This document shows, in pieces, positions 1-64,000 of a stretch of DNA of 64,000 nt. Position numbers and translations under genes: made by a program. Location: contig JANYCZ010000037.1 in NCBI GenBank assembly GCA_025360015.1, forward strand, positions 62,001 to 126,000. The letters are read 5' to 3'. Below the pieces are notes generated by a model. It saw nothing but the letters and a program-made list of their open reading frames with translations, ran no database searches and was not told the DNA's origin. This stretch comes from Verrucomicrobiota bacterium (GTDB taxonomy: Bacteria; Verrucomicrobiota; Verrucomicrobiia; Verrucomicrobiales; Verrucomicrobiaceae). Every line of letters starts with the position of its first letter. Within the stretch, counting starts at the first letter, position 1.

Positions 1-3000
1 GCGCGGTGAGGCTGGCCTGGCCGATGTTTTGCAGAGAGAGGAAACCTGTCTCAATCAAATCAGCGGTGACGACCAGCCTGCCCGTGCCGAAGGAAGGGCC
101 AAAGTAGCTGGGGACATCGGAGTCGGCGGTCTTGAAATGATAAGGATCGACGAGTTCCGCCTCGCGAGTCGGCAGCATGAGGGGGCGTCCCAGAGCCACG
201 TAAGGGGCGGTCAGACTGACGAGGGCATCCGCCGCGAGAACACCGCCGTCGGCGATGTGGAGGGAACCGCTGGCAGACAGACTGACCGCGCCGTTAAACT
301 GGACATTGCCCGAGAGGGTGAGCGAGTCGAAGCCGCCGCTCTGGAAGGAAGTGGCACCAAAATAACCCTGGGCCTTGATGGCGGTCCCGCCGGAGGTCAG
401 CAGGCTCTGGCCCAGTACGCCTCCGGTAAAGACCGGCTGGGTAAAGGAAGACATGTCCTGGGCCGCCTGCAGACTGATCTCTTTGTCATCCGAAGCGCCG
501 AGGATGAAACGCCCAGAGGAGACGACGAGGCTGCCGCCTTGGGCCGTGGGGCCGCCCGCATCACCCAGAAGGGTGGCATTGCTGAAGAGAAACTCAGCGC
601 CTTTGAGAGTGATGGTGCCGCCGCCGCTGTCCACCTGCGTGGGCACCGAGTAGGAGGCGGTCAACGCCTGTGAGATGGCATCCAGGCTCATACCGGCCTG
701 CGGCGGGGTCAAATCCAGCACGGCAGTAGCACCTGAAACATTGAGGACGGCGCCGGAGTCTGCCACGATGTTTCCAAACACCTGAATGCTGCCCCCGGCA
801 TAGACGGTGCCCGTTCTTCTGTTAAAAGGATCAGCCGTATAAACGGTCTTGCCTGCGGTGGAGATCACACTTGCCGCACCCAGATGCACCGTCGCGAAAG
901 CCACCACCGGGCTGCTGTTGTCCGCGTAATTCCCCGCGCCATTGATGGAGAGCGAGACCGTGCCAGCCGGTGCGGAGATCTGCCCTAGCATCTCGATGGT
1001 TTGCGCCTGCAGGGTCACCGAGCCCAGCGCATCCGTGATGATCTGTGAGCCGGCACCCACGGTGACGTTGCCACGGATTTTGAGAAGGTGGTCGAGCGTG
1101 CCCGTGATGCCTGATGCCAGCAACGACAGCTTAACCGGGCTGCGATAACCTTCCGGGAGGACGGTCGTGCTCAGAGAAATCGAACTGGAGGTTCCCACGG
1201 TGATGGAATTGACGGTCAGGGAGCTGACGACCGGCTGGAGGAGGGTGGCCGGAGCAATGAGCACGCCCGGGACGGAGACGATATCGCCGCCGCCTGGCGG
1301 AGTGATGTCCTGCCCCAGTCCCTTCAAGGTGAACTGACTGAAGCCGCCCGAACTGAAAAAGTCCGGCTGAAGCAGCAGAGTCCCTGCGTACGTGGGCGAG
1401 CCGCCGACCTGGATGATGGGAGCCTGCAAGACCAGAGAACCGCCTGAAGCGCCAGAAAAACCCTGCAGGCTGCCGTCCAAGGTGAGGTGGCCGCCCAGCA
1501 GGGAGGTGAACAGCGGATCATTGCCCGCCTGAATGGAAAGAGTTCCCGCATTGCCAAAGGTGAAGGCTCTGTCCGCCACCAGTCCGCCAGTGACCGTGAG
1601 CACGCTGCCAGGCGCGGCTTCAACCGAATAGCCCTTGATGCTGATGCTGCCGCCCTGCGTGGTGCTGGCATACGTGGCGACACCTGCGGTGACGGATCTG
1701 GCCACCTGCGTGGGCAGGGTCAAAGCAGCTGCGGCCATGGAGCGGTTGTCCACCACGAGCCCGGCGGTGCTGAGCACTGCGGCGCTGCCGATTTTGACCA
1801 CGCCATTGGTGGTGGGGGGGACAACCACGGTTGTCGAGTTTTGCACCACGAGCAAAGCTGTGGTGTCTGGAGAGATGTTGTAGGCGGTAAGGTTCAGGCT
1901 GCCACCAGGGGCTGAGAGCTGGCCTTCCACATCCAGATTGGCCCCGGTAAAGGTGATGGAACCGGTGGGAGAGGCGGCGAGGGTGACCCCTGCCGGGACG
2001 GTGATGGTGCCATTGTTGTTGAGCAACGACAAGGAGCCAAAGCCCTGGGTGCCGCCCAGGAGACCCGGAGAGAGAATGACGGTGCTGACACGCTGGGCGG
2101 GAAAAGAAAGCGGGGTGCCGTTTGCGTCCAGCCCGAAGCTGCCCACCGCCACCTGGCCCGACGGGCTGTTTTGAAAGCTGATGTCCGGGGAAGTCGGGGA
2201 AATAACGGGGAAGAGCAGAGGTGCGCGGACGTCCTGCTGTGACTGGAACTGGAGTGCCAGGGTGCTCAGCAAGGGCGCGGTGGTCAGTTGCTGCTGGCCG
2301 ATGATGTTGCTACCCTCCATCTGCCCGTCCAGGGCCATGGTGGGGGAGGAGAGGGTGAGGCTGCCGCCGCTGCCGCCGGCGCTGTAGGCGGCCTCATAAT
2401 GGCTGTTGGAGGCAAAGATGCCGGTGGTGGTGGAAGAGGTGCTCCAAGTGGTGTTCTGGATGGTGGTGGTGCCGGTGTAGATGCCGGTGTAAGCCACGCT
2501 GGGATCCGCCGCGGAGATGTCCACCAGATTGCCACTGCTGACGAGCTGGGTGGTGGCCACGCTGCCTCCGGTGAAATTTTGGTAACCACTGGACACGTCC
2601 ACCACGGAGCCGGGCTGCATGACGATGGAATTTCCCGCCGTCATGGTGACGGTGCCGCCTGCAAGCGTGAGCTGCCCGACGTTGCGCTGAATGAGACCGA
2701 GGTAGCCGGTGAGGTTTGCCAGGGGAGTGCCGACCCAGGTGGTGCCGTCAGTGCGCACACCCGTTTTACGCAGGTCCACCGTTATGGTATGTCCGCGCAG
2801 GGAGCCATTGCGCTGCAGCGCGGAGTCTGCCAGTTCTGCGGCGCGGAGGGTGATGGTGGCGATGTAGTCGGACAGGGAGGTGGAGACGGCGGTGGAGCCT
2901 GAGACGTCCACGGTCGCGCCCTGGTCCAGGTAAACCTGCCCGGTGGACGCCACGAACTGCTCCTGCGTGACGCCGGTGACCATCTGGAGATCCCAGATGC

Positions 3001-4513
3001 CGGCGCTGATGGCCACATTGGCATTGGGGGCCAGGATCACGGAATTGACGCCGAGATAAACGCCGAGGCCTTGAATGTTGATCTGCGACTTCAGCGCGAG
3101 CTCTGTGCCCACAAGCGTATCTGTGCTGGCCCATTCGGGGAGGATCTGCATGACCGAACCGGTCCCGGTTTTGACAATGCCGGTGGAGGAGGTGGAGGTG
3201 GCGGATGGATAGACAAAGGGCGCGCCAAAGCTGGAATCTGAGGGTGTATAGTTGATGTTGGGAACCGCATTGTAGTCGGCCAGCAGATCAATTCTGCCAT
3301 TGAAGGCCACTGAAGTGCTGCTGTCGATGAAGCCGTTCTGGTTCACGCTGGACCCGGCGATGGCCACACTGCCGCGAGGGGCTTCGATGAGGCCAGCATT
3401 GGTGACCGTGCCGCCGTAGCTGCCGATACTGCCCACATACACGTCCAGCCCGCGCAGGGATGGGTCTGCGGAACTGTGGGCGGCAAAGCCCACCTCCATG
3501 CCTGCGGCCAGGATGGTCTGGCCGTCCGGGGTGCTGATGGTGCCGTTGTTGGTCACGTTTGGCCCCACGAGCACGACGCGTCCGCCCACATTCGCGGAAG
3601 AAGTCGGCGCAGTGATCTGCGCGCCCGTCTGCACCGTCACGTCGCCGATCTTGCTGCCCGTGGTATTAGGCAGTGCCGGGGGTGTGAAGGCCGGCGTCGG
3701 GCCTTTCGTGCCCGCCTGTTGTGCATTCGCGGAGAAGAGGAACTGCGAGTCCGGATTGTTCAGCAGGCCGCGTGTGACCAGATTGTCATTCAGCGGCAGC
3801 GCGGAGGCCACCATGGCGTGCGTGTTCACCTCGCTGCCGGCACCGAAGATGATGCCGTTTTGGTTGATGAGGTACACCTGGCCCTGCGCCTGGATGGACC
3901 CCAGGATCTGCGTCGGATTGCCGGAGGGATCGGTGATCTTGTTGAAGGCGATCCAGTTGCCGGCATCCGCACCGCCTGCGCTCTGGTCAAACTTCACCGT
4001 GGTGTCGCTGCCGACGTTGAAGGTGGTCCAATTGAGCAGCGCCTGCTGCTGCGTCTGCTGGATCGTGACGATGGTGTGCGCGTTTTGCAGCGACTGCACC
4101 GGGGCGGTGGCACCCGTCGGCGCACCGATGATGTCCAGCCCGCCTGTGCCCAGGCCGTTCGGTACGTTTGGCAGCGTCTGTCCGGCGAAGTTGGGGTTTG
4201 CCCCCGCATTGCTCGCGCCTGCCGCTGCCGCATGCGCGGCTTGCTGCATGGCGTCCACTGCATTCAGCGCCATCGTGTTTCGCGCCAGCATGTCCTGCGC
4301 GTTGGAATGCGCCTGGGCGGTGGCTGCGGCCGTGTCGATCCCCGCCGCGCCGCTAGCCGCCGCAGACGTGGCTGTCGTGCCGCCGCTCGCCGCGCCGCCC
4401 ATGTGCAGGATGTCGCCCGCCTGTGTGCAGGGGGTCAGCAGCAGCAGCAAGACCATGCCGTGCACCAGCACGACGTGGAAAAAAGAAAATCGGTTGCGGG
4501 GGAAACGCTTCAT
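1..4513 (-). CDS. TpsA-type filamentous haemagglutinin-like secreted protein, 3' part missing
   Basis: The reading frame opens with ATG at 4513 and stays open for 1504 codons to the window edge, so the C-terminus is not seen. The first 32 residues have a basic start and a hydrophobic core rich in Val and Leu ending near TQAGD, a signal peptide. An Ala-rich stretch follows, and then a two-partner-secretion domain at about residues 125-290, with the typical LLNWTTFNVGSDTTV strand and LINQNGIIFG, a variant of the NPNGI motif. The rest is endless Ser/Thr/Gly/Asn-rich beta-helix sequence. Family knowledge says such proteins cross the outer membrane through a TpsB partner and act as adhesins or exoproteins. 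The ATG overlaps the stop of the isomerase gene (ATGA), so translation is probably coupled. The matching TpsB lies at the head of the same gene train. Confidence 0.87.
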   Translation of the reverse strand, partial: MKRFPRNRFSFFHVVLVHGMVLLLLLTPCTQAGDILHMGGAASGGTTATSAAASGAAGIDTAAATAQAHSNAQDMLARNTMALNAVDAMQQAAHAAAAGASNAGANPNFAGQTLPNVPNGLGTGGLDIIGAPTGATAPVQSLQNAHTIVTIQQTQQQALLNWTTFNVGSDTTVKFDQSAGGADAGNWIAFNKITDPSGNPTQILGSIQAQGQVYLINQNGIIFGAGSEVNTHAMVASALPLNDNLVTRGLLNNPDSQFLFSANAQQAGTKGPTPAFTPPALPNTTGSKIGDVTVQTGAQITAPTSSANVGGRVVLVGPNVTNNGTISTPDGQTILAAGMEVGFAAHSSADPSLRGLDVYVGSIGSYGGTVTNAGLIEAPRGSVAIAGSSVNQNGFIDSSTSVAFNGRIDLLADYNAVPNINYTPSDSSFGAPFVYPSATSTSSTGIVKTGTGSVMQILPEWASTDTLVGTELALKSQINIQGLGVYLGVNSVILAPNANVAISAGIWDLQMVTGVTQEQFVASTGQVYLDQGATVDVSGSTAVSTSLSDYIATITLRAAELADSALQRNGSLRGHTITVDLRKTGVRTDGTTWVGTPLANLTGYLGLIQRNVGQLTLAGGTVTMTAGNSIVMQPGSVVDVSSGYQNFTGGSVATTQLVSSGNLVDISAADPSVAYTGIYTGTTTIQNTTWSTSSTTTGIFASNSHYEAAYSAGGSGGSLTLSSPTMALDGQMEGSNIIGQQQLTTAPLLSTLALQFQSQQDVRAPLLFPVISPTSPDISFQNSPSGQVAVGSFGLDANGTPLSFPAQRVSTVILSPGLLGGTQGFGSLSLLNNNGTITVPAGVTLAASPTGSITFTGANLDVEGQLSAPGGSLNLTAYNISPDTTALLVVQNSTTVVVPPTTNGVVKIGSAAVLSTAGLVVDNRSMAAAALTLPTQVARSVTAGVATYASTTQGGSISIKGYSVEAAPGSVLTVTGGLVADRAFTFGNAGTLSIQAGNDPLFTSLLGGHLTLDGSLQGFSGASGGSLVLQAPIIQVGGSPTYAGTLLLQPDFFSSGGFSQFTLKGLGQDITPPGGGDIVSVPGVLIAPATLLQPVVSSLTVNSITVGTSSSISLSTTVLPEGYRSPVKLSLLASGITGTLDHLLKIRGNVTVGAGSQIITDALGSVTLQAQTIEMLGQISAPAGTVSLSINGAGNYADNSSPVVAFATVHLGAASVISTAGKTVYTADPFNRRTGTVYAGGSIQVFGNIVADSGAVLNVSGATAVLDLTPPQAGMSLDAISQALTASYSVPTQVDSGGGTITLKGAEFLFSNATLLGDAGGPTAQGGSLVVSSGRFILGASDDKEISLQAAQDMSSFTQPVFTGGVLGQSLLTSGGTAIKAQGYFGATSFQSGGFDSLTLSGNVQFNGAVSLSASGSLHIADGGVLAADALVSLTAPYVALGRPLMLPTREAELVDPYHFKTADSDVPSYFGPSFGTGRLVVTADLIETGFLSLQNIGQASLTA

Positions 4514-5757
4514 GGAAAAAGGGGGCAGGGATTGGCGGGGGCAGCCGGTGGAGGCACTTCTTGCAGAAGCTTAGACAGCGCGACCTCGTTCACAGCCACA
4601 GGGTGATTGTGTAACAGTTTCGACATATAAGACTGCATGTTCGCCCGCGCTTTCTCCGCCCGCAGGCGCTGCGCGAGCTGCACGCGCACCTGGTCAAAGA
4701 TCGGCGTGAAGGGCTCCCGCACGTCCAGCACCTTGAGCAGGTGCCAGCCGTCCTTCAGCTTGATCGGTGCGGACACGACGTGGAGTTTCAGCTTCGGCAT
4801 CTGCGCCAGGATCTCGGGCTGGATCTGCTGCTCATTAAGCCAGCCGATCTCCCCGTCGCGTGAGGCGCTCTCCTTTTCCTCGCTCAGTTCCCGCGCCAGC
4901 TTTTCAAAGCCTGCCGGATTTTCCTTCAGCCGCTGCTGCACCGCCTTCAGCTTCTTCTCCGCGCCGGTTTCATCCGCCACGAAAATCTGCGCCAGCCGAA
5001 ACGAGCGCGGCACCGTCAGAGCGGCGCGTCCGGTTTCATACGCCAGCTTCAGCTCGCCCTCGCTCGGGTAGCTCTCCGGCGGGCGGCTCTGCGCTTTCAA
5101 ATAGCTGTCGCTGATGGCGGCCTCGCGCGTGCTCTTGATCAGCGCCTGCGTTGCCGGCTCCGCCTCCCACTTCTTTTCCAGCGCCTCCTTCAGCACCACC
5201 CGCTGCACCAGCAGGCTGCGCACCAGTTGATTCAGCGCACTCGGGTCACGCGCCAGCGCCTCGCGGTCCACACTTCCCAGCGTGCCCAGCGAAGCCACCA
5301 CCTCGCTCTGATGCAGCTCGATGTCTCCGATGCTGCCGACGGTGGGATCATCCTCCGCGGCCTGCAGGGTGAGGGCGCAGCACAGGAGCAGGCAGGGCAG
5401 CAGCAGCCATGTGAGGCCGGAGAATCCTGAGCGTCTCTGAGCCCATGCGGAGCTTGCCTGCTTGCGGAGCGCGGCGGTTGGGGGACCAACCGCCCTACCA
5501 GCGCTGGGGGTGCTAGCGCCCAGCGCCAGGTGGGGCGGGCTGTGCGCAGCCTGCTGCGTGAGGTCGTAGAATCCTGAGCGTCTCTGAGCCCATGCGGAGC
5601 TTGCCTGCTTGCGGAGCGCGGCGGTTGGGGGACCAACCGCCCTACCCGCGCTGGGCGCAAGCACATGCAGCGGAGTACTGCCTTCTTCGTCAAGGCTACG
5701 AAGGCCACGGCGGAATAAATTCCGCGCTGCGAATCCCGCTCTCAGGTCTGCGCTCAT
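4510..5757 (-). CDS. periplasmic SurA/PpiC-type peptidyl-prolyl isomerase with repeat-derived N-terminus
   Basis: The frame encodes 415 residues. From about residue 115 it is a normal exported protein: a strong hydrophobic signal stretch (LLLPCLLLCCALTLQAAE), a helical SurA-like N-domain, then a parvulin/PpiC domain at about 245-350 (FRLAQIFV, GEIGWLNEQQI, GWHLLKVLDV) and a helical tail. It would assist folding of exported outer-membrane or TPS proteins. The first ~110 residues are odd: they are read through two identical 79-bp palindromic repeats 147 bp apart, giving two copies of a PSAGRAVGPPTAALRKQ-type peptide. No ATG lies in frame between the second repeat peptide and the signal core, so either this extension is translated or a non-ATG start near 5410-5425 is used. 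ATG 5757 lies three bases after the upstream stop, and the stop overlaps the TpsA start by four bases. Confidence 0.85.
   Translation of the reverse strand: MSADLRAGFAARNLFRRGLRSLDEEGSTPLHVLAPSAGRAVGPPTAALRKQASSAWAQRRSGFYDLTQQAAHSPPHLALGASTPSAGRAVGPPTAALRKQASSAWAQRRSGFSGLTWLLLPCLLLCCALTLQAAEDDPTVGSIGDIELHQSEVVASLGTLGSVDREALARDPSALNQLVRSLLVQRVVLKEALEKKWEAEPATQALIKSTREAAISDSYLKAQSRPPESYPSEGELKLAYETGRAALTVPRSFRLAQIFVADETGAEKKLKAVQQRLKENPAGFEKLARELSEEKESASRDGEIGWLNEQQIQPEILAQMPKLKLHVVSAPIKLKDGWHLLKVLDVREPFTPIFDQVRVQLAQRLRAEKARANMQSYMSKLLHNHPVAVNEVALSKLLQEVPPPAAPANPCPLFP
5421..5499. repeat. 79-bp palindromic repeat, copy 1 (inside isomerase 5' end)
   Basis: This segment is identical over 79 bp to 5568-5646. 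It contains a perfect 9-bp stem (GGCGGTTGG paired with CCAACCGCC, four-base loop). It looks like an intergenic palindromic element rather than protein-coding sequence, although here it lies in the open frame of the isomerase. Confidence 0.85.
5519..5567. repeat. second repeat family, copy between the two 79-bp repeats
   Basis: The segment starts with CCCAGCGCCAGGT and continues with a GGGCGGGCTGT core and GCGTGAGG end. A diverged copy with the same order of blocks occurs at 6498-6546, in the gap upstream of the coiled-coil gene. The two families alternate (A-B-A), so a composite dispersed element is likely. Confidence 0.65.
5568..5646. repeat. 79-bp palindromic repeat, copy 2 (inside isomerase 5' end)
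   Basis: This is identical to 5421-5499. The 147-bp spacing is a multiple of three, so both copies are read in the same frame and give the same peptide 49 residues apart. Confidence 0.85.
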
Positions 5758-5760
5758 GGC

Positions 5761-6456
5761 TCAGCGTCCCGCCGGGGTTTGTACCTTCGCCGCATCCCCC
5801 TTGGTCGCCATCTTGTGCGCCGCATCCGGCTTGATCCTGCCGTCCACCAGCTTGTCGCCGTAGTCCTGCACCAGCGTCTGCAACTTCACGCGCATGTTGC
5901 CGGTGAAGGGCTCCCGCGCGGCGATGGCTGTGCCGAGACCGAAGCCCTCCAGCCGTGTCAAAATTTCGCTGCCCGTTTTGTACAGCTCATCATTCTTGCG
6001 CTGATAATCTGCGATCCGGCGGTCCTGCAAAATCACGCGGGCAGAGAGCTCCGCGCGCTGCGCCTCGATCTTCCTGGCCGCCTCCGTGATCTTCTGGTGA
6101 CCCTCCTTCCAGCTCGCCAGCGCCGTCTGCAGGCGCAGTTGCTCACGCTCCTGCTCCATCACCTTGGCCTTCAGTTCCGCGATGTTTTTGTCCGAGGCAT
6201 CCTTCTCGGCGTTTCTCTCTTTGCCGAGCGCCTTGAACTTGATCTCCAGCGCCTTCAGCTTTTCATCCAGCTCCAGGTTCGCGGCCTGCAGCGTCGCGTT
6301 GTCCGCATCCGCCTTCTGCTTTTGCACGGTGATGTTGCGCAGTTGATCGCGCATGCGCTTCAGCACCGCCATCGCGGGGTCGGCCTCTTCAGCGGCACGC
6401 GTGACACCGGTCATCAGTCCGGCAAGAACAAGGAAAGATACAGTCAGGTATTTCAT
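5761..6456 (-). CDS. exported periplasmic coiled-coil protein of the TPS gene train
   Basis: The 231-residue product begins with a clean signal peptide (MKYLTVSFLVLAGLMTGVTRAAEE, cleavage near residue 21). Residues 25-175 are almost entirely heptad-like and charged (KQKADADNATLQAANLELDEKL and similar), a long coiled coil. The C-terminal 50 residues are less helical and end in a basic tail. I do not recognise a named family. It lies between the porin and the isomerase, with only three bases between its stop and the isomerase ATG, so it probably belongs to the same transcript. A periplasmic spacer, chaperone or scaffold for the secretion complex is an inference from position only. Confidence 0.8.
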   Translation of the reverse strand: MKYLTVSFLVLAGLMTGVTRAAEEADPAMAVLKRMRDQLRNITVQKQKADADNATLQAANLELDEKLKALEIKFKALGKERNAEKDASDKNIAELKAKVMEQEREQLRLQTALASWKEGHQKITEAARKIEAQRAELSARVILQDRRIADYQRKNDELYKTGSEILTRLEGFGLGTAIAAREPFTGNMRVKLQTLVQDYGDKLVDGRIKPDAAHKMATKGDAAKVQTPAGR

Positions 6457-6497
6457 GATAAGAAAAATTTAAATGTGTGCATAACCATCGTTAAAAA

Positions 6498-6580
6498 CCC
6501 AGCGCCAGGTAGGGCGGGCTGTCCTCAGACCGACGCGTGAGGCCATAAAAGGTAGGGCGTTCCTCAGCCAATGCGGAGCC
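6498..6580. repeat. dispersed GGTAGGGCG-type repeat in the gap upstream of the coiled-coil gene
   Basis: The 182-bp gap between the porin stop and the coiled-coil start holds a copy of the element seen at 5519-5567 (CCCAGCGCCAGGT, GGGCGGGCTGT, GCGTGAGG). It is followed by a second AGGTAGGGCG block and a CAATGCGGAGCC block resembling part of the 79-bp family. This is the likely ancestral, non-coding position of such elements. Confidence 0.6.
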
Positions 6581-6638
6581 CACCACCCTGCGAATGATGA
6601 GGGAGTTTCGCGATGATCTGTCAATTCTCTCGCCATAA

Positions 6639-8624
6639 TCAAAATTTTGCCGTCAGGTCAAACATGACCACGTCCGAGCGCAGCGTGGGGCCTGCGATCT
6701 GCGCCGCCGCCATGTAGGAAAGGCGGATGGCAGTGGCCTTGCTCAGCGCCATGGCCGCGCTCAGCGTGTAGCCTTTCATGTTGGTGCCGCCGCCGCCGAA
6801 ATTGGAGTCTGTGAAGCCGTCCACCACGGAGTCAGACTCCACGTAGCGGTAGCTGAGGCCCACGTTCCAGTCGCCGTACTGTTTGAAGGTGTTGTAGGGC
6901 TTGCCGACATTGACACCCATGAACCACGCGGTGTCTCCGCCGGCAAAGTTGCCGCTGCCACCGCCTGTGCGGTTGTTCACCGCCACGGAGTTGATCGCTG
7001 CGCGGTTGAAGGCCAGGTTCTTCACGAACTCTCCGAGAAGGGAGACCTGCATCGGCTCCCAGTGGTTCAGGTTCACACGGCCCGACCACGCGATCTGGCG
7101 GAAGGGCGTCGCGAGTCCGAAGTACTGAAACTGATTTGTGGTGCCAAAGCCGTTGAGCGCTGTCGGCGTGATGTTGCGGATCGCGCGGTAGGTGTTGCCT
7201 TTCTGTGCAAACAGCGGGCGGCTGTTGTCCGTGCTCCCTGCGTCCGTGTTGTTCAGCGGCACATACGGGTCCGACAGACGGCCTTCGATGTTCTTCCAGT
7301 CATAATACGCAAAGCCCATCTTCACCTCGACCTTTTCCACGGGCTTGAACTCCACGCCGAACTGCGCGGCGAAGAGGTACTTGTCATAGCTCGAAGTTTT
7401 CGTCGGACTGTTGTCCGGGAAGTTCAGCGCTGTGTTGAAGACGGTGAACACACCGCCGCTCAGCCATGATCTGAAGTTCGGATTCCACTGCTGGTCGATC
7501 TGAAACGCGGCGCCATCCAGCGCCACGTCTTCATCCCACATGATCTCGCTGGAGGTCATGAAGAGGTTGTTGAACCGGCCGAGGAACAACGCCACGTGCG
7601 TGTCCGGACTGATCGCCGCGTCATACTTCACGAAGGCGCGGTCCAGCCAGAGCTGGTACTTGGAGAAGTTGCCGCCCTGGCCCCCCGGGCCCGCAGCGCC
7701 CAGCGCCTGGTTGGTGGACACCGGCGTGTTCGTGGTGCCTGTGGCGAAGCGGATGCCGGCGGTGAAGCCGTCTTCCAGATCAATGTCAAAGCCCAGACGC
7801 ATGCGCATCAGGTAGGTGTCGCGGTGCTTGTCCACATTGAGCTGGGGCGAGAAGATCGCGCCCGACACATCAAACGGCGCGCCGGTGTTGATGAGGTTGA
7901 AGTTTGGAAACACGCCCGTCGTGTTGTTGCCGTCCGGGTAGCTGAAGCCCTGGTACTGCGTGCGCACATCGCCAAACATCGTGATGCGCTGCGTCCATTC
8001 CGGGATGGCGTTTGGGGAGGCCCAGCGCTCATTGCGCGCCTGCGTCAGCACTTCATTGCGCAACTGCTCGCGGATCTGCGACTTCACGGCTTCGGGGATG
8101 TAGGTCACGCGCACTTCGTCGTTGTCCGGCTGCACCGGCGGCATCGCGCCCTGGGCCATCACGGCGGCCTGCGTTTCCGCCACGGCCTGCGCCTGCGCTT
8201 TGGCGAAGGCGGCATCCTGCTCTGCGCCCTTGATCAGATCGGACGCCTCACCATGCGTGAGGATGCCCTTTTGCACCAGGCGGTTGATGAGGTTCAGCGT
8301 CACGTTTTGTGAAGGTGTGGTGGCAATCGGCTGCGGTGCGGCGCCATTCAGATCTGGCAGCACGGGTGCCGCTGCGGCGGGATCGGTGGAGATCGGCGCG
8401 GCAGCAGGTGTGCCTGCCGCAGGGGCGGAGGCGGCTTCGGCTCCAGCGGTCGCGGGAGACAGCGCTCCGGCGGCGGGCGGCGGCGCGGTGTTTTCAGCCA
8501 GCAGTGGCAGCGGCGCGGGCAGCTTGGGCTCCGCCGCCTTCATCAATGAGGGCAGCAACGCGGAGAGCAGGGAGGCGGTGAAACAGGCGTACGTTCTTCG
8601 CCAGACTTGGTTTGAGGTGAGCAT
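6639..8624 (-). CDS. putative outer-membrane porin
   Basis: The 661-residue protein has a signal peptide of about 30 residues, an Ala/Pro-rich linker to about residue 100, a helical part with an EASDLIKG motif at about 118-150, and then a long beta-barrel-like region from about 210. The barrel shows alternating aromatic strands (MRMRLGFDIDLEDGFTAGIRFATG, WLDRAFVKYD, HVALFLGRFNN) and ends in Phe (LTAKF), the usual BAM signal. It matches the putative-porin (Porin_5-like) type known from PVC and other Gram-negative bacteria. It follows tonB by 27 bp. Its substrate cannot be read from sequence. Its position suggests it supplies or anchors the neighbouring TonB/TPS machinery, which is inference. 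Confidence 0.82.
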   Translation of the reverse strand: MLTSNQVWRRTYACFTASLLSALLPSLMKAAEPKLPAPLPLLAENTAPPPAAGALSPATAGAEAASAPAAGTPAAAPISTDPAAAAPVLPDLNGAAPQPIATTPSQNVTLNLINRLVQKGILTHGEASDLIKGAEQDAAFAKAQAQAVAETQAAVMAQGAMPPVQPDNDEVRVTYIPEAVKSQIREQLRNEVLTQARNERWASPNAIPEWTQRITMFGDVRTQYQGFSYPDGNNTTGVFPNFNLINTGAPFDVSGAIFSPQLNVDKHRDTYLMRMRLGFDIDLEDGFTAGIRFATGTTNTPVSTNQALGAAGPGGQGGNFSKYQLWLDRAFVKYDAAISPDTHVALFLGRFNNLFMTSSEIMWDEDVALDGAAFQIDQQWNPNFRSWLSGGVFTVFNTALNFPDNSPTKTSSYDKYLFAAQFGVEFKPVEKVEVKMGFAYYDWKNIEGRLSDPYVPLNNTDAGSTDNSRPLFAQKGNTYRAIRNITPTALNGFGTTNQFQYFGLATPFRQIAWSGRVNLNHWEPMQVSLLGEFVKNLAFNRAAINSVAVNNRTGGGSGNFAGGDTAWFMGVNVGKPYNTFKQYGDWNVGLSYRYVESDSVVDGFTDSNFGGGGTNMKGYTLSAAMALSKATAIRLSYMAAAQIAGPTLRSDVVMFDLTAKF

Positions 8625-8651
8625 GGAGCAGGGGGAGAAAGGGCGGGGACT

Positions 8652-9356
8652 TCAGTTCGGTTTGCGTGCGGTGAGCCGCAGGTTGATGGGCATGGGCATG
8701 CCGTCAGGCGGCGGCTCCGTGAGGACGAGTCCGTTGAAAACTTCGTTCTCGATCGCCGCGTCCAGTTTGGGGTCGCCGGTGCTGGCGGCGAGCTTCACGC
8801 GGGTGATGCGCCCAGTGTTGTCGGACCAGACTTTGATCGTGTTGGTGAATCCGGCGTGCTTCGTCAGCGGATTGCTGCGCAGGGCATCGGCGATGCGGTT
8901 TTGCACCTGCCCGGCATACCAGCCCCACTTGCTGCCGCCTTTGCCGCCGCCGCCGATCATGCCGCCACGGCCACCGCCGCCGCCGCCCAGACCGAGGCCG
9001 TTGCCATCGCCACCGCCCAGGGCGGTGCCCAGCGGCTCGTCAGACGGTTTGTCCGGCGCTTTGTCATCGGGCTTTTGTTCGTCAGGCTTCACTTCCTCCT
9101 GCGCGACCATTTCCTCTTCCTTTTTTTCTTCAGGCGGGGGCTCCTCCCGCTTCGGCGGGGGTGGCGGGGGAGGGGGAGGTGGCGGCGGGAGGGAGATCGA
9201 GATCATCTCCATCTTCTTCTTCGGCGTGGACTTCGACGGCGTGTGATGGGCATACACATACCCACCCACACCCACTGCCAGACCGCAGAGGATCAGCAGC
9301 ACAAGATAACGCCGGATGAATCCGGGTTCGTCGTCTTCGGTGTGAGGAGTTGCCAT
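8652..9356 (-). CDS. tonB: TonB-like energy transducer
   Basis: The 234-residue protein has the TonB layout: a short cytoplasmic start, one membrane segment (about residues 16-36), a run of Pro after SISLP at about 53-67, a charged Glu/Lys/Pro arm to about 110, a Gly-rich hinge (110-140), and a C-terminal domain at about 145-234 with YAGQVQNRIADALRSNP and GRITRVKLAASTGDPKLD. It should carry the energy of the ExbB-ExbD proton channel to an outer-membrane partner. The gene is 21 bp after exbD and before the porin. The partner receptor is not certain: neither the porin nor the TpsB shows an obvious TonB box or plug, which makes the association noteworthy. Confidence 0.9.
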   Translation of the reverse strand: MATPHTEDDEPGFIRRYLVLLILCGLAVGVGGYVYAHHTPSKSTPKKKMEMISISLPPPPPPPPPPPPKREEPPPEEKKEEEMVAQEEVKPDEQKPDDKAPDKPSDEPLGTALGGGDGNGLGLGGGGGGRGGMIGGGGKGGSKWGWYAGQVQNRIADALRSNPLTKHAGFTNTIKVWSDNTGRITRVKLAASTGDPKLDAAIENEVFNGLVLTEPPPDGMPMPINLRLTARKPN

Positions 9357-9377
9357 GACGTGGTAGGACTCTGGGAG

Positions 9378-9782
9378 TTACTTTTTCGGTGCCTGCGTCG
9401 CCAGCCCGATGTTCGTGAAGCCGGCGCGGCCCACGGCGGTGAGCACGTCCATGATGGTCTGGTAGGACGTGCCGGTGCTCCCGCGCACGACGATGGGCGC
9501 CTCCGGTATTGCAGCCTTGATCGCCTCCAGCTTGCTGGAAAGTTCGTCGATCGTGACGGCGGCCGCGTTGAGCTTGATGTTGCCCTGGTCGTCCACGGTG
9601 ACGGCCTGCATTTTTGGGCCTTCGATGGGCTTGGAGGTGGAGGGTCCGCCGCGCGGCAGGTTCACCTTTACGCCTTGTACACCGGCGGTGGTCATGATGA
9701 TGAAGATGAGCAGCAGAACCAGGTAAAGGTCCACCATTGGCGTGACGTTGATGTCATCGTAAGATTTGTTGTCGGCATCCAT
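9378..9782 (-). CDS. exbD: ExbD/TolR-family biopolymer transporter
   Basis: The 134-residue protein is the normal family length. It has a short cytoplasmic start, a single membrane helix at about 15-33 (TPMVDLYLVLLLIFIIM) holding the conserved proton-path Asp at residue 18, and a periplasmic domain to the C-terminus. It forms the stator with the ExbB encoded 12 bp upstream. The TonB gene follows after 21 bp, so the three form one energising module. Confidence 0.93.
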   Translation of the reverse strand: MDADNKSYDDINVTPMVDLYLVLLLIFIIMTTAGVQGVKVNLPRGGPSTSKPIEGPKMQAVTVDDQGNIKLNAAAVTIDELSSKLEAIKAAIPEAPIVVRGSTGTSYQTIMDVLTAVGRAGFTNIGLATQAPKK

Positions 9783-9794
9783 GGAAGTGGGTGA

Positions 9795-11660
9795 TTACTC
9801 CTTGTAGTGTTCCGCCATCTTCGTGACGAACTCGTCGATGAAGGTCTCCATGTTGGAGACCACGTCCTTGATGCGTGAGCTGAGGTAGCTGTAGATAAAC
9901 AGCGCCGGAATCGCCACGGCGAGACCCGCCACCGTGGCGAGCAGCGCGCCTGCAATGCCGGGAGCAATGGAGTTCACCTCCACCTGGCCGGACTTCGCAA
10001 TGACGGCGAAGGTGATCATCACCCCGATCACCGTGCCCAGCAGCCCGAGGTAAGGACCACCCGCGATGCCGATGGTCAGGAACACCAGCTTGCCGTTGAG
10101 CTTCTGCACCTCCCGCACCATGCCGCCATGCAGCGTCGCTTTGATCGCCTGGATCGAGCGTCCGCTCAGACCCATGGAGAGGCCTTTCGCCTCCTTCTTC
10201 TCCTGCGTGTTAAAGGTCACCTGGCGGAAGGACTTCATGCGGTGGCTGATCTCTTCCGAGCCCAGGTGGTAGAGCTGGTACAGCGGGGACTGCCGCATCA
10301 GCTTGTGCATCTTGCCGCTCACGCTTCCGCCGATGTTTTGCACGCTCTCCGCGTCTTCTGTGTCGATGGCGGTGAGGTCGCTGGAAATCTTCTCCCAGCG
10401 CTTCGTGAATTCCTTCGAGGCCTTCTCAATCGTGTTGAGATACATGATTTTTCCCGCCGCAATGATCCAGCCCATGATCGCCAGAATCGTGCAGAGAACG
10501 ATCACGACCCAGCCGTCAAACGTGAGGTCCTTGGAGATGTCCGTGATGAGCGAGAGATGCTTCATGATCTCGCTTTCTTCCTTGTGGTCGGAGGCCTCGT
10601 CCGCGCCCACGCTGAGCAGCTTGTCCTTGTCCCCAGTCGTGCCCTGGTTCACCGCCGCAAACTGAATGTATCCCGCAGGCCGCGCCGTCTTGGCGATCTG
10701 CACTTCATCGATCTCACCCGTGTAGCCCACGAAGTCTCCGGTGCTGTCCTTGTCGAGCTCCACCGGCGTCTTCAGCGCAGGCATCGCAGCGCTCACCGCA
10801 CCGTAGGATTTGCCATCCACATACACCGTGATGTTGCCCGCATCCGCCACGGCGGCCACATGGTGCCAGCCACCGGCGGCGATGGGCGCGCCCACGCTGC
10901 TGCGCTTCTTGTTCACTTCCACAAACGGGACGCCGTTGTCCAGCCCCAGGATGAAAGCATTCGCGCCATCGCGGCGGCTGAGGAGCACGGCATTCGGCTG
11001 CAGGGCGCTCGGCTTGATCCACGCGGAAACCGTCAGCGGTGCGCCCATGGCCCACTCCGGCAGCGGCGGGGCAGGGACCTTGATCGCCGTCTGTCCAAAC
11101 ACACGCAGCCCGCCGCCGATGAGAGATCCCGCCGCCGGGGGTGGCGTGCCTTCCGCATTCGCTCCGGTGGGGGACGAGTCCGTGCCCGCCTTTGACGCAT
11201 CCGCAAAGTGGTACACCAGCACCGTATTCGCCTCATACGTTTCCTTCGCCGCCTCCGGCGCACCGGCCTCGCTATTGCCGTAGTACAGCCAGATGGCGGT
11301 GGCGTTCGCAGGCTTGAGGTCCGGCACCTGCACCCACACGTAGGCTTCATTGAGCAGTGAGTCCCACTTTTCCACGTGGTGCTTCAGCACCGTCTTGTGA
11401 TCGTCCGCCACGAAGCGCAGATCGCTGCCGTCTTCCTTGGCCGAGATGAAGTTGAACACGCCTTCATGCAGACGCACCAGCACCGCCGTGGTGCCGATGG
11501 GTTCGGCAATCGCCACGCCCTTGCCCGAGGTGTCGATGTCGATCTTCTTGCGCGTGGGCCACTTTGCATCCCACCAGGTGGTTTCAGCAGCGGACACAAA
11601 GGCGGCCGCAGCCAGCTGGAAGGCCAGAAGGGAGATCAGGAGACGTGGGAGGCGGGACAT
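9795..11660 (-). CDS. exbB: ExbB/TolQ proton channel with N-terminal DUF2341 and LamG domains
   Basis: The 621-residue protein is about 2.5 times the usual ExbB length. A signal peptide (about 1-25) is followed by a DUF2341 domain (about 27-160, WWDAKWPTRKKIDID to WLYYGNSEA), a LamG/concanavalin-like domain (about 165-350, including WHHVAAV and TVYVDG), one membrane helix (383-405), a charged cytoplasmic loop (410-520) and two further helices (525-555 with GGPYLGLLGTVIGVM, and 566-592). The last two are the MotA/TolQ/ExbB core. The large front part should face the periplasm. This domain order is familiar from planctomycetes and verrucomicrobia. The start was chosen for its signal peptide; 35 bp separate it from the tpsB stop. 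Confidence 0.92.
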   Translation of the reverse strand: MSRLPRLLISLLAFQLAAAAFVSAAETTWWDAKWPTRKKIDIDTSGKGVAIAEPIGTTAVLVRLHEGVFNFISAKEDGSDLRFVADDHKTVLKHHVEKWDSLLNEAYVWVQVPDLKPANATAIWLYYGNSEAGAPEAAKETYEANTVLVYHFADASKAGTDSSPTGANAEGTPPPAAGSLIGGGLRVFGQTAIKVPAPPLPEWAMGAPLTVSAWIKPSALQPNAVLLSRRDGANAFILGLDNGVPFVEVNKKRSSVGAPIAAGGWHHVAAVADAGNITVYVDGKSYGAVSAAMPALKTPVELDKDSTGDFVGYTGEIDEVQIAKTARPAGYIQFAAVNQGTTGDKDKLLSVGADEASDHKEESEIMKHLSLITDISKDLTFDGWVVIVLCTILAIMGWIIAAGKIMYLNTIEKASKEFTKRWEKISSDLTAIDTEDAESVQNIGGSVSGKMHKLMRQSPLYQLYHLGSEEISHRMKSFRQVTFNTQEKKEAKGLSMGLSGRSIQAIKATLHGGMVREVQKLNGKLVFLTIGIAGGPYLGLLGTVIGVMITFAVIAKSGQVEVNSIAPGIAGALLATVAGLAVAIPALFIYSYLSSRIKDVVSNMETFIDEFVTKMAEHYKE

Positions 11661-11695
11661 GCAGCGTTGAGGGAGTTGGGGAAAAAAGAGTGCGG

Positions 11696-13324
11696 TTAAA
11701 AATCCATGCCGAGGCGGAAGAGAAGGAAGAGGTCATGCGCCAGCGCGTTCGGCTGGGTGACCAGCGGCATCGCCAGATCCACGGAGCCGGTGAGGTGGTT
11801 CAGGTAGCGGATGCGGCTGCCGAAGCCCGCGCTCGCCAGGTCGTAGCTGCGCTTCTCCGCTGGCAGCGTGTGGTTGGTGTACAGCTTGCCGCCTTCCAGG
11901 AAGGCATACACGCGCCACTGATTCTCCCGGTCCTTCGCGGAGCCGAGGAAGTTCGGACTGCGGAACTCCAGCGTGCCAAAAATCCCCGAGTCACCGAGTC
12001 GCGTGGCGATGAGATAGCCGCGCGCGTTGTTGAAGCCGCCGCCGGAAGTCTGCTCCGTATTGATCAGCGCGTCCGGCGTGGCCTGCCCCTGCGCGCGTGT
12101 GTAGATCTGAAAGCCGTTCGCCACGTCATGCGTGTGCGAGAGGTCGCCGCGGAAGTAAAAGAAACTGTCATTCGCGCTGAAGCGCCGCGCCGCAAACTGC
12201 GTCTGCGAGCCGCCCATGCCGGTGACGTGCCAGGTCAGCGCCGCGTTGAACTCCGTGTACGCCTGATCCGTCACCCGGCTCGCGCTGTAGGACAGGTTAA
12301 ACGGATAATAGGCGATGGGAGAAGATACCAGCGCGCCGCCCGCATTCACGTCCTGCACAAAATTCTTGTAGTCCATGCCGAAGCTGAAGGAGTGAAAATA
12401 GCCCTGCTTCGCCGGCAGCGTCCGCATCAGGCGAAAGCCCACGATCTGCCCTTTCCCGATCACCGTCGTGCCGCCCAGTGCCGCGATGTTGCTGTCCTGC
12501 ACCGTGCCCGTCAGCATCACGCTCAGCCCTTCCACGCTGTTCACCGGGGCCTGATAAAAGGCGGAGTACACCGCACTGTCCGTAGTCTTCTCCGGGGCGA
12601 CCTGAAAGCTGCCCCCCAGCGTGTGGCCCATCTGCCACAGGTTGCTGTAGCTCAGCGAGCCGCTCAGGCGCAGCGGCACCGTGTTCGCATTGTGCTGGTT
12701 GTTCAGCTCCAGGCTCCCGTGCAGCGGCAGCTTGTCCTCCACCTTCAGGTCGATATCCACCGTGCCCGGCACCACACCCGCGCGCAGCTCCGGCGTGATC
12801 TTCCTGTCCCGCCAGCGGTTCAGCGCCATCACGTCCTTGGAAATTTCATTGAAGTTCGGCACCGTGCCCTCCTTCATCGAAGGGGCCTGCGCCTTGATCG
12901 TGCTCGGCAGGAAATAGCGCGCCCCCTTCACCCGCAGGCGTCCCACGGGAGTTTCTACCACTTCCAGGTAGATCACACCACGATTCCCCGTCTGCTGCGG
13001 CACCTGCACACCCACGCTCTGGTAGCCCTTCGCCTTATAGACTTTCTCCAGCGCCAGCCGTGCCCCCTCAATGTCCTGCTCGCCCCGGCCCGGCCCCATG
13101 AACGGATACACCGCCTCCTCGATCTCAATGCCCTTCAGCAGATGGTTTCCGCGCACGCGGTATTCGCGCACGTAGAGATTGCCGAGCTGCGACAAAGCCG
13201 TCGGCGCAGGAGATGCCGTACTCTCAGTCGTGGTGGCCGCGTCGCACATCATGCCAAAACCCGCCCAGCACACCAGCGCGGTGGTGCTTGTTTTGAAAAT
13301 GGAGTGAAAGAATGGGGACAGCAT
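11696..13324 (-). CDS. TpsB outer-membrane transporter (ShlB/FhaC/HecB family)
   Basis: I start the 542-residue protein at ATG 13324, because the signal-like stretch FKTSTTALVCWAGFGMMCDAA follows it; an upstream in-frame start at 13438 would add an implausible leader. A POTRA-like part spans about residues 55-190 (YVREYRVRGNHLLKG, VYKAKGYQSVGVQVP, RGVIYLEVVE), with the second POTRA signature VDIDLKVEDK near 240. A barrel follows (GSLSYSNLWQMGHTLGGSFQ, GGGFNNARGYL) and the protein ends in Phe. The family exports TpsA proteins with an N-terminal TPS domain, and one lies at the other end of this gene train. It is the first gene of the train, with ExbB 35 bp downstream. Confidence 0.9.
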   Translation of the reverse strand: MLSPFFHSIFKTSTTALVCWAGFGMMCDAATTTESTASPAPTALSQLGNLYVREYRVRGNHLLKGIEIEEAVYPFMGPGRGEQDIEGARLALEKVYKAKGYQSVGVQVPQQTGNRGVIYLEVVETPVGRLRVKGARYFLPSTIKAQAPSMKEGTVPNFNEISKDVMALNRWRDRKITPELRAGVVPGTVDIDLKVEDKLPLHGSLELNNQHNANTVPLRLSGSLSYSNLWQMGHTLGGSFQVAPEKTTDSAVYSAFYQAPVNSVEGLSVMLTGTVQDSNIAALGGTTVIGKGQIVGFRLMRTLPAKQGYFHSFSFGMDYKNFVQDVNAGGALVSSPIAYYPFNLSYSASRVTDQAYTEFNAALTWHVTGMGGSQTQFAARRFSANDSFFYFRGDLSHTHDVANGFQIYTRAQGQATPDALINTEQTSGGGFNNARGYLIATRLGDSGIFGTLEFRSPNFLGSAKDRENQWRVYAFLEGGKLYTNHTLPAEKRSYDLASAGFGSRIRYLNHLTGSVDLAMPLVTQPNALAHDLFLLFRLGMDF

Positions 13325-13449
13325 TGGCGCAGATTTCAGAGCCCCTCTTTTTCGTTCGCAGCAGGACTCCCTCAAGCTGGCCGCTGTTACGAATGCGTCA
13401 CACGCCACCCACCCGCCGCACCGTGTAAGTGGGTACAACAGCTTATTAA

Positions 13450-13465
13450 GTGACAGTTATGTCAC
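13450..13465. promoter_or_regulatory. candidate operator upstream of the TPS gene train
   Basis: A perfect inverted repeat, GTGACA then four bases then TGTCAC, lies about 125 bp before the tpsB ATG. The symmetry and position suit a dimeric regulator site, but no regulator gene is adjacent and the motif matches no site I can name with confidence. Confidence 0.35.
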
Positions 13466-13673
13466 CTTCACCGTTCGCCCCATCAAAGTAACAGGCTCAT
13501 TCATGCCACGCACCCGTGGCATCATTCGCCTTTCGACCCTCTTCGAAGTATCTGCCGAGCCTCCTTTCTCCTTATGCTTTCCACCACAGCCATGTCCGGC
13601 AGGGTTGGGTGTGGCGGTGTTTTGTGTCACCGCTACGCGGTTCCACGAAATGGGGTGATGGGTGATACAGGGT

Positions 13674-13728
13674 CCGTGGGTTGGCACCCACGGCTACGAT
13701 TATGCCAGCCCTCCGGGCTTTCGGAGGG
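13674..13728. repeat. double-hairpin intergenic repeat
   Basis: Two adjacent perfect stems: CCGTGGGT with ACCCACGG (loop TGGC, 13674-13693) and CCCTCCG with CGGAGGG (13709-13728). The layout resembles dispersed palindromic elements common in PVC genomes. It is not followed by a T-run, so a simple terminator is unlikely. Confidence 0.55.
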
Positions 13729-13777
13729 AGAGAGAGTGTGTGCGGCTTGAAGTCTGCCATGACATGCCATGCCATGA

Positions 13778-13945
13778 ACTTGCCACGCCCATTCAGCACA
13801 GGTGTTGCAAACACCGCGGCAGGAAGCGACGGCTCTGCTGAAGCGGCAGAAAGCCACCGAGTTTTACGATGCCTGGCTGAACAATGTGCGGGGCAAGATC
13901 AAGATCCAGATCCTGCCACCGCCAGATGCCAAGACCGCGAAGTGA
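13778..13945 (+). pseudogene. 3' remnant of an isomerase-like (SurA/PpiC-type) gene
   Basis: A frame open from the stop at 13775 to TGA at 13943 has no proper start, but from 13820 it reads as a convincing protein tail: QEATALLKRQKATEFYDAWL, then NNVRGKIKIQILPPP and a short basic end. Long helix followed by a short beta segment and Pro-rich end is typical of C-termini of periplasmic PpiC/SurA-like isomerases. The body of the gene is absent upstream, where repeats lie instead. It is not a copy of the tail of the isomerase at 4510-5757. The family assignment rests on composition only. Confidence 0.45.
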
Positions 13946-14055
13946 GCAGGCCGCCCCATGGCTCAGGCGCGCCAGAATGAATTTCTGCAGTGCCGCAGCG
14001 GAAGGAAAAAGGGGCGGCGGACAGGCCATGGCAGAAAGAGCTTGCTGTTGCGAAA

Positions 14056-14087
14056 CTATTTGGCAATTTAGCCAAATAACCAAATAG
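14056..14087. promoter_or_regulatory. nested inverted-repeat operator of the ars locus
   Basis: Three half-sites lie directly before the arsR ATG at 14091. TATTTGGC (14057) pairs perfectly with GCCAAATA (14071-14078) over a six-base spacer. CTATTTGG (14056) also pairs perfectly with CCAAATAG (14080-14087). One left half-site can therefore serve two right half-sites. The AT-rich palindrome in GC-rich surroundings fits an ArsR-family dimer site, with autoregulation expected. Confidence 0.7.
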
Positions 14088-14090
14088 ACC

Positions 14091-14402
14091 ATGCCCCCAC
14101 GCAAGACAGTTTCCACCAAACGCTCCGCCGTTATCAAGGCGCTCGCGCACCCCTCGCGCCTCCTGATCGCCGAGGCGCTCATGGAGGGGGAGATGTGCGT
14201 GTGCGATCTCAAGGACTTGGTGGGTGCGGACATGTCCACCGTCTCCAAGCACCTCAGCCTCATGCGTCAGGCGGGTGTGCTCGTCTCTGACAAGCGCGGG
14301 CTGAACATCTACTACCGCCTCGCCTGCGACTGCCTGGGCGACTTCCTCCGCTGCCTCGACCAGCTCGCTCCCAAGAAGGCCACCACTCAATCCTGCTGCT
14401 GA
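14091..14402 (+). CDS. arsR: ArsR-family arsenite-responsive repressor
   Basis: The 103-residue winged-helix protein has the ArsR core (AVIKALAHPSRLLIAEAL, then STVSKHLSLMRQAGVL as recognition helix) and the metal-binding CVCDL motif with Cys36 and Cys38. An additional Cys337-type site is not needed to explain the call; further cysteines lie in the C-terminal part (CDCLGDFLRC and a final SCC). In this family arsenite binding releases the operator. The gene opens a same-strand cluster whose next genes are an arsenic-type aquaporin and ArsC, and the operator lies just in front. Confidence 0.93.
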   Translation: MPPRKTVSTKRSAVIKALAHPSRLLIAEALMEGEMCVCDLKDLVGADMSTVSKHLSLMRQAGVLVSDKRGLNIYYRLACDCLGDFLRCLDQLAPKKATTQSCC

Positions 14403-14410
14403 CTCACGCC

Positions 14411-14899
14411 ATGAACCTCACCGAATTCCTCACCCACCTCCGCGCTCACGCGGACAAGCCGCTGCTCTTTGTCCTGCCGGATGGCGGCCTCATCCCCGCG
14501 CACTGCCACATCACTGAAGTGGGCCACGTCCTGAAGCGCTTCATTGACTGCGGCGGCACCCGCCGCACCCTGGAGACCTGCCTGCTCCAGACGTGGGTGC
14601 ATGACGATACCGATCACCGTCTTCTCGCTGGCAAACTCGCCACCATCTTCGGCATGGCGGGCGATGTGCTCCCGCATCACGATCTGCCCGTCGAGATCGA
14701 ATATGAGGACGGCGTGGTCGCGCAGTTCCCGGTGGAAAGCGCGGAGCTCATCGACGGCGCACTGGCCTTCCGCCTCGGTTTCAAACACACCGACTGCCTC
14801 GCCCGCGGCATCTGCCTGCCCGGTGCCTGCGCCCCAGCGCCAGTCCCTGAAGCCGCAGCGGAATCCTCCTGCTGCACGCCCGGCTCCCAATGCTGCTGA
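14411..14899 (+). CDS. DUF6428-like Cys-rich protein of the ars locus
   Basis: The 162-residue protein begins eight bases after arsR. Its body looks compact and mixed alpha/beta (LLFVLPDGGLIPAHCHITEVG, TLETCLLQTWVHDD, LPVEIEYEDGVVAQFPV), which matches my memory of the DUF6428 family found in arsenic gene clusters. The C-terminal ~35 residues are Cys-rich (DCLARGICLPGACAP, then SSCCTPGSQCC), suggesting binding of a soft metal or metalloid such as arsenite. No enzymatic motif is visible. A role as arsenite chaperone or sensor is an inference from the cysteines and neighbours. Confidence 0.75.
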   Translation: MNLTEFLTHLRAHADKPLLFVLPDGGLIPAHCHITEVGHVLKRFIDCGGTRRTLETCLLQTWVHDDTDHRLLAGKLATIFGMAGDVLPHHDLPVEIEYEDGVVAQFPVESAELIDGALAFRLGFKHTDCLARGICLPGACAPAPVPEAAAESSCCTPGSQCC

Positions 14900-14910
14900 C
14901 ACAGACACCC

Positions 14911-15591
14911 ATGAAAAAACTCCTCGCCGAATGCCTCGGCACATTCACGCTCGTCTTCGCCGGTACCGGGGCCATCGTCATCAATGCGGCCTACGGGGGA
15001 GCCATCACGCATGTGGGCATCGCCCTTACCTTCGGGCTCGTCGTGCTGGCGATGATCCACACCTTTGGCGATGTCAGCGGCGCTCACCTGAACCCCGCCG
15101 TCACGCTTGGCTTTGCCGCCGCACGGCGCTTCGCCTGGCGTGATGTGCCCGCGTACCTCGGCGCGCAGCTTGTGGGTGCCCTCGCCGCCAGCACCCTCCT
15201 CCACGGCCTCTTTCCCCAAGACCCCGCCAGCCTCGGCACCACGCTGCCTGCCGGGTCCGATCTGCAAAGCTTTGTGCTGGAGCTGGTGCTCACCGCCATT
15301 CTCATGCTCACCATTCTGAGCGTTTCCACGGGTGCCAAAGAAAAAGGCATCACTGCTGGCATCGCCATCGGCGGCGTCATCGCCCTGGAGGCCCTGTTTG
15401 CCGGACCCGTCAGCGGTGCTTCCATGAACCCCGCCCGCTCACTGGCTCCCGCACTCGTTTCCGGCCACCTCGAGCATCTCTGGCTCTATCTCACCGCCCC
15501 CGTGCTCGGTGCCCTCCTCGCCGTGCCGTTGTGCATCGGCGTGCGTGACAGCGGCTGCTGCGGTGGCCGCTGCGTGCCCGCCACCGAATAA
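14911..15591 (+). CDS. aqpS: MIP-family aquaporin, probably the arsenite channel of the locus
   Basis: The 226-residue protein is of normal family length. I choose ATG 14911, which gives a standard [12 protein letters not shown] start; ATG 14890 would add seven residues. Six membrane helices are evident, with both NPA boxes intact (HLNPAV at 59-64 and SMNPAR at 171-176). The second half carries [13 protein letters not shown], typical of the family. In Sinorhizobium-type ars operons an aquaporin (AqpS) replaces ArsB and lets out the arsenite made by ArsC. That context is present here: arsR before, arsC after. The gene symbol is by analogy. Confidence 0.87.
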
Positions 15592-15608
15592 CTTCTCTCA
15601 TCCCTCTC

Positions 15609-16115
15609 ATGAAACCCATCATCCTCATTCTATGCACCGGCAACTCCTGCCGCTCCCACCTTGCTGAAGGCATCCTGCGCCGCGCCTTGGGCGATGGCTT
15701 CACCGTCGCCAGCGCCGGATCCAAGCCCGCCGGCTACGTCCACCCCCTCGCCATCAAAGTCATGGCAGAGATCGGCATCGACATCTCCGCGCATCATTCC
15801 AAGCACCTCAATGAATTCCTCAGCCAGGACATTGAAACCGTCATCACCGTCTGCGGCAATGCCGACCAGGCCTGCCCCCTGTTTCCCGGCCAGGTGAACC
15901 GCCACCACTGGGGCTTTGACGATCCCGCCCACGCGACCGGCACCGAGGAGCAGCAATTGGAAGTCTTCCGTCGCGTGCGCGATGAAATCCGCGATGTGTT
16001 TGAGTCCTACGCCTCCGGCCGCAAGGACCAGGAAGCCATGGCCAAGTCCATGCTCCCGCTCGCGGCGCAGGCCTACAGCGACGGACGGCAGGACGAAAAC
16101 AAAACCCGTCCGTAG
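15609..16115 (+). CDS. arsC: thioredoxin-linked arsenate reductase (LMW-PTPase fold)
   Basis: The 168-residue protein carries the phosphatase-type P-loop CTGNSCRS, with Cys9 as nucleophile and Arg15 (CX5R), a resolving pair Cys82 and Cys89 in [10 protein letters not shown], and the general-acid Asp in the FDDPAH loop. Spacing matches the pI258 ArsC type, which uses thioredoxin. The tail from about 140 is longer than in the pI258 enzyme. It turns arsenate into arsenite in the cytoplasm. It lies 17 bp after the aquaporin, so the product can leave through that channel. Confidence 0.93.
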
Positions 16116-16126
16116 CGCGACTCTAC

Positions 16127-16807
16127 ATGAGAACCCCGCGTCTTCTGGTGCTATTCCTCTGCTCCGCTGCGGCCCCTGTCTTTGGCACGCCCACCGGCCT
16201 CAACAACATCCCCACCGCAGACACCGTGCCGCACCGCACGGTGGCCGTGCAGTACTTCAGCAGCTTCGGTGGTGCGAACCAGTTCAGCACCAGCGGGCCG
16301 GGCAAAACATCGGACTGGGCAGGCTTTAAGACCGGCTGGGACTTCAAGCCCCTGCACCTGGAGTGGGGGCTGGACAGCCCACTGGGCACTGGCTATTCAG
16401 GCCCGCTGCTGTTCCAGACCAAGGCGCGCATTCAGCCCTGGGAAGATGGCATGTTCGCCCTTGGTGTTGCAGGTGTCGCTCTCACCGATACGGAGCGTGC
16501 ACGCGATCCCTTCACCTACGCCATGCTCTGGCATGACTTCCACCTCGCCCGTCTGCACGCAGGCTACGGCCTGCAAACTCATGGTGACAGCTTCCTCTTC
16601 GGCGTGGACCGCACCTGGAAGCTCTTCGAGCGCAATTTTAATCTCAACGCCGACCTCGTTCAGTCGCGCGATCAGCGCGGCCTCATCACCGCCGTCGGTG
16701 CCAAGTATGATCTGTGCAAACACATCGTCCTCGAAACCTGGGCCAACTTTCCCGACCGTGATCGCGTGAGCCTCATCGCCAAGATTAACTTTGTCTTCAC
16801 CTTCTAG
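16127..16807 (+). CDS. small outer-membrane beta-barrel-like protein at the end of the ars locus
   Basis: The 226-residue product has a signal peptide (to about residue 20, VFGTP) and then mostly amphipathic strands (HRTVAVQYFSSFGG, LHLEWGLDSPL, LHAGYGLQTHGDSFLFGV), ending in Phe (INFVFTF), the usual barrel end. It starts 11 bp after arsC and so probably shares its transcript. I do not recognise the family. An outer-membrane exit for arsenite or another oxyanion is a hypothesis from position. Its stop codon directly abuts the stop of the convergent gene at 16808. Confidence 0.75.
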   Translation: MRTPRLLVLFLCSAAAPVFGTPTGLNNIPTADTVPHRTVAVQYFSSFGGANQFSTSGPGKTSDWAGFKTGWDFKPLHLEWGLDSPLGTGYSGPLLFQTKARIQPWEDGMFALGVAGVALTDTERARDPFTYAMLWHDFHLARLHAGYGLQTHGDSFLFGVDRTWKLFERNFNLNADLVQSRDQRGLITAVGAKYDLCKHIVLETWANFPDRDRVSLIAKINFVFTF

Positions 16808-17674
16808 TCAGGGCTTCGCATTCGTTGCATTACGCACGGCTTCTAGCTGCGCCTGGATAAAGTAGTCTCCGCCAAACATGGAGGAGAACTGTTCGTCACT
16901 GGCTCGCTGGGCTGAAAGCCAGCGCTGACGGTAAACCGGGCTGGTGGGGTCAGACCCCGCGCTCTGCAGGGAAGTGGCGAAATCCTGGCGCACCTGGCCG
17001 AGGACTGCAGCGGCGGCCTGGTTCAGACGTGGATCCGTCGGTGTGGCTGACAGACTGCTGGTGGCTGCGGGCTGAGTGGGATCATTGCCGACGAGAAAGG
17101 CGACGGGCGTGAGGGTGGCGCCGGAATTTTTGACTGCGGCACCGGTGGCTGCGGCTGCCTGCGTGCCGGAGGCCGGGGATGAAGAGGGGGACGTCTGCGC
17201 GATAGCGCCGGTTGCGGCGGCTCCGGAGCCGAGAGCGAGCGTGAGCACGGAGGCCTCTTCGGTTTTTAACTGCTGCAGGCGCTGCTGCAATGCGGGCCGG
17301 GAGCCGGGTGTGGCGGCGGCCAGTTCGCGCTCGACCTCCTGCTGTTTGAAGGTGTAAATTTCGTGCAGTTCGCCCTGGACGATGTCGCGGATGGTGGCTT
17401 CAGGACAGCCGATGGAGCGCAGGTTGCCCACGAAGGTGGGGAAATCAACGGCGTCGAGCTGGCGCCAGTGAAAGGGGGAGGGTTTGGCGGCGGGGACGGT
17501 GCCTTCAGGCCGGGTGGGTTTGGCCGCCGTAACGACGGTGGGGGGCGGCTGATTCAGCGCCGGCTCCGGGTTTGCCCGCCAGACCAAGGCGAGTGAGGCA
17601 GCCAGCACGAGATTCATGCCGCATGATACCATGAGCAGCCAGGAGGTGCTTTGAATGAGTTTGCGGAGATGCAT
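16808..17674 (-). CDS. membrane-anchored periplasmic protein, unknown function
   Basis: I start the protein at ATG 17674 (288 residues) because a membrane anchor follows at once (LIQSTSWLLMVSCGMNLVLAASLALVW, about residues 7-32). The longer frame from 17851 would run through the terminator at 17690-17725. After a Pro/Thr-rich linker there is a helical domain (FVGNLRSIGCPEATIRDIVQGELHEIY, about 75-150), an Ala/Ser-rich spacer and a helical C-terminus (QRWLSAQRASDEQFSSMFGG). Such anchored helical proteins occur widely in verrucomicrobia, but I cannot name a function. Confidence 0.7.
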   Translation of the reverse strand: MHLRKLIQSTSWLLMVSCGMNLVLAASLALVWRANPEPALNQPPPTVVTAAKPTRPEGTVPAAKPSPFHWRQLDAVDFPTFVGNLRSIGCPEATIRDIVQGELHEIYTFKQQEVERELAAATPGSRPALQQRLQQLKTEEASVLTLALGSGAAATGAIAQTSPSSSPASGTQAAAATGAAVKNSGATLTPVAFLVGNDPTQPAATSSLSATPTDPRLNQAAAAVLGQVRQDFATSLQSAGSDPTSPVYRQRWLSAQRASDEQFSSMFGGDYFIQAQLEAVRNATNAKP

Positions 17675-17689
17675 GGCTGAGGAGAGATG

Positions 17690-17725
17690 AAAAAACTGGT
17701 GCTGACGACGAGCGTCAGCACCAGT
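17690..17725 (-). terminator. rho-independent terminator of the PstS-like gene
   Basis: Read on the minus strand, a perfect 13-bp stem (ACTGGTGCTGACG with its complement, five-base loop) at 17695-17725 is followed by a T-run at 17690-17694. It lies 35 bp after the stop of the gene at 17760-19031 and before the next minus-strand start, so it separates the two genes. Confidence 0.88.
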
Positions 17726-17759
17726 TGGGTGTTGATTGAGAGTGGAGCTTAAATCAGGA

Positions 17760-19031
17760 TCAAGGACCAACAAGGGCGCCGTCGCCGGTGCGGCTGGTTG
17801 CCATGGTGGTGAGGTCAATGCCGTTGACGCCGAGGTTTGGAGCGATGGCACCTTTGATCTTGGTGATCAGAGTGGCTTCGTCGCCGGTGGGAGTACCTTT
17901 GTAGGAGAGGTGCTCATAGCACCACAGGCTGTAGCCACCGTTCTGCACGCTGGCGATGGCGGCTGGAGAACCGTCATAGACATTGCCATCGTACTTCAGG
18001 CGGACGCCGCCATTGGTCACGGCGGCGGCGGCATCGCCGGCACCGAGATATCCCACGACCGCCACATTGGGGTCATTTGCGGTGGTGGTGGCGCCTGAGG
18101 CGTCAAGAATGTTCACCGAACCGCCGGTGAAGCCCAAGAGAGTGGCGATCGCGCCGCCGGAACCATAACCACCGTTGCCGGCGTTCGAGGTGTCGGCGTT
18201 GGGGAAGTTGGTGTTGTCGGTAGGCCAGATCCGGAGGCTGGTGATGCTGCCACTGCCGGTGCTGCCGGAGGTGACGGCGAAATACTGGGTAACCAGATTG
18301 GCGATGCCGAATTTCGTTTCGGCTAGAACCGTGACGCGAGTGCCAGAGCCATTGTCGCGACCGGTGGCATAGACGTTGTTGGTGTCAGTGGCGACGCCAG
18401 TCAGGAAAGACTGGGGGACGACACCGTTGTTGAGCAGGAGGCGGGCGTTCTGGGCGGTGATGTTGGTCAGGGTGCTGCCTTTGTTGGCCACGAAGACGAA
18501 GGGAACGACGGCCACGGTGGTTTCATTGAGGCCGGTGACTTTCGTCGAGGTGACGGAATTCTGGAAGATATCCGACATGGCGAACTGGGCCGCCCCAGGG
18601 GCGGTGGTGCCAGTGGCGGCGTAGGTGACGTGGTCGTACCCTGCGGTGGCCGAAGTGGCCGGAGCATAGGTGAGCACGGTGGAGCTGGAGATGGCGATCA
18701 ACCCGGCGGCCGAGCCCGAAAGGGCGCAGAAGACGGTGATCGGCGCACCGCCATTGACGCCGGTGATGGAGCCCTGGAAGGTCACCGTGTTGGCCGCATT
18801 GATGGCGGTGCGTCCTGCAGCAGCGGTGGTATTGGTGCCGGAAGCCGTGGTGGTGATTTTGCAGGTGGCGGTGCTCGTGGAGGGGGTGCCGCCCATCAGA
18901 GCGACGATGGTGTCATAAAGAGCGCCACGAAAGGCGGTGGAGCCCGTGATGGTGAAGGTGGTGCTGGCGGAGGCCGGCTGGATGAATGCGAAGGCGGCAA
19001 GGCCCAGAGCGATTTTGACAAAAGATTTCAT
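17760..19031 (-). CDS. secreted PstS-like (phosphate-binding-fold) protein
   Basis: The 423-residue protein has a standard signal peptide (MKSFVKIALGLAAFAFIQPASAS). The remainder shows the layout of the PBP-like domain of phosphate-binding proteins: ITGSTAFRG at 28-36, QFAMSDIF at about 149-156, VVPFVFVANKG at 175-185, NITAQNARLLLNNGV at 190-203, and the diagnostic RDNGSGTR at 225-232. The protein is rich in Thr, Ser, Ala and Gly and has no membrane anchor or ABC-transporter neighbours. It may bind phosphate or another ligand at the cell surface, or be a structural derivative of the fold. A strong terminator follows. Confidence 0.75.
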   Translation of the reverse strand: MKSFVKIALGLAAFAFIQPASASTTFTITGSTAFRGALYDTIVALMGGTPSTSTATCKITTTASGTNTTAAAGRTAINAANTVTFQGSITGVNGGAPITVFCALSGSAAGLIAISSSTVLTYAPATSATAGYDHVTYAATGTTAPGAAQFAMSDIFQNSVTSTKVTGLNETTVAVVPFVFVANKGSTLTNITAQNARLLLNNGVVPQSFLTGVATDTNNVYATGRDNGSGTRVTVLAETKFGIANLVTQYFAVTSGSTGSGSITSLRIWPTDNTNFPNADTSNAGNGGYGSGGAIATLLGFTGGSVNILDASGATTTANDPNVAVVGYLGAGDAAAAVTNGGVRLKYDGNVYDGSPAAIASVQNGGYSLWCYEHLSYKGTPTGDEATLITKIKGAIAPNLGVNGIDLTTMATSRTGDGALVGP

Positions 19032-19092
19032 GAAGTATTATAAAATAAAAAGGTGTGGTAGCTGAGAAGGAAATGAGGCTAGCTGTGGAGGA

Positions 19093-19902
19093 CTAGGCCT
19101 TCACGCGACGGCGGCGAAGGAGAAGGCCACCCAGACCCAGGGCAGCGAAGAGCGTGCGGCTGGGCTCTGGAGCGGCGGCGACGGTGGTGTTGAAGCTGAG
19201 GTTGCCGCCGCTGTCGAGGGAGAAGGTTCCCAGGTAGGTGCCGGGCTGGGTGCTGGCGCCGTTGGAGCCAAGGATGCGGTAAAGATCCAAAGCGGTGCCG
19301 GAAGTGCCGGCGGCGAAGCTGCCCTGAACCGAAGCAGGGAGGCTGCTATTACCCCAGTTTCCTTGAGCATCAGCGACCCATGCTGTGTTGCCAGTCGGGA
19401 CCGCAATCGGGCCGGTTGTTCCAGAAGCACTGAGGAAAGAGCTTTGGACCGAGCCAATTTGGGAGAAGTAGGTATTGCGGGTGGTAAGTCCGGAATTGAA
19501 GCCTGCTGTCACCTGAGCGGAGTTATTGATGGTGTTGCCATCCTGAGCCTGGGTAAGGTAGGCGGTTCTGCTCGTGTCACCGTTGGGAAGAGTGCTGCCG
19601 CTGGCGTTGTCACCTGCGATGGACCAGAAGACCGTGGAGTCCAAGGCCGTGTAGGTGGAGCCAAGGATGGAACCGAGGCTGGCAATGTTGGTGAGGTTTG
19701 TGCCGCTGTTGTGAGCATTCACAAACTGTGACGCATTGCCGAGGTCCAGGGTAAGCACGGTATTGGCACCGCTTCCAGAGGTCTGGTTGAACGCCAGGAG
19801 AATGTCTCCCTGTGCGAACGTAGCGGCAGAAGCGGGAATCGCTGCTGCCGAAATCCCGGCCATGACGAACATGGTGAGGAGGTGTTTGGTTTTAATCTGC
19901 AT
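19093..19902 (-). CDS. PEP-CTERM sorting-domain protein
   Basis: ATG 19902 is chosen because a signal peptide follows directly (KHLLTMFVMAGISAAAIPASA); an upstream ATG at 19959 would bury it. The 269-residue product ends in an APEPSRTL motif, a short hydrophobic helix (FAALGLGGLLL) and an Arg cluster, the complete PEP-CTERM tripartite tail recognised by exosortase. The body (about 30-240) is Ser/Thr/Asn-rich, probably beta, and rich in AGNTS-type residues as usual for biofilm-matrix proteins. No exosortase is encoded in the window. It stands 61 bp upstream of the PstS-like gene on the same strand. Confidence 0.88.
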   Translation of the reverse strand: MQIKTKHLLTMFVMAGISAAAIPASAATFAQGDILLAFNQTSGSGANTVLTLDLGNASQFVNAHNSGTNLTNIASLGSILGSTYTALDSTVFWSIAGDNASGSTLPNGDTSRTAYLTQAQDGNTINNSAQVTAGFNSGLTTRNTYFSQIGSVQSSFLSASGTTGPIAVPTGNTAWVADAQGNWGNSSLPASVQGSFAAGTSGTALDLYRILGSNGASTQPGTYLGTFSLDSGGNLSFNTTVAAAPEPSRTLFAALGLGGLLLRRRRVKA

Positions 19903-20007
19903 GGTGTGTGTGGTTGTCGGTTGAGTGTGGACAAAGCATTCCAGAATGGAGTGCTTCATCGTCAGTGGCCGGCGGTCGAGCAGTAGCCAGACAGCCGAAT
20001 GAAATCT

Positions 20008-20175
20008 ATGTGTGAAGGGTTACGATTTGGACACGCCGCCCCACCGCTGCTATGCGCGGCCTGCCAGCAAGAGGGAATGCCGGGCAGTAAGTTTGAAATG
20101 GAGTGGGATGCGGTCAAAACGTGGTGGCAGTTCCCCACGCATGTGCGAAGCGCGATGGAAGCCACCTTGCTTTAG
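20008..20175 (+). CDS. candidate 55-residue small protein
   Basis: An ATG-to-TAG frame lies alone in the 359-bp gap between the PEP-CTERM and thioredoxin-fold genes. The product begins MCEGLRFGH, has a CAAC pair near residue 16, and continues with KFEMEWDAVKTWWQFPTHVR and a short helical end. The aromatic, mixed composition looks protein-like rather than accidental, but no family or clear ribosome-binding site is seen. No other content was found in this gap. Confidence 0.35.
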   Translation: MCEGLRFGHAAPPLLCAACQQEGMPGSKFEMEWDAVKTWWQFPTHVRSAMEATLL

Positions 20176-20261
20176 CCAGTTCATCCAACGGGATAATGAC
20201 TGTACTGTTAATGTTTTGTCACATTGGCGTCTGCCAATGCCAGCGCTGCACCTGTCGTTTT

Positions 20262-20846
20262 TCAGGGGGCTTTGACCGTGAGTTCATGGGCGAGCAAGCT
20301 TTGAAGCTTGAGGATGTACCCGTAGGAGGAGCCGCTCATTTGATGAGCGATGGTACCGTCCGAACGGATGAGCACGGTGCGCGGTACGTACCCGGTGAAG
20401 TAGCGGCGGTAGATTTCCTGCTGTGGATCAGCGACCAGCGGAAAGGAGAGCTTGAGCTCACCGCCGAGCTTGACGAGCTCCTCGCGTTGGTAGTCGCGGC
20501 CGATGGCGATGATGCGGAAATGGTCTTTGTCCCGGAGCTTTTGGAAGATTTCATTCTCCAGATTGCGCAGGTCTGTAAGGGAGGAGAGATTGGTGGCGGA
20601 AAAAAAGTAAAGCAGCACCACCTTGCCTTTGAGGGTGGAGAGCCTGAGGTTTTTGCCATCGGTGGTCTGGCAGGTGAAATCGGGCGCGGGCTGGTTCACC
20701 GCAATGAGGGTGCTGGCCTTCACTTTCTGGTCCACGTTATCATCTGCATTTTCGCCGTGGCAGGCAGCGGACAGACCGAGGGTGAGGAGCAGGGTGGAGA
20801 GGACGAGGAGGCGAAATTTCATAAACAGCATAGTGCGGTAAGGCAT
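20262..20846 (-). CDS. exported thioredoxin-fold (AhpC/TSA-like) protein lacking the CxxC
   Basis: The 194-residue product starts at ATG 20846, which has AGGA five bases upstream; ATG 20822 is a possible alternative. A signal peptide runs to about residue 30. The redoxin domain follows (NQPAPDFTCQTTDGKNLRL, KGKVVLLYFFSATN, about 50-185), with the cis-Pro loop GYVPRTVLI. Where a thioredoxin-like protein has WCxxC after the strand, this one reads SATNLSSL, so both redox cysteines are absent. It cannot be an ordinary disulphide reductase. A structural or binding role, or a regulatory relative, is more likely. Confidence 0.82.
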   Translation of the reverse strand: MPYRTMLFMKFRLLVLSTLLLTLGLSAACHGENADDNVDQKVKASTLIAVNQPAPDFTCQTTDGKNLRLSTLKGKVVLLYFFSATNLSSLTDLRNLENEIFQKLRDKDHFRIIAIGRDYQREELVKLGGELKLSFPLVADPQQEIYRRYFTGYVPRTVLIRSDGTIAHQMSGSSYGYILKLQSLLAHELTVKAP

Positions 20847-20961
20847 TTATTTCCTACAGGTCTGGGAGGCTCGTCAAAGGTGGTAGTGGAACAAAGATGT
20901 CACATTGAAGCCGTGTGCTATGGTGCACTGGTTCAATGTCCGCCCACTGATTTTTGCCGCA

Positions 20962-21624
20962 ATGATGACAAGACACTGCTTCTGCCTGCTTTTCCTGCTT
21001 GCTCCCCTCCGGGGTATGCTGGCGCAGGAGCATGCCGTCTTCACGCCGCCGCAGGCCTACCCCACGGCGCGCTATGAGGCTGACTGGCGCAGAAACCCCT
21101 TCACGCTGAAGACCGTCGTGCCTCTGGCTGCGCAGGATCCCTTTGCCAAAGACATGGCCATCGGCGCGCACTACGGCACTGCGGAAAATCCTACCGTGGT
21201 GGTGGTCAACACCAAGACCCACGAACGCATCCTCCTGCGCAAGGACAAGCCCGCTGCCAACGGCATGCGCCTGAAGTCCGTCCACGTGGCCATCACTCGG
21301 AGCGAGTGCGAAGCGGAGATCGTGCTGGGTGCGCAAACTGCCGTGGTGAAGTATGATGTGGCCTACCTCGGCCAGCTCACCGCTACCGGGGCCGGACGTG
21401 CCGCCGCGCCGAAAGGCCTCCCTCCGCCGGGAACCAACGGGGTGCGGCTGCCCCCTCTGTCTCTGCCGGCGCCCACGGGCCAGCCTCCTCCGGGCAGCGT
21501 GGTCAAAGTCACCCAACTGACCCCGATGGTCCCCATCGCCCCGCGTGCGGCTGCCCCACAGCCCAGCTCGTGGCTCATGCCTCCGCCGCAGCCCGATTTG
21601 CCGAAGCCCCGCAGCGGCCCGTGA
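20962..21624 (+). CDS. exported Pro-rich protein, unknown function
   Basis: I use ATG 20962 (220 residues), followed by a signal peptide (HCFCLLFLLAPLRGMLAQE). The core (about residues 20-130) is compact: DWRRNPFTLKT, DPFAKDMAIGAHYG, NPTVVVVNTKTHERILLRK and EAEIVLGAQTAVVKYD, a beta-rich layout similar to short periplasmic domains of type II secretion or pilus proteins (GspC/PilP-like). That similarity is weak. The C-terminal 80 residues are Pro-rich and probably disordered. The gene is divergent from the thioredoxin-fold gene, sharing a region of about 115 bp. Confidence 0.7.
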   Translation: MMTRHCFCLLFLLAPLRGMLAQEHAVFTPPQAYPTARYEADWRRNPFTLKTVVPLAAQDPFAKDMAIGAHYGTAENPTVVVVNTKTHERILLRKDKPAANGMRLKSVHVAITRSECEAEIVLGAQTAVVKYDVAYLGQLTATGAGRAAAPKGLPPPGTNGVRLPPLSLPAPTGQPPPGSVVKVTQLTPMVPIAPRAAAPQPSSWLMPPPQPDLPKPRSGP

Positions 21625-21643
21625 TCCGTGGGGAAGCGAAGGC

Positions 21644-21931
21644 TCACCACAGCATCGGCGTCTTCACCTGCGCGCCACCCTTCAGCACCAGATCTGCCAG
21701 CGGCACTTTGCCCGCGCAGAAATCCCAGCCCAGCCCCAGCGCGGCGATCTGACCGGGGGCGACGTGAGCGAGGCGCAGCTCCAGAGTGCGGTCCACATCA
21801 AAGCAGCCTGCGCGGACATACGCCGCCGCATCCCCCGGGGAAAACCCCGCCTGCAGCCACTGACGCGCAGCGACTTGCGTACCTTCGATTGCGGCGGCCA
21901 TTTCAGTTAGATCATGGGGACTTGGGCTCAT
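21644..21931 (-). CDS. small cytoplasmic protein, unknown
   Basis: The 95-residue reading from ATG 21931 looks like a real helical protein: AARQWLQAGFSPGDAAAYVRAG, CFDVDRTLELRLAHVAPGQIA, then LGLGWDFCAGKVPLADLVL. The AGFSPGDAAAYVRAGC pattern recalls short helical repeats in which position in a field or domain is scored, but I cannot name the family. The chosen start leaves the inverted repeat at 21956-21979 just upstream as a control site; the longer frame from 21967 would run into it. It converges with the exported protein at 20962-21624, with 19 bp between stops. Confidence 0.5.
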   Translation of the reverse strand: MSPSPHDLTEMAAAIEGTQVAARQWLQAGFSPGDAAAYVRAGCFDVDRTLELRLAHVAPGQIAALGLGWDFCAGKVPLADLVLKGGAQVKTPMLW

Positions 21932-21955
21932 GCCGCGCAGTCTGGCACGTCTTGG

Positions 21956-21979
21956 ACAACTGTTCAAATAAACAGTTGT
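21956..21979. promoter_or_regulatory. 9-bp perfect inverted repeat, candidate operator
   Basis: ACAACTGTT and AACAGTTGT flank a six-base AT-rich spacer, 25 bp before the minus-strand start at 21931. No T-run follows in either direction, so a regulator site is more likely than a terminator. Confidence 0.4.
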
Positions 21980-22363
21980 TGAAAATAGACCAGAGTTGAA
22001 CTGGTTGGGTGCAGCAAAAGAGGCCGTTTCGACTCGTCAGCAAGCTGAGCCAAAGCTCTGTTAATTATGAAAAAACACCCGGCAGGGGAATTTCACCGGG
22101 CGGCTTTCAGATCAGGCAGACCAGGTCTGCACAAGCGGAGCGGCAACTGGCTATCGAACGTTCGGGAGCGGTGGAGGTGGTCCTTAAGCGGTTTGCTGCA
22201 GGCAAAGCAGAAGCTTACACCGCTCAGCAATTGGGCGAAGTTGTTGAGCCTACGCGACCGTTGGTAAAGATCGCCCTCCTGCTGACCGTCGGTTGAGATT
22301 TTTCTGCCCTAAAATTATCTGACCTATTTGACCGGCTGGGAGCAGGCAGGGTGGGTTAAAGGA
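21980..22363. other. intergenic stretch without a supported gene
   Basis: A 95-codon plus-strand frame at 22009-22296 begins with GTG and has no start signal or family likeness. No hairpin with a T-run was seen. The stretch seems to be non-coding. Confidence 0.4.
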
Positions 22364-22780
22364 TTACTCTTGGCTGACCTTGGACTTGGCAGGCCTGATG
22401 TCTTTGATCTCGATCTGGTTGACCACCGCCCCCGTGCCTGCGCATTTTTCGGCCAGTGCGCCGATCTTGGTCTTCTCGTTCAGGCTGTCCACCATGCCGC
22501 GCAGTGTCACCCTGCCGCATGCGGTGATGATCTTTACTTCCTTGGCGTCAAAGGAAAGGCTGTCGTCGTCGATGAGCACCTTGCGGATTTCCTGCATGAG
22601 CCTCAGGTCCTCAGGCCTGTTGGACTGGTCCATCAGCGTCTTGGTTTCGCCGGATTTGTCCCGAGCGTTGTTGGCGGCGTTGTCAGCGGCGGCTTTCGTA
22701 TCAGCGGCCATCACGCCGAGACTGAGAATGGCGAGCGAGTTGAAGAGCAGCCCGGTCGGGGGGAAGAGGTGATTTTTCAT
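22364..22780 (-). CDS. exported BON-domain protein
   Basis: The 138-residue product starts at ATG 22780, with a hydrophobic leader (HLFPPTGLLFNSLAILSLGVMAAD). A charged linker leads to a single BON domain at about 58-130: DLRLMQEIRKVLIDDDSLS, then VKIITACGRVTLRGMVDS, KIGALAEKCAGTGAVVNQIEI. BON domains bind phospholipid or other envelope parts and are typical of osmotic-stress proteins such as OsmY. CsbD-like and acidic small proteins are encoded just downstream on the other strand, so this may be a stress-linked group. Confidence 0.85.
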   Translation of the reverse strand: MKNHLFPPTGLLFNSLAILSLGVMAADTKAAADNAANNARDKSGETKTLMDQSNRPEDLRLMQEIRKVLIDDDSLSFDAKEVKIITACGRVTLRGMVDSLNEKTKIGALAEKCAGTGAVVNQIEIKDIRPAKSKVSQE

Positions 22781-22958
22781 GTGGTGCGAATTTTGGGGCA
22801 CTGCTCATTCGCTATGCCCGTGAGCCGTGGCTGTACGACACCCCGCCTTAGCCGAGGGCCATGCCCCGGCCTGATGCAACTGCATCAGGCATCCCCTGAG
22901 CTGCGGGACAGGGACGCATCGGGTTGTGAGGCTGCCTGAATTTCCCTATCTTCAACCC

Positions 22959-23168
22959 ATGACTACTGCATCCGACAATCCGCCGCCGCCCGAAAAGACG
23001 GAGCCCATCACCACGCCTCCTCCTCTGGAACCCGAGGAAAAGCCCATCGTGGTTCGCGATGGAGGCGTGGATGCCGATGAGGAACACGACATCGACAAGG
23101 CCGCCGGTGACGAAGGAATCGATGATCAAGAGGATGACGATACCGATAAAAGAACGGACAAAAAATAG
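22959..23168 (+). CDS. small very acidic protein, unknown
   Basis: From ATG 22959 the product has 69 residues with a Pro/Glu-rich first half (NPPPPEKTEPITTPPPLEPEEK) and an Asp/Glu/Lys-rich second half. It is expected to be disordered and soluble. It lies 47 bp before the CsbD-like gene on the same strand. No family is recognised. Confidence 0.5.
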   Translation: MTTASDNPPPPEKTEPITTPPPLEPEEKPIVVRDGGVDADEEHDIDKAAGDEGIDDQEDDDTDKRTDKK

Positions 23169-23215
23169 TCGGCTGTCCGAACTCGGACACACACATTAAC
23201 CCACCCCCCCTCATT

Positions 23216-23401
23216 ATGACCAAGCTCAAATTCAACGGCTCCTGGCACGAAGTCAAAGGCAAGCTCAAGCAGAAGTATGCACAGCTCACGGATGATGATC
23301 TGCTCTTTTCCGAAGGCAAAGATGAAGAAGTCTTGGGACGCCTCCAGCAAAAGCTCGGCGAAACCAAGGAGAATCTGCGCGAGACCATCGCGAAGCTCTA
23401 A
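23216..23401 (+). CDS. CsbD-like stress protein
   Basis: The 61-residue protein is the normal size for the family and shows its pattern: an N-terminal FNGSWHEVKGKLKQKYAQLTD helix with the conserved W and G-K spacing, and a second KDEEVLGRLQQKLG helix. CsbD-like proteins are abundant, small, hydrophilic and stress-induced in many bacteria, with no known reaction. The neighbouring BON gene supports a general stress setting. Confidence 0.88.
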   Translation: MTKLKFNGSWHEVKGKLKQKYAQLTDDDLLFSEGKDEEVLGRLQQKLGETKENLRETIAKL

Positions 23402-23445
23402 GTAATCGCCAAACCCATCTCCCCAACCCTGCACTCCGCACGCTC

Positions 23446-23637
23446 ATGAATGCAGCCCATACTCCCGCGAACCTCAAAACGACGCCCCCTCCTGCCTCGA
23501 AGACCGAGCAGGAGGCGGAGGAAGTTCCCACGATGGTCCTCGATGGCACCTTGTTCCGCACTCACAGGCTCCGCATGGCGAACGGTACCCCACCGCACGC
23601 GAAGTCATCATCGTCGCATCCCTCTTCTGCGCGATGA
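23446..23637 (+). CDS. doubtful 63-residue frame overlapping the NTF2-like gene
   Basis: The frame begins 44 bp after the CsbD stop, and its TGA overlaps the next ATG as ATGA. The product is Pro/Thr/Ser-rich with no clear fold. The overlap could mean coupling, but the composition of the last third (KSSSSHPSSAR) is not convincing. The true 5' end of the next gene might also lie in another frame here. Confidence 0.25.
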   Translation: MNAAHTPANLKTTPPPASKTEQEAEEVPTMVLDGTLFRTHRLRMANGTPPHAKSSSSHPSSAR

Positions 23638-24395
23638 AAGCCCCCGCTGACCTCGTGCGCGAGTGTTATGCCGCGTATGAGACCAAGGACCGCAAGGCCC
23701 TCGAAAATCTGCTGTCGGCTGATTTCACCTTCACCAGCCCGGTGGATGATCACATCAACCGCGCGCGTTACTTTGAGAGATGCTGGCCCAACAGCGAGCA
23801 TCTCGCTTCGTTTGATATCAAGGATCTCATGGTCGAAGGCAATCACGTCTGTGCACGGTATGAGGCCCGCACCACCCAGGGCGCGACCTTCGGCAATACT
23901 GAGTTTTTCACGGTGGACCGAGGGAAGATCACGCAGGTGGAGGTGTATTTCGGTTCCGACGATCCCGAGGCCCTCAATGAAGCGGAGATTCGTGCGCTCA
24001 TGAATGAGATGGCTGCGGCTTGCCGGGCGAAGGACGTGGACGCCCTTCTCCGACTGTATGCCCTGGATGTGACCGCCTTTGATCTCCTCGACCCACTCCG
24101 CTACTCCGGCACGGACGCCGTGAGGCGACGCGTGAAGGAATGGTTTGGCTCGTTTGAAGGCCCCATTGACTATGAGATGAGCGACGTTTGCATCGGCGCA
24201 GCCAATGACACCGCGTTTTGCCACAGCCTCATTCAGGTGAAGGGCACGCAGACGGGCGGAAAACCCATCGACATGTGCTGGCGGTCAACCGCGTGTTGTC
24301 AGAAACGCGATGGCCGCTGGCTCATCAGCCATCTCCACAGCTCGGTGCCCTTTAACATGAAAACGGGCAAAGCTTCTCTGGATCTCAAGCCTTGA
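23634..24395 (+). CDS. tandem NTF2-like (SnoaL-type) protein
   Basis: The 253-residue protein contains two NTF2-like domains. The first (about 4-115) has ADLVRECYAAYETKDRKALENL, DFTFTSPVDD and an ending strand KITQVEVYFG. The second (about 118-245) has LMNEMAAACRAKDVDALLRLY, DVTAFDLLDPLRYSG and DGRWLISHLHSSVPF. Each keeps the cone-shaped pocket layout of SnoaL/YybH proteins, which may be enzymes, binding proteins or carriers. No signal peptide is seen, so it acts in the cytoplasm. Fusion of two different NTF2-like domains is uncommon but known. Confidence 0.85.
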   Translation: MKAPADLVRECYAAYETKDRKALENLLSADFTFTSPVDDHINRARYFERCWPNSEHLASFDIKDLMVEGNHVCARYEARTTQGATFGNTEFFTVDRGKITQVEVYFGSDDPEALNEAEIRALMNEMAAACRAKDVDALLRLYALDVTAFDLLDPLRYSGTDAVRRRVKEWFGSFEGPIDYEMSDVCIGAANDTAFCHSLIQVKGTQTGGKPIDMCWRSTACCQKRDGRWLISHLHSSVPFNMKTGKASLDLKP

Positions 24396-24661
24396 AGTTA
24401 AGGCTGCGATTCACAAATTGGAAGCAACCTGGGTGAGTTGCATAACGCTCAAATCCTGTCGCAATCGGGTTCGGGTGTGTGGAAATGTTGCACGAGGAGA
24501 AGTCTCTCGCGCATCTCGTGGGCGCAGCGAATGTGCACGTTGATTACTGCGGGAAGTTCGGTGGTTCCACGGTCGCTGCGCTCCAGCTAATCTCACTGCT
24601 CGGTCCAAGAGCCAAAAAGAGACTGGGAGCGAAGAAGGGTCTTTTCCCCCGGCTCCGCATT

Positions 24662-25057
24662 CTACACCTCTTCGGCTTCTTCTTCCTCACGCTCGATGAG
24701 TTGCTCCTCCTCTTCCTGCACCGCGCGGAGTTCTTCCTCCGCTTCGTCTGCGCCTTCTTCGACGAGGACTTCGGCAAACGCCGTTTCATCTTCCGCAGGC
24801 TGGGGAGCCACGCGATAGCCGGACTCTGCAGCAGGGGCGTCCCAGGTTTCAAGCTGCGCCAGCCGTGGCGAGACGATCTCCGGGGCCAGCGGCACATTGC
24901 CCAGCTCGTCTTCGCTCAGCTCGGCCTTGGCCTCCGCGTCTTCCTGGACGTTGGGCGAGGGTGTTTCGCGATCGAGCGCTGTGGCTGGTCGGTCCGCTGC
25001 GGGAGCTGAAGAGTCTGCGGCCGAAGCCTCGCTCTGGGTTGAATGCGTTGTTTTCAT
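24662..25057 (-). CDS. acidic, Glu-rich protein, unknown
   Basis: ATG 25057 is preceded by AAAGGA eight bases upstream, one of the few clear ribosome-binding sites in this part. The 131-residue product is Ser/Ala-rich first (SEASAADSSAPAADRPATAL), has a short middle (PEIVSPRLAQLETWDAP) and ends in a Glu-rich coil (AEEELRAVQEEEEQLIERE). It is probably disordered or coiled-coil. No family is recognised. The 265 bp after its stop, towards 24396, hold nothing I can name. Confidence 0.6.
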   Translation of the reverse strand: MKTTHSTQSEASAADSSAPAADRPATALDRETPSPNVQEDAEAKAELSEDELGNVPLAPEIVSPRLAQLETWDAPAAESGYRVAPQPAEDETAFAEVLVEEGADEAEEELRAVQEEEEQLIEREEEEAEEV

Positions 25058-25337
25058 ATGAGGAGTCCTTTTCCATGGCATCGCGCCCGCAGGCCTCCCC
25101 GCGTCTATGATTTTCTCTGCGCTGCGCCCTGGGGGCGGGACCGATCCTGGCTTTCGAAAGCACTGGGGAACTTCAGCTCGTCCTGAAAGGCGCGGGATTT
25201 CCATCGTTCTTCAACCGAGAGGTGTGCATGCAGACGCACCTGATTAAAGCTTCGTCATCGCGCCCTCAGCCGTGTGCTTCCAGTTTTACCAGCGCGCAGC
25301 CGCCTGACCCTGCGCTGCAGGCAGAGCCGCCACCGAG
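25058..25337. other. intergenic stretch left of the inverted-repeat island
   Basis: No credible gene on either strand. The next features are the repeats at 25338 and 25467, and the gene at 25742. The part 25490-25741 is also without a supported gene and should contain the promoter of the DUF7832-like gene. Confidence 0.4.
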
Positions 25338-25380
25338 GAAACCTCCCCAAATTCCCCAAATTCCTCGGGGGGGTATACGC
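25338..25380 (+). repeat. outer inverted repeat R1, left copy
   Basis: The 43-bp segment runs from GAAACCTCCCC through two CCCCAAATT-like blocks and a G-run to GGTATACGC. Its reverse complement recurs at 26338-26381, with one substitution and one extra base in the homopolymer. Confidence 0.85.
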
Positions 25381-25466
25381 ACGACGCGCCGTCCGGCCCG
25401 GCAAGCCGGGGGGGCTGGCGCAGCCGCCGGTTGGCGGTCAGCCTTGGGAACCGCAACAAATGCACA

Positions 25467-25488
25467 AATTTAACGCCTGGGTATGCGC
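25467..25488 (+). repeat. inner inverted repeat R2, left copy
   Basis: The 22-bp segment, with AACGCCTGGGTAT as its core, is repeated in reverse at 26274-26295 with 20 of 22 bases identical. R1 and R2 share the end pattern GGGTAT-base-CGC. Confidence 0.8.
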
Positions 25489-25741
25489 ACACGTTTTACA
25501 AGGACGGGAGAAGGGCTGCTGGCCCTGATGATCCGTCAATGATCCATCCAGCGCCCACGTTTGCCACACGCCTTCTTTCAGCGAGCCGGGCGGCTCTTGG
25601 TATCCTCATCACCTTGTTGGCCCACTAGGGAAACGATCCTTTCATCTTGCCAGGTCATTCATCCTTGTAGCATATAGGGTACTATCTCTGCACATGTGCG
25701 CATTGTGGAGCCATGTCAGGCATCGCTACGCGTCTCATGAA

Positions 25742-26233
25742 ATGAACCAGCCGAAGGCATACGACAAATCAAAGTGGCACGACGAGGCCGTTGCTAAATT
25801 CGGTTTGCCCGAGGAGCACGCTTCACATCACATCGTCTTCTTCTTTCGCTGGTGCATCGAGCACGACTTCCTCATTGAGTGGCTTCGGACCGAGTGGCCT
25901 TACGACTACGCCGCAATGCGCGAAGGACGGCTCAGTGCTCTGGCTTACTTCGAGAAGCTCGACCGCTGCCTCATCGACGACATGCTCACCGATGAAGGCA
26001 ACGCCTTTGCTGCGGCATACTTCGACTACGAGAGAGGGCGTTACATCCAGGATCTGACTGGCACACTCCAGGGTTCCTTGCCGTCCGAGTATCACATCCC
26101 GTTCAACGATGACACCTACGGACGCCTCAAGCAGGTGATCGACGGTCGCTGCGCCGCATGGAAGGCTGGGGACGTGGCCAACGTCTCCGAGGCCCAATCA
26201 CCGAAACGCCGGTGGTGGCAATTTTGGAAATGA
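25742..26233 (+). CDS. DUF7832-like protein inside an inverted-repeat island
   Basis: The 163-residue protein is taken from ATG 25742 (MNQPKAYDKSKWHDEAVAKF). The YDKSKWHDEAV start, the HHIVFFFRWCIEHDFL helix and the later LTDEGNAFAAAYFDYERGRY and YIQDL segments match my memory of DUF7832, a family of small cytoplasmic proteins sometimes found near toxin or immunity genes. It ends in a Trp-rich basic tail (PKRRWWQFWK). No partner toxin is visible. Two nested pairs of inverted repeats lie on each side, so the gene may have moved as a unit. Confidence 0.7.
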   Translation: MNQPKAYDKSKWHDEAVAKFGLPEEHASHHIVFFFRWCIEHDFLIEWLRTEWPYDYAAMREGRLSALAYFEKLDRCLIDDMLTDEGNAFAAAYFDYERGRYIQDLTGTLQGSLPSEYHIPFNDDTYGRLKQVIDGRCAAWKAGDVANVSEAQSPKRRWWQFWK

Positions 26234-26273
26234 CCCCAACGCCCTGCTAGCCATCGCAAGGGCGATGGGCTGC

Positions 26274-26295
26274 GCGAATACCCAGGCGTTGAATT
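26274..26295 (-). repeat. inner inverted repeat R2, right copy
   Basis: Reverse complement of 25467-25488 with two mismatches, starting 41 bp after the stop of the DUF7832-like gene. Confidence 0.8.
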
Positions 26296-26337
26296 GGTGG
26301 AGTTCGTTGCAGTTTCTCTCCTCGAAGGCATTCATGC

Positions 26338-26381
26338 GCGTATACCCCCCCCGAGGAATTTGGGGAAATTGGGGAGGTTTC
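26338..26381 (-). repeat. outer inverted repeat R1, right copy
   Basis: Reverse complement of 25338-25380. The order R1-R2-gene-R2'-R1' makes a 1.04-kb symmetrical island. No transposase is encoded within it. Confidence 0.85.
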
Positions 26382-26422
26382 TCCCGGTTGGAGGATGGCG
26401 TGTTGAAGCCTCCCCTCCCGTT

Positions 26423-26452
26423 GAAATGGTGGAAATGGTGGAAATGGTGGAA
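26423..26452. repeat. short tandem repeat, unit GAAATGGTG
   Basis: Three complete 9-bp units followed by a partial fourth, in the 309-bp gap between the DUF7832-like gene and the TPR gene. The purine-rich pattern resembles the AAATTGGGG blocks within R1. No gene is seen in the rest of this gap. Confidence 0.75.
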
Positions 26453-26542
26453 GTCTCTATCGTGGTGTTTCGCCTTCCGTTTTGGGCTTCGGACTTCGGG
26501 TGTTTGGAAGGCGCTGGCCGCGTGGCTTTCGGCTTGCTCGCG

Positions 26543-27571
26543 CTACCTTTTTTCTGCCTCAAGCTGGTCGAGGGCTTTGCGTGTGTGATGGATCACAGGA
26601 TCCTCAGGGGGGAGCACGCGGGTGGCGGCGGGCAGGAGGCGGCGGCAGTACTCTTCGGCTTCGGTCTTTTTGTTGAGGGCCACCAGGACCTGAATGTAGC
26701 AGGCAAGGCAGCGCAGCGTGGTCTCTCCCTGGGGGCCGAAGGTTTGCTCGCTCAGGGGGAGGGCTTCGCGGTAGAGCGGTTCGCTTTCGGTCCATCTTTT
26801 TTGAGTGAGCAGCGTGCCGGCGAGGTGGCAGCGTGCCTTGATGGTTTCCACGTGGGCCGCGCCGAAGACCTGCACGCAGGCGGGGAGGATGCTGCGGAAG
26901 ATCTTTTCAGCTTCGGGATCTTTACCGAGTTTGATCAGGCAGGCGCCGAGGCTGTTCTGACTCATCAGGGTCTCGCGATGTTCCGGACCGTAGATGCGTT
27001 TCAGGAGGGGGATGACGTTGCGGTACTGGGTTTCGGCTTCCTCCGTTTGATTGAGGGTGGACAGGCTGTCTGCGTAGTTTTTGCGTGTCAGGAGGGTGAT
27101 TTTATCTTCAGGGCCGAGCACCCGCGTCTGGATGGGGATGAGGCTGCGGCACATTTCGCTGGCTTCGGCGGCTTTGTTCTGGATCAAGGCCGTGATGAGG
27201 TGGGCCCGGTAGGTGAGGGTCTCGCGGTGGCTGGGGCCATAGGCCTGCGCCATGGCCGGCACCAGAGCGCGGAGCTGGGCCGCCAAGTCTTCCGACCTGC
27301 CCTGCCGACCGTAAATGGTAGCAAGGAGCTTCCAGGCCTCGATGGTCCTTTTATCTGCGCCACCAAAGGCGCGGCCACGCGCCTGAGTGAGCGCAACAGC
27401 GGCGGCCTCCGCCTCCTCATACCGGCCCGCATTACGCAGCTCCCTGGCCTCTTCATAGGCTGCCTCGCTGGTGTCTGGCGCGGGGTCTGCGGCAGGGGCC
27501 GTCATGCCTGTGCCGAGGATCAGAATCAGCATCAGGAAGAGGAGAAAGGCGGGGGCGGGGGGCTGCTTCAT
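26543..27571 (-). CDS. exported tetratricopeptide-repeat protein
   Basis: ATG 27571 is chosen because a signal peptide follows (PAPAFLLFLMLILILGTGMTAPA); the frame continues upstream to 27925 with no protein-like content. The 342-residue product has about seven TPR-type helix pairs of the kinesin-light-chain class, each with the pattern of growth and time-ordered LXXA...YGPEH or GPEDK (for example LLKRIYGPEHRETLMSQNSLGACL and RVLGPEDKITLLTRKNYADSL). It probably serves as an envelope scaffold for protein contacts. No enzymatic domain is attached. Confidence 0.82.
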   Translation of the reverse strand: MKQPPAPAFLLFLMLILILGTGMTAPAADPAPDTSEAAYEEARELRNAGRYEEAEAAAVALTQARGRAFGGADKRTIEAWKLLATIYGRQGRSEDLAAQLRALVPAMAQAYGPSHRETLTYRAHLITALIQNKAAEASEMCRSLIPIQTRVLGPEDKITLLTRKNYADSLSTLNQTEEAETQYRNVIPLLKRIYGPEHRETLMSQNSLGACLIKLGKDPEAEKIFRSILPACVQVFGAAHVETIKARCHLAGTLLTQKRWTESEPLYREALPLSEQTFGPQGETTLRCLACYIQVLVALNKKTEAEEYCRRLLPAATRVLPPEDPVIHHTRKALDQLEAEKR

Positions 27572-27905
27572 GCGAATTGAAAACAGAGTGGAGGCGAGCT
27601 TGGAAGTGGGGGCGCTGCAAGAGGTGCTGGTTGCAGTCGGATGCTGAGGCGTGGATGGAGAATCGCTATAATGAATCGGTGCAAGTGTGGCAAGTTGAAA
27701 AAGAGAGGTAGGGGCGCTGATGATTGTGCGTGTGATGCGAGGCATGAGTGGCACGTGGTGAAGGCGGGGGATCGTGGTTTTTTGGAAGTTGGTGCCCTTG
27801 TTCCCCGCCTTCGCGCACGCACCACGCGATCCACGGCGTGCTGGGAATAAGATCACCTTGCAGCGCGCTTCGTGGTCGCTGAGCTTGCGGAGTCGCCTCA
27901 CCTCC
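27572..27905. other. divergent intergenic region
   Basis: This 334-bp region lies between the TPR gene and the DUF4375-like gene, transcribed away from each other. It is open in frames on both strands but those translations lack protein-like composition. Both promoters are expected here; no clear operator was found. Confidence 0.4.
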
Positions 27906-28214
27906 ATGCCTCGCGTCGTTCTCACTGAAGCTCAGAAGCAAGCCATTCGGCAGGCTCGATCCCCCGAGGCAGCCTGCCATCTTGTCTATCATGCGACAGA
28001 CGATGCTTTCTACTCCGGGGATCCAGATGACATCACGGGGTGGATTCGCGATGTGCTTTGTGTCGAGACTTTCTTCGGGGCCATGTGTGATGGCGGAGTG
28101 GTCACCTGGTTTGACTGGGATCACGGGCGTTTGGCGCACCTGGTGCCAAGGTGGTGGCTCGGCTGCTCACTTATGGGGGATAAAAGCGCCTGGAATCAGG
28201 TGCACACTGCATAA
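27906..28214 (+). CDS. DUF4375 (DMP19)-like small protein, possibly shortened by a frameshift
   Basis: The 102-residue product begins at ATG 27906 (MPRVVLTEAQKQAIRQ). The middle, HLVYHATDDAFYSGDPDDI and VETFFGAMCDGGVVTWFDWDHG, resembles the DMP19/DUF4375 pattern of an exposed GG-x-x-x-W/F-aromatic loop. After RLAHLVP the text becomes less family-like (RWWLGCSLMGDKSAW). Another frame reads GAKVVARLLTYGG and then stops. A one-base shift near 28145 may have replaced the original end. The stop overlaps the start of the following lipoprotein frame by one base. Confidence 0.5.
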   Translation: MPRVVLTEAQKQAIRQARSPEAACHLVYHATDDAFYSGDPDDITGWIRDVLCVETFFGAMCDGGVVTWFDWDHGRLAHLVPRWWLGCSLMGDKSAWNQVHTA

Positions 28215-28237
28215 TGTCAGGCATGAATTGCATCCAA

Positions 28238-28759
28238 ATGCCCCTGCTGCGTGCCATCTTTGCTGTTGTCGCCATTGTTTGCGCTGGATGCACCTCCACA
28301 AACTCATCGCGAGAGGCAGTCCATCGCTCCGGTGATTATGTTCCGTCGTTCAATCGTATTCCCGAGGGCGTTCGCCCGATTCTTCCCATCTACCATGCCG
28401 AAACCACCTTCTGGAAATGTGAGGACCTTTCTGCGGCTCAGCTTGGAGATATTCGAGATCATTTTACCAACCCCATTGGTGAGGGGCGCTATTACCAGCA
28501 CATTGGCGCCGTTGTCGTCAACGGTTGTGGCGATTCTTGTCAGATTACTTTTACGATTTGGCTGCTCGATGGCAGACGAATCGAATCAAGTTATCTGTTT
28601 ATGACTGCGGACCGTGAGCATGCCCGCAGCGATTTTGATCCTGCGGATATGGGAAGGCCGATGTATCGACATGCTGCTGAGTTGTTGCAAAGGGCCATCT
28701 CGAAATCACAAATCGAACGTGCCGAAAAGAATGCTCGAAGCCGGTCAATCAAGGGCTGA
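28238..28759 (+). CDS. lipoprotein, unknown function
   Basis: From ATG 28238 the 173-residue product shows a lipoprotein signal (LLRAIFAVVAIVCAGCTST, lipobox VCAGC with Cys at residue 17); an in-frame ATG at 28214 would add eight residues and overlap the upstream stop. The mature part is mixed alpha/beta: FKCEDLSAAQLGDIRDHF-like and GAVVVNGCGDSCQITFTIWLL, with two cysteines that may pair. It is expected in the envelope. No family is named. Confidence 0.75.
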   Translation: MPLLRAIFAVVAIVCAGCTSTNSSREAVHRSGDYVPSFNRIPEGVRPILPIYHAETTFWKCEDLSAAQLGDIRDHFTNPIGEGRYYQHIGAVVVNGCGDSCQITFTIWLLDGRRIESSYLFMTADREHARSDFDPADMGRPMYRHAAELLQRAISKSQIERAEKNARSRSIKG

Positions 28760-28882
28760 GACGAAAGGTTGTGGATGTCGTGCAAGTTTTAAGTTTGCTG
28801 TTCTGAAAGCTCCTCTGGAGTCCTGGCTTGCCAAGGATGACGGAGGTTTTTACAAAACAAGTTAAAGCTCCGAACTACTTTT

Positions 28883-30916
28883 TCAGCCCTCCGTCTCCCC
28901 GCTCTTCGGCTCCCTCACCACGCGGTCCACCGCATGCTTTGTGATGATGTTTCCCAATGACTCGCGGCCTTTGATGGCGATGGAGTTGAAGGGGAACTTG
29001 ATGGAGAGATTGCGCAGGTAGAGGGCGGGCTTGAGGTGGACGATGACGTTTTGGGCGTTGGAGTCTTCCTCGGTTTCGTGGCGGATGAAGTAGAGGACGT
29101 TGGAGCCGGGGGTGCCTTTGGTGAGGGGGTATTCCTTGTCGCGGGTGATGCCGCCGATGCGGAAGCGCTTGGCCAGGAGGCCGCCCTGGCGGCCATCGCG
29201 GTAGATCATGGTATAAACGGCGCTGTCGTCCTTCTTGAAGAGGTTCACGTACAGCGGGTTCTTGCCCACGAAGAACTTCGGCGCGGCCTTGGTCACACTC
29301 ATGCTGCCCTCACGGGTGAAGAAGAGGACGTCGTCCAGCGGGGAACATTTGCAGATGGGGTCGCCTTCGCGCTTGAGGCCGGTGCCGGCGAAGCCTTCCT
29401 TGGCGTTCAAGTAAAGGGTCTCGCCTTGCACGATGACTTCAGCCGCAGTGACACGCTCAAAGCCGCTGATGACGGTCTTGCGCTCGCGGCCGGGGCCGTA
29501 GGTTTTCTTCAGCTCTTCAAAGTGCCGGATGGTGTATTTGGTGAGGCTCTTGAGGAACTTGTCGGCCTGCTCGATCTCCTCCTCCAGTTCACGGATGTGT
29601 TCGTCGGCCTCGAAGGCGTTGAACTTTGAGATGCGCTTGATCTTGATCTCCGTCAGGCGCGCCACATCGTCATTGGTGACTTCGCGCTTGAGAAAGGAGA
29701 GGTGGGGCTTAAGGCCTTTCCAGATCGCCTCCATGACGGCCTCCCAAGTTTCGGCTTCTTCGATGCGACGGTAGATGCGGTTCTCGATGAAGATTTTCTC
29801 CAGCGAGCTGAAATGCCATTTCTCGTTGAGTTCGCCAAGCAGGATGCCGAGTTCCTCGCCGAGGATTTTCTTGGTGTTCTCCGCGCTGGCCTTCAGCAGG
29901 TCGTTCACGTTCATGAACCGCGGCTTGTCGTCCTGGATGACGACGGCGTTTGGTGAGAGTGAGATTTCGCAATCCGTGAAAGCGTAGAGCGCCTGGATGG
30001 TCTGATCGGTGTCTGTACCGACCGGGAGCTGCACGACGATCTCGACCTTGTCGGAGGTGTTGTCATCGACATGGGCGATCTTGATTTTGCCCTTGTCGTT
30101 TGCGGCGACGATGCTGTCCATCACACCACCTGTGGTGGTGCCGTAGGGGATCTCGGAGATGATGAGGATGTTCTTCTTCGCGCCTTCGTCGATCTTGGCC
30201 CGAATGCGGATGCGTCCGCCGCGCATGCCGCCATTGTAGTCACTCGCGTCCATGATGCCGCCGGAGATGAAATCAGGCAGCAGGTTCACCGGCTCGTCAC
30301 GCAGCGCGGCGATGCTGGCATCACAAAGCTCGATGAAATTGTGCGGCAGCACGCGGCAGGAGAGACCCACGGCGATGCCTTCCACGCCCTGCGCGAGCAG
30401 CAGCGGGAACTTAATCGGCAGCGTCACGGGCTCCTTGTTGCGGCCATCATAGGAGGCCGCCCATTCGGTGACCTTCGGGCTGAAGACGACATCCAGCGCA
30501 AATTTGGACAGGCGTGCTTCGATGTATCGAGGCGCGGCGGCGTTGTCGCCGGTGAGGGTGTTGCCCCAGTTGCCCTGCGTGTCGATGAGCAGGTCCTTCT
30601 GGCCGAGCTGCACCATGGCATCGCCAATGGAGGCATCGCCATGCGGGTGGTATTTCATCGTGTTGCCGACGACGTTGGCCACCTTGTTGTACCGGCCGTC
30701 TTCCAGCTCATCCATGCTGTGCAGGATGCGGCGGTGCACGGGCTTCAGGCCGTCATTGATGTGCGGCACGGCGCGCTCAAGGATGACGTAGCTGGCGTAA
30801 TCGAGAAACCAGTCACCATAAAGCGTGTCCACCGGTTTGTGTTCCACCGGGGCGGCGGAAGGCAGGATGGGGGAGAAGGCTTCGTCAGCGGATTTTTTGG
30901 AGGACTTTTTGGCCAC
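28883..30916 (-). CDS. parC: type IIA topoisomerase A subunit (topoisomerase IV / gyrase A family)
   Basis: I prefer GTG 30916 (677 residues, VAKKSSKKSADEAF) over ATG 31009, whose extra 31 residues are hydrophobic and unlike the family. The breakage-rejoining domain is clear: PVHRRILHSMDEL, KYHPHGDASIGDAM, LIDTQGNWGN, and the catalytic Tyr131 in APRYIEARL, next to its Arg. A long coiled-coil tower (about 385-480) and a beta-propeller-like C-terminus follow. It cuts and reseals DNA together with an ATPase partner (ParE or GyrB), which is not encoded here. The gene symbol is by family; assignment between ParC and GyrA from sequence alone is uncertain. Confidence 0.88.
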   Translation of the reverse strand: MAKKSSKKSADEAFSPILPSAAPVEHKPVDTLYGDWFLDYASYVILERAVPHINDGLKPVHRRILHSMDELEDGRYNKVANVVGNTMKYHPHGDASIGDAMVQLGQKDLLIDTQGNWGNTLTGDNAAAPRYIEARLSKFALDVVFSPKVTEWAASYDGRNKEPVTLPIKFPLLLAQGVEGIAVGLSCRVLPHNFIELCDASIAALRDEPVNLLPDFISGGIMDASDYNGGMRGGRIRIRAKIDEGAKKNILIISEIPYGTTTGGVMDSIVAANDKGKIKIAHVDDNTSDKVEIVVQLPVGTDTDQTIQALYAFTDCEISLSPNAVVIQDDKPRFMNVNDLLKASAENTKKILGEELGILLGELNEKWHFSSLEKIFIENRIYRRIEEAETWEAVMEAIWKGLKPHLSFLKREVTNDDVARLTEIKIKRISKFNAFEADEHIRELEEEIEQADKFLKSLTKYTIRHFEELKKTYGPGRERKTVISGFERVTAAEVIVQGETLYLNAKEGFAGTGLKREGDPICKCSPLDDVLFFTREGSMSVTKAAPKFFVGKNPLYVNLFKKDDSAVYTMIYRDGRQGGLLAKRFRIGGITRDKEYPLTKGTPGSNVLYFIRHETEEDSNAQNVIVHLKPALYLRNLSIKFPFNSIAIKGRESLGNIITKHAVDRVVREPKSGETEG

Positions 30917-31043
30917 GGCGGAAAGGGGAAGGGAAGGAACAGGGGCGGCGAGAATAGACAATGCCGGGGCGAGTGCAAGGGCGCGCAGCGGTGAAGACCC
31001 GACTATCAACCTGTCTCAATGGTTCAGGGGGTGAAAGCTCATT

Positions 31044-31062
31044 TACAATCTACTGAATTGTA
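31044..31062. promoter_or_regulatory. inverted repeat in the divergent promoter region
   Basis: TACAAT and ATTGTA flank a seven-base spacer, 50 bp before the ATG of the giant oxidase-cytochrome gene and on the upstream side of the topoisomerase gene. It could be an operator for either gene. Confidence 0.3.
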
Positions 31063-31111
31063 GGGCGATGCGGGCAGTCGCTTGTTCCCAGCTTTGAAAA
31101 TTCGTTCATTT

Positions 31112-34100
31112 ATGAATCGCATCATCGCAATTTTTCGACGGAAACGGCGGCATTCCATGGCCAGCCTCTGGCGTGTGTGCGCCCTGCTCCTGCTTACGTC
31201 TGGTCATGTGACGGCGGACGTCGCCACCCATGCGCAACAGGACGCCTTGATGGCGGAGGCAGCGCGCCTCGCCCCCGCAGCGGAGGCGGTGGTGATGAGT
31301 GTCGGCACGGTTTCTCCTGCTCAATTTGCCACCATGGGAAACTGGAGCGCCGTCATTCCATGGACCCCGCACATCCCGGCGGCGGCGGCCATGATGCCGG
31401 ATGGCCGGCTGCTGACCTATGCGTCCAATCAGCGCACGTCCTTTCCTGACGGGCCGCAGTTCACGTATGTGGCCTTGTGGGACCCAGCAACGGGTCTGTT
31501 TACCGAAGTCAACAACGGCACGCATGACATGTTTTGCGGCGGCCTCTCGATTCTGCCGGACGGGCGGCTGCTGGTGAATGGCGGCAACGGCATGAACGGG
31601 ACGGTGGCGCAGTCGAGCTTGTTTGACTGGCGCACGAGTGAATGGGTGCCCGCGCAGACGATGGCCGACGGCCGCTGGTACAACTCCAGCATCGCACTGC
31701 CGAATGGCGAAGTGCTGACCGCAGGCGGCAACAGCGGCAGCAATGCCGATGGCACTATTGAGCAATGGAACGCCAGTTCGGGCTGGAGGCGCATGAGCGG
31801 CATCAACTGGGCTCCCATCTCAAATCCGCCCACCCCGAATGCGATCGAAACGAACTGGCATCCCTTCTTCCTCGTCGCGCCGGATGGCCGCGTCGCGCAC
31901 TTTGGACCGCATCAGGCGCTGGACTGGCTCACCGCCACGGGCACGGGCTCCATGACGTCCGCCGGGGCCAGCATTCCAGGCACGCATTACCCCAAGCAGG
32001 GCGCGTGGGCCATGTATGCACCCGGCAAGGTGGTGGTGGCAGGCGGACTGCAGGCCATCGACGACGGCACGGTGGTGAACAAGGCCTTCACCCTTGATCT
32101 CAATGGCCCCACGCCCGTGCTGACATCCACTGCCCCGATGGCGAATGCGCGCTCCTTTTCAAACTCCGTCATGCTGCCGAATGGCGAAGTCATGGTCGTG
32201 GGTGGCAACACCTCAGGGCAGTTCTTCAGTGACGTGGGCGCGGTGTTTACGCCTGAAATCTGGAATTCCACCACGGGGCAATGGCGCGCGGTGGCGGACA
32301 CGTCCGTGCCGCGCACCTACCACTCGCTGGCGATGCTGCTGCCTGACGGGCGCGTGTGGTCAGGTGGCGGTGGCTTGGGCGGTGCTGCATCGACAGACCA
32401 CCAGGATGCGCAGGTCTTCACCCCGCCGCAGCTTTTCAATGCGGACGGCACGGCAGCCGTGCGCCCGGTGATCACCGCAGCGCCGGATCGCATCTCCCCG
32501 GCCAGCGTCTTCACCGTGAACGCGAGTGCCAATGTGCAGTACTTCAGCGCCATCAGCATCTCCGCGCAGACGCATTCCGTCAGCACCGGCCTGCGGCACG
32601 TGCGCTTCACGCACACGAGCCCCTCGTCGGGCGTGTACGCCGTCACCGCGCCTGCGAGCATCAATGTGCTCACGCCGGGATACTGGATGATGTTTGCGGT
32701 GGATGCGAACGGCGTGTGGTCTGTCTCGCGCATCATTCAGGTCACGAATTCCACGCTGCCAGTGGTGACGAATCCGGGGCAGCAGAGCGTGAATCAAAAC
32801 ACTGTGGTGTCCCTGCCCATCAGCGCCAGCGCCACCGGCGGCACGCTGGGCTACTCCGCCAGCGGACTGCCCACGGGGCTGAGCCTGAATGCCGCCACCG
32901 GATTGATCTCCGGCACAGTGACCGCCGCACCGGGCACGTACCGCAGCACCATCCTGGTGAGCGCGGCAGGGCAGGTGACCTCCCTTTCCTTCAACTGGAT
33001 CGTGCTGCTGCCCAATCTGGGCACGGGCCAGATCATGCGTGAGTACTGGAACAATCTGGATGGCACCACGGTGGCGAGCCTGACCGACAGCCTTGTCTAT
33101 CCGGCGAATCCCAACGGGCGCGATCTGCAGCCCGCGTTTGATGCGCCGCAGAACTGGGATGACTACACCGGCCAGCGCATGCGCGGTTTCCTCTACGTGC
33201 CGGTCACCGGCCAGTATCAGTTTTTCATCTCCAGCGATGATGAGTCGAGTCTGCGGCTCAGCACCGATGCCAATCCGGCGAACGCGGTAGAGATCGCCAG
33301 TCAGGCAGGATGGACTCCGCCGGCTACCTGGACGTGGTATGCTGAGCAGACCTCGGCCGTGTTCACCTTGCAGGCCGGCAAGCGCTACTACATCGAGGCC
33401 CTGGGAAAGGATGGCAACGGTGACGACCATCTTTCCGTCGGCTGGATGAAGCCGGGAGACACGGCGGTCTCCATCATCGGCGGCACCTACCTCTCTCCCT
33501 ACCTGCCCGTGAACAATCCCGTGGTGACCTGGAGCTTTGATGAGGCAAGCTGGAACGGCACGGCGGGTGAAGTGAAAGCCCTCACGACCGGTTTGCTCGG
33601 CATCACCGGCAGCGCCGTCGGCGGCGCGATCACCACGGTGGTCAATCCGGCGCTCAGTGGCAATCCCGGCACGGGCAGCAGTGCGCAGTTCAATGGCACG
33701 ACTCAGAGCATCGTCATGCCATTCAATGCAGCGCTGAATCCCAATGACTTCACGGTCGCGGCCTGGGTGCGCAGTGATGGCGTGCCGGGCCTGTCGCGCT
33801 GCGTCATCGCCTCGCGGGATGAATCCACCGCCACCAAGAAAGGCTACGGACTGTGGGTCACGGCCGATGGCTTCTGGCAACTGCGCACCGGTGCGGATGC
33901 AGCCGGGCTGAAGGGCAGCGCCGTCAGCGTGGGACAGTGGACGCATGTGGCGGCCACCTTCCGCACCACGGGCACCAGCGGTTCCGTGCTCGCGGGGGTG
34001 CGCAGCCTTTATATCAATGGCGCACTCGTCAGCCAAGACACCGGCACCTACGTGCCAAACACCGCACTGCCCTTCGTCGTGGGTGCGGCGGACAGTCCTG

Positions 34101-37100
34101 GTACGGCCTTCTTTGCAGGCGCCGTGGATGAAGTCACGCTGCATCAGGCTCCATTGTCCCCTGGCGATATTCTGACCTTGCGCGATCTCCGCCACACCAT
34201 CAGCACGGGGGTGCAGAATCAGCCGCCTCTCATCACTAATCCGGGCGCGCAAAGCTCGCTCATCGGCGCGGCGGTGTCGCTGCCCGTCAGCGCGACCGAT
34301 CCTGAAAACAACCCCATCACCTACAGCGCCACCGGTTTGCCCGTTGGCCTTTCGATCTCCGCAAGCGCCGGAGTCATCTCCGGTATGGTGACAGTTTCAG
34401 GCACCTACACCGTCACCCTCAAAGCCAGCGACGGCATCAGCACACCCGCCACCGCTGCCTTCACCTGGACTGTCGTCAGCGGGCTGACGCTGCAGCCCTT
34501 CACCGCCGCGCCGAAGGCGAACGGCAGTGCGCTCAGCTTCACCGCGCAGGCGAGCAACGGCATCAATCCACGCTACAAATGGAACTTTGGCGATGGCACG
34601 CCCGAAACCGCCTGGCTCACCACCACGGCCATCTCCCACACCTATGCCGGACCGGGGCGTTACCTCGTCACGCTCACGGCCACCGATGACACGGGCATCA
34701 CTATCACCAGCACCTTTTATCAGGCCGTGTATGCCGCGCTGACCACGCTCAAGCCCGCCGCCTCCAGCAGCATCGTCTATGAGCATCCCGCCACCGGCAA
34801 TGACCGCGTGTGGTGCGTGAATCCCGACAACAACAGCGTGACTGCTTTCGATACAGTCAGTCGTGCACGCTATGCCGAGATCACCGTGGGCAGCGCGCCG
34901 CGCAGCCTGGCCCTGGCACCGGACGGCAGGCTGTGGGTGACGAATGTGGACACGGGCACGATCAGCATCATCAACACCACCACGCGTGCCGTCGCCGCCA
35001 CCGTAACTCTCGCGTATGGCTCACGCCCCTTTGGCATTGTCTTTGATCCTGCGGCCACTGCCGCCTGGGTGGCGCTGGAGAGCACCGGCAAAGTCCTGAA
35101 GCTGAACCCCAGCACCGGCGCGCAACTTGCCTCGGTGGATGCAGGCGGCCCGGTGCGCCATCTTTCCATCTCTGCTGACAGCGCGCGCGTGTATGCTACG
35201 CGGTTCATCACGCCGCGTGTGCCGGGTGAAAACACCGCCACGCCGGTGCTCACGGGCACAGGCGGTCAGGTGGTCGTCATCGGCACCACGGCGCTTGCCG
35301 TTGAGCGCACGATCTTGCTCAATCCCAGCACCGCAGCAGACACCTCCACCTCCGCGCGTGGTCTGCCAAACTACCTCGGTGCGCCCGTCATCTCTCCCGA
35401 TGGCCTCTCCGCGTGGGTGCCATCCAAGCAGGACAACATCCAGCGCGGCACCTTCCGCGATGGCCTGCCCCTGAACCATGAAAACACCGTGCGCGCCATC
35501 GCATCGCGCCTGGACCTCACCGCGCAGGCCGAGCACCTGCCGTCCCGCGTGGACTTTGACAACGCGGGCATGCCAAGCGCCGCCGCTTACGATCCATGGG
35601 GCATCTACGTCTTCACCGCGCTGGAGGCCAGCCGTGCGGTCGCCATTGTGGATGCGTGGTCGCGCAATGAAATCATCCGCTTCCCCGCAGGGCGCGCGCC
35701 GCAGGGCGTCGTCGTCTCGCCGGACGGCAACACGTTGTATGTGCAGAACTTCATGGACCGCAGCATCACCGTGCATGACGTCAGCGGCATCGCGCAGGGT
35801 GGCGGCACCGCGCCGACCACCACGGCCACGCTGAACACCGTGACCACGGAAAAACTCACCGCTCAGGTGCTGCAAGGGAAGCAGCTCTTCTACGATGCGC
35901 AGGATCCACGTCTGGCGCTGCAGCAGTACATCAGTTGCGCCATCTGCCACAACGACGCCGGGCATGACGGCCGCGTGTGGGATCTGACGAATTTTGGCGA
36001 AGGCCTGCGCAACACCATCACGCTGAAAGGCCATGCCAGCCAGGGCATGCTGCACTGGTCGGGGAACTTTGATGAAGTGCAGGACTTTGAAGGCCAGATC
36101 CGCAGCCTCGCAGGCGGCACTGGCCTCATGACGGACACGCAGTTCAGCACCGGCACGCGCAACCAGCCGCTGGGCGATCCCAAGGCAGGCGTGAGCGCGG
36201 ATCTCGATGCGCTGGCCGCTTATGTGAAATCTCTCACCACCACCGGCAACAGCCCGAACCGCACCACCGCTGGCGCGCTCAGCACCACCGCTGCTGCAGG
36301 CCAGCAGATCTTCCGCGCGCAAAACTGCGCCTCCTGCCACAGCGGTACCGGCTTTACGAACAGCGCGCTGAATGTCTTTGCGGACATCGGCACGCTCAAG
36401 CCCTCCAGCGGCCAGCGCCTCGGTGCTGCGCTCACCGGTTTGGATGTGCCCACCCTGCGCGGCACCTGGGCCACGGGCCCGTATTTGCACGACGGCTCCG
36501 CCACCACGCTGTCTGACGCCATCACCGCGCACAAAGGCGTGACGCTGACGGCCTCGGACCTGTCCTACCTCGCCGCGTTTGTGGGCAGCCTTGATGATGC
36601 ACCCACCACCGCGCCGCTGCCTTTCACGCTCGCGCTCACCACACCCATTACCAACGTGAGCACCACGTTTACCGTCACGGCTACGTTCAGTTCCGCCGCG
36701 TCCGGCTTCACACTCAGCGACCTCGTTGTCACCAATGGCACCGCCTCTGGCTTCAGCGGCAGCGGCACCACCTACACCTTCACAGTGAAGCCCACCACCA
36801 CCGGGGCCGTCACCATCAGCGTGCCCGCCAGCGCCGCGACTGACAGCACCAGCCTGGGCAATTCCCTCTCAAACCTGCTCAGCGTGAACTACGGCGTGGC
36901 AGACATCACGCCGCCCACCGTGGCGCTCACCACTTCGGCCACCAGCGTCGGAGTTCCCTTTGTAGTCACCGCCACTTTCAGTGAAGCGATCACCGGCTTG
37001 CTCGCCACGCAGTTCACCGTGACCAATGGCAGCGTTACTTCGCTGTCTTCCGCAGGGGTGGTGTCGTCTGCCACCATCACTCCCACCGCTGCGGGTGCAG

Positions 37101-40100
37101 TGACGGTGAAACTTCCTGCTGGCATGGTGCAGGATCTCGCGGGGAATTTAAACACCGTGTCCAACACGCTGACCGTCACCTACGCGCCGGTGGTCATCGG
37201 GCAGACCGTTCGAATCCAGGCGGAGGATTTTGACAATGGCGGGGAAGGGGTGGCCTACCATGACACCGACACCGCGAACCAGGGGCAGCTTTCCTCCGGC
37301 CTGGTGTATCGAGACTCCGCAGTGGACATCGAACCCTCCGAAGACACGGACAGCACGCCCTCCGTCGGCTGGATCGCCGCCGGTGAATGGCTGCGCTACA
37401 CCACCACGCTGCCAGCGGGGACTTACAACTTCAATGCGCGCATGGCCACCGTGCTGGCCGGGCCCTACCGCATGAATGTGCTCATCAACGGCACGCTGGC
37501 CACCACGCTCAACATCACTGCCAGCGGCGGCTGGAACACCTGGAAGACCTTTTCCGCCACCGGCCTCACCGTGCCCGCCGCTGCGGTGGTGCGCATCGAG
37601 TTTCCCGATGGCAACGTCAACTTCAACTGGATGGAGTTCGTCAACACCTCCAGTACACCCGACACCACGCCGCCGACCGTGGCTCTCACCACTCCGGCCG
37701 CCAGTGTGTCCGCGCCCTTCGTGGTCACGAGCACTTTCAGCGAAGCTGTCACGGGTGTGGCGCTGACTGATTTCACCGTCACCAACGGCGTCGCTTCAAG
37801 TCTGAGCGGCAGCGGCGCAGCTTACAGCATTCTCGTCACACCCACGGCCAATGGCGCAGTCACAGTAGCCATGCCCGCAGGCGCAGCGCTGGACGCCGCT
37901 AGCAATGCGAGCGTGATGTCGAATACTCTCAGTGTGACCTACACCGCGCCAATGCCCGCGCCCACCGTGCTGCTCAGCACCGCCACCTCCAGTGTGGCGG
38001 GAGCCTTCACCGTGAATGCGGTCTTCAGTCAATCGGTCACCGGCGTGGCGCTGAATGATTTCATCATCACCAATGGAGCAGCTTCCGCGCTCAGCGGCAG
38101 CGGAGCCACCTACAGCATCCTCGTCACACCCATGGCAGCCGGCGCTGTCACCGTCAGCGTGCCCGCGAGTGCCGCGACGAATGCCACCGGTGGTGCCAAC
38201 ACTGTGTCCAATTTGCTTGCGGCGACTTACACGCCTCTCGATACCACGCCGCCGACGGTCGTGCTTTCCACGCCGACGAACAGCGTGAGCGCGCCCTTTG
38301 TCGTCACGGCCACCTTCAGCGAAGTCGTCACCGGCGTCTCGCTGAACAGCTTCACGGTTGGCAATGGCTTGGCTTCAGCCCTGAGCGGCAGCGGCACGTC
38401 CTACAGCATCACCATCACACCTGCGCTCAGCGGCGCAATCACGGTGACGATGCCCGTGGGTGCGGCGTTTGATGCCGCCAGCAATGTGAGCCTGGCTTCG
38501 AACACTTTGAGCGTGAGCTACACCGCGCTGCTGGCACCTGCACCCACGGTGCTGCTCAGCACCCCCTCGGCCAGTGTGACGGGCACCTTCACGGTGAATG
38601 CGGTCTTCAGCCAGTGGGTGACCGGGGTGACGGTGAATGGTTTCACGGTCACCAATGGCACGCTGTCAGCACTCAGCGGTGGCGGCACGACTTACAGCAT
38701 CCTGGTCACCCCCAAGTCGGCTGGTCCTGTCACCCTCAGCATGCCCGCCGGCGCTGCTACGGGCACGGGCGGCGTGGCCAGCATTGCTTCGAATCTGCTC
38801 ACGGTCACTTACACGCCTCTCGACACCACGCCGCCGACGGTCGCCCTCACCACGTCGACCAGCAGCGTCAGCGCTCCCTTTGTCGTCACGGCTACTTGGA
38901 GTGAAGTCGTCACCGGCGTCGCGTTGAATGATTTCACCGTCACTAATGGCCTCGCTTCCGCCCTGAGCGGCAGCGGCACTGTTTACAGTGTGAGCATCAC
39001 GCCGACGGCCAATGGCGCAGTCACGGTGACCATGCCTGCGGGTGCTGCTATCGATGCCGCCAGCAACGCGAGTCTGGTCTCGAACACCTTGAGCGTGACT
39101 TACACCGCACCCGCCGCCCCCACGGTGCTTCTAAGTACTGCCTCGACCAGTGTGACAGGCGCATTCACGGTCAATGCGGTCTTCAGCCAGTCCGTCACCG
39201 GGGTGGCCTTGAATGATTTCGCCATCACCAAAGGCACGGCCTCCGCCCTCACCGGCAGTGGCACTACCTACAGCATCCTCGTCACGCCCACGGCGGCGGG
39301 TGCGGTCACCCTCAGCATGCCTGCGGGTGCCGCCATCAATGCGACCAGTGTCGCCAGCGCTGCGTCCAATCTGCTCACGGTCACTTACACGGTGCCGGAC
39401 ACCACGCCGCCGACGGTGGTGCTCTCCACTTCAGCCGCCAGCGTCGCCGCGCCTTTTGTCGTCACCGCCACCTTCAGTGAAAGTGTCACCGGCCTGCTCG
39501 CTTCCGGATTCGCTGTGACTAACGGCACTGTCACCGCCCTGTCTTCCACCGGTGTGGTATGGTCCGCCACCGTCACGCCCACGGCGGCGGGGAATGTCAC
39601 CGTCAGCCTGCCTGCGGGCGCGGCACAGGATCTCGCGGGCAATAAGAGCCTCGTGTCGAATCTCATCACCGTGAGCTACGCGCCTGTGGTCGTCACCAAT
39701 GGTCTCACCGGCGACTACTACATTGGCAAAAACTTCGATCAGTTCAGCTTCACCCGCACGGAATCCACGCTCGACTTCACCTGGGGCACGGGCAGTCCTG
39801 ATCCGCGCATTCCTGCCGATGGCTTCAGCGTGCGCTGGCGCGGCTACGTCACCCCGCGCTATACGGAGACGTACGACATCATCTCCGTGACCGATGACGG
39901 CGTGCGTCTCTGGGTGAATGGCCAGCTGGTCGTCAATGACTGGAACGACCACGGCGAATCCTGGGACAACGGCACCATCACGCTGCAGGCCGGTGTGACC
40001 GTCAGCATCGTCATGGAGTACTATGAAAACACCGGCGGTGCCACCGCGCGCCTGCTGTGGGAAAGCCCCAGCCAGCTCCGCGAAGTGATCCCTACGAGCC

Positions 40101-41491
40101 GCTGGCTCGTCAATGCACCCGCTGCGGCTCCTGCTGCGTTGCAAAACAGCGTCACGCTCACTTCCATCATTCCCGTCACCATGCCTCTCGCCACGACCCC
40201 GAGCGATGACGATGGCGTGCCCGACCTCGTTGAAACCGCAATCGGCACCTCGCTAACCAGTGGCATCAACCACCCCGGAGCGGGCCTGCAGATCGTCACG
40301 CGCAGTAACAACAGTGTCGATGCCACGCTGCTGCGTCCTTCCGGTCAAAGCGGTGTCACCTTCACCCTCGAAAGCAGCAGCGATCTCATCAACTGGTCCC
40401 CGCTCGGCGTGACACCCGCCGTGGCCGATCAAGGCAGCGGCTGGGAACTCGTCACCTGGTCAAACCTCCATGCCCTCACCGGTCAAAGCCTCGCGCATGG
40501 CATCGTCCGCCTGCGTGTCACGCAAGGCGGCAACAGCGCCACCACCACGCCCGTGGGCTGGCAGCAGACCACGCTCACTACCGGCACGCAGAGCTACGGC
40601 CTCAATCTATCCAGCGCGGATCTCTTCACCGGCAGCATCGTCGCTGCCGATGCCACGGGCATCACTCTCAGCGAGCAGGCCGCGCTGGCCTCTGCCATGG
40701 ACCCCGCGCAGCATTACTACCTCGAAGTCATCAGCGGCCCACAGGCCGGGCATCGTCTCGATGTGCAGAGCACCACCAGCACCGCCTGCATCATCGCCGC
40801 AGACTCACCGAATACCACGCTCGCCGCCGCCAATGTCACCAGCTTGACCGGAGCCCGCGTCAGCCTGCGTGCTCATCGCACCCTCGGCAGTGTCTTTGAC
40901 CCCGCCCGCTTCCAGGGCTCCACCGTCGCCACCAGTGCCGATCAAGTCCTCTTCTACACCTCCACAGGTTACAACACCTGCTGGCTCTATGCCCTCGGCA
41001 ATACGCGCAACTGGGTGCTGAGCGACGGCACACTCGCCAGTGTGAATGATACCCCCATCCCACCCGGCACCGGCGTCATGCTTCAAATCGCCAGCACCAC
41101 GCCCGCGCCTCTGCTCACCACCGGCAGCGTGCGCACCACGCCCTTTGCCCGTCCGTTGCAGACCGGCTACAATCTCTTTGCCAATCCCTGGCCGCTCGAT
41201 ACCACACCCGCGCAGGCCTGCCTCACCACCCCCGCCCTCGTCGCCAGCACCGCTTTCTCCAGTGCCGATCAGTTGCAGCTCTGGAAAGGCGACACCACCG
41301 CCGGTGCGAGTGGCTACGCCGGTTACTGGCTCTTCCAGATGCCCGGCCAGCTCACCCCCATCTGGATCTCCACAGGCGATGCCACGCTGCTCTCACGCAA
41401 CACCACGACCCTTCTCCGTGCAGGCCGAGCCACGTTCATCAAAGCGCAGGCAAAGCCGAATCGTGCGGTGTGGGTGATTCCGCCGCCATGA
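31112..41491 (+). CDS. giant secreted copper-radical oxidase / dihaem cytochrome c / adhesin-like fusion
   Basis: The 3459-residue protein starts at ATG 31112 (ATG 31157 possible), with an Arg-rich leader and signal core ending near GHVTA. Order: galactose/glyoxal-oxidase-like seven-bladed domain with DUF1929-like end (about 75-545), with the cofactor residues in place: Cys142 (MFCGG), Tyr190 (RWYNS), Tyr403-His404 (RTYHS), His488 (QTHSVST); putative-Ig; PA14 (about 640-790); LamG (about 800-1030); cadherin/putative-Ig; PKD (about 1130-1205); YVTN-type propeller (about 1210-1575); cytochrome c region with CAICH at 1609 and CASCH at 1739; two Ig-like domains; CBM6-like (about 2033-2180); seven Ig-like domains; PA14 (about 2865-3010); C-terminal domain resembling TIGR02597. 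It is probably surface-bound or released. Haem attachment would need the c-type cytochrome machinery. Substrate is unknown. Confidence 0.88.
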   Translation: MNRIIAIFRRKRRHSMASLWRVCALLLLTSGHVTADVATHAQQDALMAEAARLAPAAEAVVMSVGTVSPAQFATMGNWSAVIPWTPHIPAAAAMMPDGRLLTYASNQRTSFPDGPQFTYVALWDPATGLFTEVNNGTHDMFCGGLSILPDGRLLVNGGNGMNGTVAQSSLFDWRTSEWVPAQTMADGRWYNSSIALPNGEVLTAGGNSGSNADGTIEQWNASSGWRRMSGINWAPISNPPTPNAIETNWHPFFLVAPDGRVAHFGPHQALDWLTATGTGSMTSAGASIPGTHYPKQGAWAMYAPGKVVVAGGLQAIDDGTVVNKAFTLDLNGPTPVLTSTAPMANARSFSNSVMLPNGEVMVVGGNTSGQFFSDVGAVFTPEIWNSTTGQWRAVADTSVPRTYHSLAMLLPDGRVWSGGGGLGGAASTDHQDAQVFTPPQLFNADGTAAVRPVITAAPDRISPASVFTVNASANVQYFSAISISAQTHSVSTGLRHVRFTHTSPSSGVYAVTAPASINVLTPGYWMMFAVDANGVWSVSRIIQVTNSTLPVVTNPGQQSVNQNTVVSLPISASATGGTLGYSASGLPTGLSLNAATGLISGTVTAAPGTYRSTILVSAAGQVTSLSFNWIVLLPNLGTGQIMREYWNNLDGTTVASLTDSLVYPANPNGRDLQPAFDAPQNWDDYTGQRMRGFLYVPVTGQYQFFISSDDESSLRLSTDANPANAVEIASQAGWTPPATWTWYAEQTSAVFTLQAGKRYYIEALGKDGNGDDHLSVGWMKPGDTAVSIIGGTYLSPYLPVNNPVVTWSFDEASWNGTAGEVKALTTGLLGITGSAVGGAITTVVNPALSGNPGTGSSAQFNGTTQSIVMPFNAALNPNDFTVAAWVRSDGVPGLSRCVIASRDESTATKKGYGLWVTADGFWQLRTGADAAGLKGSAVSVGQWTHVAATFRTTGTSGSVLAGVRSLYINGALVSQDTGTYVPNTALPFVVGAADSPGTAFFAGAVDEVTLHQAPLSPGDILTLRDLRHTISTGVQNQPPLITNPGAQSSLIGAAVSLPVSATDPENNPITYSATGLPVGLSISASAGVISGMVTVSGTYTVTLKASDGISTPATAAFTWTVVSGLTLQPFTAAPKANGSALSFTAQASNGINPRYKWNFGDGTPETAWLTTTAISHTYAGPGRYLVTLTATDDTGITITSTFYQAVYAALTTLKPAASSSIVYEHPATGNDRVWCVNPDNNSVTAFDTVSRARYAEITVGSAPRSLALAPDGRLWVTNVDTGTISIINTTTRAVAATVTLAYGSRPFGIVFDPAATAAWVALESTGKVLKLNPSTGAQLASVDAGGPVRHLSISADSARVYATRFITPRVPGENTATPVLTGTGGQVVVIGTTALAVERTILLNPSTAADTSTSARGLPNYLGAPVISPDGLSAWVPSKQDNIQRGTFRDGLPLNHENTVRAIASRLDLTAQAEHLPSRVDFDNAGMPSAAAYDPWGIYVFTALEASRAVAIVDAWSRNEIIRFPAGRAPQGVVVSPDGNTLYVQNFMDRSITVHDVSGIAQGGGTAPTTTATLNTVTTEKLTAQVLQGKQLFYDAQDPRLALQQYISCAICHNDAGHDGRVWDLTNFGEGLRNTITLKGHASQGMLHWSGNFDEVQDFEGQIRSLAGGTGLMTDTQFSTGTRNQPLGDPKAGVSADLDALAAYVKSLTTTGNSPNRTTAGALSTTAAAGQQIFRAQNCASCHSGTGFTNSALNVFADIGTLKPSSGQRLGAALTGLDVPTLRGTWATGPYLHDGSATTLSDAITAHKGVTLTASDLSYLAAFVGSLDDAPTTAPLPFTLALTTPITNVSTTFTVTATFSSAASGFTLSDLVVTNGTASGFSGSGTTYTFTVKPTTTGAVTISVPASAATDSTSLGNSLSNLLSVNYGVADITPPTVALTTSATSVGVPFVVTATFSEAITGLLATQFTVTNGSVTSLSSAGVVSSATITPTAAGAVTVKLPAGMVQDLAGNLNTVSNTLTVTYAPVVIGQTVRIQAEDFDNGGEGVAYHDTDTANQGQLSSGLVYRDSAVDIEPSEDTDSTPSVGWIAAGEWLRYTTTLPAGTYNFNARMATVLAGPYRMNVLINGTLATTLNITASGGWNTWKTFSATGLTVPAAAVVRIEFPDGNVNFNWMEFVNTSSTPDTTPPTVALTTPAASVSAPFVVTSTFSEAVTGVALTDFTVTNGVASSLSGSGAAYSILVTPTANGAVTVAMPAGAALDAASNASVMSNTLSVTYTAPMPAPTVLLSTATSSVAGAFTVNAVFSQSVTGVALNDFIITNGAASALSGSGATYSILVTPMAAGAVTVSVPASAATNATGGANTVSNLLAATYTPLDTTPPTVVLSTPTNSVSAPFVVTATFSEVVTGVSLNSFTVGNGLASALSGSGTSYSITITPALSGAITVTMPVGAAFDAASNVSLASNTLSVSYTALLAPAPTVLLSTPSASVTGTFTVNAVFSQWVTGVTVNGFTVTNGTLSALSGGGTTYSILVTPKSAGPVTLSMPAGAATGTGGVASIASNLLTVTYTPLDTTPPTVALTTSTSSVSAPFVVTATWSEVVTGVALNDFTVTNGLASALSGSGTVYSVSITPTANGAVTVTMPAGAAIDAASNASLVSNTLSVTYTAPAAPTVLLSTASTSVTGAFTVNAVFSQSVTGVALNDFAITKGTASALTGSGTTYSILVTPTAAGAVTLSMPAGAAINATSVASAASNLLTVTYTVPDTTPPTVVLSTSAASVAAPFVVTATFSESVTGLLASGFAVTNGTVTALSSTGVVWSATVTPTAAGNVTVSLPAGAAQDLAGNKSLVSNLITVSYAPVVVTNGLTGDYYIGKNFDQFSFTRTESTLDFTWGTGSPDPRIPADGFSVRWRGYVTPRYTETYDIISVTDDGVRLWVNGQLVVNDWNDHGESWDNGTITLQAGVTVSIVMEYYENTGGATARLLWESPSQLREVIPTSRWLVNAPAAAPAALQNSVTLTSIIPVTMPLATTPSDDDGVPDLVETAIGTSLTSGINHPGAGLQIVTRSNNSVDATLLRPSGQSGVTFTLESSSDLINWSPLGVTPAVADQGSGWELVTWSNLHALTGQSLAHGIVRLRVTQGGNSATTTPVGWQQTTLTTGTQSYGLNLSSADLFTGSIVAADATGITLSEQAALASAMDPAQHYYLEVISGPQAGHRLDVQSTTSTACIIAADSPNTTLAAANVTSLTGARVSLRAHRTLGSVFDPARFQGSTVATSADQVLFYTSTGYNTCWLYALGNTRNWVLSDGTLASVNDTPIPPGTGVMLQIASTTPAPLLTTGSVRTTPFARPLQTGYNLFANPWPLDTTPAQACLTTPALVASTAFSSADQLQLWKGDTTAGASGYAGYWLFQMPGQLTPIWISTGDATLLSRNTTTLLRAGRATFIKAQAKPNRAVWVIPPP
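37661..39690 (+). repeat. alternating A-B Ig-like domain repeats within the giant gene
   Basis: Seven Ig-like domains alternate in two types: A starts DTTPPTV and contains SAPFVVTATFSE; B starts APTVLLST and contains TGAFTVNAVFSQ. A units begin near 37661, 38240, 38822 and 39399, a period of about 579 bp, i.e. one A-B dimer of 193 codons. Nucleotide similarity between dimers is high, pointing to recent duplication of the dimer rather than of single domains. Confidence 0.85.
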
Positions 41492-41659
41492 GGTGGCAGA
41501 GATGCACGGCGCAAGCCTGCATCGGCGACACCGCTTTCGCGAGGTGCAGAGTATGCTTTGGCCTTACCCTGCAGTCTGGCCTGCAAAAGCGGCGTCGCGC
41601 CCTGGCTTGCCGCACGCACTCCAAGACGCTGTCGCGTACGCGAGGGTCCATCCCGCCAT

Positions 41660-42988
41660 TCACTCCCGCAACGCAGGCGGCCGATGGCTTTGGATCTGTG
41701 CTTTGAAATCCCCGAGGCTGTTCCAATGCGCAGGCTCATTCAGATCTACTTCGGTGATGGCCAGGGTGCCGAACTCTTTGGCTTGCGCGAGCACATCCCC
41801 ATAGTGATCGAAGATGCCGGAGATCATCCACTGGTTCTTGGTGGCGTCGGTGTAGGTGCTGCTGACGATATAGACATGGTTCTCGCACGCACGCGCCGCA
41901 GCGAGCATCGGATTGCAGCCCCACACCGGCCACGCGATAACTTCGGCACCTTTGATCGTGAGAGCCCGGGCGACTTCAGGGAAGAAGCCGTCGTAGCAGA
42001 CCATCATGCCCACTTTGCCAAAACGGGTGTCGAACACCGGGTAGTCATGCCCTGGCGTGATGCCCGCCTCGATCTCGCCACGCGGCAGCGTGACCTTGCG
42101 ATACTTGCCCACCAGAGCGCCATCCGGGCCAAGCAGCGCGGCGGTGTTGTAGAGCGTCTTGCCCTCGCGCTCGACGAGGCCGGCGACGATGTAGAGTGCA
42201 TGCTCCTTCGCCAGCCTGCCAAAGTACTCGGTGCTGGGGCCGGGTACCGTCTCCGCGCATTGAGCCATTGTCTTGCCGGTGCCGTAGTAGGTGAGGGTCT
42301 CGCCGAGCACGACGAGGTCGGCCTTCTGCTGCGCGGCGGTGGCGATGAGCGGCGCATACTGCGGCGGTTTGTCAGCGGGGTTCTTGCCGTCCTTCGGCTG
42401 GAGATGAATCGTGGCGAGCCTGACCTTGCGCGGGGCAGGGGCTGGCACAGCGGCGAGTGAGACCTCGCTCCACTCCACACGCGCGTTCGGGGCCCATTGA
42501 AGATACAGCTCGATCTTCGCCTGCCGCGCCTTCACCGGCGCACGCAGGGTGCTTTCGCAGTGCGTCCACTGATTGGCTTCACCGTCCGGCATATGGGGGT
42601 ATTCAGGCTCTGCACGTGGGATGGAACCTTTGGCGTAGCCTTGCTTGGCAGGCTCCTCCCACGTCACCGTCTTCCCATTTTCATCCTGCCACAAGATGCG
42701 TGCATACACACTGCGGCGCGCTGTCGGCATGGCGCTCGCTTTTTTCCACGCGCTAAACTGGAAATGCTTTCCGCCCTCGACCGGCACTATGCGCGTCCAG
42801 CAGCCGATCCACTGCTCCCCCGCGCCGGTTTCGAGAATGAGGGAGCCTTGGCCATCATGCCCGCCGGTCTTGCTCACCTCCGCATCCGGCTTCGCCTCAT
42901 CCCGCGGAGACCACAGAGACCAGTCTTCAGAGAACGCCGCATGGGAAGCCGTGGCGAGGAGGCAGAGGAGGACGGTGAAGGATTTCAT
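41660..42988 (-). CDS. secreted nitrilase-superfamily amidohydrolase
   Basis: The 442-residue protein has a signal peptide ([18 protein letters not shown]). Residues about 20-185 form a beta-rich binding domain ([42 protein letters not shown]), like carbohydrate-binding modules. The C-terminal domain (about 188-440) is a carbon-nitrogen hydrolase with the full catalytic triad: Glu230 (VLGETL), Lys298 ([11 protein letters not shown]) and Cys331 ([11 protein letters not shown]). It should cleave an amide or nitrile outside the cytoplasm. An exported enzyme of this normally cytoplasmic family fused to a binding module is notable. It converges with the giant gene; the 168 bp between stops hold nothing clear. 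Confidence 0.9.
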
Positions 42989-43417
42989 GCATCCTTATAC
43001 GCACTCAAGCTATGCGATTGCGCAGGGGAGGCTGATGAGGAGAGTACAGAGTTTCACAAAACTCGTTTCGGGTATGTCGAGTCCGAGGACGTTCTGTTCG
43101 CCGCAGAGGGGCAGAGAATGGATTCAATCTCCGCCACCTCTGCACCTTTGCCCCTCTGCGGCAGAATCGAAGGTCCCTACGACTTCCAAGCGGCAGGATG
43201 GGGAGTGTCTCCGCGCGGTTTCCAGAAATCAGTTTTGGAAAACACAATGTCCATTCATGGGCCTATCCGGCCGGAAACCAGAACCAGATTCCGGTTAAAA
43301 CCGGTACTACAGAACAGCGCTGTGTAACGCCGTCGCTGGTGAGGCCGGGCGGACGGGCTGAACGATGGACCGAGGAAGTATGGTTTGCCGCAGAGGCGGC
43401 AAAGATGCACAGAAGCC
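42989..43417. other. intergenic region with Verrucomicrobia-type hairpins
   Basis: No credible gene in 429 bp. It contains the 13-bp inverted repeat at 43101-43161 and, at 43387-43400, a GCCGC-AGA-GGCGGC-like block with similar CAGAGGCGGCAAAGATGCA text. Both derive from the same kind of dispersed element. Confidence 0.5.
43101..43161. repeat. 13-bp perfect inverted repeat
   Basis: CCGCAGAGGGGCA at 43101-43113 pairs perfectly with TGCCCCTCTGCGG at 43149-43161 over a 35-base loop. There is no T-run. It is probably a dispersed palindromic element. Confidence 0.7.
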
Positions 43418-46117
43418 TCATTTCTCATCCAGCCCACGGCGAATCCGATACTTGATCGCAAGCTGATGCGCCGGGGAATTGGCGAAGTTCAGGCCTTTGA
43501 TGCGGTCAAGCTGCAGCAGGGCCACGCTTTGCACGGCGGGGTAGTAACTGTTGGTGTGGGCGACGTAGAGCAGGCGGGTGATGTAATCGAGCTGCAGGTT
43601 CTGGCGCATGATGCTCACCGGCTTGGCGGGATCATCTCCCGTACAGATGGCGGTGGTGAGCGAGTTCATGACTTCATCCAGGCTGAGTTGGTTGCCATAG
43701 AGCGCGGTGTCCTCGATGCGCTTCAGCGTGTGTGCATGCAGGAGGTGGTCGAGCAGGGCATGCTGGATCTGGAAGATGCGGTCATGCAGCTTGGGGTCTT
43801 CACCTTCATCATGGTGGTCAAAGCCACGGCGCTGCATCTGCAGATGCGCGTAGAGCTCCGGCGGGGCGGCCAGTGCCTCCGGGGCGAAGGCGTACTTCGC
43901 GAGGGCGGCGAGGGCCTGGCGCTGCTTGTCCGCCTCCACCGGCTGGAACGGCGCGATGGCAGGGGCCTGCCCCTGCACGGCACGCTCCACATACACACCG
44001 CCGACATAGCGGGAGATGGCATTGAGCGAGCCGCTGGCCTCCTTTGTCAGCGAGGCAAAAGCCTGCGCCACCTCCTGCCAGCTCTTGCCGGGATCAGACA
44101 CATCTTTGAGGATGTTGGCGAGCTCGGTGCGCACGATGTCACAGCGCTGCTCGGCGTAGCTGATGGCGTCGCTGCTCATGTCATAGATCATGGCGCGGGG
44201 ATCGATGGCCTTGCCGGGCGCGCGCATGTCATCGGCGTCATTGGCAAAGGCCAGCTCCGGTTGATGCGAGAGCACAGCGATGGCTTCCAGCCGCTTCGCA
44301 TCCTCCACGGGATCTTCCAAAGACTCGCTGTAGCCGTAGTTGATCACCCAATGATCATACGGGCCGGGTTTGGTGGTGAAGTACTGCCCCTGCTTCACGC
44401 CTTTCGGCGCGATGTTGATCGGCGGGTAATCCATGACGGAGCCGGTGAGTCCTGTCTTCTCAGTGACTTCGGCATTGTGGATGTCCTTCAGGCTGTGGAG
44501 CATGCTGCCGCGGAAATTGTGGTTCAAGCCGAGCGTGTGGCCGACCTCATGCAGACAGAGGTAATAGAGCGATTCTTTGATGAGGCGGTCCATCTCCACG
44601 CGGTCGCTCTTTTGCAGGCGCAGCATGGTCTGGCCAAACAGGAGGCCATTGCGCGCGGAGTCGAAGGCAGCGCACAAAGTGGGATCAAAGGCCTTCGCCG
44701 CGTCCCCTGTCTCAGCCGCTGCGCCCAGATCCGCGAAGAGCTTCTTGGTGAGCAGACGCTTGGTGATGAAGCTGTACTCAAGCATGATGTCCGCGCCGAT
44801 GATTTCACCCGTGCGCGGATTGGCAAAGCTGGGGCCGTAGCCGCCGAAGGGAGGTGCCACACTGCTGGTCCAGCGCAGCACGTTGTGCTCGATGTCATCT
44901 GCTCCCCACCTGGCATCATCGGGCTGCTGTTTCACGACCACCGCGTCTTTGAACCCGGCGGTTTCAAAGGCTTCATTCCACTTCAGCACGGAGGTGCGGA
45001 TGGTGTCGCGAAATTCCACCGGCGTGGTGTTTTCAATCCAGAAGACAATCGGCTCCACGGGCTCACTCAGGGCCGTGCCGGGCTTCTGCTTCACCAGACG
45101 CCAGCGGTGAATCACGTCGCGGTACGGCGCGATGTCCGTGCTGGTCATGTCCGTGATTTGATGGGTGAAATAGCCGATGCGCGGATCGTCCAGGCGCGGC
45201 TTGTAGTCGCTCTCGGGCATGGCGATGAGCGTGTGCTGCACCTGCACGGTGATGTAGCGCGCATTGGCCACATCCGCCGCAGCGTCCCAGGTCGGAGTGG
45301 GATTTTCATACACGTACTCCGTCGTGATGGCAGTGTTCTTCGGGTAGCCGTTGATGCGCAGGATCTTGGACTTGGATTCGGACAGCTTGCCGAGCACGGC
45401 CTTGTCTCCGCCGCTGTTACTGAGCTTGACCAGGGAGATGGTCTCACGCAGAAACCAACTCGTGCAGGGGATGAGATAGCCCTCTTCATCCTCCGCCGCG
45501 ATCACTTCACTGTTCAAGATGGCGCTGGTGGTGTTGGCCTTGGAAGCTTTGGCCAGCGCGCTTTGCGGATCGAAATAGAGCTTGGTGTTTTGCTCGATGA
45601 GTTCGATGCGGTCAAAAATCTTGCGGATGGTGAACACCAGTGACTCACCGTACCGACCCCGGTTGTGACCGGAGGCCACCGGGCCATCCACGCTGTGATT
45701 GAAATAGATGAATTCAGGTCCGAACTGAGCCTTCGAGACAAACAGCCACGGCGCGCCGTGCTCGTGGTCCAGATAGGTGCGGAAGAGGCCGTCGATGCGC
45801 TTGAAGCTCTTGGTGAATTCCGCGACGGATTTGCGCTTCGGCTTGTCGCCCTCGCTGCTCTTGGTCAGCGTGGTGGTGGTGGCCTGCGGTGCTGCCGGGG
45901 CAGGGGCCGCCGCAGGTGCGGGGGGAGTGGAAGGGGCGGGCGGCGTCGGCGCAGGTGCGGGTTTGGCAGGCTCAGGCTTCGCGGGCTCGGGTTTCGGTTC
46001 CGGCTTTGGCTCTGGCTTGGCAGGGGTCGGCTTCGGCTCGGGTTTTGCGGGGGCCGCTGGCAGGCTGGACAAAGGCAGGACTAAGGCTGAGCAAGCAATC
46101 AAGAGACGGCGGGACAT
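43418..46117 (-). CDS. large exported zinc metalloprotease (DUF5117/DUF4953 type)
   Basis: From ATG 46117 the 899-residue protein has a signal peptide (LLIACSALVLPLSSLPAAPA) and a Lys/Pro/Glu-rich linker (about 22-75). A DUF5117-like region follows (RIDGLFRTYLDHEHGAPWLFVSKAQFG style, about 90-330), then the catalytic domain with the extended zinc site HEVGHTLGLNH at 523-533 (three His plus Glu) and a downstream PPINIAPKGVKQGQY loop with a Met-containing SVMDYPP turn, typical of metzincins. The last 250 residues are helical. It should degrade proteins or peptides outside the cytoplasm. It is divergent from the DUF1549 gene, sharing about 200 bp. Confidence 0.88.
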   Translation of the reverse strand: MSRRLLIACSALVLPLSSLPAAPAKPEPKPTPAKPEPKPEPKPEPAKPEPAKPAPAPTPPAPSTPPAPAAAPAPAAPQATTTTLTKSSEGDKPKRKSVAEFTKSFKRIDGLFRTYLDHEHGAPWLFVSKAQFGPEFIYFNHSVDGPVASGHNRGRYGESLVFTIRKIFDRIELIEQNTKLYFDPQSALAKASKANTTSAILNSEVIAAEDEEGYLIPCTSWFLRETISLVKLSNSGGDKAVLGKLSESKSKILRINGYPKNTAITTEYVYENPTPTWDAAADVANARYITVQVQHTLIAMPESDYKPRLDDPRIGYFTHQITDMTSTDIAPYRDVIHRWRLVKQKPGTALSEPVEPIVFWIENTTPVEFRDTIRTSVLKWNEAFETAGFKDAVVVKQQPDDARWGADDIEHNVLRWTSSVAPPFGGYGPSFANPRTGEIIGADIMLEYSFITKRLLTKKLFADLGAAAETGDAAKAFDPTLCAAFDSARNGLLFGQTMLRLQKSDRVEMDRLIKESLYYLCLHEVGHTLGLNHNFRGSMLHSLKDIHNAEVTEKTGLTGSVMDYPPINIAPKGVKQGQYFTTKPGPYDHWVINYGYSESLEDPVEDAKRLEAIAVLSHQPELAFANDADDMRAPGKAIDPRAMIYDMSSDAISYAEQRCDIVRTELANILKDVSDPGKSWQEVAQAFASLTKEASGSLNAISRYVGGVYVERAVQGQAPAIAPFQPVEADKQRQALAALAKYAFAPEALAAPPELYAHLQMQRRGFDHHDEGEDPKLHDRIFQIQHALLDHLLHAHTLKRIEDTALYGNQLSLDEVMNSLTTAICTGDDPAKPVSIMRQNLQLDYITRLLYVAHTNSYYPAVQSVALLQLDRIKGLNFANSPAHQLAIKYRIRRGLDEK

Positions 46118-46320
46118 GATCAGGGGAAAGGCTGGTGGTGGGATCGGGGAAATAGACAATACCTGACACAACGTGCCAGTGGCGAGATCATTGTATAAAA
46201 TTGTGGGATGCTGCTGCAGAGGCGGGATGTCATGCCAGTCATGATCCTTTGTTCACATTTAATGGCAAGAATAGTCAAGGTCCTGCGTTTTCGCGGCTGG
46301 ATCCCCCCTCCACCCCCTTC

Positions 46321-48477
46321 ATGAAAGACCTCCGCCTCCTCCTCGCATGCCTGCTTGCCTCCGCCACGCTGCAAGCTGCTCCTTTGCCGGAAAGCCAGAA
46401 GATCGACCAGCTCCTCAGCCAGGACTGGGCGAAGGCCGGTCTGAAGCCGAACCCGCCTGCCAGCGACGAGGTGCTGGTGCGCCGTCTCTATCTCGACCTC
46501 GCCGGACGCATCCCCACGATTGAAGAAGCCAAGGCCTACACCACCTCGCAGGATTCGCAGAAGCGCGCCAAGCTCATCGACGCCTTGCTGGCCTCGGACG
46601 GCTACACCAGCCACATGTTCAACTACTGGGCCGATGTGCTGCGCCTCACCGACAACGTGAAAGGCCGCATCACCGCCGAGGCCTACGAGGAGTGGCTCAA
46701 AAAGCAGCTCAAGGAGAACACGCCCTATGACAAGTTTGTGAAAAACCTCCTCACCACCGACGGCGGCGTGTGGGACAGCGGCAGCATCGGCTTCTGGCAG
46801 CGGGACGAAAACAAGCTCGACCACCTCGCCTACACCGTGCAGGTCTTTCTGGGCACCAGCATCGTCTGCGCCCAGTGCCACAACCACCCCTTCGACAAGT
46901 GGTCGCAGATGGACTACTATCACATGGCCGCCTTCACGTACGGCATGGACACCAAGAGCCGTGGCGTCGATCTCAATCCGAAAAAGCCTGAAATCGACAA
47001 GAAAGTCCTCCAGGCCATGAGCGGCGCGGAGAAAAAAGCCTACCGGGAGAAGTATCAGGCAGAGAGAAAAGCTGAGGAAGCCAAGGTCAACCGAGAGGAC
47101 ATGCAGCAGGTCAAGCGTGCCATGCAGGACGTCATGAAGCCGCTGCGCTACACCAGCGCCGAGTGGCAGGATGGCAAGCTCCCCAGCCTCCCCTCCGACT
47201 ACAAATACCCTGACGCCAAGCCCGGCGAGAAGGTCGAGGCGAAGACCCTCTTTGGCAAAGATGCCGTGATCAAGCCCGGTGAAAACCGCCTTGATGCCTT
47301 CGCCGACTGGATGACCAGCCCGGAGAATCCGCGCTTCACCGCCGTCATCGCCAATCGCATGTGGAAGAAAGCCTTCGGCGTCGGCTTGATCGAGCCCGTC
47401 GATGAACTGACCGACAGCACCGTCGCCAGCAATCCGGCGCTGATGGACTACCTCGGCCAGCTCATGATCGAGAAGCAATACTCGCTCAAATCCTTCCTGC
47501 GGATTCTTTACAATACGGACACCTACCAGCGTGCCGCCACCACACAGGAAGTCCCCCTCGGCGAGACCTACCACTTCACCGGACCCATCCTGCGCCGTAT
47601 GAGCGCCGAGCAGATCTGGGACTCCTTTGTCACGCTCTCCAAGGGCAACGTGGACGACACCGTGGATGACGAGAACGCCCGCCTGCACCACTATCTCGAC
47701 GATCTCTCCATGTTCCTCGGCACCGTCAAATCCAAAGGCGCGGAAGGCCTGGTACAGATCGCCAAGGAGGGCCGGGCCAAGCTGAATGCAAATCAAAAGC
47801 AGATCGACGCGCTGAAGGCCAAACTCGAGTCCGACAAAAAGAAAGGCATCGACACCACCGCCGCCACCAAAGCACTCGCCAAAGAAGCCAGCACGCTGCG
47901 CAAAGCTTCCGAGAAGGACATTCTCGTGGCCCTGCTCGGCAAAGACCGCGCGGATGATCTGCGCCAGGGCTATCACCCCGAAAAGCCTGACAAGGAGAAG
48001 CGCCCTGAGATCGACCGCAAGACACTCGAAAACATGACCAAGGAGCAGCGCAAGGAATTCGTGAAAGCCTACCAGCGCGGCAGCAGCCGCAAGGACGGCC
48101 TGGGCCTCACCTCCCGCGCCTCCGAGCAGCCCAGCCCCGCACGCCCCGGCACCTTTCTGCGCACCTTTGGCCAGAGCGATCGCGAGCTCATCCAAAACGC
48201 CAGCGACGACGCCTCCGTGCCGCAGGCCCTCACGCTGCTCAACGGCCCTGCTGCGGATGTGATCAACAACCCCGCTTCCAAATTGAATCAAGCCATCGCG
48301 CAGGCCGGCTCCCCCGCGCTGAAGATTAACACCCTTTATCAGGCGCTCCTCAGCCGCGCCCCCACGGCCGGAGAGCAGGCCATCCTCGACACCGTCATCA
48401 AGGAGCGCGGAGACAAAGCCGTGGACGATGTCACCCACGCGCTCATCACCGGCTCGCAGTTCCTCTTCGTCCAATAA
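46321..48477 (+). CDS. DUF1549/DUF1553 protein (planctomycete-type cytochrome-like)
   Basis: The 718-residue protein starts at ATG 46321, with a signal peptide (LRLLLACLLASATLQAAPL). DUF1549 (about 25-230) has VLVRRLYLDLAGRIPT and a single haem-like CAQCHNHPFDKW at 183. A charged insertion follows (about 235-310), and then DUF1553 (about 325-710) with FADWMTSPENPRFTAVIANRMWK, YNTDTYQR and the terminal THALITGSQFLFVQ signature. These proteins are hallmarks of planctomycetes and verrucomicrobia and are usually paired with DUF1501, as here. A role in polysaccharide breakdown is often proposed, but the reaction is not established. No sulfatase or glycosidase is nearby. Confidence 0.93.
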   Translation: MKDLRLLLACLLASATLQAAPLPESQKIDQLLSQDWAKAGLKPNPPASDEVLVRRLYLDLAGRIPTIEEAKAYTTSQDSQKRAKLIDALLASDGYTSHMFNYWADVLRLTDNVKGRITAEAYEEWLKKQLKENTPYDKFVKNLLTTDGGVWDSGSIGFWQRDENKLDHLAYTVQVFLGTSIVCAQCHNHPFDKWSQMDYYHMAAFTYGMDTKSRGVDLNPKKPEIDKKVLQAMSGAEKKAYREKYQAERKAEEAKVNREDMQQVKRAMQDVMKPLRYTSAEWQDGKLPSLPSDYKYPDAKPGEKVEAKTLFGKDAVIKPGENRLDAFADWMTSPENPRFTAVIANRMWKKAFGVGLIEPVDELTDSTVASNPALMDYLGQLMIEKQYSLKSFLRILYNTDTYQRAATTQEVPLGETYHFTGPILRRMSAEQIWDSFVTLSKGNVDDTVDDENARLHHYLDDLSMFLGTVKSKGAEGLVQIAKEGRAKLNANQKQIDALKAKLESDKKKGIDTTAATKALAKEASTLRKASEKDILVALLGKDRADDLRQGYHPEKPDKEKRPEIDRKTLENMTKEQRKEFVKAYQRGSSRKDGLGLTSRASEQPSPARPGTFLRTFGQSDRELIQNASDDASVPQALTLLNGPAADVINNPASKLNQAIAQAGSPALKINTLYQALLSRAPTAGEQAILDTVIKERGDKAVDDVTHALITGSQFLFVQ

Positions 48478-48508
48478 TCCTCACGCCCCATCCTCATGCC
48501 CCATCCTC

Positions 48509-49804
48509 ATGAAAGACCTCCTCAATTCCTGTGACGATGTCACCCGCCGTGACTTTGCCAAAACCATCGCCAAGACCTGCCTTGGCGTCTCGGTGATGAG
48601 CGCCCTGTCGCCGCGCGCCTTTGCCGCGTTCGAAGGCTCCAGCAAGGCCAAGCAGGCCGCCACGGCCAAGCGCGTCATCTACCTCTACATGTCCGGCGGC
48701 ATGACGCACCTAGACACTTTTGGCTGCGTGCCCGGCGCGGACACCATGGGCGGCACCAAGACCATCCCCACCAGCGCGGAAGGCGTGCAGATCGGCGAGC
48801 TTCTGCCGCACACCGCGAAGATGATGCATCGCGGTGCCATCATCAATTCGCTCTCTTCCTCCCAGGGCGCGCATGCGCAGGGGAACTACTATCAGCATAC
48901 CAGCTACACCATGCGCGGTGCCACGCGCCATCCTACCATGGGCGCGTGGATGCAGAAGTTTCAGGGCAAGGGCAATGCCGATCTCCCCGGCTCCGTCATC
49001 ATCACCAGCGACAGCAAGCACCCCGGCGGTGGTTTCTTCGAGGCCGCCTGCCAGCCGCTCGTCCTCAATGATCCCGCCCGTGGCCTGCAAAACAGCCGCC
49101 GCCCCGGCTCACTCAGCGAAGGCGACTTCGACTACCGCCTCGGCCTCTCCGCCAAGCTCGACCAAGGCTTCCAGCAGGCCTACAACTACAAGAACGTCAA
49201 AGCCTACGCCGACGTCTATAAGGATGCCATCCAGGTGATGAAGAGCGAAGACCTCGACGCCTTTGACCTCAGCAAGGAATCCGCCGAAACGCATGCCGAA
49301 TATGGCGATGGCAACTTCGCCCAGGGTTGCCTCCTCGCCCGCCGCCTCATCGAGCACGGCGTCCGCTTTGTGGAAGTGAATCTCGGCGGCTGGGATATGC
49401 ACCAGGACATCGGTGCCCGCCTGCCCGAACGCTGCGGCGATCTCGACCGCGCCCTCGGCACACTTCTCACCGATCTCCAGCGTCGCGGCCTGCTGGACGA
49501 CACCCTCGTCGTCCTCACCTCCGAATTTGGCCGCACTCCCAAGATCAATCAAAACGACGGCCGCGACCACTACCCGAAAGCCTTCAGCTCCGTCCTCTGG
49601 GGCGGCGGCATCGCCGGTGGCCAGGTCTATGGCAAGACCGACAAAGGCATCGAGGTCACCGAAAACAAAGTCAGCGTCCCCGACTTCAACGCCACCATCG
49701 CCTACGCCCTCGGCCTCCCGCTCGACCTCGTGCTGTATTCGGGCACAAAGCGTCCTTTCACCGTGACCGACAAGGGGCAGCCCCTCACTAGCTTGTTTGG
49801 GTAA
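48509..49804 (+). CDS. Tat-exported DUF1501 protein
   Basis: ATG 48509 (431 residues) lies 31 bp after the DUF1549/DUF1553 stop. The N-terminus has a twin-arginine signal (VTRRDFAKTIAKTCLG, Arg13-Arg14, then SVMSALSPRAFA), so the protein is folded before export. The body is a sulfatase/alkaline-phosphatase-like fold: YLYMSGGMTHLDTFGC, LLPHTAKMMHRGAII, then TSEFGRTP, GRDHYPKAFS and GGIAGGQVYGKTD. It is the standard partner of the preceding gene, and the two probably act together in the periplasm. Substrate unknown. Confidence 0.93.
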   Translation: MKDLLNSCDDVTRRDFAKTIAKTCLGVSVMSALSPRAFAAFEGSSKAKQAATAKRVIYLYMSGGMTHLDTFGCVPGADTMGGTKTIPTSAEGVQIGELLPHTAKMMHRGAIINSLSSSQGAHAQGNYYQHTSYTMRGATRHPTMGAWMQKFQGKGNADLPGSVIITSDSKHPGGGFFEAACQPLVLNDPARGLQNSRRPGSLSEGDFDYRLGLSAKLDQGFQQAYNYKNVKAYADVYKDAIQVMKSEDLDAFDLSKESAETHAEYGDGNFAQGCLLARRLIEHGVRFVEVNLGGWDMHQDIGARLPERCGDLDRALGTLLTDLQRRGLLDDTLVVLTSEFGRTPKINQNDGRDHYPKAFSSVLWGGGIAGGQVYGKTDKGIEVTENKVSVPDFNATIAYALGLPLDLVLYSGTKRPFTVTDKGQPLTSLFG

Positions 49805-49888
49805 AGCAACCCAGTTGCGCCGCAACGGTTCAGGCCTTTCTTCACCGGGTATCTTCAAGGAAGGGGCGGCCTTGGTGCAGGCAGATCT

Positions 49889-50335
49889 TCAGGGCTTGCT
49901 TCGAGGCTGCAATGGATTGATCCAGCGCAGACCGGGGAATTTGGCAAAGTCGGTGTCGCATGAAGCGAGTTCAAGATCGTGCTCAATCGCCAAGGCCGCC
50001 AGATGGGCATCTGTGACAAGGTTGCCCTTGGCATTGGTTGCGTTGCAAATCGTTTCAAAATGATGCACATGGCCAGGGCCCGGTTCGATGAGCCGAACAG
50101 CGGGCAGGGACAGCCACGTTTTAACCAGATGCAGAGCCTCCTCAACCGAACGCGGTGAGGCGATGATTCGGGGATTTGTGATGATGCGGACAAAGGCGAC
50201 CAAGGAGAACCAGTTCAGCGCCACGGAGCCTGGGTGGCCGTTGAAAGTTTCCTGAACCCATGTCTTTGCCTCGAGGTGCAAAGGAGCGTCTGCATTGACC
50301 GCGTAGATGAGCAAGTTGGCGTCAAGGAAGATCAT
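49889..50335 (-). CDS. vapC: VapC-type PIN-domain toxin
   Basis: The 148-residue protein has acidic PIN residues Asp5 (FLDANLLIY), Asp109 (VTDAHLAALA) and Asp127/Asp129 (SCDTDFAKF). Its wording (NWFSLVAFVRIITNP, HLVKTWLSLPAVRL) matches the Mycobacterium-type PIN subfamily (TIGR00028-like), in which the second acidic residue is not in the usual EL position. Such proteins are Mg-dependent RNases. The antitoxin gene ends 6 bp upstream, so the two form a toxin-antitoxin operon. Confidence 0.9.
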   Translation of the reverse strand: MIFLDANLLIYAVNADAPLHLEAKTWVQETFNGHPGSVALNWFSLVAFVRIITNPRIIASPRSVEEALHLVKTWLSLPAVRLIEPGPGHVHHFETICNATNAKGNLVTDAHLAALAIEHDLELASCDTDFAKFPGLRWINPLQPRSKP

Positions 50336-50341
50336 GGCTGG

Positions 50342-50575
50342 TTACTCGGACATGTCATCTTCATCCACATGAGCCAGCTTCGTCAGATCCAGTCCTGCGC
50401 GCACTCCAAGATTCCAGCTCGGCAGTGTGTAGGGTTCACGCTTCGGCATGACTGATCTGTCCGATTTCTTGCGGGCCAGTTTCAGCATCTCCAGCAGCGC
50501 ACGCTGAATGCTCTGTGCATCCTCAGGTTCGAGGGCTTCAATCTCTTTTTCGAGGTTTAGGGCTATGGAACTCAT
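50342..50575 (-). CDS. vapB: VapB-like antitoxin
   Basis: The 77-residue protein has a helical first half (SSIALNLEKEIEALEPEDAQ) and a second half (PYTLPSWNLGVRAGLDLTKL) like those that bind the groove of PIN toxins, ending with an acidic tail. It precedes the toxin gene, the usual order. A DNA-binding motif is not obvious at the N-terminus. Confidence 0.75.
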   Translation of the reverse strand: MSSIALNLEKEIEALEPEDAQSIQRALLEMLKLARKKSDRSVMPKREPYTLPSWNLGVRAGLDLTKLAHVDEDDMSE

Positions 50576-50700
50576 GGCTCAAAGTATCTCCAATTCATCT
50601 TCGGGTGTCAATCGCGCTTCGTGGTGGCGAAGCTCAGAAAGGAAGATGATATAAGGCACAACTCATGCGAGAAGCAGGGGTTTGCACACGATTTGAATCC

Positions 50701-53244
50701 ATGCGCCTGCTTTTCGTTTTCGCTTTTCTCGCAGCTTCGATCTTTACGGGGGCTCATGCCCAGCAGATCGACCTCGAAAAGATCTTCGAGGAGAAAAACC
50801 TCGGGCCGGTGACCGAGCTGCTGGCGCATGGGGATTACGAACTGGTCGCGCGCATTGGCGAGGCGGCGGCAGGGAAGGGGCTGAAGTCGCCGGACTGGCG
50901 GATTCTGCGGTTCAAGGCGTTGCGTGAGATGGGGCACATTGAGCAGGCGCTGGACGAGACGGGGAAGGCGCTGGTGGTATTTCCCGGTCAGTTTGAAATC
51001 CTCCTGCTGCGCCATGATCTGGCGCAGATGCTGGGCCGGGCGGATTTGGCGGCTGCGGCATTGAAGGGGCTCAATGAGGCCGCGAAAACCAAGGCCGCGA
51101 AGGATCGTACCGCCATGGAGTCGGTAATGCTGGGCCGGGCTGCCTTGATGCTCGGGGCCGATGCGCAGAAAGTAACCGCGCAATATTTCAAACTAGCGCA
51201 GGGCAAAGATGCGAAGCTGGAAGCCGCGTATCTGGCCGAAGGAAATCTCGCGCTGGACAAAGACGATGCGCAGCGCGCGGCAGATGTGTTTCGTGCCGGA
51301 CTGAAGGCGCATGGCGAGACGGCGGACTTGCGCCTCGGCTTGGCCAGAGCGTTTCAATCCAGTGATCGCGAGAAGGCGGCAGAGAGCTTGAAGCAGGCGC
51401 TTGAACTCAATCCTCATCATGCCGCAGCTCACTTGCTGCGTGCGGAGCAGCTCATCGGCGGTGAAAAATTCATCGAAGCCGAGGCGGCCATTCAGCAGGT
51501 GCTCGATCTGGATGGGAAGCAACCGGTGGCATGGTCGCTGCGGGCCGTGGTGGCTTATCTGTTTCAGGCTGATGCAGGCAAAATGGAGGACGCACGACGG
51601 CACGCGCTGGAGCGCTGGGGCAGGAACCCCGAGGTGGACAACACCATCGGACGCTGTTTGTCGCGGGCCTACCGCTTTGCCGAAAGCGCCGCACGCCAGC
51701 GTCAGTCGCTGGAGTTTGATCCCAAATATCTGTCGGCCAAAGTACAGCTCTGCCATGACCTGCTGCGCCTCGGTGAAGAAGCGGAGGCGTGGAAGCTCGC
51801 CGAAGTCATTCGCAAAGAAGATGGCTACAACATTCAGGCCCACAATCTGGCAAAGCTGGAGAAAGAGATGAACGGCTACACCACGCAGACCTTCGAGGAC
51901 TTCATCTTGAAAATGCCCAAGCGCGACTGGCCCATCTATGGCGCACGTGCGCTCGCGCTGCTGCGGGATGCGAAGACAACCCTCGGTGCCAAATACGGCA
52001 TGGACTTGCAGCGGCCGGTGCTGGTGGAGTTCTTCGGCGCGCAGCAGGATTTCGCCATCCGCACCTTCGGCGCGCTGGGCGGGCAGGGTATGCTGGGCGT
52101 CTGCTTTGGCACCGTGGTGACGATGAACAGCCCCGGCAGTCTTGCGCATGGCCGCAACAACTGGGAGAGCACCCTGTGGCATGAGTTCTGCCATGTGATC
52201 ACCCTGACGGTGACCAAGAACCGCATGCCGCGATGGCTCAGCGAAGGCATCAGCGTCCATGAAGAACGCCAGCGCGATCCCGCCTGGGGCATGTGGATGA
52301 ATGACAAGTTTCGCGAGATGGTGCTCGATGATGAAACGCTCACGCCACTGACGCGTCTCAGTGGTGCCTTCATGGCACCCAAGACGCAAGACCACCTGAT
52401 GTTTGCCTACTATGAGTCGAGCCAGGCGGTGGAGTTTCTGCTGGAGAAATTCGGCAAGGACAAGTTCCAGGGCATCCTGCATGAACTCGCCGCCGGCAAG
52501 CGCATCAATGATGCCATTGCCGCAAACGTGGGCGGCATTGAAGAGGTGGAGAAGCAGTTCTCCCAATACATCATTGCCAAGGCCAAAAACTTTGGCCCCA
52601 AGGCCGACTGGGAAGAGCCCAAGCCCGAGGAGTTGAATCCCTTCGACGCGGGTTCATTCACCGAGTACTTGAAGAAGCGTCCCAGCAACCTCTGGGCGCT
52701 GCGCAAGGAAGCTGAAGCACGCATTCAGGCCAAGCAGTGGGCCGAGGTGCTGCCAATGGCCGACAAGCTGATCGAGCTGCTGCCAGACAGCTATGACGGC
52801 GACAGCGGCTACGCGCTGAAGGTGCAGGCGCTGCGGCAGATGAAACGCACGGATGAAGAAACCGCCGTCCTCCGCCAGATCGCCGCGAAATCATCGAGCG
52901 CGCAAAGCACCTTCCTGCGCTTGATCGAGCTCGATGTGCCGGCCAAGCGCTGGCCCGAAGTGAAAGCCAATGCCCAGCGTTCGACTGCACTGAACCCGTT
53001 CCTCGTGACACCGCAAAGAGCCCTGGCCGATGCCTTCGCTGCCTTGAATGAAGCGCCCGAGGCGATTGCCGCGTATGAGCGCGTCCTCGTGCTCGACCCC
53101 AGCGGCGGGGCGCAGACGCACTTCAAGCTCGCTGAATTGCTGCGAGCATCCGACGCCGCAAAAGCGAAAAAGCACCTGCTGGATTCGCTGGCGCTCGCTC
53201 CACGCAACCGCGAAGGTCTGGCGCTGCTGCAGGAGTGGAAGTGA
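50701..53244 (+). CDS. exported TPR protein with peptidase_MA-like zinc metallopeptidase domain
   Basis: From ATG 50701 the 847-residue protein has a signal peptide (LLFVFAFLAASIFTGAHAQ). TPR repeats fill about 30-390 (for example HAAAHLLRAEQLIGGEKFIEA and AEAWKLAEVIRKEDG). A gluzincin-type metallopeptidase domain follows at about 400-600, with HEFCH at 494-498 and WLSEGISVHEE as the downstream Glu segment. More TPR repeats lie at about 640-845. It should be an envelope protein combining protein binding and proteolysis. The stop lies 38 bp before the next small gene. Confidence 0.87.
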   Translation: MRLLFVFAFLAASIFTGAHAQQIDLEKIFEEKNLGPVTELLAHGDYELVARIGEAAAGKGLKSPDWRILRFKALREMGHIEQALDETGKALVVFPGQFEILLLRHDLAQMLGRADLAAAALKGLNEAAKTKAAKDRTAMESVMLGRAALMLGADAQKVTAQYFKLAQGKDAKLEAAYLAEGNLALDKDDAQRAADVFRAGLKAHGETADLRLGLARAFQSSDREKAAESLKQALELNPHHAAAHLLRAEQLIGGEKFIEAEAAIQQVLDLDGKQPVAWSLRAVVAYLFQADAGKMEDARRHALERWGRNPEVDNTIGRCLSRAYRFAESAARQRQSLEFDPKYLSAKVQLCHDLLRLGEEAEAWKLAEVIRKEDGYNIQAHNLAKLEKEMNGYTTQTFEDFILKMPKRDWPIYGARALALLRDAKTTLGAKYGMDLQRPVLVEFFGAQQDFAIRTFGALGGQGMLGVCFGTVVTMNSPGSLAHGRNNWESTLWHEFCHVITLTVTKNRMPRWLSEGISVHEERQRDPAWGMWMNDKFREMVLDDETLTPLTRLSGAFMAPKTQDHLMFAYYESSQAVEFLLEKFGKDKFQGILHELAAGKRINDAIAANVGGIEEVEKQFSQYIIAKAKNFGPKADWEEPKPEELNPFDAGSFTEYLKKRPSNLWALRKEAEARIQAKQWAEVLPMADKLIELLPDSYDGDSGYALKVQALRQMKRTDEETAVLRQIAAKSSSAQSTFLRLIELDVPAKRWPEVKANAQRSTALNPFLVTPQRALADAFAALNEAPEAIAAYERVLVLDPSGGAQTHFKLAELLRASDAAKAKKHLLDSLALAPRNREGLALLQEWK

Positions 53245-53282
53245 AATGCCGAAAGGCGAACCTCAAAGTCTCGAACAATCAC

Positions 53283-53618
53283 ATGATCAAATTTGCTGTT
53301 AGAATTCATGGCGTGAACTTTCTCATTCAGGAGCCTGAGGACAAGAGGTCAAAGCTCATGGGGTTTTACGTCAACGCTTTGCTTGAGGCTGACTCAAGCG
53401 AGCAGGCCAAGATCGAGGCGGTTGAAATGGTGCGCACGTCACGGATTAAGACCACGGTGACCAATAGTCCGGCCGATCCTCCGCAAATGATCGTGGATGA
53501 GATCACTGAACTTGAAGACTGGCCCGAGGGGCGGTCACGGCCCCTGAGCGGTTTCGTTTTTTATGATGACCCCCAGGGAGGCTGGCGCAAAGAGCAAAGT
53601 ACTCCAATGTCCTCGTAG
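53283..53618 (+). CDS. small conserved-looking protein, unknown
   Basis: I take ATG 53283 (111 residues); a start at 53235 would overlap the previous gene. The product is compact and alpha/beta: IKFAVRIHGVNFLIQ, LMGFYVNALLEADSSEQAKI, then TELEDWPEGRSRPLSGFVFYDD. The layout (an opening strand, helix, then an acidic loop and a strand) recalls small proteins that fold with other subunits. No signal peptide is seen. I cannot name a family. Confidence 0.65.
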   Translation: MIKFAVRIHGVNFLIQEPEDKRSKLMGFYVNALLEADSSEQAKIEAVEMVRTSRIKTTVTNSPADPPQMIVDEITELEDWPEGRSRPLSGFVFYDDPQGGWRKEQSTPMSS

Positions 53619-53637
53619 GGCATTAGACAGAACGAAT

Positions 53638-54504
53638 TTAAACAGCGAGTTCCAAAGCTTCGACCCCTTCATACCGCGCGCATAGAGCTGCGATCTCTTC
53701 CTTCTCCATCACCATGAACGCGGTCGATAACGCATCTGACAACGCGGCGGTGGGGGCGAGGGCGTAGGTGCGGCGGTTCTTCAGTGGCACGGGCATGAAG
53801 AGGCGAGGATTCATGATGTGTGCGCCTTTGACGGCGAAGCCGGAGCCACTCACAGCGCGATTGAGCAGGGCCGTTCTTTTCTCGCCACCCCCGAGGGTGA
53901 TGGACCACGCCTCCTTGCCGCTCGGCGCACCGCTGGCCAGGATGGTGCTGTCTCCGGCATTGAGGACGAAGTTGGTGATCTTCATGTCCTGCAGCACGTC
54001 GGCGGCTTGATCGAGCGCGTAGCCTTTGCCCATCGCCCCGAGGTCAAAGATCATGCCGGTGGCGTGGACGGTGACGCGCAGGGTTTCCTCTTCGAGGTCA
54101 AAGCGCTGGCTGCCGATGATCTGCCTCGCCTGCTCCAGCACTTCTTTGCTCACCTGGCGTGGCTCGCCTTCAGAGGTGATGAACAAATCCATCAGCGGGC
54201 CGATGGTGATGTCGAAGGCTCCGTTGGTTTCCTGGTGCATGGCCTTGGCCAGCGAGAGGCAGTCCCACGCCGCCATGCCGACGAGGATGCTTTCATCCGC
54301 CTTGAGCTGGCCGAGGCGATAAATATCACTGGAGGCGCGGAAGCGGCTGAGGTCGTCTTCCAGCCGGGCGATTTCCTGAAACACCGCCTGCGCCGCCTGC
54401 GCAGCGTAGGTTTCGTCTGCGTCCGCGTGATTGATGATCACGTCGAAGGTGGTGGCCATCGCATGGCAGGTGAAGCGATGGTGCTGGGGGGAGGCTTCGC
54501 TCAC
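53638..54504 (-). CDS. apbE: FAD:protein FMN transferase (ApbE)
   Basis: The 288-residue protein has the ApbE sequence marks in order: AMATTFDV near residue 15, LEDDLSRF at about 48, FDITIGPLMDL at about 98, FDLGAMGKGYALD at about 153, NAGDSTILASG at about 182, AHIMNPR at about 229 and DALSTAFMVM at about 258. It attaches FMN to Thr residues of flavoproteins such as Na+-NQR or Rnf subunits, using FAD. No signal peptide or lipobox is present, unlike many family members, so it may act in the cytoplasm. The start overlaps the upstream stop (ATGA). Confidence 0.92.
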   Translation of the reverse strand: MSEASPQHHRFTCHAMATTFDVIINHADADETYAAQAAQAVFQEIARLEDDLSRFRASSDIYRLGQLKADESILVGMAAWDCLSLAKAMHQETNGAFDITIGPLMDLFITSEGEPRQVSKEVLEQARQIIGSQRFDLEEETLRVTVHATGMIFDLGAMGKGYALDQAADVLQDMKITNFVLNAGDSTILASGAPSGKEAWSITLGGGEKRTALLNRAVSGSGFAVKGAHIMNPRLFMPVPLKNRRTYALAPTAALSDALSTAFMVMEKEEIAALCARYEGVEALELAV

Positions 54505-56099
54505 GGGGCGGTGGCTTTTTGCTCAGTGCGCAGGGTGTGCCGGTCCCAGAGGGATTGCTCGATCCACATCTTGAGCATGACACCCGGGCGAAGGCCGAAG
54601 AGATCATGCGAGACGTAGCTGTTGCCGGCAAATTTGGACTCCAGCGCGGTCTGCATCTCGGGCTCGGCGATGATGACGCGTGCGTCGATGGTTTCAGGCA
54701 CGGTGGTCGTGTAATGCACGCTCTTGATGTCGCGCCAGTACCAGGGCAGCGGCCAGCCTGCGTCACGATTGATGACGAGCACATTGAAGGCACCATCTGG
54801 CGCGGTCTTCTGCAAGTCGCGCACCTGGGGCAGCAGCCGCATGAGATTGGGGGAGGTGTGCGAGTAAACATAGGGATTGCGCGAATCAGCGGCGTACAAA
54901 TGGATGGCGAGATTGGTCCGCGAGATGAGATAGTACAGGCCAAGGCCGAAGGTGATATTAAAAACAAGCCGGGAAAATCTTCCTTTCAACGAGTTGAAAA
55001 TGGCAGCCGCTCCCACGCCCGCGAGCAGCGTCAGCGCATGCTGCGCGCTGAGGATGGACCATGGCGTCTTGTAGGCCAGTAAGGAATAAATGAAGAACAG
55101 GGCCAGCGTGTAAACCGAGAGGAAGACTAGGAAGGCCTGCCGTGCGGGCTGTTTCGAATGGTTCCCCAGGAAGGCATACAGCATCCCCACGATGCCGAGG
55201 CCGCCGATCATCGCCTCGCTCCACACGAGGCCGTCTTTGCGCCAGAAGATGAGCGTGAGGTAGTAGTGCCAGGGCTTCTCATGGCCGCTGCCACTCGCGC
55301 GTTCAAAGTAGTTCAGATAGGTCAGGGCGCTGTCCTTCACGGCCTGCCAGTCCTTGAAGCCGCCGGAGTAAATCGTGACGGTGGTCACGCCTGCGGCGAG
55401 GACGACCCACAGCCATGGATGGGCCGCACGGCTCTTGTTGCCACCGGTGTCATAGCCGCTGCGGCGCGGGGCGAAGTCCCCAATCATGAGCTTGGTCACG
55501 GCAAAGCCGACGAGCCCGGCGACGACATTGATGGCGAACGTTTCCTTCGTGGCATGCTGCATGCCGATGGCAAATCCGGCCAGCACCAGCCACCAGCGCC
55601 CGCCCCCCTGGGAGTAGTGCCACAGCGCGGCGATGCTCAGCGTGATGAACAGCACCAGCGGCACCTCCATGATGAAGTAGCGCGAGTAGTACACCATCAT
55701 CGGCGAGATGCACATGAGCAGCATCGCCAGTCCGGTGCCGAGCCGCCCGAGCGCATTGCGCAGCAGCAAGGTGGAAAGCAGCAGCAGCAGGCTGCAGATC
55801 ACCGGCACAGTGCGGAGCTGGGCTTCAGTCCAGGTGGAGGAGTCGCCCCAGCCCGCGAACTTTGACCACACGCGTGTGATGTAGTGCAGCCCCGGGCCGT
55901 GGAAATCCTTCGGGTCGTACTGGAAGTGGCCGGTGGCCTGAAACTCGGCGGACTTCATCGCCAGGATCGCCTCATCCGTATGCATGGGGCGCTCACCCAG
56001 CGAGGGGAAACGGTAGTAGGCACCGACGACCAGTGAGATGACGGCAAAGATCATAAGGCCGATGACGCCGAGGGAGTTTTTTTTCTGCGGAGGGGGCAT
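54501..56099 (-). CDS. multi-pass membrane glycosyltransferase (TIGR03663 / Agl23-like)
   Basis: The 532-residue protein has about 10-12 membrane helices. Near the N-terminus is the GT39/PMT-like catalytic loop RPMHTDEAILAMKSAEF, with an acidic pair, followed by YDPKDFHGPGLHYI. The order matches the TIGR03663 group (flippase-activity-associated Agl23 type). It should transfer a sugar from a lipid carrier on the outer face of the inner membrane. The last 110 residues are periplasmic (VLVINRDAGWPLPWYW). The stop overlaps apbE by four bases, and a small unknown gene lies 114 bp upstream. Confidence 0.85.
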   Translation of the reverse strand: MPPPQKKNSLGVIGLMIFAVISLVVGAYYRFPSLGERPMHTDEAILAMKSAEFQATGHFQYDPKDFHGPGLHYITRVWSKFAGWGDSSTWTEAQLRTVPVICSLLLLLSTLLLRNALGRLGTGLAMLLMCISPMMVYYSRYFIMEVPLVLFITLSIAALWHYSQGGGRWWLVLAGFAIGMQHATKETFAINVVAGLVGFAVTKLMIGDFAPRRSGYDTGGNKSRAAHPWLWVVLAAGVTTVTIYSGGFKDWQAVKDSALTYLNYFERASGSGHEKPWHYYLTLIFWRKDGLVWSEAMIGGLGIVGMLYAFLGNHSKQPARQAFLVFLSVYTLALFFIYSLLAYKTPWSILSAQHALTLLAGVGAAAIFNSLKGRFSRLVFNITFGLGLYYLISRTNLAIHLYAADSRNPYVYSHTSPNLMRLLPQVRDLQKTAPDGAFNVLVINRDAGWPLPWYWRDIKSVHYTTTVPETIDARVIIAEPEMQTALESKFAGNSYVSHDLFGLRPGVMLKMWIEQSLWDRHTLRTEQKATAP

Positions 56100-56213
56100 G
56101 AGGGATGACGAAGGTCGAAGGCGGAATGACGAATGGCAGGGGGAAGCCGCCGCAGGTGAGCTTACTCCTCCTCGCTGGAAACGAAAGCGGGGAGGACACC
56201 CGGAGAGGCAGGA

Positions 56214-56711
56214 TTACATGAGTTCGCGGCGTTCGACCTCAAGGCTTTGCTGGCGGTTGCGGCGCAGGTGGAAGCGCTCGCGGGTGGGGGGGAGAGTTTC
56301 GCTGCCGCCATGCTCGATGAGCACGGTGACACTTTGCGGATGCACACTCATTTCGAGAAAACGCAGTATTGGTGTGCCACGTGTCCGGAAGAAGCAGTGC
56401 AGGGGGACGTGCGGGTGCGCGGCATTCCACAGCCAGCGCGCCGGGGCGAAGCGCTCCTCGTCCATCAGGGCGCAGAGGATTTCACGCATCACCACTTCAC
56501 CATGCCGGCGCGCCCACTTCCAGGCCTCACGGCGGTTCATGAGTTCATTGAACTTGGCCACCAGCGGGTTCGCATGCGCCTGCTCCATTTCCTGGATGAG
56601 TTCTCCGGTATGCACCGCCATGGCGGTGCGGAACTCCTCTCGGGTGATGTGGCCGCTGTCCAGCCAGCGAAAGAGCTGCTGCGGCGTGGGGACTGGATCA
56701 GTGGGAAGCAT
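56214..56711 (-). CDS. conserved-looking helical protein, unknown
   Basis: ATG 56711 gives 165 residues (MLPTDPVPTPQQLFRWLDSG). The first 90 are helical (REEFRTAMAVHTGELIQEM, FNELMNRREAWKWARRHGE); the second half is beta-like (VPLHCFFRTRGTPILRFLEM, SVTVLIEHGG) and ends in an Arg/Glu-rich helix. It lies 61 bp after the spermidine-synthase-like gene and 114 bp before the glycosyltransferase, so it may be cotranscribed. No signal peptide, no recognised family. Confidence 0.7.
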   Translation of the reverse strand: MLPTDPVPTPQQLFRWLDSGHITREEFRTAMAVHTGELIQEMEQAHANPLVAKFNELMNRREAWKWARRHGEVVMREILCALMDEERFAPARWLWNAAHPHVPLHCFFRTRGTPILRFLEMSVHPQSVTVLIEHGGSETLPPTRERFHLRRNRQQSLEVERRELM

Positions 56712-56772
56712 GGCGTCTCGCGAAGTTTGGCGCGTTCGCGGGCGTTCGCAATTCACTCTTGGCCACGGAGAC

Positions 56773-59205
56773 CTATTCCTTGACCTTGACCTTGACGTTT
56801 TGTGGGATGTCCAGAATGCGCAGCAGATTGTGATAGCGGTCCGTCCACAGGCGGTCGTCATGCTTCAGTTCGATCTCGCTGCCCAGCAGTTCCGACGGCG
56901 TGGCTTTGAGGAAGGCTTCGTTGCGCGTCACCAGGATGTAGTCCGTCGAATCATGGTCGCCATCGGCCTCGGTGGCGGTGCGTGTCGTTTTGAATCCGGT
57001 GGCCGCCGCGATCTTTTCGATCACCGGTGCCAGCACCAGATAGCTGTTGGTGATGTGCACGGCGATGATGCCGTCCGGCTTCATGTGGCGGTCATAGATG
57101 GCAAAGGCCTCCTTGGTCAGCAGGTGCACTGGCACGGAGTCACCGCTGAAGGCATCCAGCAGCAGTACGTCAAACTGCTGCGACTTCTCGCGCTCCAGCG
57201 CCAGCCGCGCATCGGACACGACGATCTCCACCTTCGCCCCACGCTTTTTGGCGTCATCGAGGTAGGTGAAGTACTTCTCCGCAATGCGCACCACGTCAGG
57301 ATTGATGTCATAGAAGCGGAAGGTCTGGCCGCTCTTGGCGTAGCAGGACACCGTACCCGCGCCCATGCCCACCACGCCGACGTGTGCGTCCGCCCGGTCC
57401 TTGAGGCTGTCCAGCGCCTTGCCAATGCCCGTGTGGTGGCCGTAGTAAGTCGTGGGCTCCTGCCGCAATGACTCGCCCAGATTCTGCATGCCGTGGATGA
57501 TGCCGCCATTGCTGAGCTGGCGGTACTTCATGGCGAGTCCGCTGTCGTAGTCTTCGGTGACGGAGAGCATGCCGTAGAAATTGCGCACGCGTTCCAGCTT
57601 CACCTCATGCTTGAAGCCGAAGTCGCCCATGGCCAGCAGGATCAAGGTGAACGCCATGCCCAGCATGGTGATGGAAACCATCGCCGGACGCATGAAGCCG
57701 CGCCGGATGATGCGGAAGGCCAGCACCGCCAGACAGAGGCCAATGGCCCCCAGCACGCCGTAGATCACCACAGGCGGCGGCATGTGCTCCATCTTGAGCT
57801 GCTTCTGCAGTTCCTCCTGCGTGAGCAGGCCGTGTTGGATCACCGCCCAGGCCACCCAGCAGGTCGCGCCGGTGATAAGTATGGCCAGCAGCCACTCCCA
57901 ACCGCGTTTCACCTTCAGCACGGAGCGCAGCAAAATGCAGCACGCCAGGGCGGCCACCACGATGAGGCTGATCGGCCACTCCGCAAAGGTGGTGAACACA
58001 TGCGGAGCGCCCAGGCTAACGAACAGCCCTCCCAGCGCGCCGCCAAAGGACATGAGCAGATAAAACTCCGTGAGCCGCCGGGGGGCGGGCTTCAGCCGCG
58101 TCAGCTCCCCGTGGCACAGCATGCAGGCGATGAACATGGCGCTGAAGGACCAGCCCAGCTCCCAGATGAAATTGGGGCTCAGGTCGATGCTGGCCAGGTT
58201 GAACTCATGGCCGGTCAGCCACGTCAGCTTGTTCAGCAGCGGCTGCACGTTATTATGCATCATCAGTTCAAATTTCGTCCAGAAAGGCTGCTTCTGCAGA
58301 CGGCTCTCCGTGCAGGTGATGAACAAAACGGGCACCGCCAGCAGCGCCCACAGCGCGCAGATGCGTGCATACCAGCGCTCATGCTCAAAGCAGATGATGA
58401 AGGTCAGCAGGTACAGGCTCAGCGGCACCACCCACAGAAAGGGGATCACCGCCACGTCCTGGCACACGTGATTCGTCGCGGAAAGCAGCACGCAGCTTGC
58501 CAGCGCAGGCAGCAGCACCCATTGGAGCCTTTTCAGCCAGCCGGGGTTGTCAGCCGCAGTGTCGATCACTTCGACGGGTTTCGCTTCAGCTTCGATGGCG
58601 TGATGGCGGTCCATCCACACACCGGCCAGCGAGAGCACGACGAAAGCGCCAAAGCCCACCGCCCACAGCGTCGTCTGCTCCACCACGTCCCAGTGCACCT
58701 CAAAGAACAACGGGTAGCTCAGCAGTGCCAACAGCGAGCCAATGTTGGAAAGCGCATACAGCCGCCACGGATTCGCACCCCCCGTGGTGCGCGTGAACCA
58801 CACCTGCACCAGAGGACTGGTGCTGGAGAGCACAAAGTACGGCAGCCCCACGCTGACAAACAGCAGCAGCAGAATGCGCAGCGCGGGATCTTCCGAGCCC
58901 GTCGGCTTCCACATCTCACTCGGGGCGATTGGCAGCATGGCGATCGCCGCGCCGAGCAGCAGACCGTGCACGATGCCCTGCCAGCGCCGTGGCAGCAGCG
59001 TCAGCGTGTGCGCATACGCATACCCCGCAAACAGCACCACCTGGAAAAACAGCATGCACGTCGTCCACACTCCCGGGCTGCCGCCAAACCATGGGAGGAT
59101 GAATTTGCTGATGATCGGCTGCACTTGAAACAGCAGGAAGGCGCTCAGCAGGCTCAGTGCCGCGAGGATGAGACCGGGGACGGCACGGGAAGGGGAGGCG
59201 GGCAT
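56773..59205 (-). CDS. membrane protein fused to a spermidine-synthase-like domain
   Basis: ATG 59205 (810 residues) is followed directly by a membrane segment (AVPGLILAALSLLSAFLLFQV). About 14 membrane helices span residues 10-520. The C-terminal ~230 residues are a Rossmann methyltransferase/spermidine-synthase fold: GVVGMGAGTVSCYA at about 605, FYDINPDVV, VVSDARLALE, and LLDAFSGDSVPVHLLTKEAF, with the DAFSGDSVP signature. Such fused transporter/synthase-like proteins occur in many bacteria, and their product is not established. They may make or move polyamine-like compounds. The gene starts a minus-strand group ending in apbE. Confidence 0.87.
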   Translation of the reverse strand: MPASPSRAVPGLILAALSLLSAFLLFQVQPIISKFILPWFGGSPGVWTTCMLFFQVVLFAGYAYAHTLTLLPRRWQGIVHGLLLGAAIAMLPIAPSEMWKPTGSEDPALRILLLLFVSVGLPYFVLSSTSPLVQVWFTRTTGGANPWRLYALSNIGSLLALLSYPLFFEVHWDVVEQTTLWAVGFGAFVVLSLAGVWMDRHHAIEAEAKPVEVIDTAADNPGWLKRLQWVLLPALASCVLLSATNHVCQDVAVIPFLWVVPLSLYLLTFIICFEHERWYARICALWALLAVPVLFITCTESRLQKQPFWTKFELMMHNNVQPLLNKLTWLTGHEFNLASIDLSPNFIWELGWSFSAMFIACMLCHGELTRLKPAPRRLTEFYLLMSFGGALGGLFVSLGAPHVFTTFAEWPISLIVVAALACCILLRSVLKVKRGWEWLLAILITGATCWVAWAVIQHGLLTQEELQKQLKMEHMPPPVVIYGVLGAIGLCLAVLAFRIIRRGFMRPAMVSITMLGMAFTLILLAMGDFGFKHEVKLERVRNFYGMLSVTEDYDSGLAMKYRQLSNGGIIHGMQNLGESLRQEPTTYYGHHTGIGKALDSLKDRADAHVGVVGMGAGTVSCYAKSGQTFRFYDINPDVVRIAEKYFTYLDDAKKRGAKVEIVVSDARLALEREKSQQFDVLLLDAFSGDSVPVHLLTKEAFAIYDRHMKPDGIIAVHITNSYLVLAPVIEKIAAATGFKTTRTATEADGDHDSTDYILVTRNEAFLKATPSELLGSEIELKHDDRLWTDRYHNLLRILDIPQNVKVKVKE

Positions 59206-59312
59206 GGTGGAAAGTGGCTGACGCTGGCACATCACTCCCTTTGTGGGAAGATAAAAGTAAGGACATTGTGCACAGCCACTGGCAATCCCCGTCCGCCGCG
59301 ACATCATGCCGC

Positions 59313-60293
59313 ATGCCGCCGCCGCCCCGCCGTCCCTTCCACCCACGCCCCGCACCACCGCGTGAACCGGGCAGTCGCGAACAAGATGAGCGCCAGCAAG
59401 GCGGTCGCGAGCAGGGCAGTCGCTCGCAGGGCAGTCACTCGCAGGGCAGTCGCTCGCAGGGGAATAGTGCGCAAAACAATCGTCCGCAGGGCAACCGTGC
59501 CCAACGCAAACGCGAGAAGGAAAATCGTGCGCAGGGCAGTCCCGAACACGGCACCTCGTGGGAAAAATCCGCCGACTGGTACGACGGCATCATCGGCGAG
59601 CGCGGCTCCGAATTGTATCAAGCCGTGGTCATTCCCGGCGCTCTCGGTCTGCTTGCACCCAAGCGTGGTGAACGCGTGCTCGACCTCGGCTGCGGCCAAG
59701 GCGTCTTTTCTCGCGCACTCGCCCAGGAAGGATGCCAGGTGACCGGTGTGGATGCCGCCCCCACCTTGATCCAAAAAGCCCGTACCTACCCCGTGAAGCC
59801 CCCGGTGCGCTACCTTGCCCGCGACGCTGCGCAGATCGAAGACCTCGGCGAATTCGACGCCGCCTCCGCCATCCTCTGCGTGCAAAACATGGAGCACCTG
59901 GATGTCGTCAGCGCTGCCGCCGCTAAAGCCCTCAAGTCCGGCGGCCGCATGCTCTGGGTGGTCAATCATCCCGCCTTCCGCATTCCGCGTCAGACGAGCT
60001 GGGGAAACGATGCCGCGACCAAGATCCAGTACCGCCGCACGGATGCCTACAGCAGCACGCTAAGCATCCCGATCATCATGCACCCCGGCAAGGCGGACAG
60101 CGAGATCACCACCTCCTTTCACCGCAGCCTGCAAACCCTCACCGCCACCGGCTTCAGCGCCGGCCTGCGCCTCGCAGGCATTGAAGAATGGTACTCCCAC
60201 AAAGAGAGCCAGCCCGGCCCGCGCGCCGCCGCCGAGAATCGCGCGCGGAAGGAGTTTCCGCTGTTTCTAGCGCTGCTGTGGGAGAAGCGGTGA
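59313..60293 (+). CDS. class I SAM-dependent methyltransferase with repeat-built N-terminus
   Basis: From ATG 59313 the protein has 326 residues. The first ~80 are low complexity, Arg/Gln/Gly/Ser-rich (for example REQGSRSQGSHSQGSRSQG), coded by a 15-bp tandem repeat, and likely disordered and basic. The methyltransferase domain runs from about 82 to 325, with the SAM motif I LDLGCGQG at 123-130, QVTGVDAAP (motif II Asp) and NMEHLDVV, similar to UbiE/COQ5-like enzymes. Substrate unknown. It is divergent from the spermidine-synthase-like gene, with 107 bp between starts. Confidence 0.85.
   Translation: MPPPPRRPFHPRPAPPREPGSREQDERQQGGREQGSRSQGSHSQGSRSQGNSAQNNRPQGNRAQRKREKENRAQGSPEHGTSWEKSADWYDGIIGERGSELYQAVVIPGALGLLAPKRGERVLDLGCGQGVFSRALAQEGCQVTGVDAAPTLIQKARTYPVKPPVRYLARDAAQIEDLGEFDAASAILCVQNMEHLDVVSAAAAKALKSGGRMLWVVNHPAFRIPRQTSWGNDAATKIQYRRTDAYSSTLSIPIIMHPGKADSEITTSFHRSLQTLTATGFSAGLRLAGIEEWYSHKESQPGPRAAAENRARKEFPLFLALLWEKR
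59406..59465 (+). repeat. 15-bp tandem repeat in the methyltransferase gene
   Basis: Four imperfect units around the pattern CGCTCGCAGGGCAGT follow each other in frame, coding repeated S-Q-G-S/N-R/H residues. Decayed units continue to about 59540. Unit number may vary between strains. Confidence 0.75.
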
Positions 60294-60302
60294 GAGTGGG
60301 GA

Positions 60303-60782
60303 TTACCTATTGACTGGATCCTCTGATTGAGGTTTTGACTTTGTCGGAGAACCCGGCGGTGGCCTTATTCCACCATGAATCCAGTTGCGGTCATCCATTC
60401 GCGGAACAAGCCAGTTGGTGATGAAAATGAGGGCCGCCATCCAGGCAAGGTTAAGCATGGCGTAGATAATGTCTTTGAGACGATCAAGAGCTACTTCGGC
60501 CCTATCCAGGTCGTGCCGAAGGCTCGCATTGCTTTCAGCATAGGACTGAATATTGGGGCTTCTCTCGGATGCTTTCAGCGTGGCGGTTAACGGCAGTGAA
60601 AGTTGAAGGAAGAACAGGTAAGCTCCCAACGGGATCAAGATCCGGATGTACTTAGGAATGGCTGGTTTCCCTCGGCGCACTGACCAGCTTGACCAAGCAG
60701 AAAGTACGAAAAAGCTGATCACGCAGCCCAAATTCATCCACAGGGTATGAATGATAAAGCTAACTGTAGAGATAATAATCAT
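60303..60782 (-). CDS. small membrane protein, unknown
   Basis: From ATG 60782 the product has 159 residues with two membrane segments close together (IIHTLWMNLGCVISFFVLSA, IRILIPLGAYLFFLQLSLPL), a helical charged part (NASLRHDLDRAEVALDRLKD) and a third membrane segment (MLNLAWMAALIFITNWLV). Composition is less GC-biased than the neighbours. No family is recognised. It converges with the methyltransferase gene, ending 10 bp from it. Confidence 0.65.
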   Translation of the reverse strand: MIIISTVSFIIHTLWMNLGCVISFFVLSAWSSWSVRRGKPAIPKYIRILIPLGAYLFFLQLSLPLTATLKASERSPNIQSYAESNASLRHDLDRAEVALDRLKDIIYAMLNLAWMAALIFITNWLVPRMDDRNWIHGGIRPPPGSPTKSKPQSEDPVNR

Positions 60783-60868
60783 GGTGGAATCAGAGGATTG
60801 TGAACAGCATTCTGAATGCTTGTCAGCACTTTTCTGAAGCACTGAAATTGTGGTGCGGACAGACTGCG

Positions 60869-61969
60869 TTACACCAGCCGCACATACCTTCTTCCTGGCA
60901 ACGCGCGTATCAGCCGCTTCATCTCCAGCCGCATCAGGGTCGAGGATACTGTGGACGCGGTGAGCCCTGAATTAGTCGTGATGTCGTTGATGTGCGCTTC
61001 GTCGGTGCTGATGGCGTTGTAGAGGATTTCTTCCTCCAGCGTGAGCGTGACGGAGGGGCGGGATTCTTCGACGTGCGGCGCTTTGGGAGCGGTGGGGAAG
61101 AGGGTCATCAAATCATCGAGCACATCGGCTCCATCCATGATGAGCTTGGCTCCCTGCTGAATGAGGCGGTTGCAACCGGCGGAGGTCGGTTTGTCGATGG
61201 GGCCGGGCACGGCATACACGGTGCGGCCCTGCTCGGTGGCCTGCTGCGCGGTGATGAGGGAGCCGCTGCGCAGCGGGGCCTCGACGACGATCAAGCCGCA
61301 GCACCAGCCCGCGACGATGCGGTTGCGATAGGGAAAGGTTTGTTTGTCAGCGGGGCGATCAACGGGATACTCGCTGACCACCGCGCCGTTTTGCGCGATG
61401 CGTTCGGCCAAAGCCATGTTTTCCGGCGGGTAGAGTTTGCCCATGCCGGAGCCGATGACAGCGACGGTGCGGCCTTTGGCGGCGAGAGCCGCCTCATGAG
61501 CTGCGGTGTCGATGCCACGGGCCAGACCGCTCACCACTGTGTAGCCCGCATACGCGATCTGAAAGCTGAGCTTCTTCGTAGTGCTGAGACCGTAGTTCGT
61601 GGCATGGCGGCTGCCGACGACGCCGAGGGCGTTGTGATCACGCTTGGTGAGTTCTCCCCAGACTGTGAGGACGAGGGGCGGGTTGTAAATTTCGCGCAGC
61701 AGCGGCGGGTACAGTTCGTCCTCCTGCGTGAGCAGGGTCAGGTCGCGCTCCTTGACCTTCTTGAGTTCACCTTCGAGATCCACTTGTGCTTCCCATCCGG
61801 CAATGTTCTCTGCCTGCGCGAGGCCAAATCCTTCAATTTGCAGAATGTCGCTGCTTTTGGCGGCGAGGATGCGCTCAGGACTGCCGAAGTGCTGCAGCAG
61901 TTTGCGTACGCGTACGGGGCCGACCTGCGGGAGCAGGTTCAACGCCAGCCAGGCTTCGGTGCGGGTCAT
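60869..61969 (-). CDS. dprA: DprA/Smf DNA-processing protein
   Basis: The 366-residue protein has an N-terminal HhH-like part (LLPQVGPVRVRKLLQHFGS), the Rossmann-like DprA domain with GVVGSRHATNYG, VVSGLARGIDTAAHEAAL, VIGSGMGKLYPPEN and FPYRNRIVAGW, and a C-terminal winged helix (about 305-366, AISTDEAHINDITTNSGLTA). It is the full family length. DprA loads RecA on incoming single-stranded DNA, so it suggests natural competence. The gene starts 16 bp after the coiled-coil gene upstream. Confidence 0.95.
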   Translation of the reverse strand: MTRTEAWLALNLLPQVGPVRVRKLLQHFGSPERILAAKSSDILQIEGFGLAQAENIAGWEAQVDLEGELKKVKERDLTLLTQEDELYPPLLREIYNPPLVLTVWGELTKRDHNALGVVGSRHATNYGLSTTKKLSFQIAYAGYTVVSGLARGIDTAAHEAALAAKGRTVAVIGSGMGKLYPPENMALAERIAQNGAVVSEYPVDRPADKQTFPYRNRIVAGWCCGLIVVEAPLRSGSLITAQQATEQGRTVYAVPGPIDKPTSAGCNRLIQQGAKLIMDGADVLDDLMTLFPTAPKAPHVEESRPSVTLTLEEEILYNAISTDEAHINDITTNSGLTASTVSSTLMRLEMKRLIRALPGRRYVRLV

Positions 61970-61985
61970 TGAGGCACGCTGGAGC

Positions 61986-62498
61986 TCAGGCGATGGAGGC
62001 GGTGGCTTCGCCGTTTTTCGCGGCAGCGGCGGCGGATTCGGGCAGCGCGACGTTCGTTTGCGAAGAGCCGGAGCCGATCAATTTGCGGAAGATTTTCTGG
62101 GGGAAGGACTGGCCCTTTTCCTCATTTTCGAGCTGGCCGAGAGCGGTGGATTTGGCCATCTCCCAGGCCGGGGCAAAGCCGGGGGCGCTGATGACCATCT
62201 GCTTCTCGGCGCGGGCCAGGATTTCCAGCTCGCGCTGCATCTTGTTGTCGGGGCGCTCGTTGAGGCGGGCGATCTGCATGCGCAGGTTCTCGTTTTCCTG
62301 CTTCAGGGCGGTGCGCTCTTTGCTGAGGTCCTGGCTTTGCTTGGAGTCGAGGTCCAGCTTGTCGCTGAGCATGCCTTTGTAGCGCTTGAGTTCGCGCTTA
62401 GTCTTCCAGTGGCCCCAGAGGGACTGAACGAGGAAAATGCCGCAGAGCACGATGCCGTAGATGAAAGTATTCTGGGGAGCGAGGAGGTCTTTAAACAT
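61986..62498 (-). CDS. membrane-anchored coiled-coil protein next to dprA
   Basis: The 170-residue product has a short start, one membrane helix (about 13-31, FIYGIVLCGIFLVQSLWG), a long coiled coil (about 35-95, ERTALKQENENLRMQIARLN) and an Ala/Ser-rich tail. The unusual segment EMAKSTALGQLENEEKG follows. It shares its transcript with dprA. The family is unknown to me. Confidence 0.75.
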   Translation of the reverse strand: MFKDLLAPQNTFIYGIVLCGIFLVQSLWGHWKTKRELKRYKGMLSDKLDLDSKQSQDLSKERTALKQENENLRMQIARLNERPDNKMQRELEILARAEKQMVISAPGFAPAWEMAKSTALGQLENEEKGQSFPQKIFRKLIGSGSSQTNVALPESAAAAAKNGEATASIA

Positions 62499-62578
62499 GA
62501 TTGGTGAAAACTAATCGCATGGGTCGGAGTGTGCAACTGGGCAAAAGTTGTGGTGGTGGACTGAAAACGTGAGTGTGC

Positions 62579-62653
62579 TAAAGGTTTGGCTTATCTATAT
62601 ATTCAGTATGAATTATATACTTGCCGTAAAATCTATAACATATAGAATTTATA
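62579..62653 (+). promoter_or_regulatory. AT-rich promoter region of the terminal autotransporter-like gene
   Basis: The 75 bp before ATG 62654 are strongly AT-rich in a GC-rich setting. They include the inverted repeat TCTATA-ACA-TATAGA at 62632-62646 and a possible TTGCCG / TAGAAT promoter pair with 16-bp spacing. The pair would leave almost no leader, so it is tentative; an earlier TATATA-type box around 62595 is equally possible. Confidence 0.35.
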
Positions 62654-64000
62654 ATGATCCTTTCTCCCCCTGCGGTAGTTACTCTCACGCAGGCCTTCGG
62701 GTCGGTACTTTCTGCCGGCGGGTGGCGGTTCGTTCAGTGCTTGTGCGTGGGGCTGCTCTTGAGTGTGACGCCGGTGTTTGCGGCGAATCCAGACCCTTCG
62801 AACACATCCACGCTGGGGATGGTGGTGCACAATCCTGCGACGAATGCAGCCGTCACGGTGACGGGGTTCATCGTGGACCCGACGGGGACTCCCACCGCAG
62901 GCACGGTGGCCTTTGTGCTGACCAGCGATGGTTACTCTTTCCTGGTCAAACCTGTGGGCGATCTGATCTACAACAGTGACGATCCACCAGTGGCGATGAA
63001 AATCGTGAGCAAGGACAGTGCCGCAGGTACGGTGCAGATCCGGCCCAACAGCCTGGCCCCGACCGACCCAACGACCTCGCTGGGCTACCAGACGCTGTTG
63101 ACGACGATGGAGGGTGTCCTCAATCCGCCCGACACACCGGGGACGCTCACGCTCCCGGTGGTGACGGGAAATGCGACCTCCGGCGTGCGCATTGTGAACA
63201 CCGGCGGGAATGGTTCGAATGGACGCGATGGGGCTCTCATCGTGCCGCCAAACCACGGGGGCGATGGAGCGGGAGGTCCTGGGGCCTCGTATCCGAATGC
63301 CGGCTTTGCCAGCATTCCTTTCATCAACACGACCAATGCCATCGGCATTGAAGTGGGAAGCGTGGGTGGGCGTGGCGGCAACGGCGGGGACTCTTACCTC
63401 TCCATCTGGGGTGGTCGTGATGGTGGCAATGGCGGCGTGGGCGGCCCGGCCTCTGTGACCGTTGGGATTGGCAACACGGTGGCCACCAGCGGAGACAACA
63501 TGTTCGGCATCTTTGCCTACAGCCGTGGCGGTCAGGCGGGAAATGGCGGCAGCGGTTTCGCCGCGCCTGGTGCCGGCACCGGCGGCCACTCCAGCAACGG
63601 CGGCGCTGTGACTGTGCTGAACCAAGGGACCGTGACCACGACCGGAGACGGGGCCTTTGGCATTTACGGCTTGAGCGTCAGCGACAACGGCGGCAGCGGC
63701 GGTTCCACCTGGGGCTTGGTGGGGGTCAGTGGCTCAGGCGGGTATGGAGGCAGCGGCGGTGCGGTGATCATCACCAATTCGGTCGATGGCACCATCTCCA
63801 CCACAGGTATTCAGTCCCACGGCATTCTGGCGCAGAGCATCGGCGGCTCGGGGGGATCGGCTGGCATCTCTGGAAATCTGCTGGTGGCGCTGAGCGGCGC
63901 GGGAGACAATGGTGGCAACGGCGGCACCGTCGAAGTGGAAAATCGGGGCACGATTCTGACGTCAGGAGACAGCTCCCGAGGCATCTTTGCGCAAAGCATC
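62654..64000 (+). CDS. large Gly-rich autotransporter-like surface protein, 3' part missing
   Basis: The frame runs open for 449 codons to the window edge. ATG 62654 is the first ATG after an in-frame stop at 62636. A long signal peptide follows (VQCLCVGLLLSVTPVFAANP, cleavage near residue 40). After a short beta-like part (about 42-165) the sequence becomes GG-x-GG-rich, with regular SGDNMFGIFAYSRGG, GDGAFGIYGLSVSDNGGSGG and ILAQSIGGSGG motifs. The last type, with Gly and Ser around AQSIGG, is typical of autotransporters from PVC and other Gram-negative bacteria. The missing part may end in a barrel or sorting tail. It should be an adhesin or matrix protein. Confidence 0.82.
   Translation, partial: MILSPPAVVTLTQAFGSVLSAGGWRFVQCLCVGLLLSVTPVFAANPDPSNTSTLGMVVHNPATNAAVTVTGFIVDPTGTPTAGTVAFVLTSDGYSFLVKPVGDLIYNSDDPPVAMKIVSKDSAAGTVQIRPNSLAPTDPTTSLGYQTLLTTMEGVLNPPDTPGTLTLPVVTGNATSGVRIVNTGGNGSNGRDGALIVPPNHGGDGAGGPGASYPNAGFASIPFINTTNAIGIEVGSVGGRGGNGGDSYLSIWGGRDGGNGGVGGPASVTVGIGNTVATSGDNMFGIFAYSRGGQAGNGGSGFAAPGAGTGGHSSNGGAVTVLNQGTVTTTGDGAFGIYGLSVSDNGGSGGSTWGLVGVSGSGGYGGSGGAVIITNSVDGTISTTGIQSHGILAQSIGGSGGSAGISGNLLVALSGAGDNGGNGGTVEVENRGTILTSGDSSRGIFAQSI

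Follow-up and report, generated by a model that had tools for sequence, protein, structure and literature searches.

A copper-radical oxidase and a di-haem CCP/MauG-superfamily domain in one predicted secreted polypeptide of Verrucomicrobiota

Translation of the plus strand from 31112 to 41491 of the window (the whole 64,000-nucleotide stretch of DNA that was analyzed) gave a single stop-free frame of 3459 amino acids. The frame runs uninterrupted through an oxidase, a propeller, and two haem sites, as the first-pass annotation of this DNA had claimed. The first start in the list of open reading frames was a TTG at 31082. Orthologues begin with MNRI/MKRV and continue into a hydrophobic stretch that resembles a signal, which makes use of the TTG less likely, and the ATG at 31112 was favored. 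The claim that the protein is secreted also held up, in that inspection of the sequence predicted a signal-like hydrophobic N-terminus that is kept in the orthologues. The gene stands alone, with a divergent topoisomerase-A gene upstream and a convergent nitrilase-type gene downstream, and this order was kept in orthologous loci. No operon partner was found at the locus, no electron acceptor or outer-surface redox partner was found in the gene neighborhood, and scanning for promoters and terminators gave nothing above chance. A carbon-nitrogen hydrolase with an N-terminal CBM_4_9-like domain (window 41663-42988, minus strand) is conserved directly 3' of the fusion gene.

Searches with Pfam and NCBIfam profiles gave the domain order Glyoxal_oxid_N plus GO-like_E_set, He_PIG, PA14/GLEYA, Laminin_G_3, PKD, and YVTN, followed by CCP_MauG/cytochrome c, nine Big_12 repeats with a CBM6/35 domain, a second PA14, and a conserved C-terminus (Table 1). 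A polysaccharide target, proposed earlier from the PA14, LamG, and CBM6-like modules, is only suggested, because the binding modules vary among relatives and sequence cannot reveal the substrate. The C-terminal 430 residues may be a surface or secretion module. They are 31-34% identical to the ends of two giant frames of the same genome, of 7969 and 10895 residues (G000:C26:43089-44186 and G000:C33:69683-70789), a C-terminal module that these very large proteins have in common.

Table 1. Features of the fusion gene, with coordinates in the window
Feature	Coordinates	Strand	Basis
Whole gene, 3459 aa plus stop	31112..41491	+	Conserved ATG; orthologues at same syntenic place across genus
Signal peptide, residues about 1-35, cleavage near HVTA/DV	31112..31216	+	Sequence inspection; hydrophobic N-terminus kept in orthologues
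Copper-radical oxidase (AA5/galactose-oxidase fold), residues 60-550, E-set 451-544	31289..32761	+	Profiles, phmmer, AlphaFold model
Cys142, thioether partner of radical tyrosine	31535..31537	+	49/49
Tyr190, radical tyrosine (= Tyr272, Fusarium enzyme); Trp189 just before it in this family	31679..31681	+	Alignment
Tyr403-His404, copper ligands (= Tyr495, His496)	32318..32323	+	Alignment
His488, copper ligand (= His581)	32573..32575	+	Alignment
Linker: He_PIG (550-631), PA14/GLEYA (about 640-830), Laminin_G_3 (861-1020)	32759..34171	+	Variable among relatives
PKD, directly N-terminal of propeller	34511..34714	+	Found in nearly all fused relatives
YVTN/YncE-type beta-propeller, residues 1205-1570	34724..35821	+	Profile matches; well modelled in predicted structure
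Di-haem CCP/MauG-superfamily domain, residues 1571-1840	35822..36631	+	PF03150 and PDB matches
Haem 1 site CAICH (1609-1613)	35936..35950	+	51/51 invariant
His1648-Trp1649; Trp aligns with bCCP inter-haem Trp	36053..36058	+	Alignment, conservation
Haem 2 site CASCH (1739-1743)	36326..36340	+	51/51 invariant
His1807, aligned with MauG Tyr294 and the bCCP Met; probably the sixth ligand of haem 2	36530..36532	+	Alignment, conservation
Ig-like Big_12 repeats	36632..39661	+	Profile matches
CBM6/CBM35, residues 2067-2177, among Big_12 repeats	37310-37642	+	Profile match
Second PA14, residues 2863-2994	39698..40093	+	Profile match
Conserved C-terminal 430 residues	40199..41488	+	Common to paralogue and two giant ORFs of own genome

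Residues 74-544 matched solved galactose oxidases over their full length (best phmmer match 1e-95, to 9g8h). An AlphaFold model of the oxidase part, made with 13 sequences in the alignment, had a pTM of 0.86; when aligned to 9g43 it gave a Z of 46.8 and an rmsd of 2.5 Å over 462 residues, and it contained the Kelch propeller and C-terminal E-set of the AA5 (galactose-oxidase) fold. Domain search and structure prediction, which the first-pass annotation had proposed as a check, thus confirmed the fold of this part. The cofactor residues that it listed (C142, Y190, Y403, H404, and H488) were correctly numbered and all present, and they were unchanged in 49 of 49 oxidase sequences, fused or unfused. 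The stacking Trp290 of galactose 6-oxidase (in GGSW) was not found; the aligned position, 208, is Ser here and mostly Gly in fused relatives. Among the aligned oxidases, Trp at this position occurred only in the plasmid fusion described below (L113) and in unfused plasmid oxidases. The substrate of the oxidase need not be galactose. The galactose oxidases 9g43 and 9g8h of Pseudoarthrobacter siccitolerans have the fold and all of the copper and radical residues in common with this protein, with 38% identity over the oxidase domain, whereas the Verrucomicrobiota fusions carry in addition a di-haem domain, a residue other than Trp at the Trp290 position, and an extra Trp before the radical Tyr.

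Downstream of the propeller, two CxxCH sites were found where the first-pass annotation had placed a two-haem cytochrome c; the class, however, is that of the di-haem CCP/MauG proteins and not of a generic cytochrome c. The score with PF03150 (CCP_MauG) was 32.8 bits, above the curated cut-off of 25.6; the PDB matches were bCCPs and MauG, and MbnH-family and MauG profile models also matched. CAICH and CASCH are the sole CxxCH motifs in the whole protein (about 0.0004 expected from composition) and lie 130 residues apart, a spacing of 125-130 being found in all 41 fused proteins. The arrangement is that of CCP_MauG, with two CxxCH motifs, one per domain, plus the inter-haem Trp. This Trp (W1649) is invariant, and the PYLHDG motif is conserved. 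The same genome encodes cytochrome c assembly proteins. Modelling of the di-haem part gave a poor model, and the haem ligands were assigned by sequence alone.

His1807 aligned without gaps with MauG chain position 294, the site of the MauG Tyr ligand to haem 2. The top-scoring MauG chain for the di-haem domain was 3orv, which we take to be the Y294H variant of MauG. In bCCPs the corresponding haem ligand is Met (PMC6405878, PMC10094543). This protein therefore has neither the Tyr294 of MauG nor the Met sixth ligand of the electron-transfer haem of canonical bCCPs. Because His1807 occupies that ligand position, haem 2 is probably bis-His. Loss of the Met/His second ligands, which the first-pass annotation had said would count against its proposal, was not seen, since His1807 is a candidate ligand for haem 2. 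At haem 1, the residue preceding the inter-haem Trp lines the peroxidatic cavity in NgBCCP (Phe97; PMC10094543); the residue here is an invariant His, H1648, which could close haem 1 as a sixth ligand. In bCCP and MauG the peroxidatic haem has a canonical Gln at Trp+10 and a canonical Glu at Trp+20 (PMC10094543, PMC6405878). Both were absent at the aligned positions: ungapped counting led to F1659 and G1669, and no acid was present at the aligned Glu, although this loop could not be aligned with certainty. Near these sites H1648, E1655, and D1658 are invariant and E1660 is nearly invariant.

The set of homologues came from 56 relatives, from 388 genomes of the phylum, and from 296 of the phylum to which the Rhodothermota hit belongs, with further members from a scan of genome contigs and from plasmids. 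Every homologue with a contig long enough to cover it, 41 in all, had the order oxidase, propeller, di-haem domain; these proteins belong to Verrucomicrobiota, Rhodothermota, and a plasmid of Comamonadaceae. The survey for proteins with both domains, proposed in the first-pass annotation, thus showed the fusion to be present in relatives. The oxidase-to-propeller distance varied from 182 to 968 residues among these 41 proteins, and the intervening modules differed. A PF09118 profile search of 378 Verrucomicrobiota genomes gave nine matches in eight genomes, each within a long fusion frame; no unfused AA5-type protein was found among these sampled genomes. The genome studied here (Verrucomicrobiaceae, close to Prosthecobacter) has a second copy of the fusion (G000:C17, L028), a short paralogue in which the stretch from oxidase to di-haem domain measures about 1300 residues. 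One truly separate oxidase, L087 of G602, was divergent (31% identity). The C-terminus of the Rhodothermota homologue (L027) resembles, by eye, a type IX secretion sorting signal, in agreement with an extracellular location; most close homologues of the window protein have another ending in common, GRATFIK...W(I/V)(I/V)P.

Many of the assemblies come from metagenomes and are in fragments, and an assembly error joining two genes had been named in the first-pass annotation as a possible explanation of the fusion. The chance of such a chimera is negligible, because dozens of genomes, each assembled separately, carry the same fusion, as does a plasmid whose record is complete. The seemingly unfused members of this oxidase subfamily stop at contig edges: L040, L058, L061, L085, and L086 run off a contig end, and L078 is incomplete, lying at the start of its contig. 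Complementary halves of the fusion were found in G024 and G032.

L113, a protein of 1737 residues encoded on the Comamonadaceae plasmid CP099607, has the order oxidase, F5/8C, He_PIG, PKD, YNCE propeller, di-haem domain, F5/8C. In the di-haem domain it has 66% identity to the window protein (the next plasmid match was 33%), and this domain nests in the tree among the fused di-haem domains of Verrucomicrobiota. Its oxidase is only 38% identical to that of the window protein and grouped, with full support, with unfused proteobacterial and actinobacterial oxidases; monophyly of all fused oxidases was rejected by the AU test (p-AU 9.6e-10). Because the oxidase is of a different lineage and the di-haem domain is nested, this one plasmid record indicates that the oxidase/di-haem pair was built at least twice, or that another oxidase took the place of the first while the haem partner was kept. 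Both scenarios imply selection for the pair. A SCO1/SenC gene closely follows the plasmid fusion gene (L113: 12502-13074), and another lies beside an unfused AA5 oxidase (L115: 5760-6404). The presence of SCO1/SenC beside both fused and unfused AA5 oxidases suggests dedicated copper delivery.

Ten YVTN/di-haem proteins from Verrucomicrobiota relatives (L098-L107) carry LVIVD or other N-terminal propellers and no oxidase, and form a second family of propeller/di-haem fusions. They have the same YVTN/di-haem module as the window protein, with 48-56% identity in the di-haem part, and they retain the two haem sites along with H1648, W1649, and D1658; in contrast to the fusions, they have a residue other than His at position 1807. 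His was present at 1807 in 41 of 41 oxidase-linked di-haem domains and in none of the 10 sister domains; L060, which has lost its oxidase part at a contig end, was counted as a fusion. A single clade of fused di-haem domains was not rejected (p-AU 0.28). His1807 could therefore reflect a single evolutionary change, which would still connect the ligand of haem 2 with the oxidase partner.

Several known systems resemble parts of this protein. The bCCPs, MauG, BthA, and MbnH have in common with it two CxxCH motifs about 130 residues apart, the inter-haem Trp, and a PYxHDG motif; they differ in having Met or Tyr where His is the probable ligand of haem 2, in having the distal Gln/Glu that is missing here at the aligned positions, and in lacking the fused propeller and oxidase. 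The hydrazine synthase beta-gamma protein also has a propeller followed by a di-haem MauG-like domain, and its haem gamma-II, the electron-entry haem of gamma, is bis-His (PMC12607021), as is probable for haem 2 here. The hydrazine synthase models gave weak scores of 49-63 bits relative to cut-offs of 625-1250 (62.8 vs 1250 for NCBIfam), well below membership, no alpha subunit was found here, and the partner is different. The tandem copper-radical alcohol oxidase and peroxidase of the fungi Colletotrichum and Magnaporthe (PMC9770985) also pair a copper-radical oxidase with a haem partner of peroxidase type. The fungal pair, however, consists of two adjacent genes with a class II haem peroxidase, whereas here a single chain includes a c-type di-haem domain, from a family unrelated to that peroxidase.

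The two halves probably work together, given that three phyla have kept the pairing and that it was assembled two or more times (or had its oxidase exchanged). The reading that we prefer, in a judgment that is evenly balanced, is that the tethered di-haem domain is a peroxide-linked, built-in activator of the oxidase, a peroxide sink for it, or both, within an extracellular two-enzyme polypeptide. The AA5 domain, for which fold and cofactor residues were established above, would oxidize an alcohol or aldehyde and reduce O2 to H2O2. The di-haem domain would then react with H2O2 at haem 1. Haem 2 (probably bis-His) and the conserved Trp between the haems would carry electrons to haem 1, and the source of these electrons would be the copper-tyrosine site or some other donor. 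One electron drawn from the copper-tyrosine site would convert resting Cu(II)-Tyr to the active Cu(II)-Tyr radical, and repeated turnovers would convert peroxide to water. The carbohydrate-binding, PA14, LamG, and Ig modules may anchor the pair at a surface or polymer. Full activity of copper-radical oxidases in vitro depends on a one-electron oxidant and calls for a peroxidase; in the fungal pair, one-electron oxidation by the peroxidase activates the oxidase, which makes this peroxidase a known natural activator (PMC9770985). A peroxide-linked role is the more conservative reading, because the CCP/MauG family reacts with H2O2 and the fungal oxidase/peroxidase pair is known (PMC9770985). It is consistent with the complete copper site, the CCP/MauG membership, the conserved inter-haem Trp, CxxCH, and PYLHDG motifs, the cytochrome c assembly proteins of the genome, the order fixed in 41 of 41 proteins, the lack of unfused AA5 proteins among the 378 Verrucomicrobiota genomes, the recurrence in an unrelated oxidase lineage beside SCO1/SenC, and the restriction of His1807 to oxidase-linked domains. 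Speaking against it are the missing Gln/Glu at the aligned positions, the poor model of the di-haem part, the possible closing of haem 1 by H1648, and the sister YVTN/di-haem domains in oxidase-free proteins, from which it follows that the module has uses of its own.

It is doubtful that the copper-radical enzyme passes substrate electrons directly to the tethered di-haem domain, and from there to an outside acceptor or to its own peroxide (O2 to water overall). The first-pass annotation had proposed electron transfer to haem in place of peroxide production alone. A reading in which the haems are solely a relay, the reduced copper site giving two electrons to two haems and these to an external acceptor, would make the protein a dehydrogenase and not (only) an oxidase, in likeness to the cytochrome-linked dehydrogenases. 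The two haems would match a two-electron half reaction, haem 2 is probably bis-His, as is the haem by which electrons enter hydrazine synthase gamma (PMC12607021), the canonical peroxidase residues are absent at the aligned positions, and His1807 is limited to oxidase-linked domains. We nevertheless consider such a relay unlikely, because family membership points to peroxide chemistry, the neighborhood offers no acceptor or outer-surface redox partner, and a variable linker of 182-968 residues enforces no fixed distance between copper and haem. A long flexible linker is easier to reconcile with peroxide diffusion or transient docking than with a rigid electron wire.

The occurrence of the haem module with other N-terminal propellers in the sister proteins bears on two further explanations. 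In one, the module is an independent enzyme of MauG/MbnH or lignin-peroxidase type that uses the peroxide of the oxidase on another protein or polymer bound by the modules. The MauG superfamily assignment, with its MbnH-family and MauG model matches, and the many binding domains are in keeping with such an enzyme; replacement of the MauG Tyr ligand by His and the lack of a dedicated partner gene, the neighbors being the topoisomerase-A and nitrilase-type genes, make it decidedly unlikely. In the other, the oxidase and di-haem domains are functionally separate passengers, brought together by domain shuffling in giant secreted modular surface proteins, and the free variation of the neighboring modules would be expected. 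This explanation is very unlikely, because all sampled AA5-type matches of Verrucomicrobiota lie in fusions, the order is fixed in 41 of 41 proteins while the linkers vary, a second assembly involves another oxidase lineage, and the ligand state of haem 2 tracks the oxidase.

The architecture, known here from its sequence, is real, conserved, and built of known domains; no description of the oxidase/di-haem fusion was found in the literature searched, which covered few subscription journals and preprints. The presence of an oxidase and a haem partner in one chain would make the natural activation or protection of copper-radical oxidases directly testable. If electrons do move from copper to haem, this would be a new working mode for copper-radical oxidases, likewise without description in that literature, and relevant to biocatalysis, where peroxidase and catalase are added today.

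Two other gene groups in the window were noted. One is a gene pair encoding a PSCyt2/PSD1 (DUF1549/DUF1553) protein and a DUF1501 protein (46201-49801, plus strand). The other, at 9798-13438 on the minus strand, combines an ExbB-type protein, which carries DUF2341 and LamG domains, with an adjacent transporter of the ShlB/FhaC type that has a POTRA domain.
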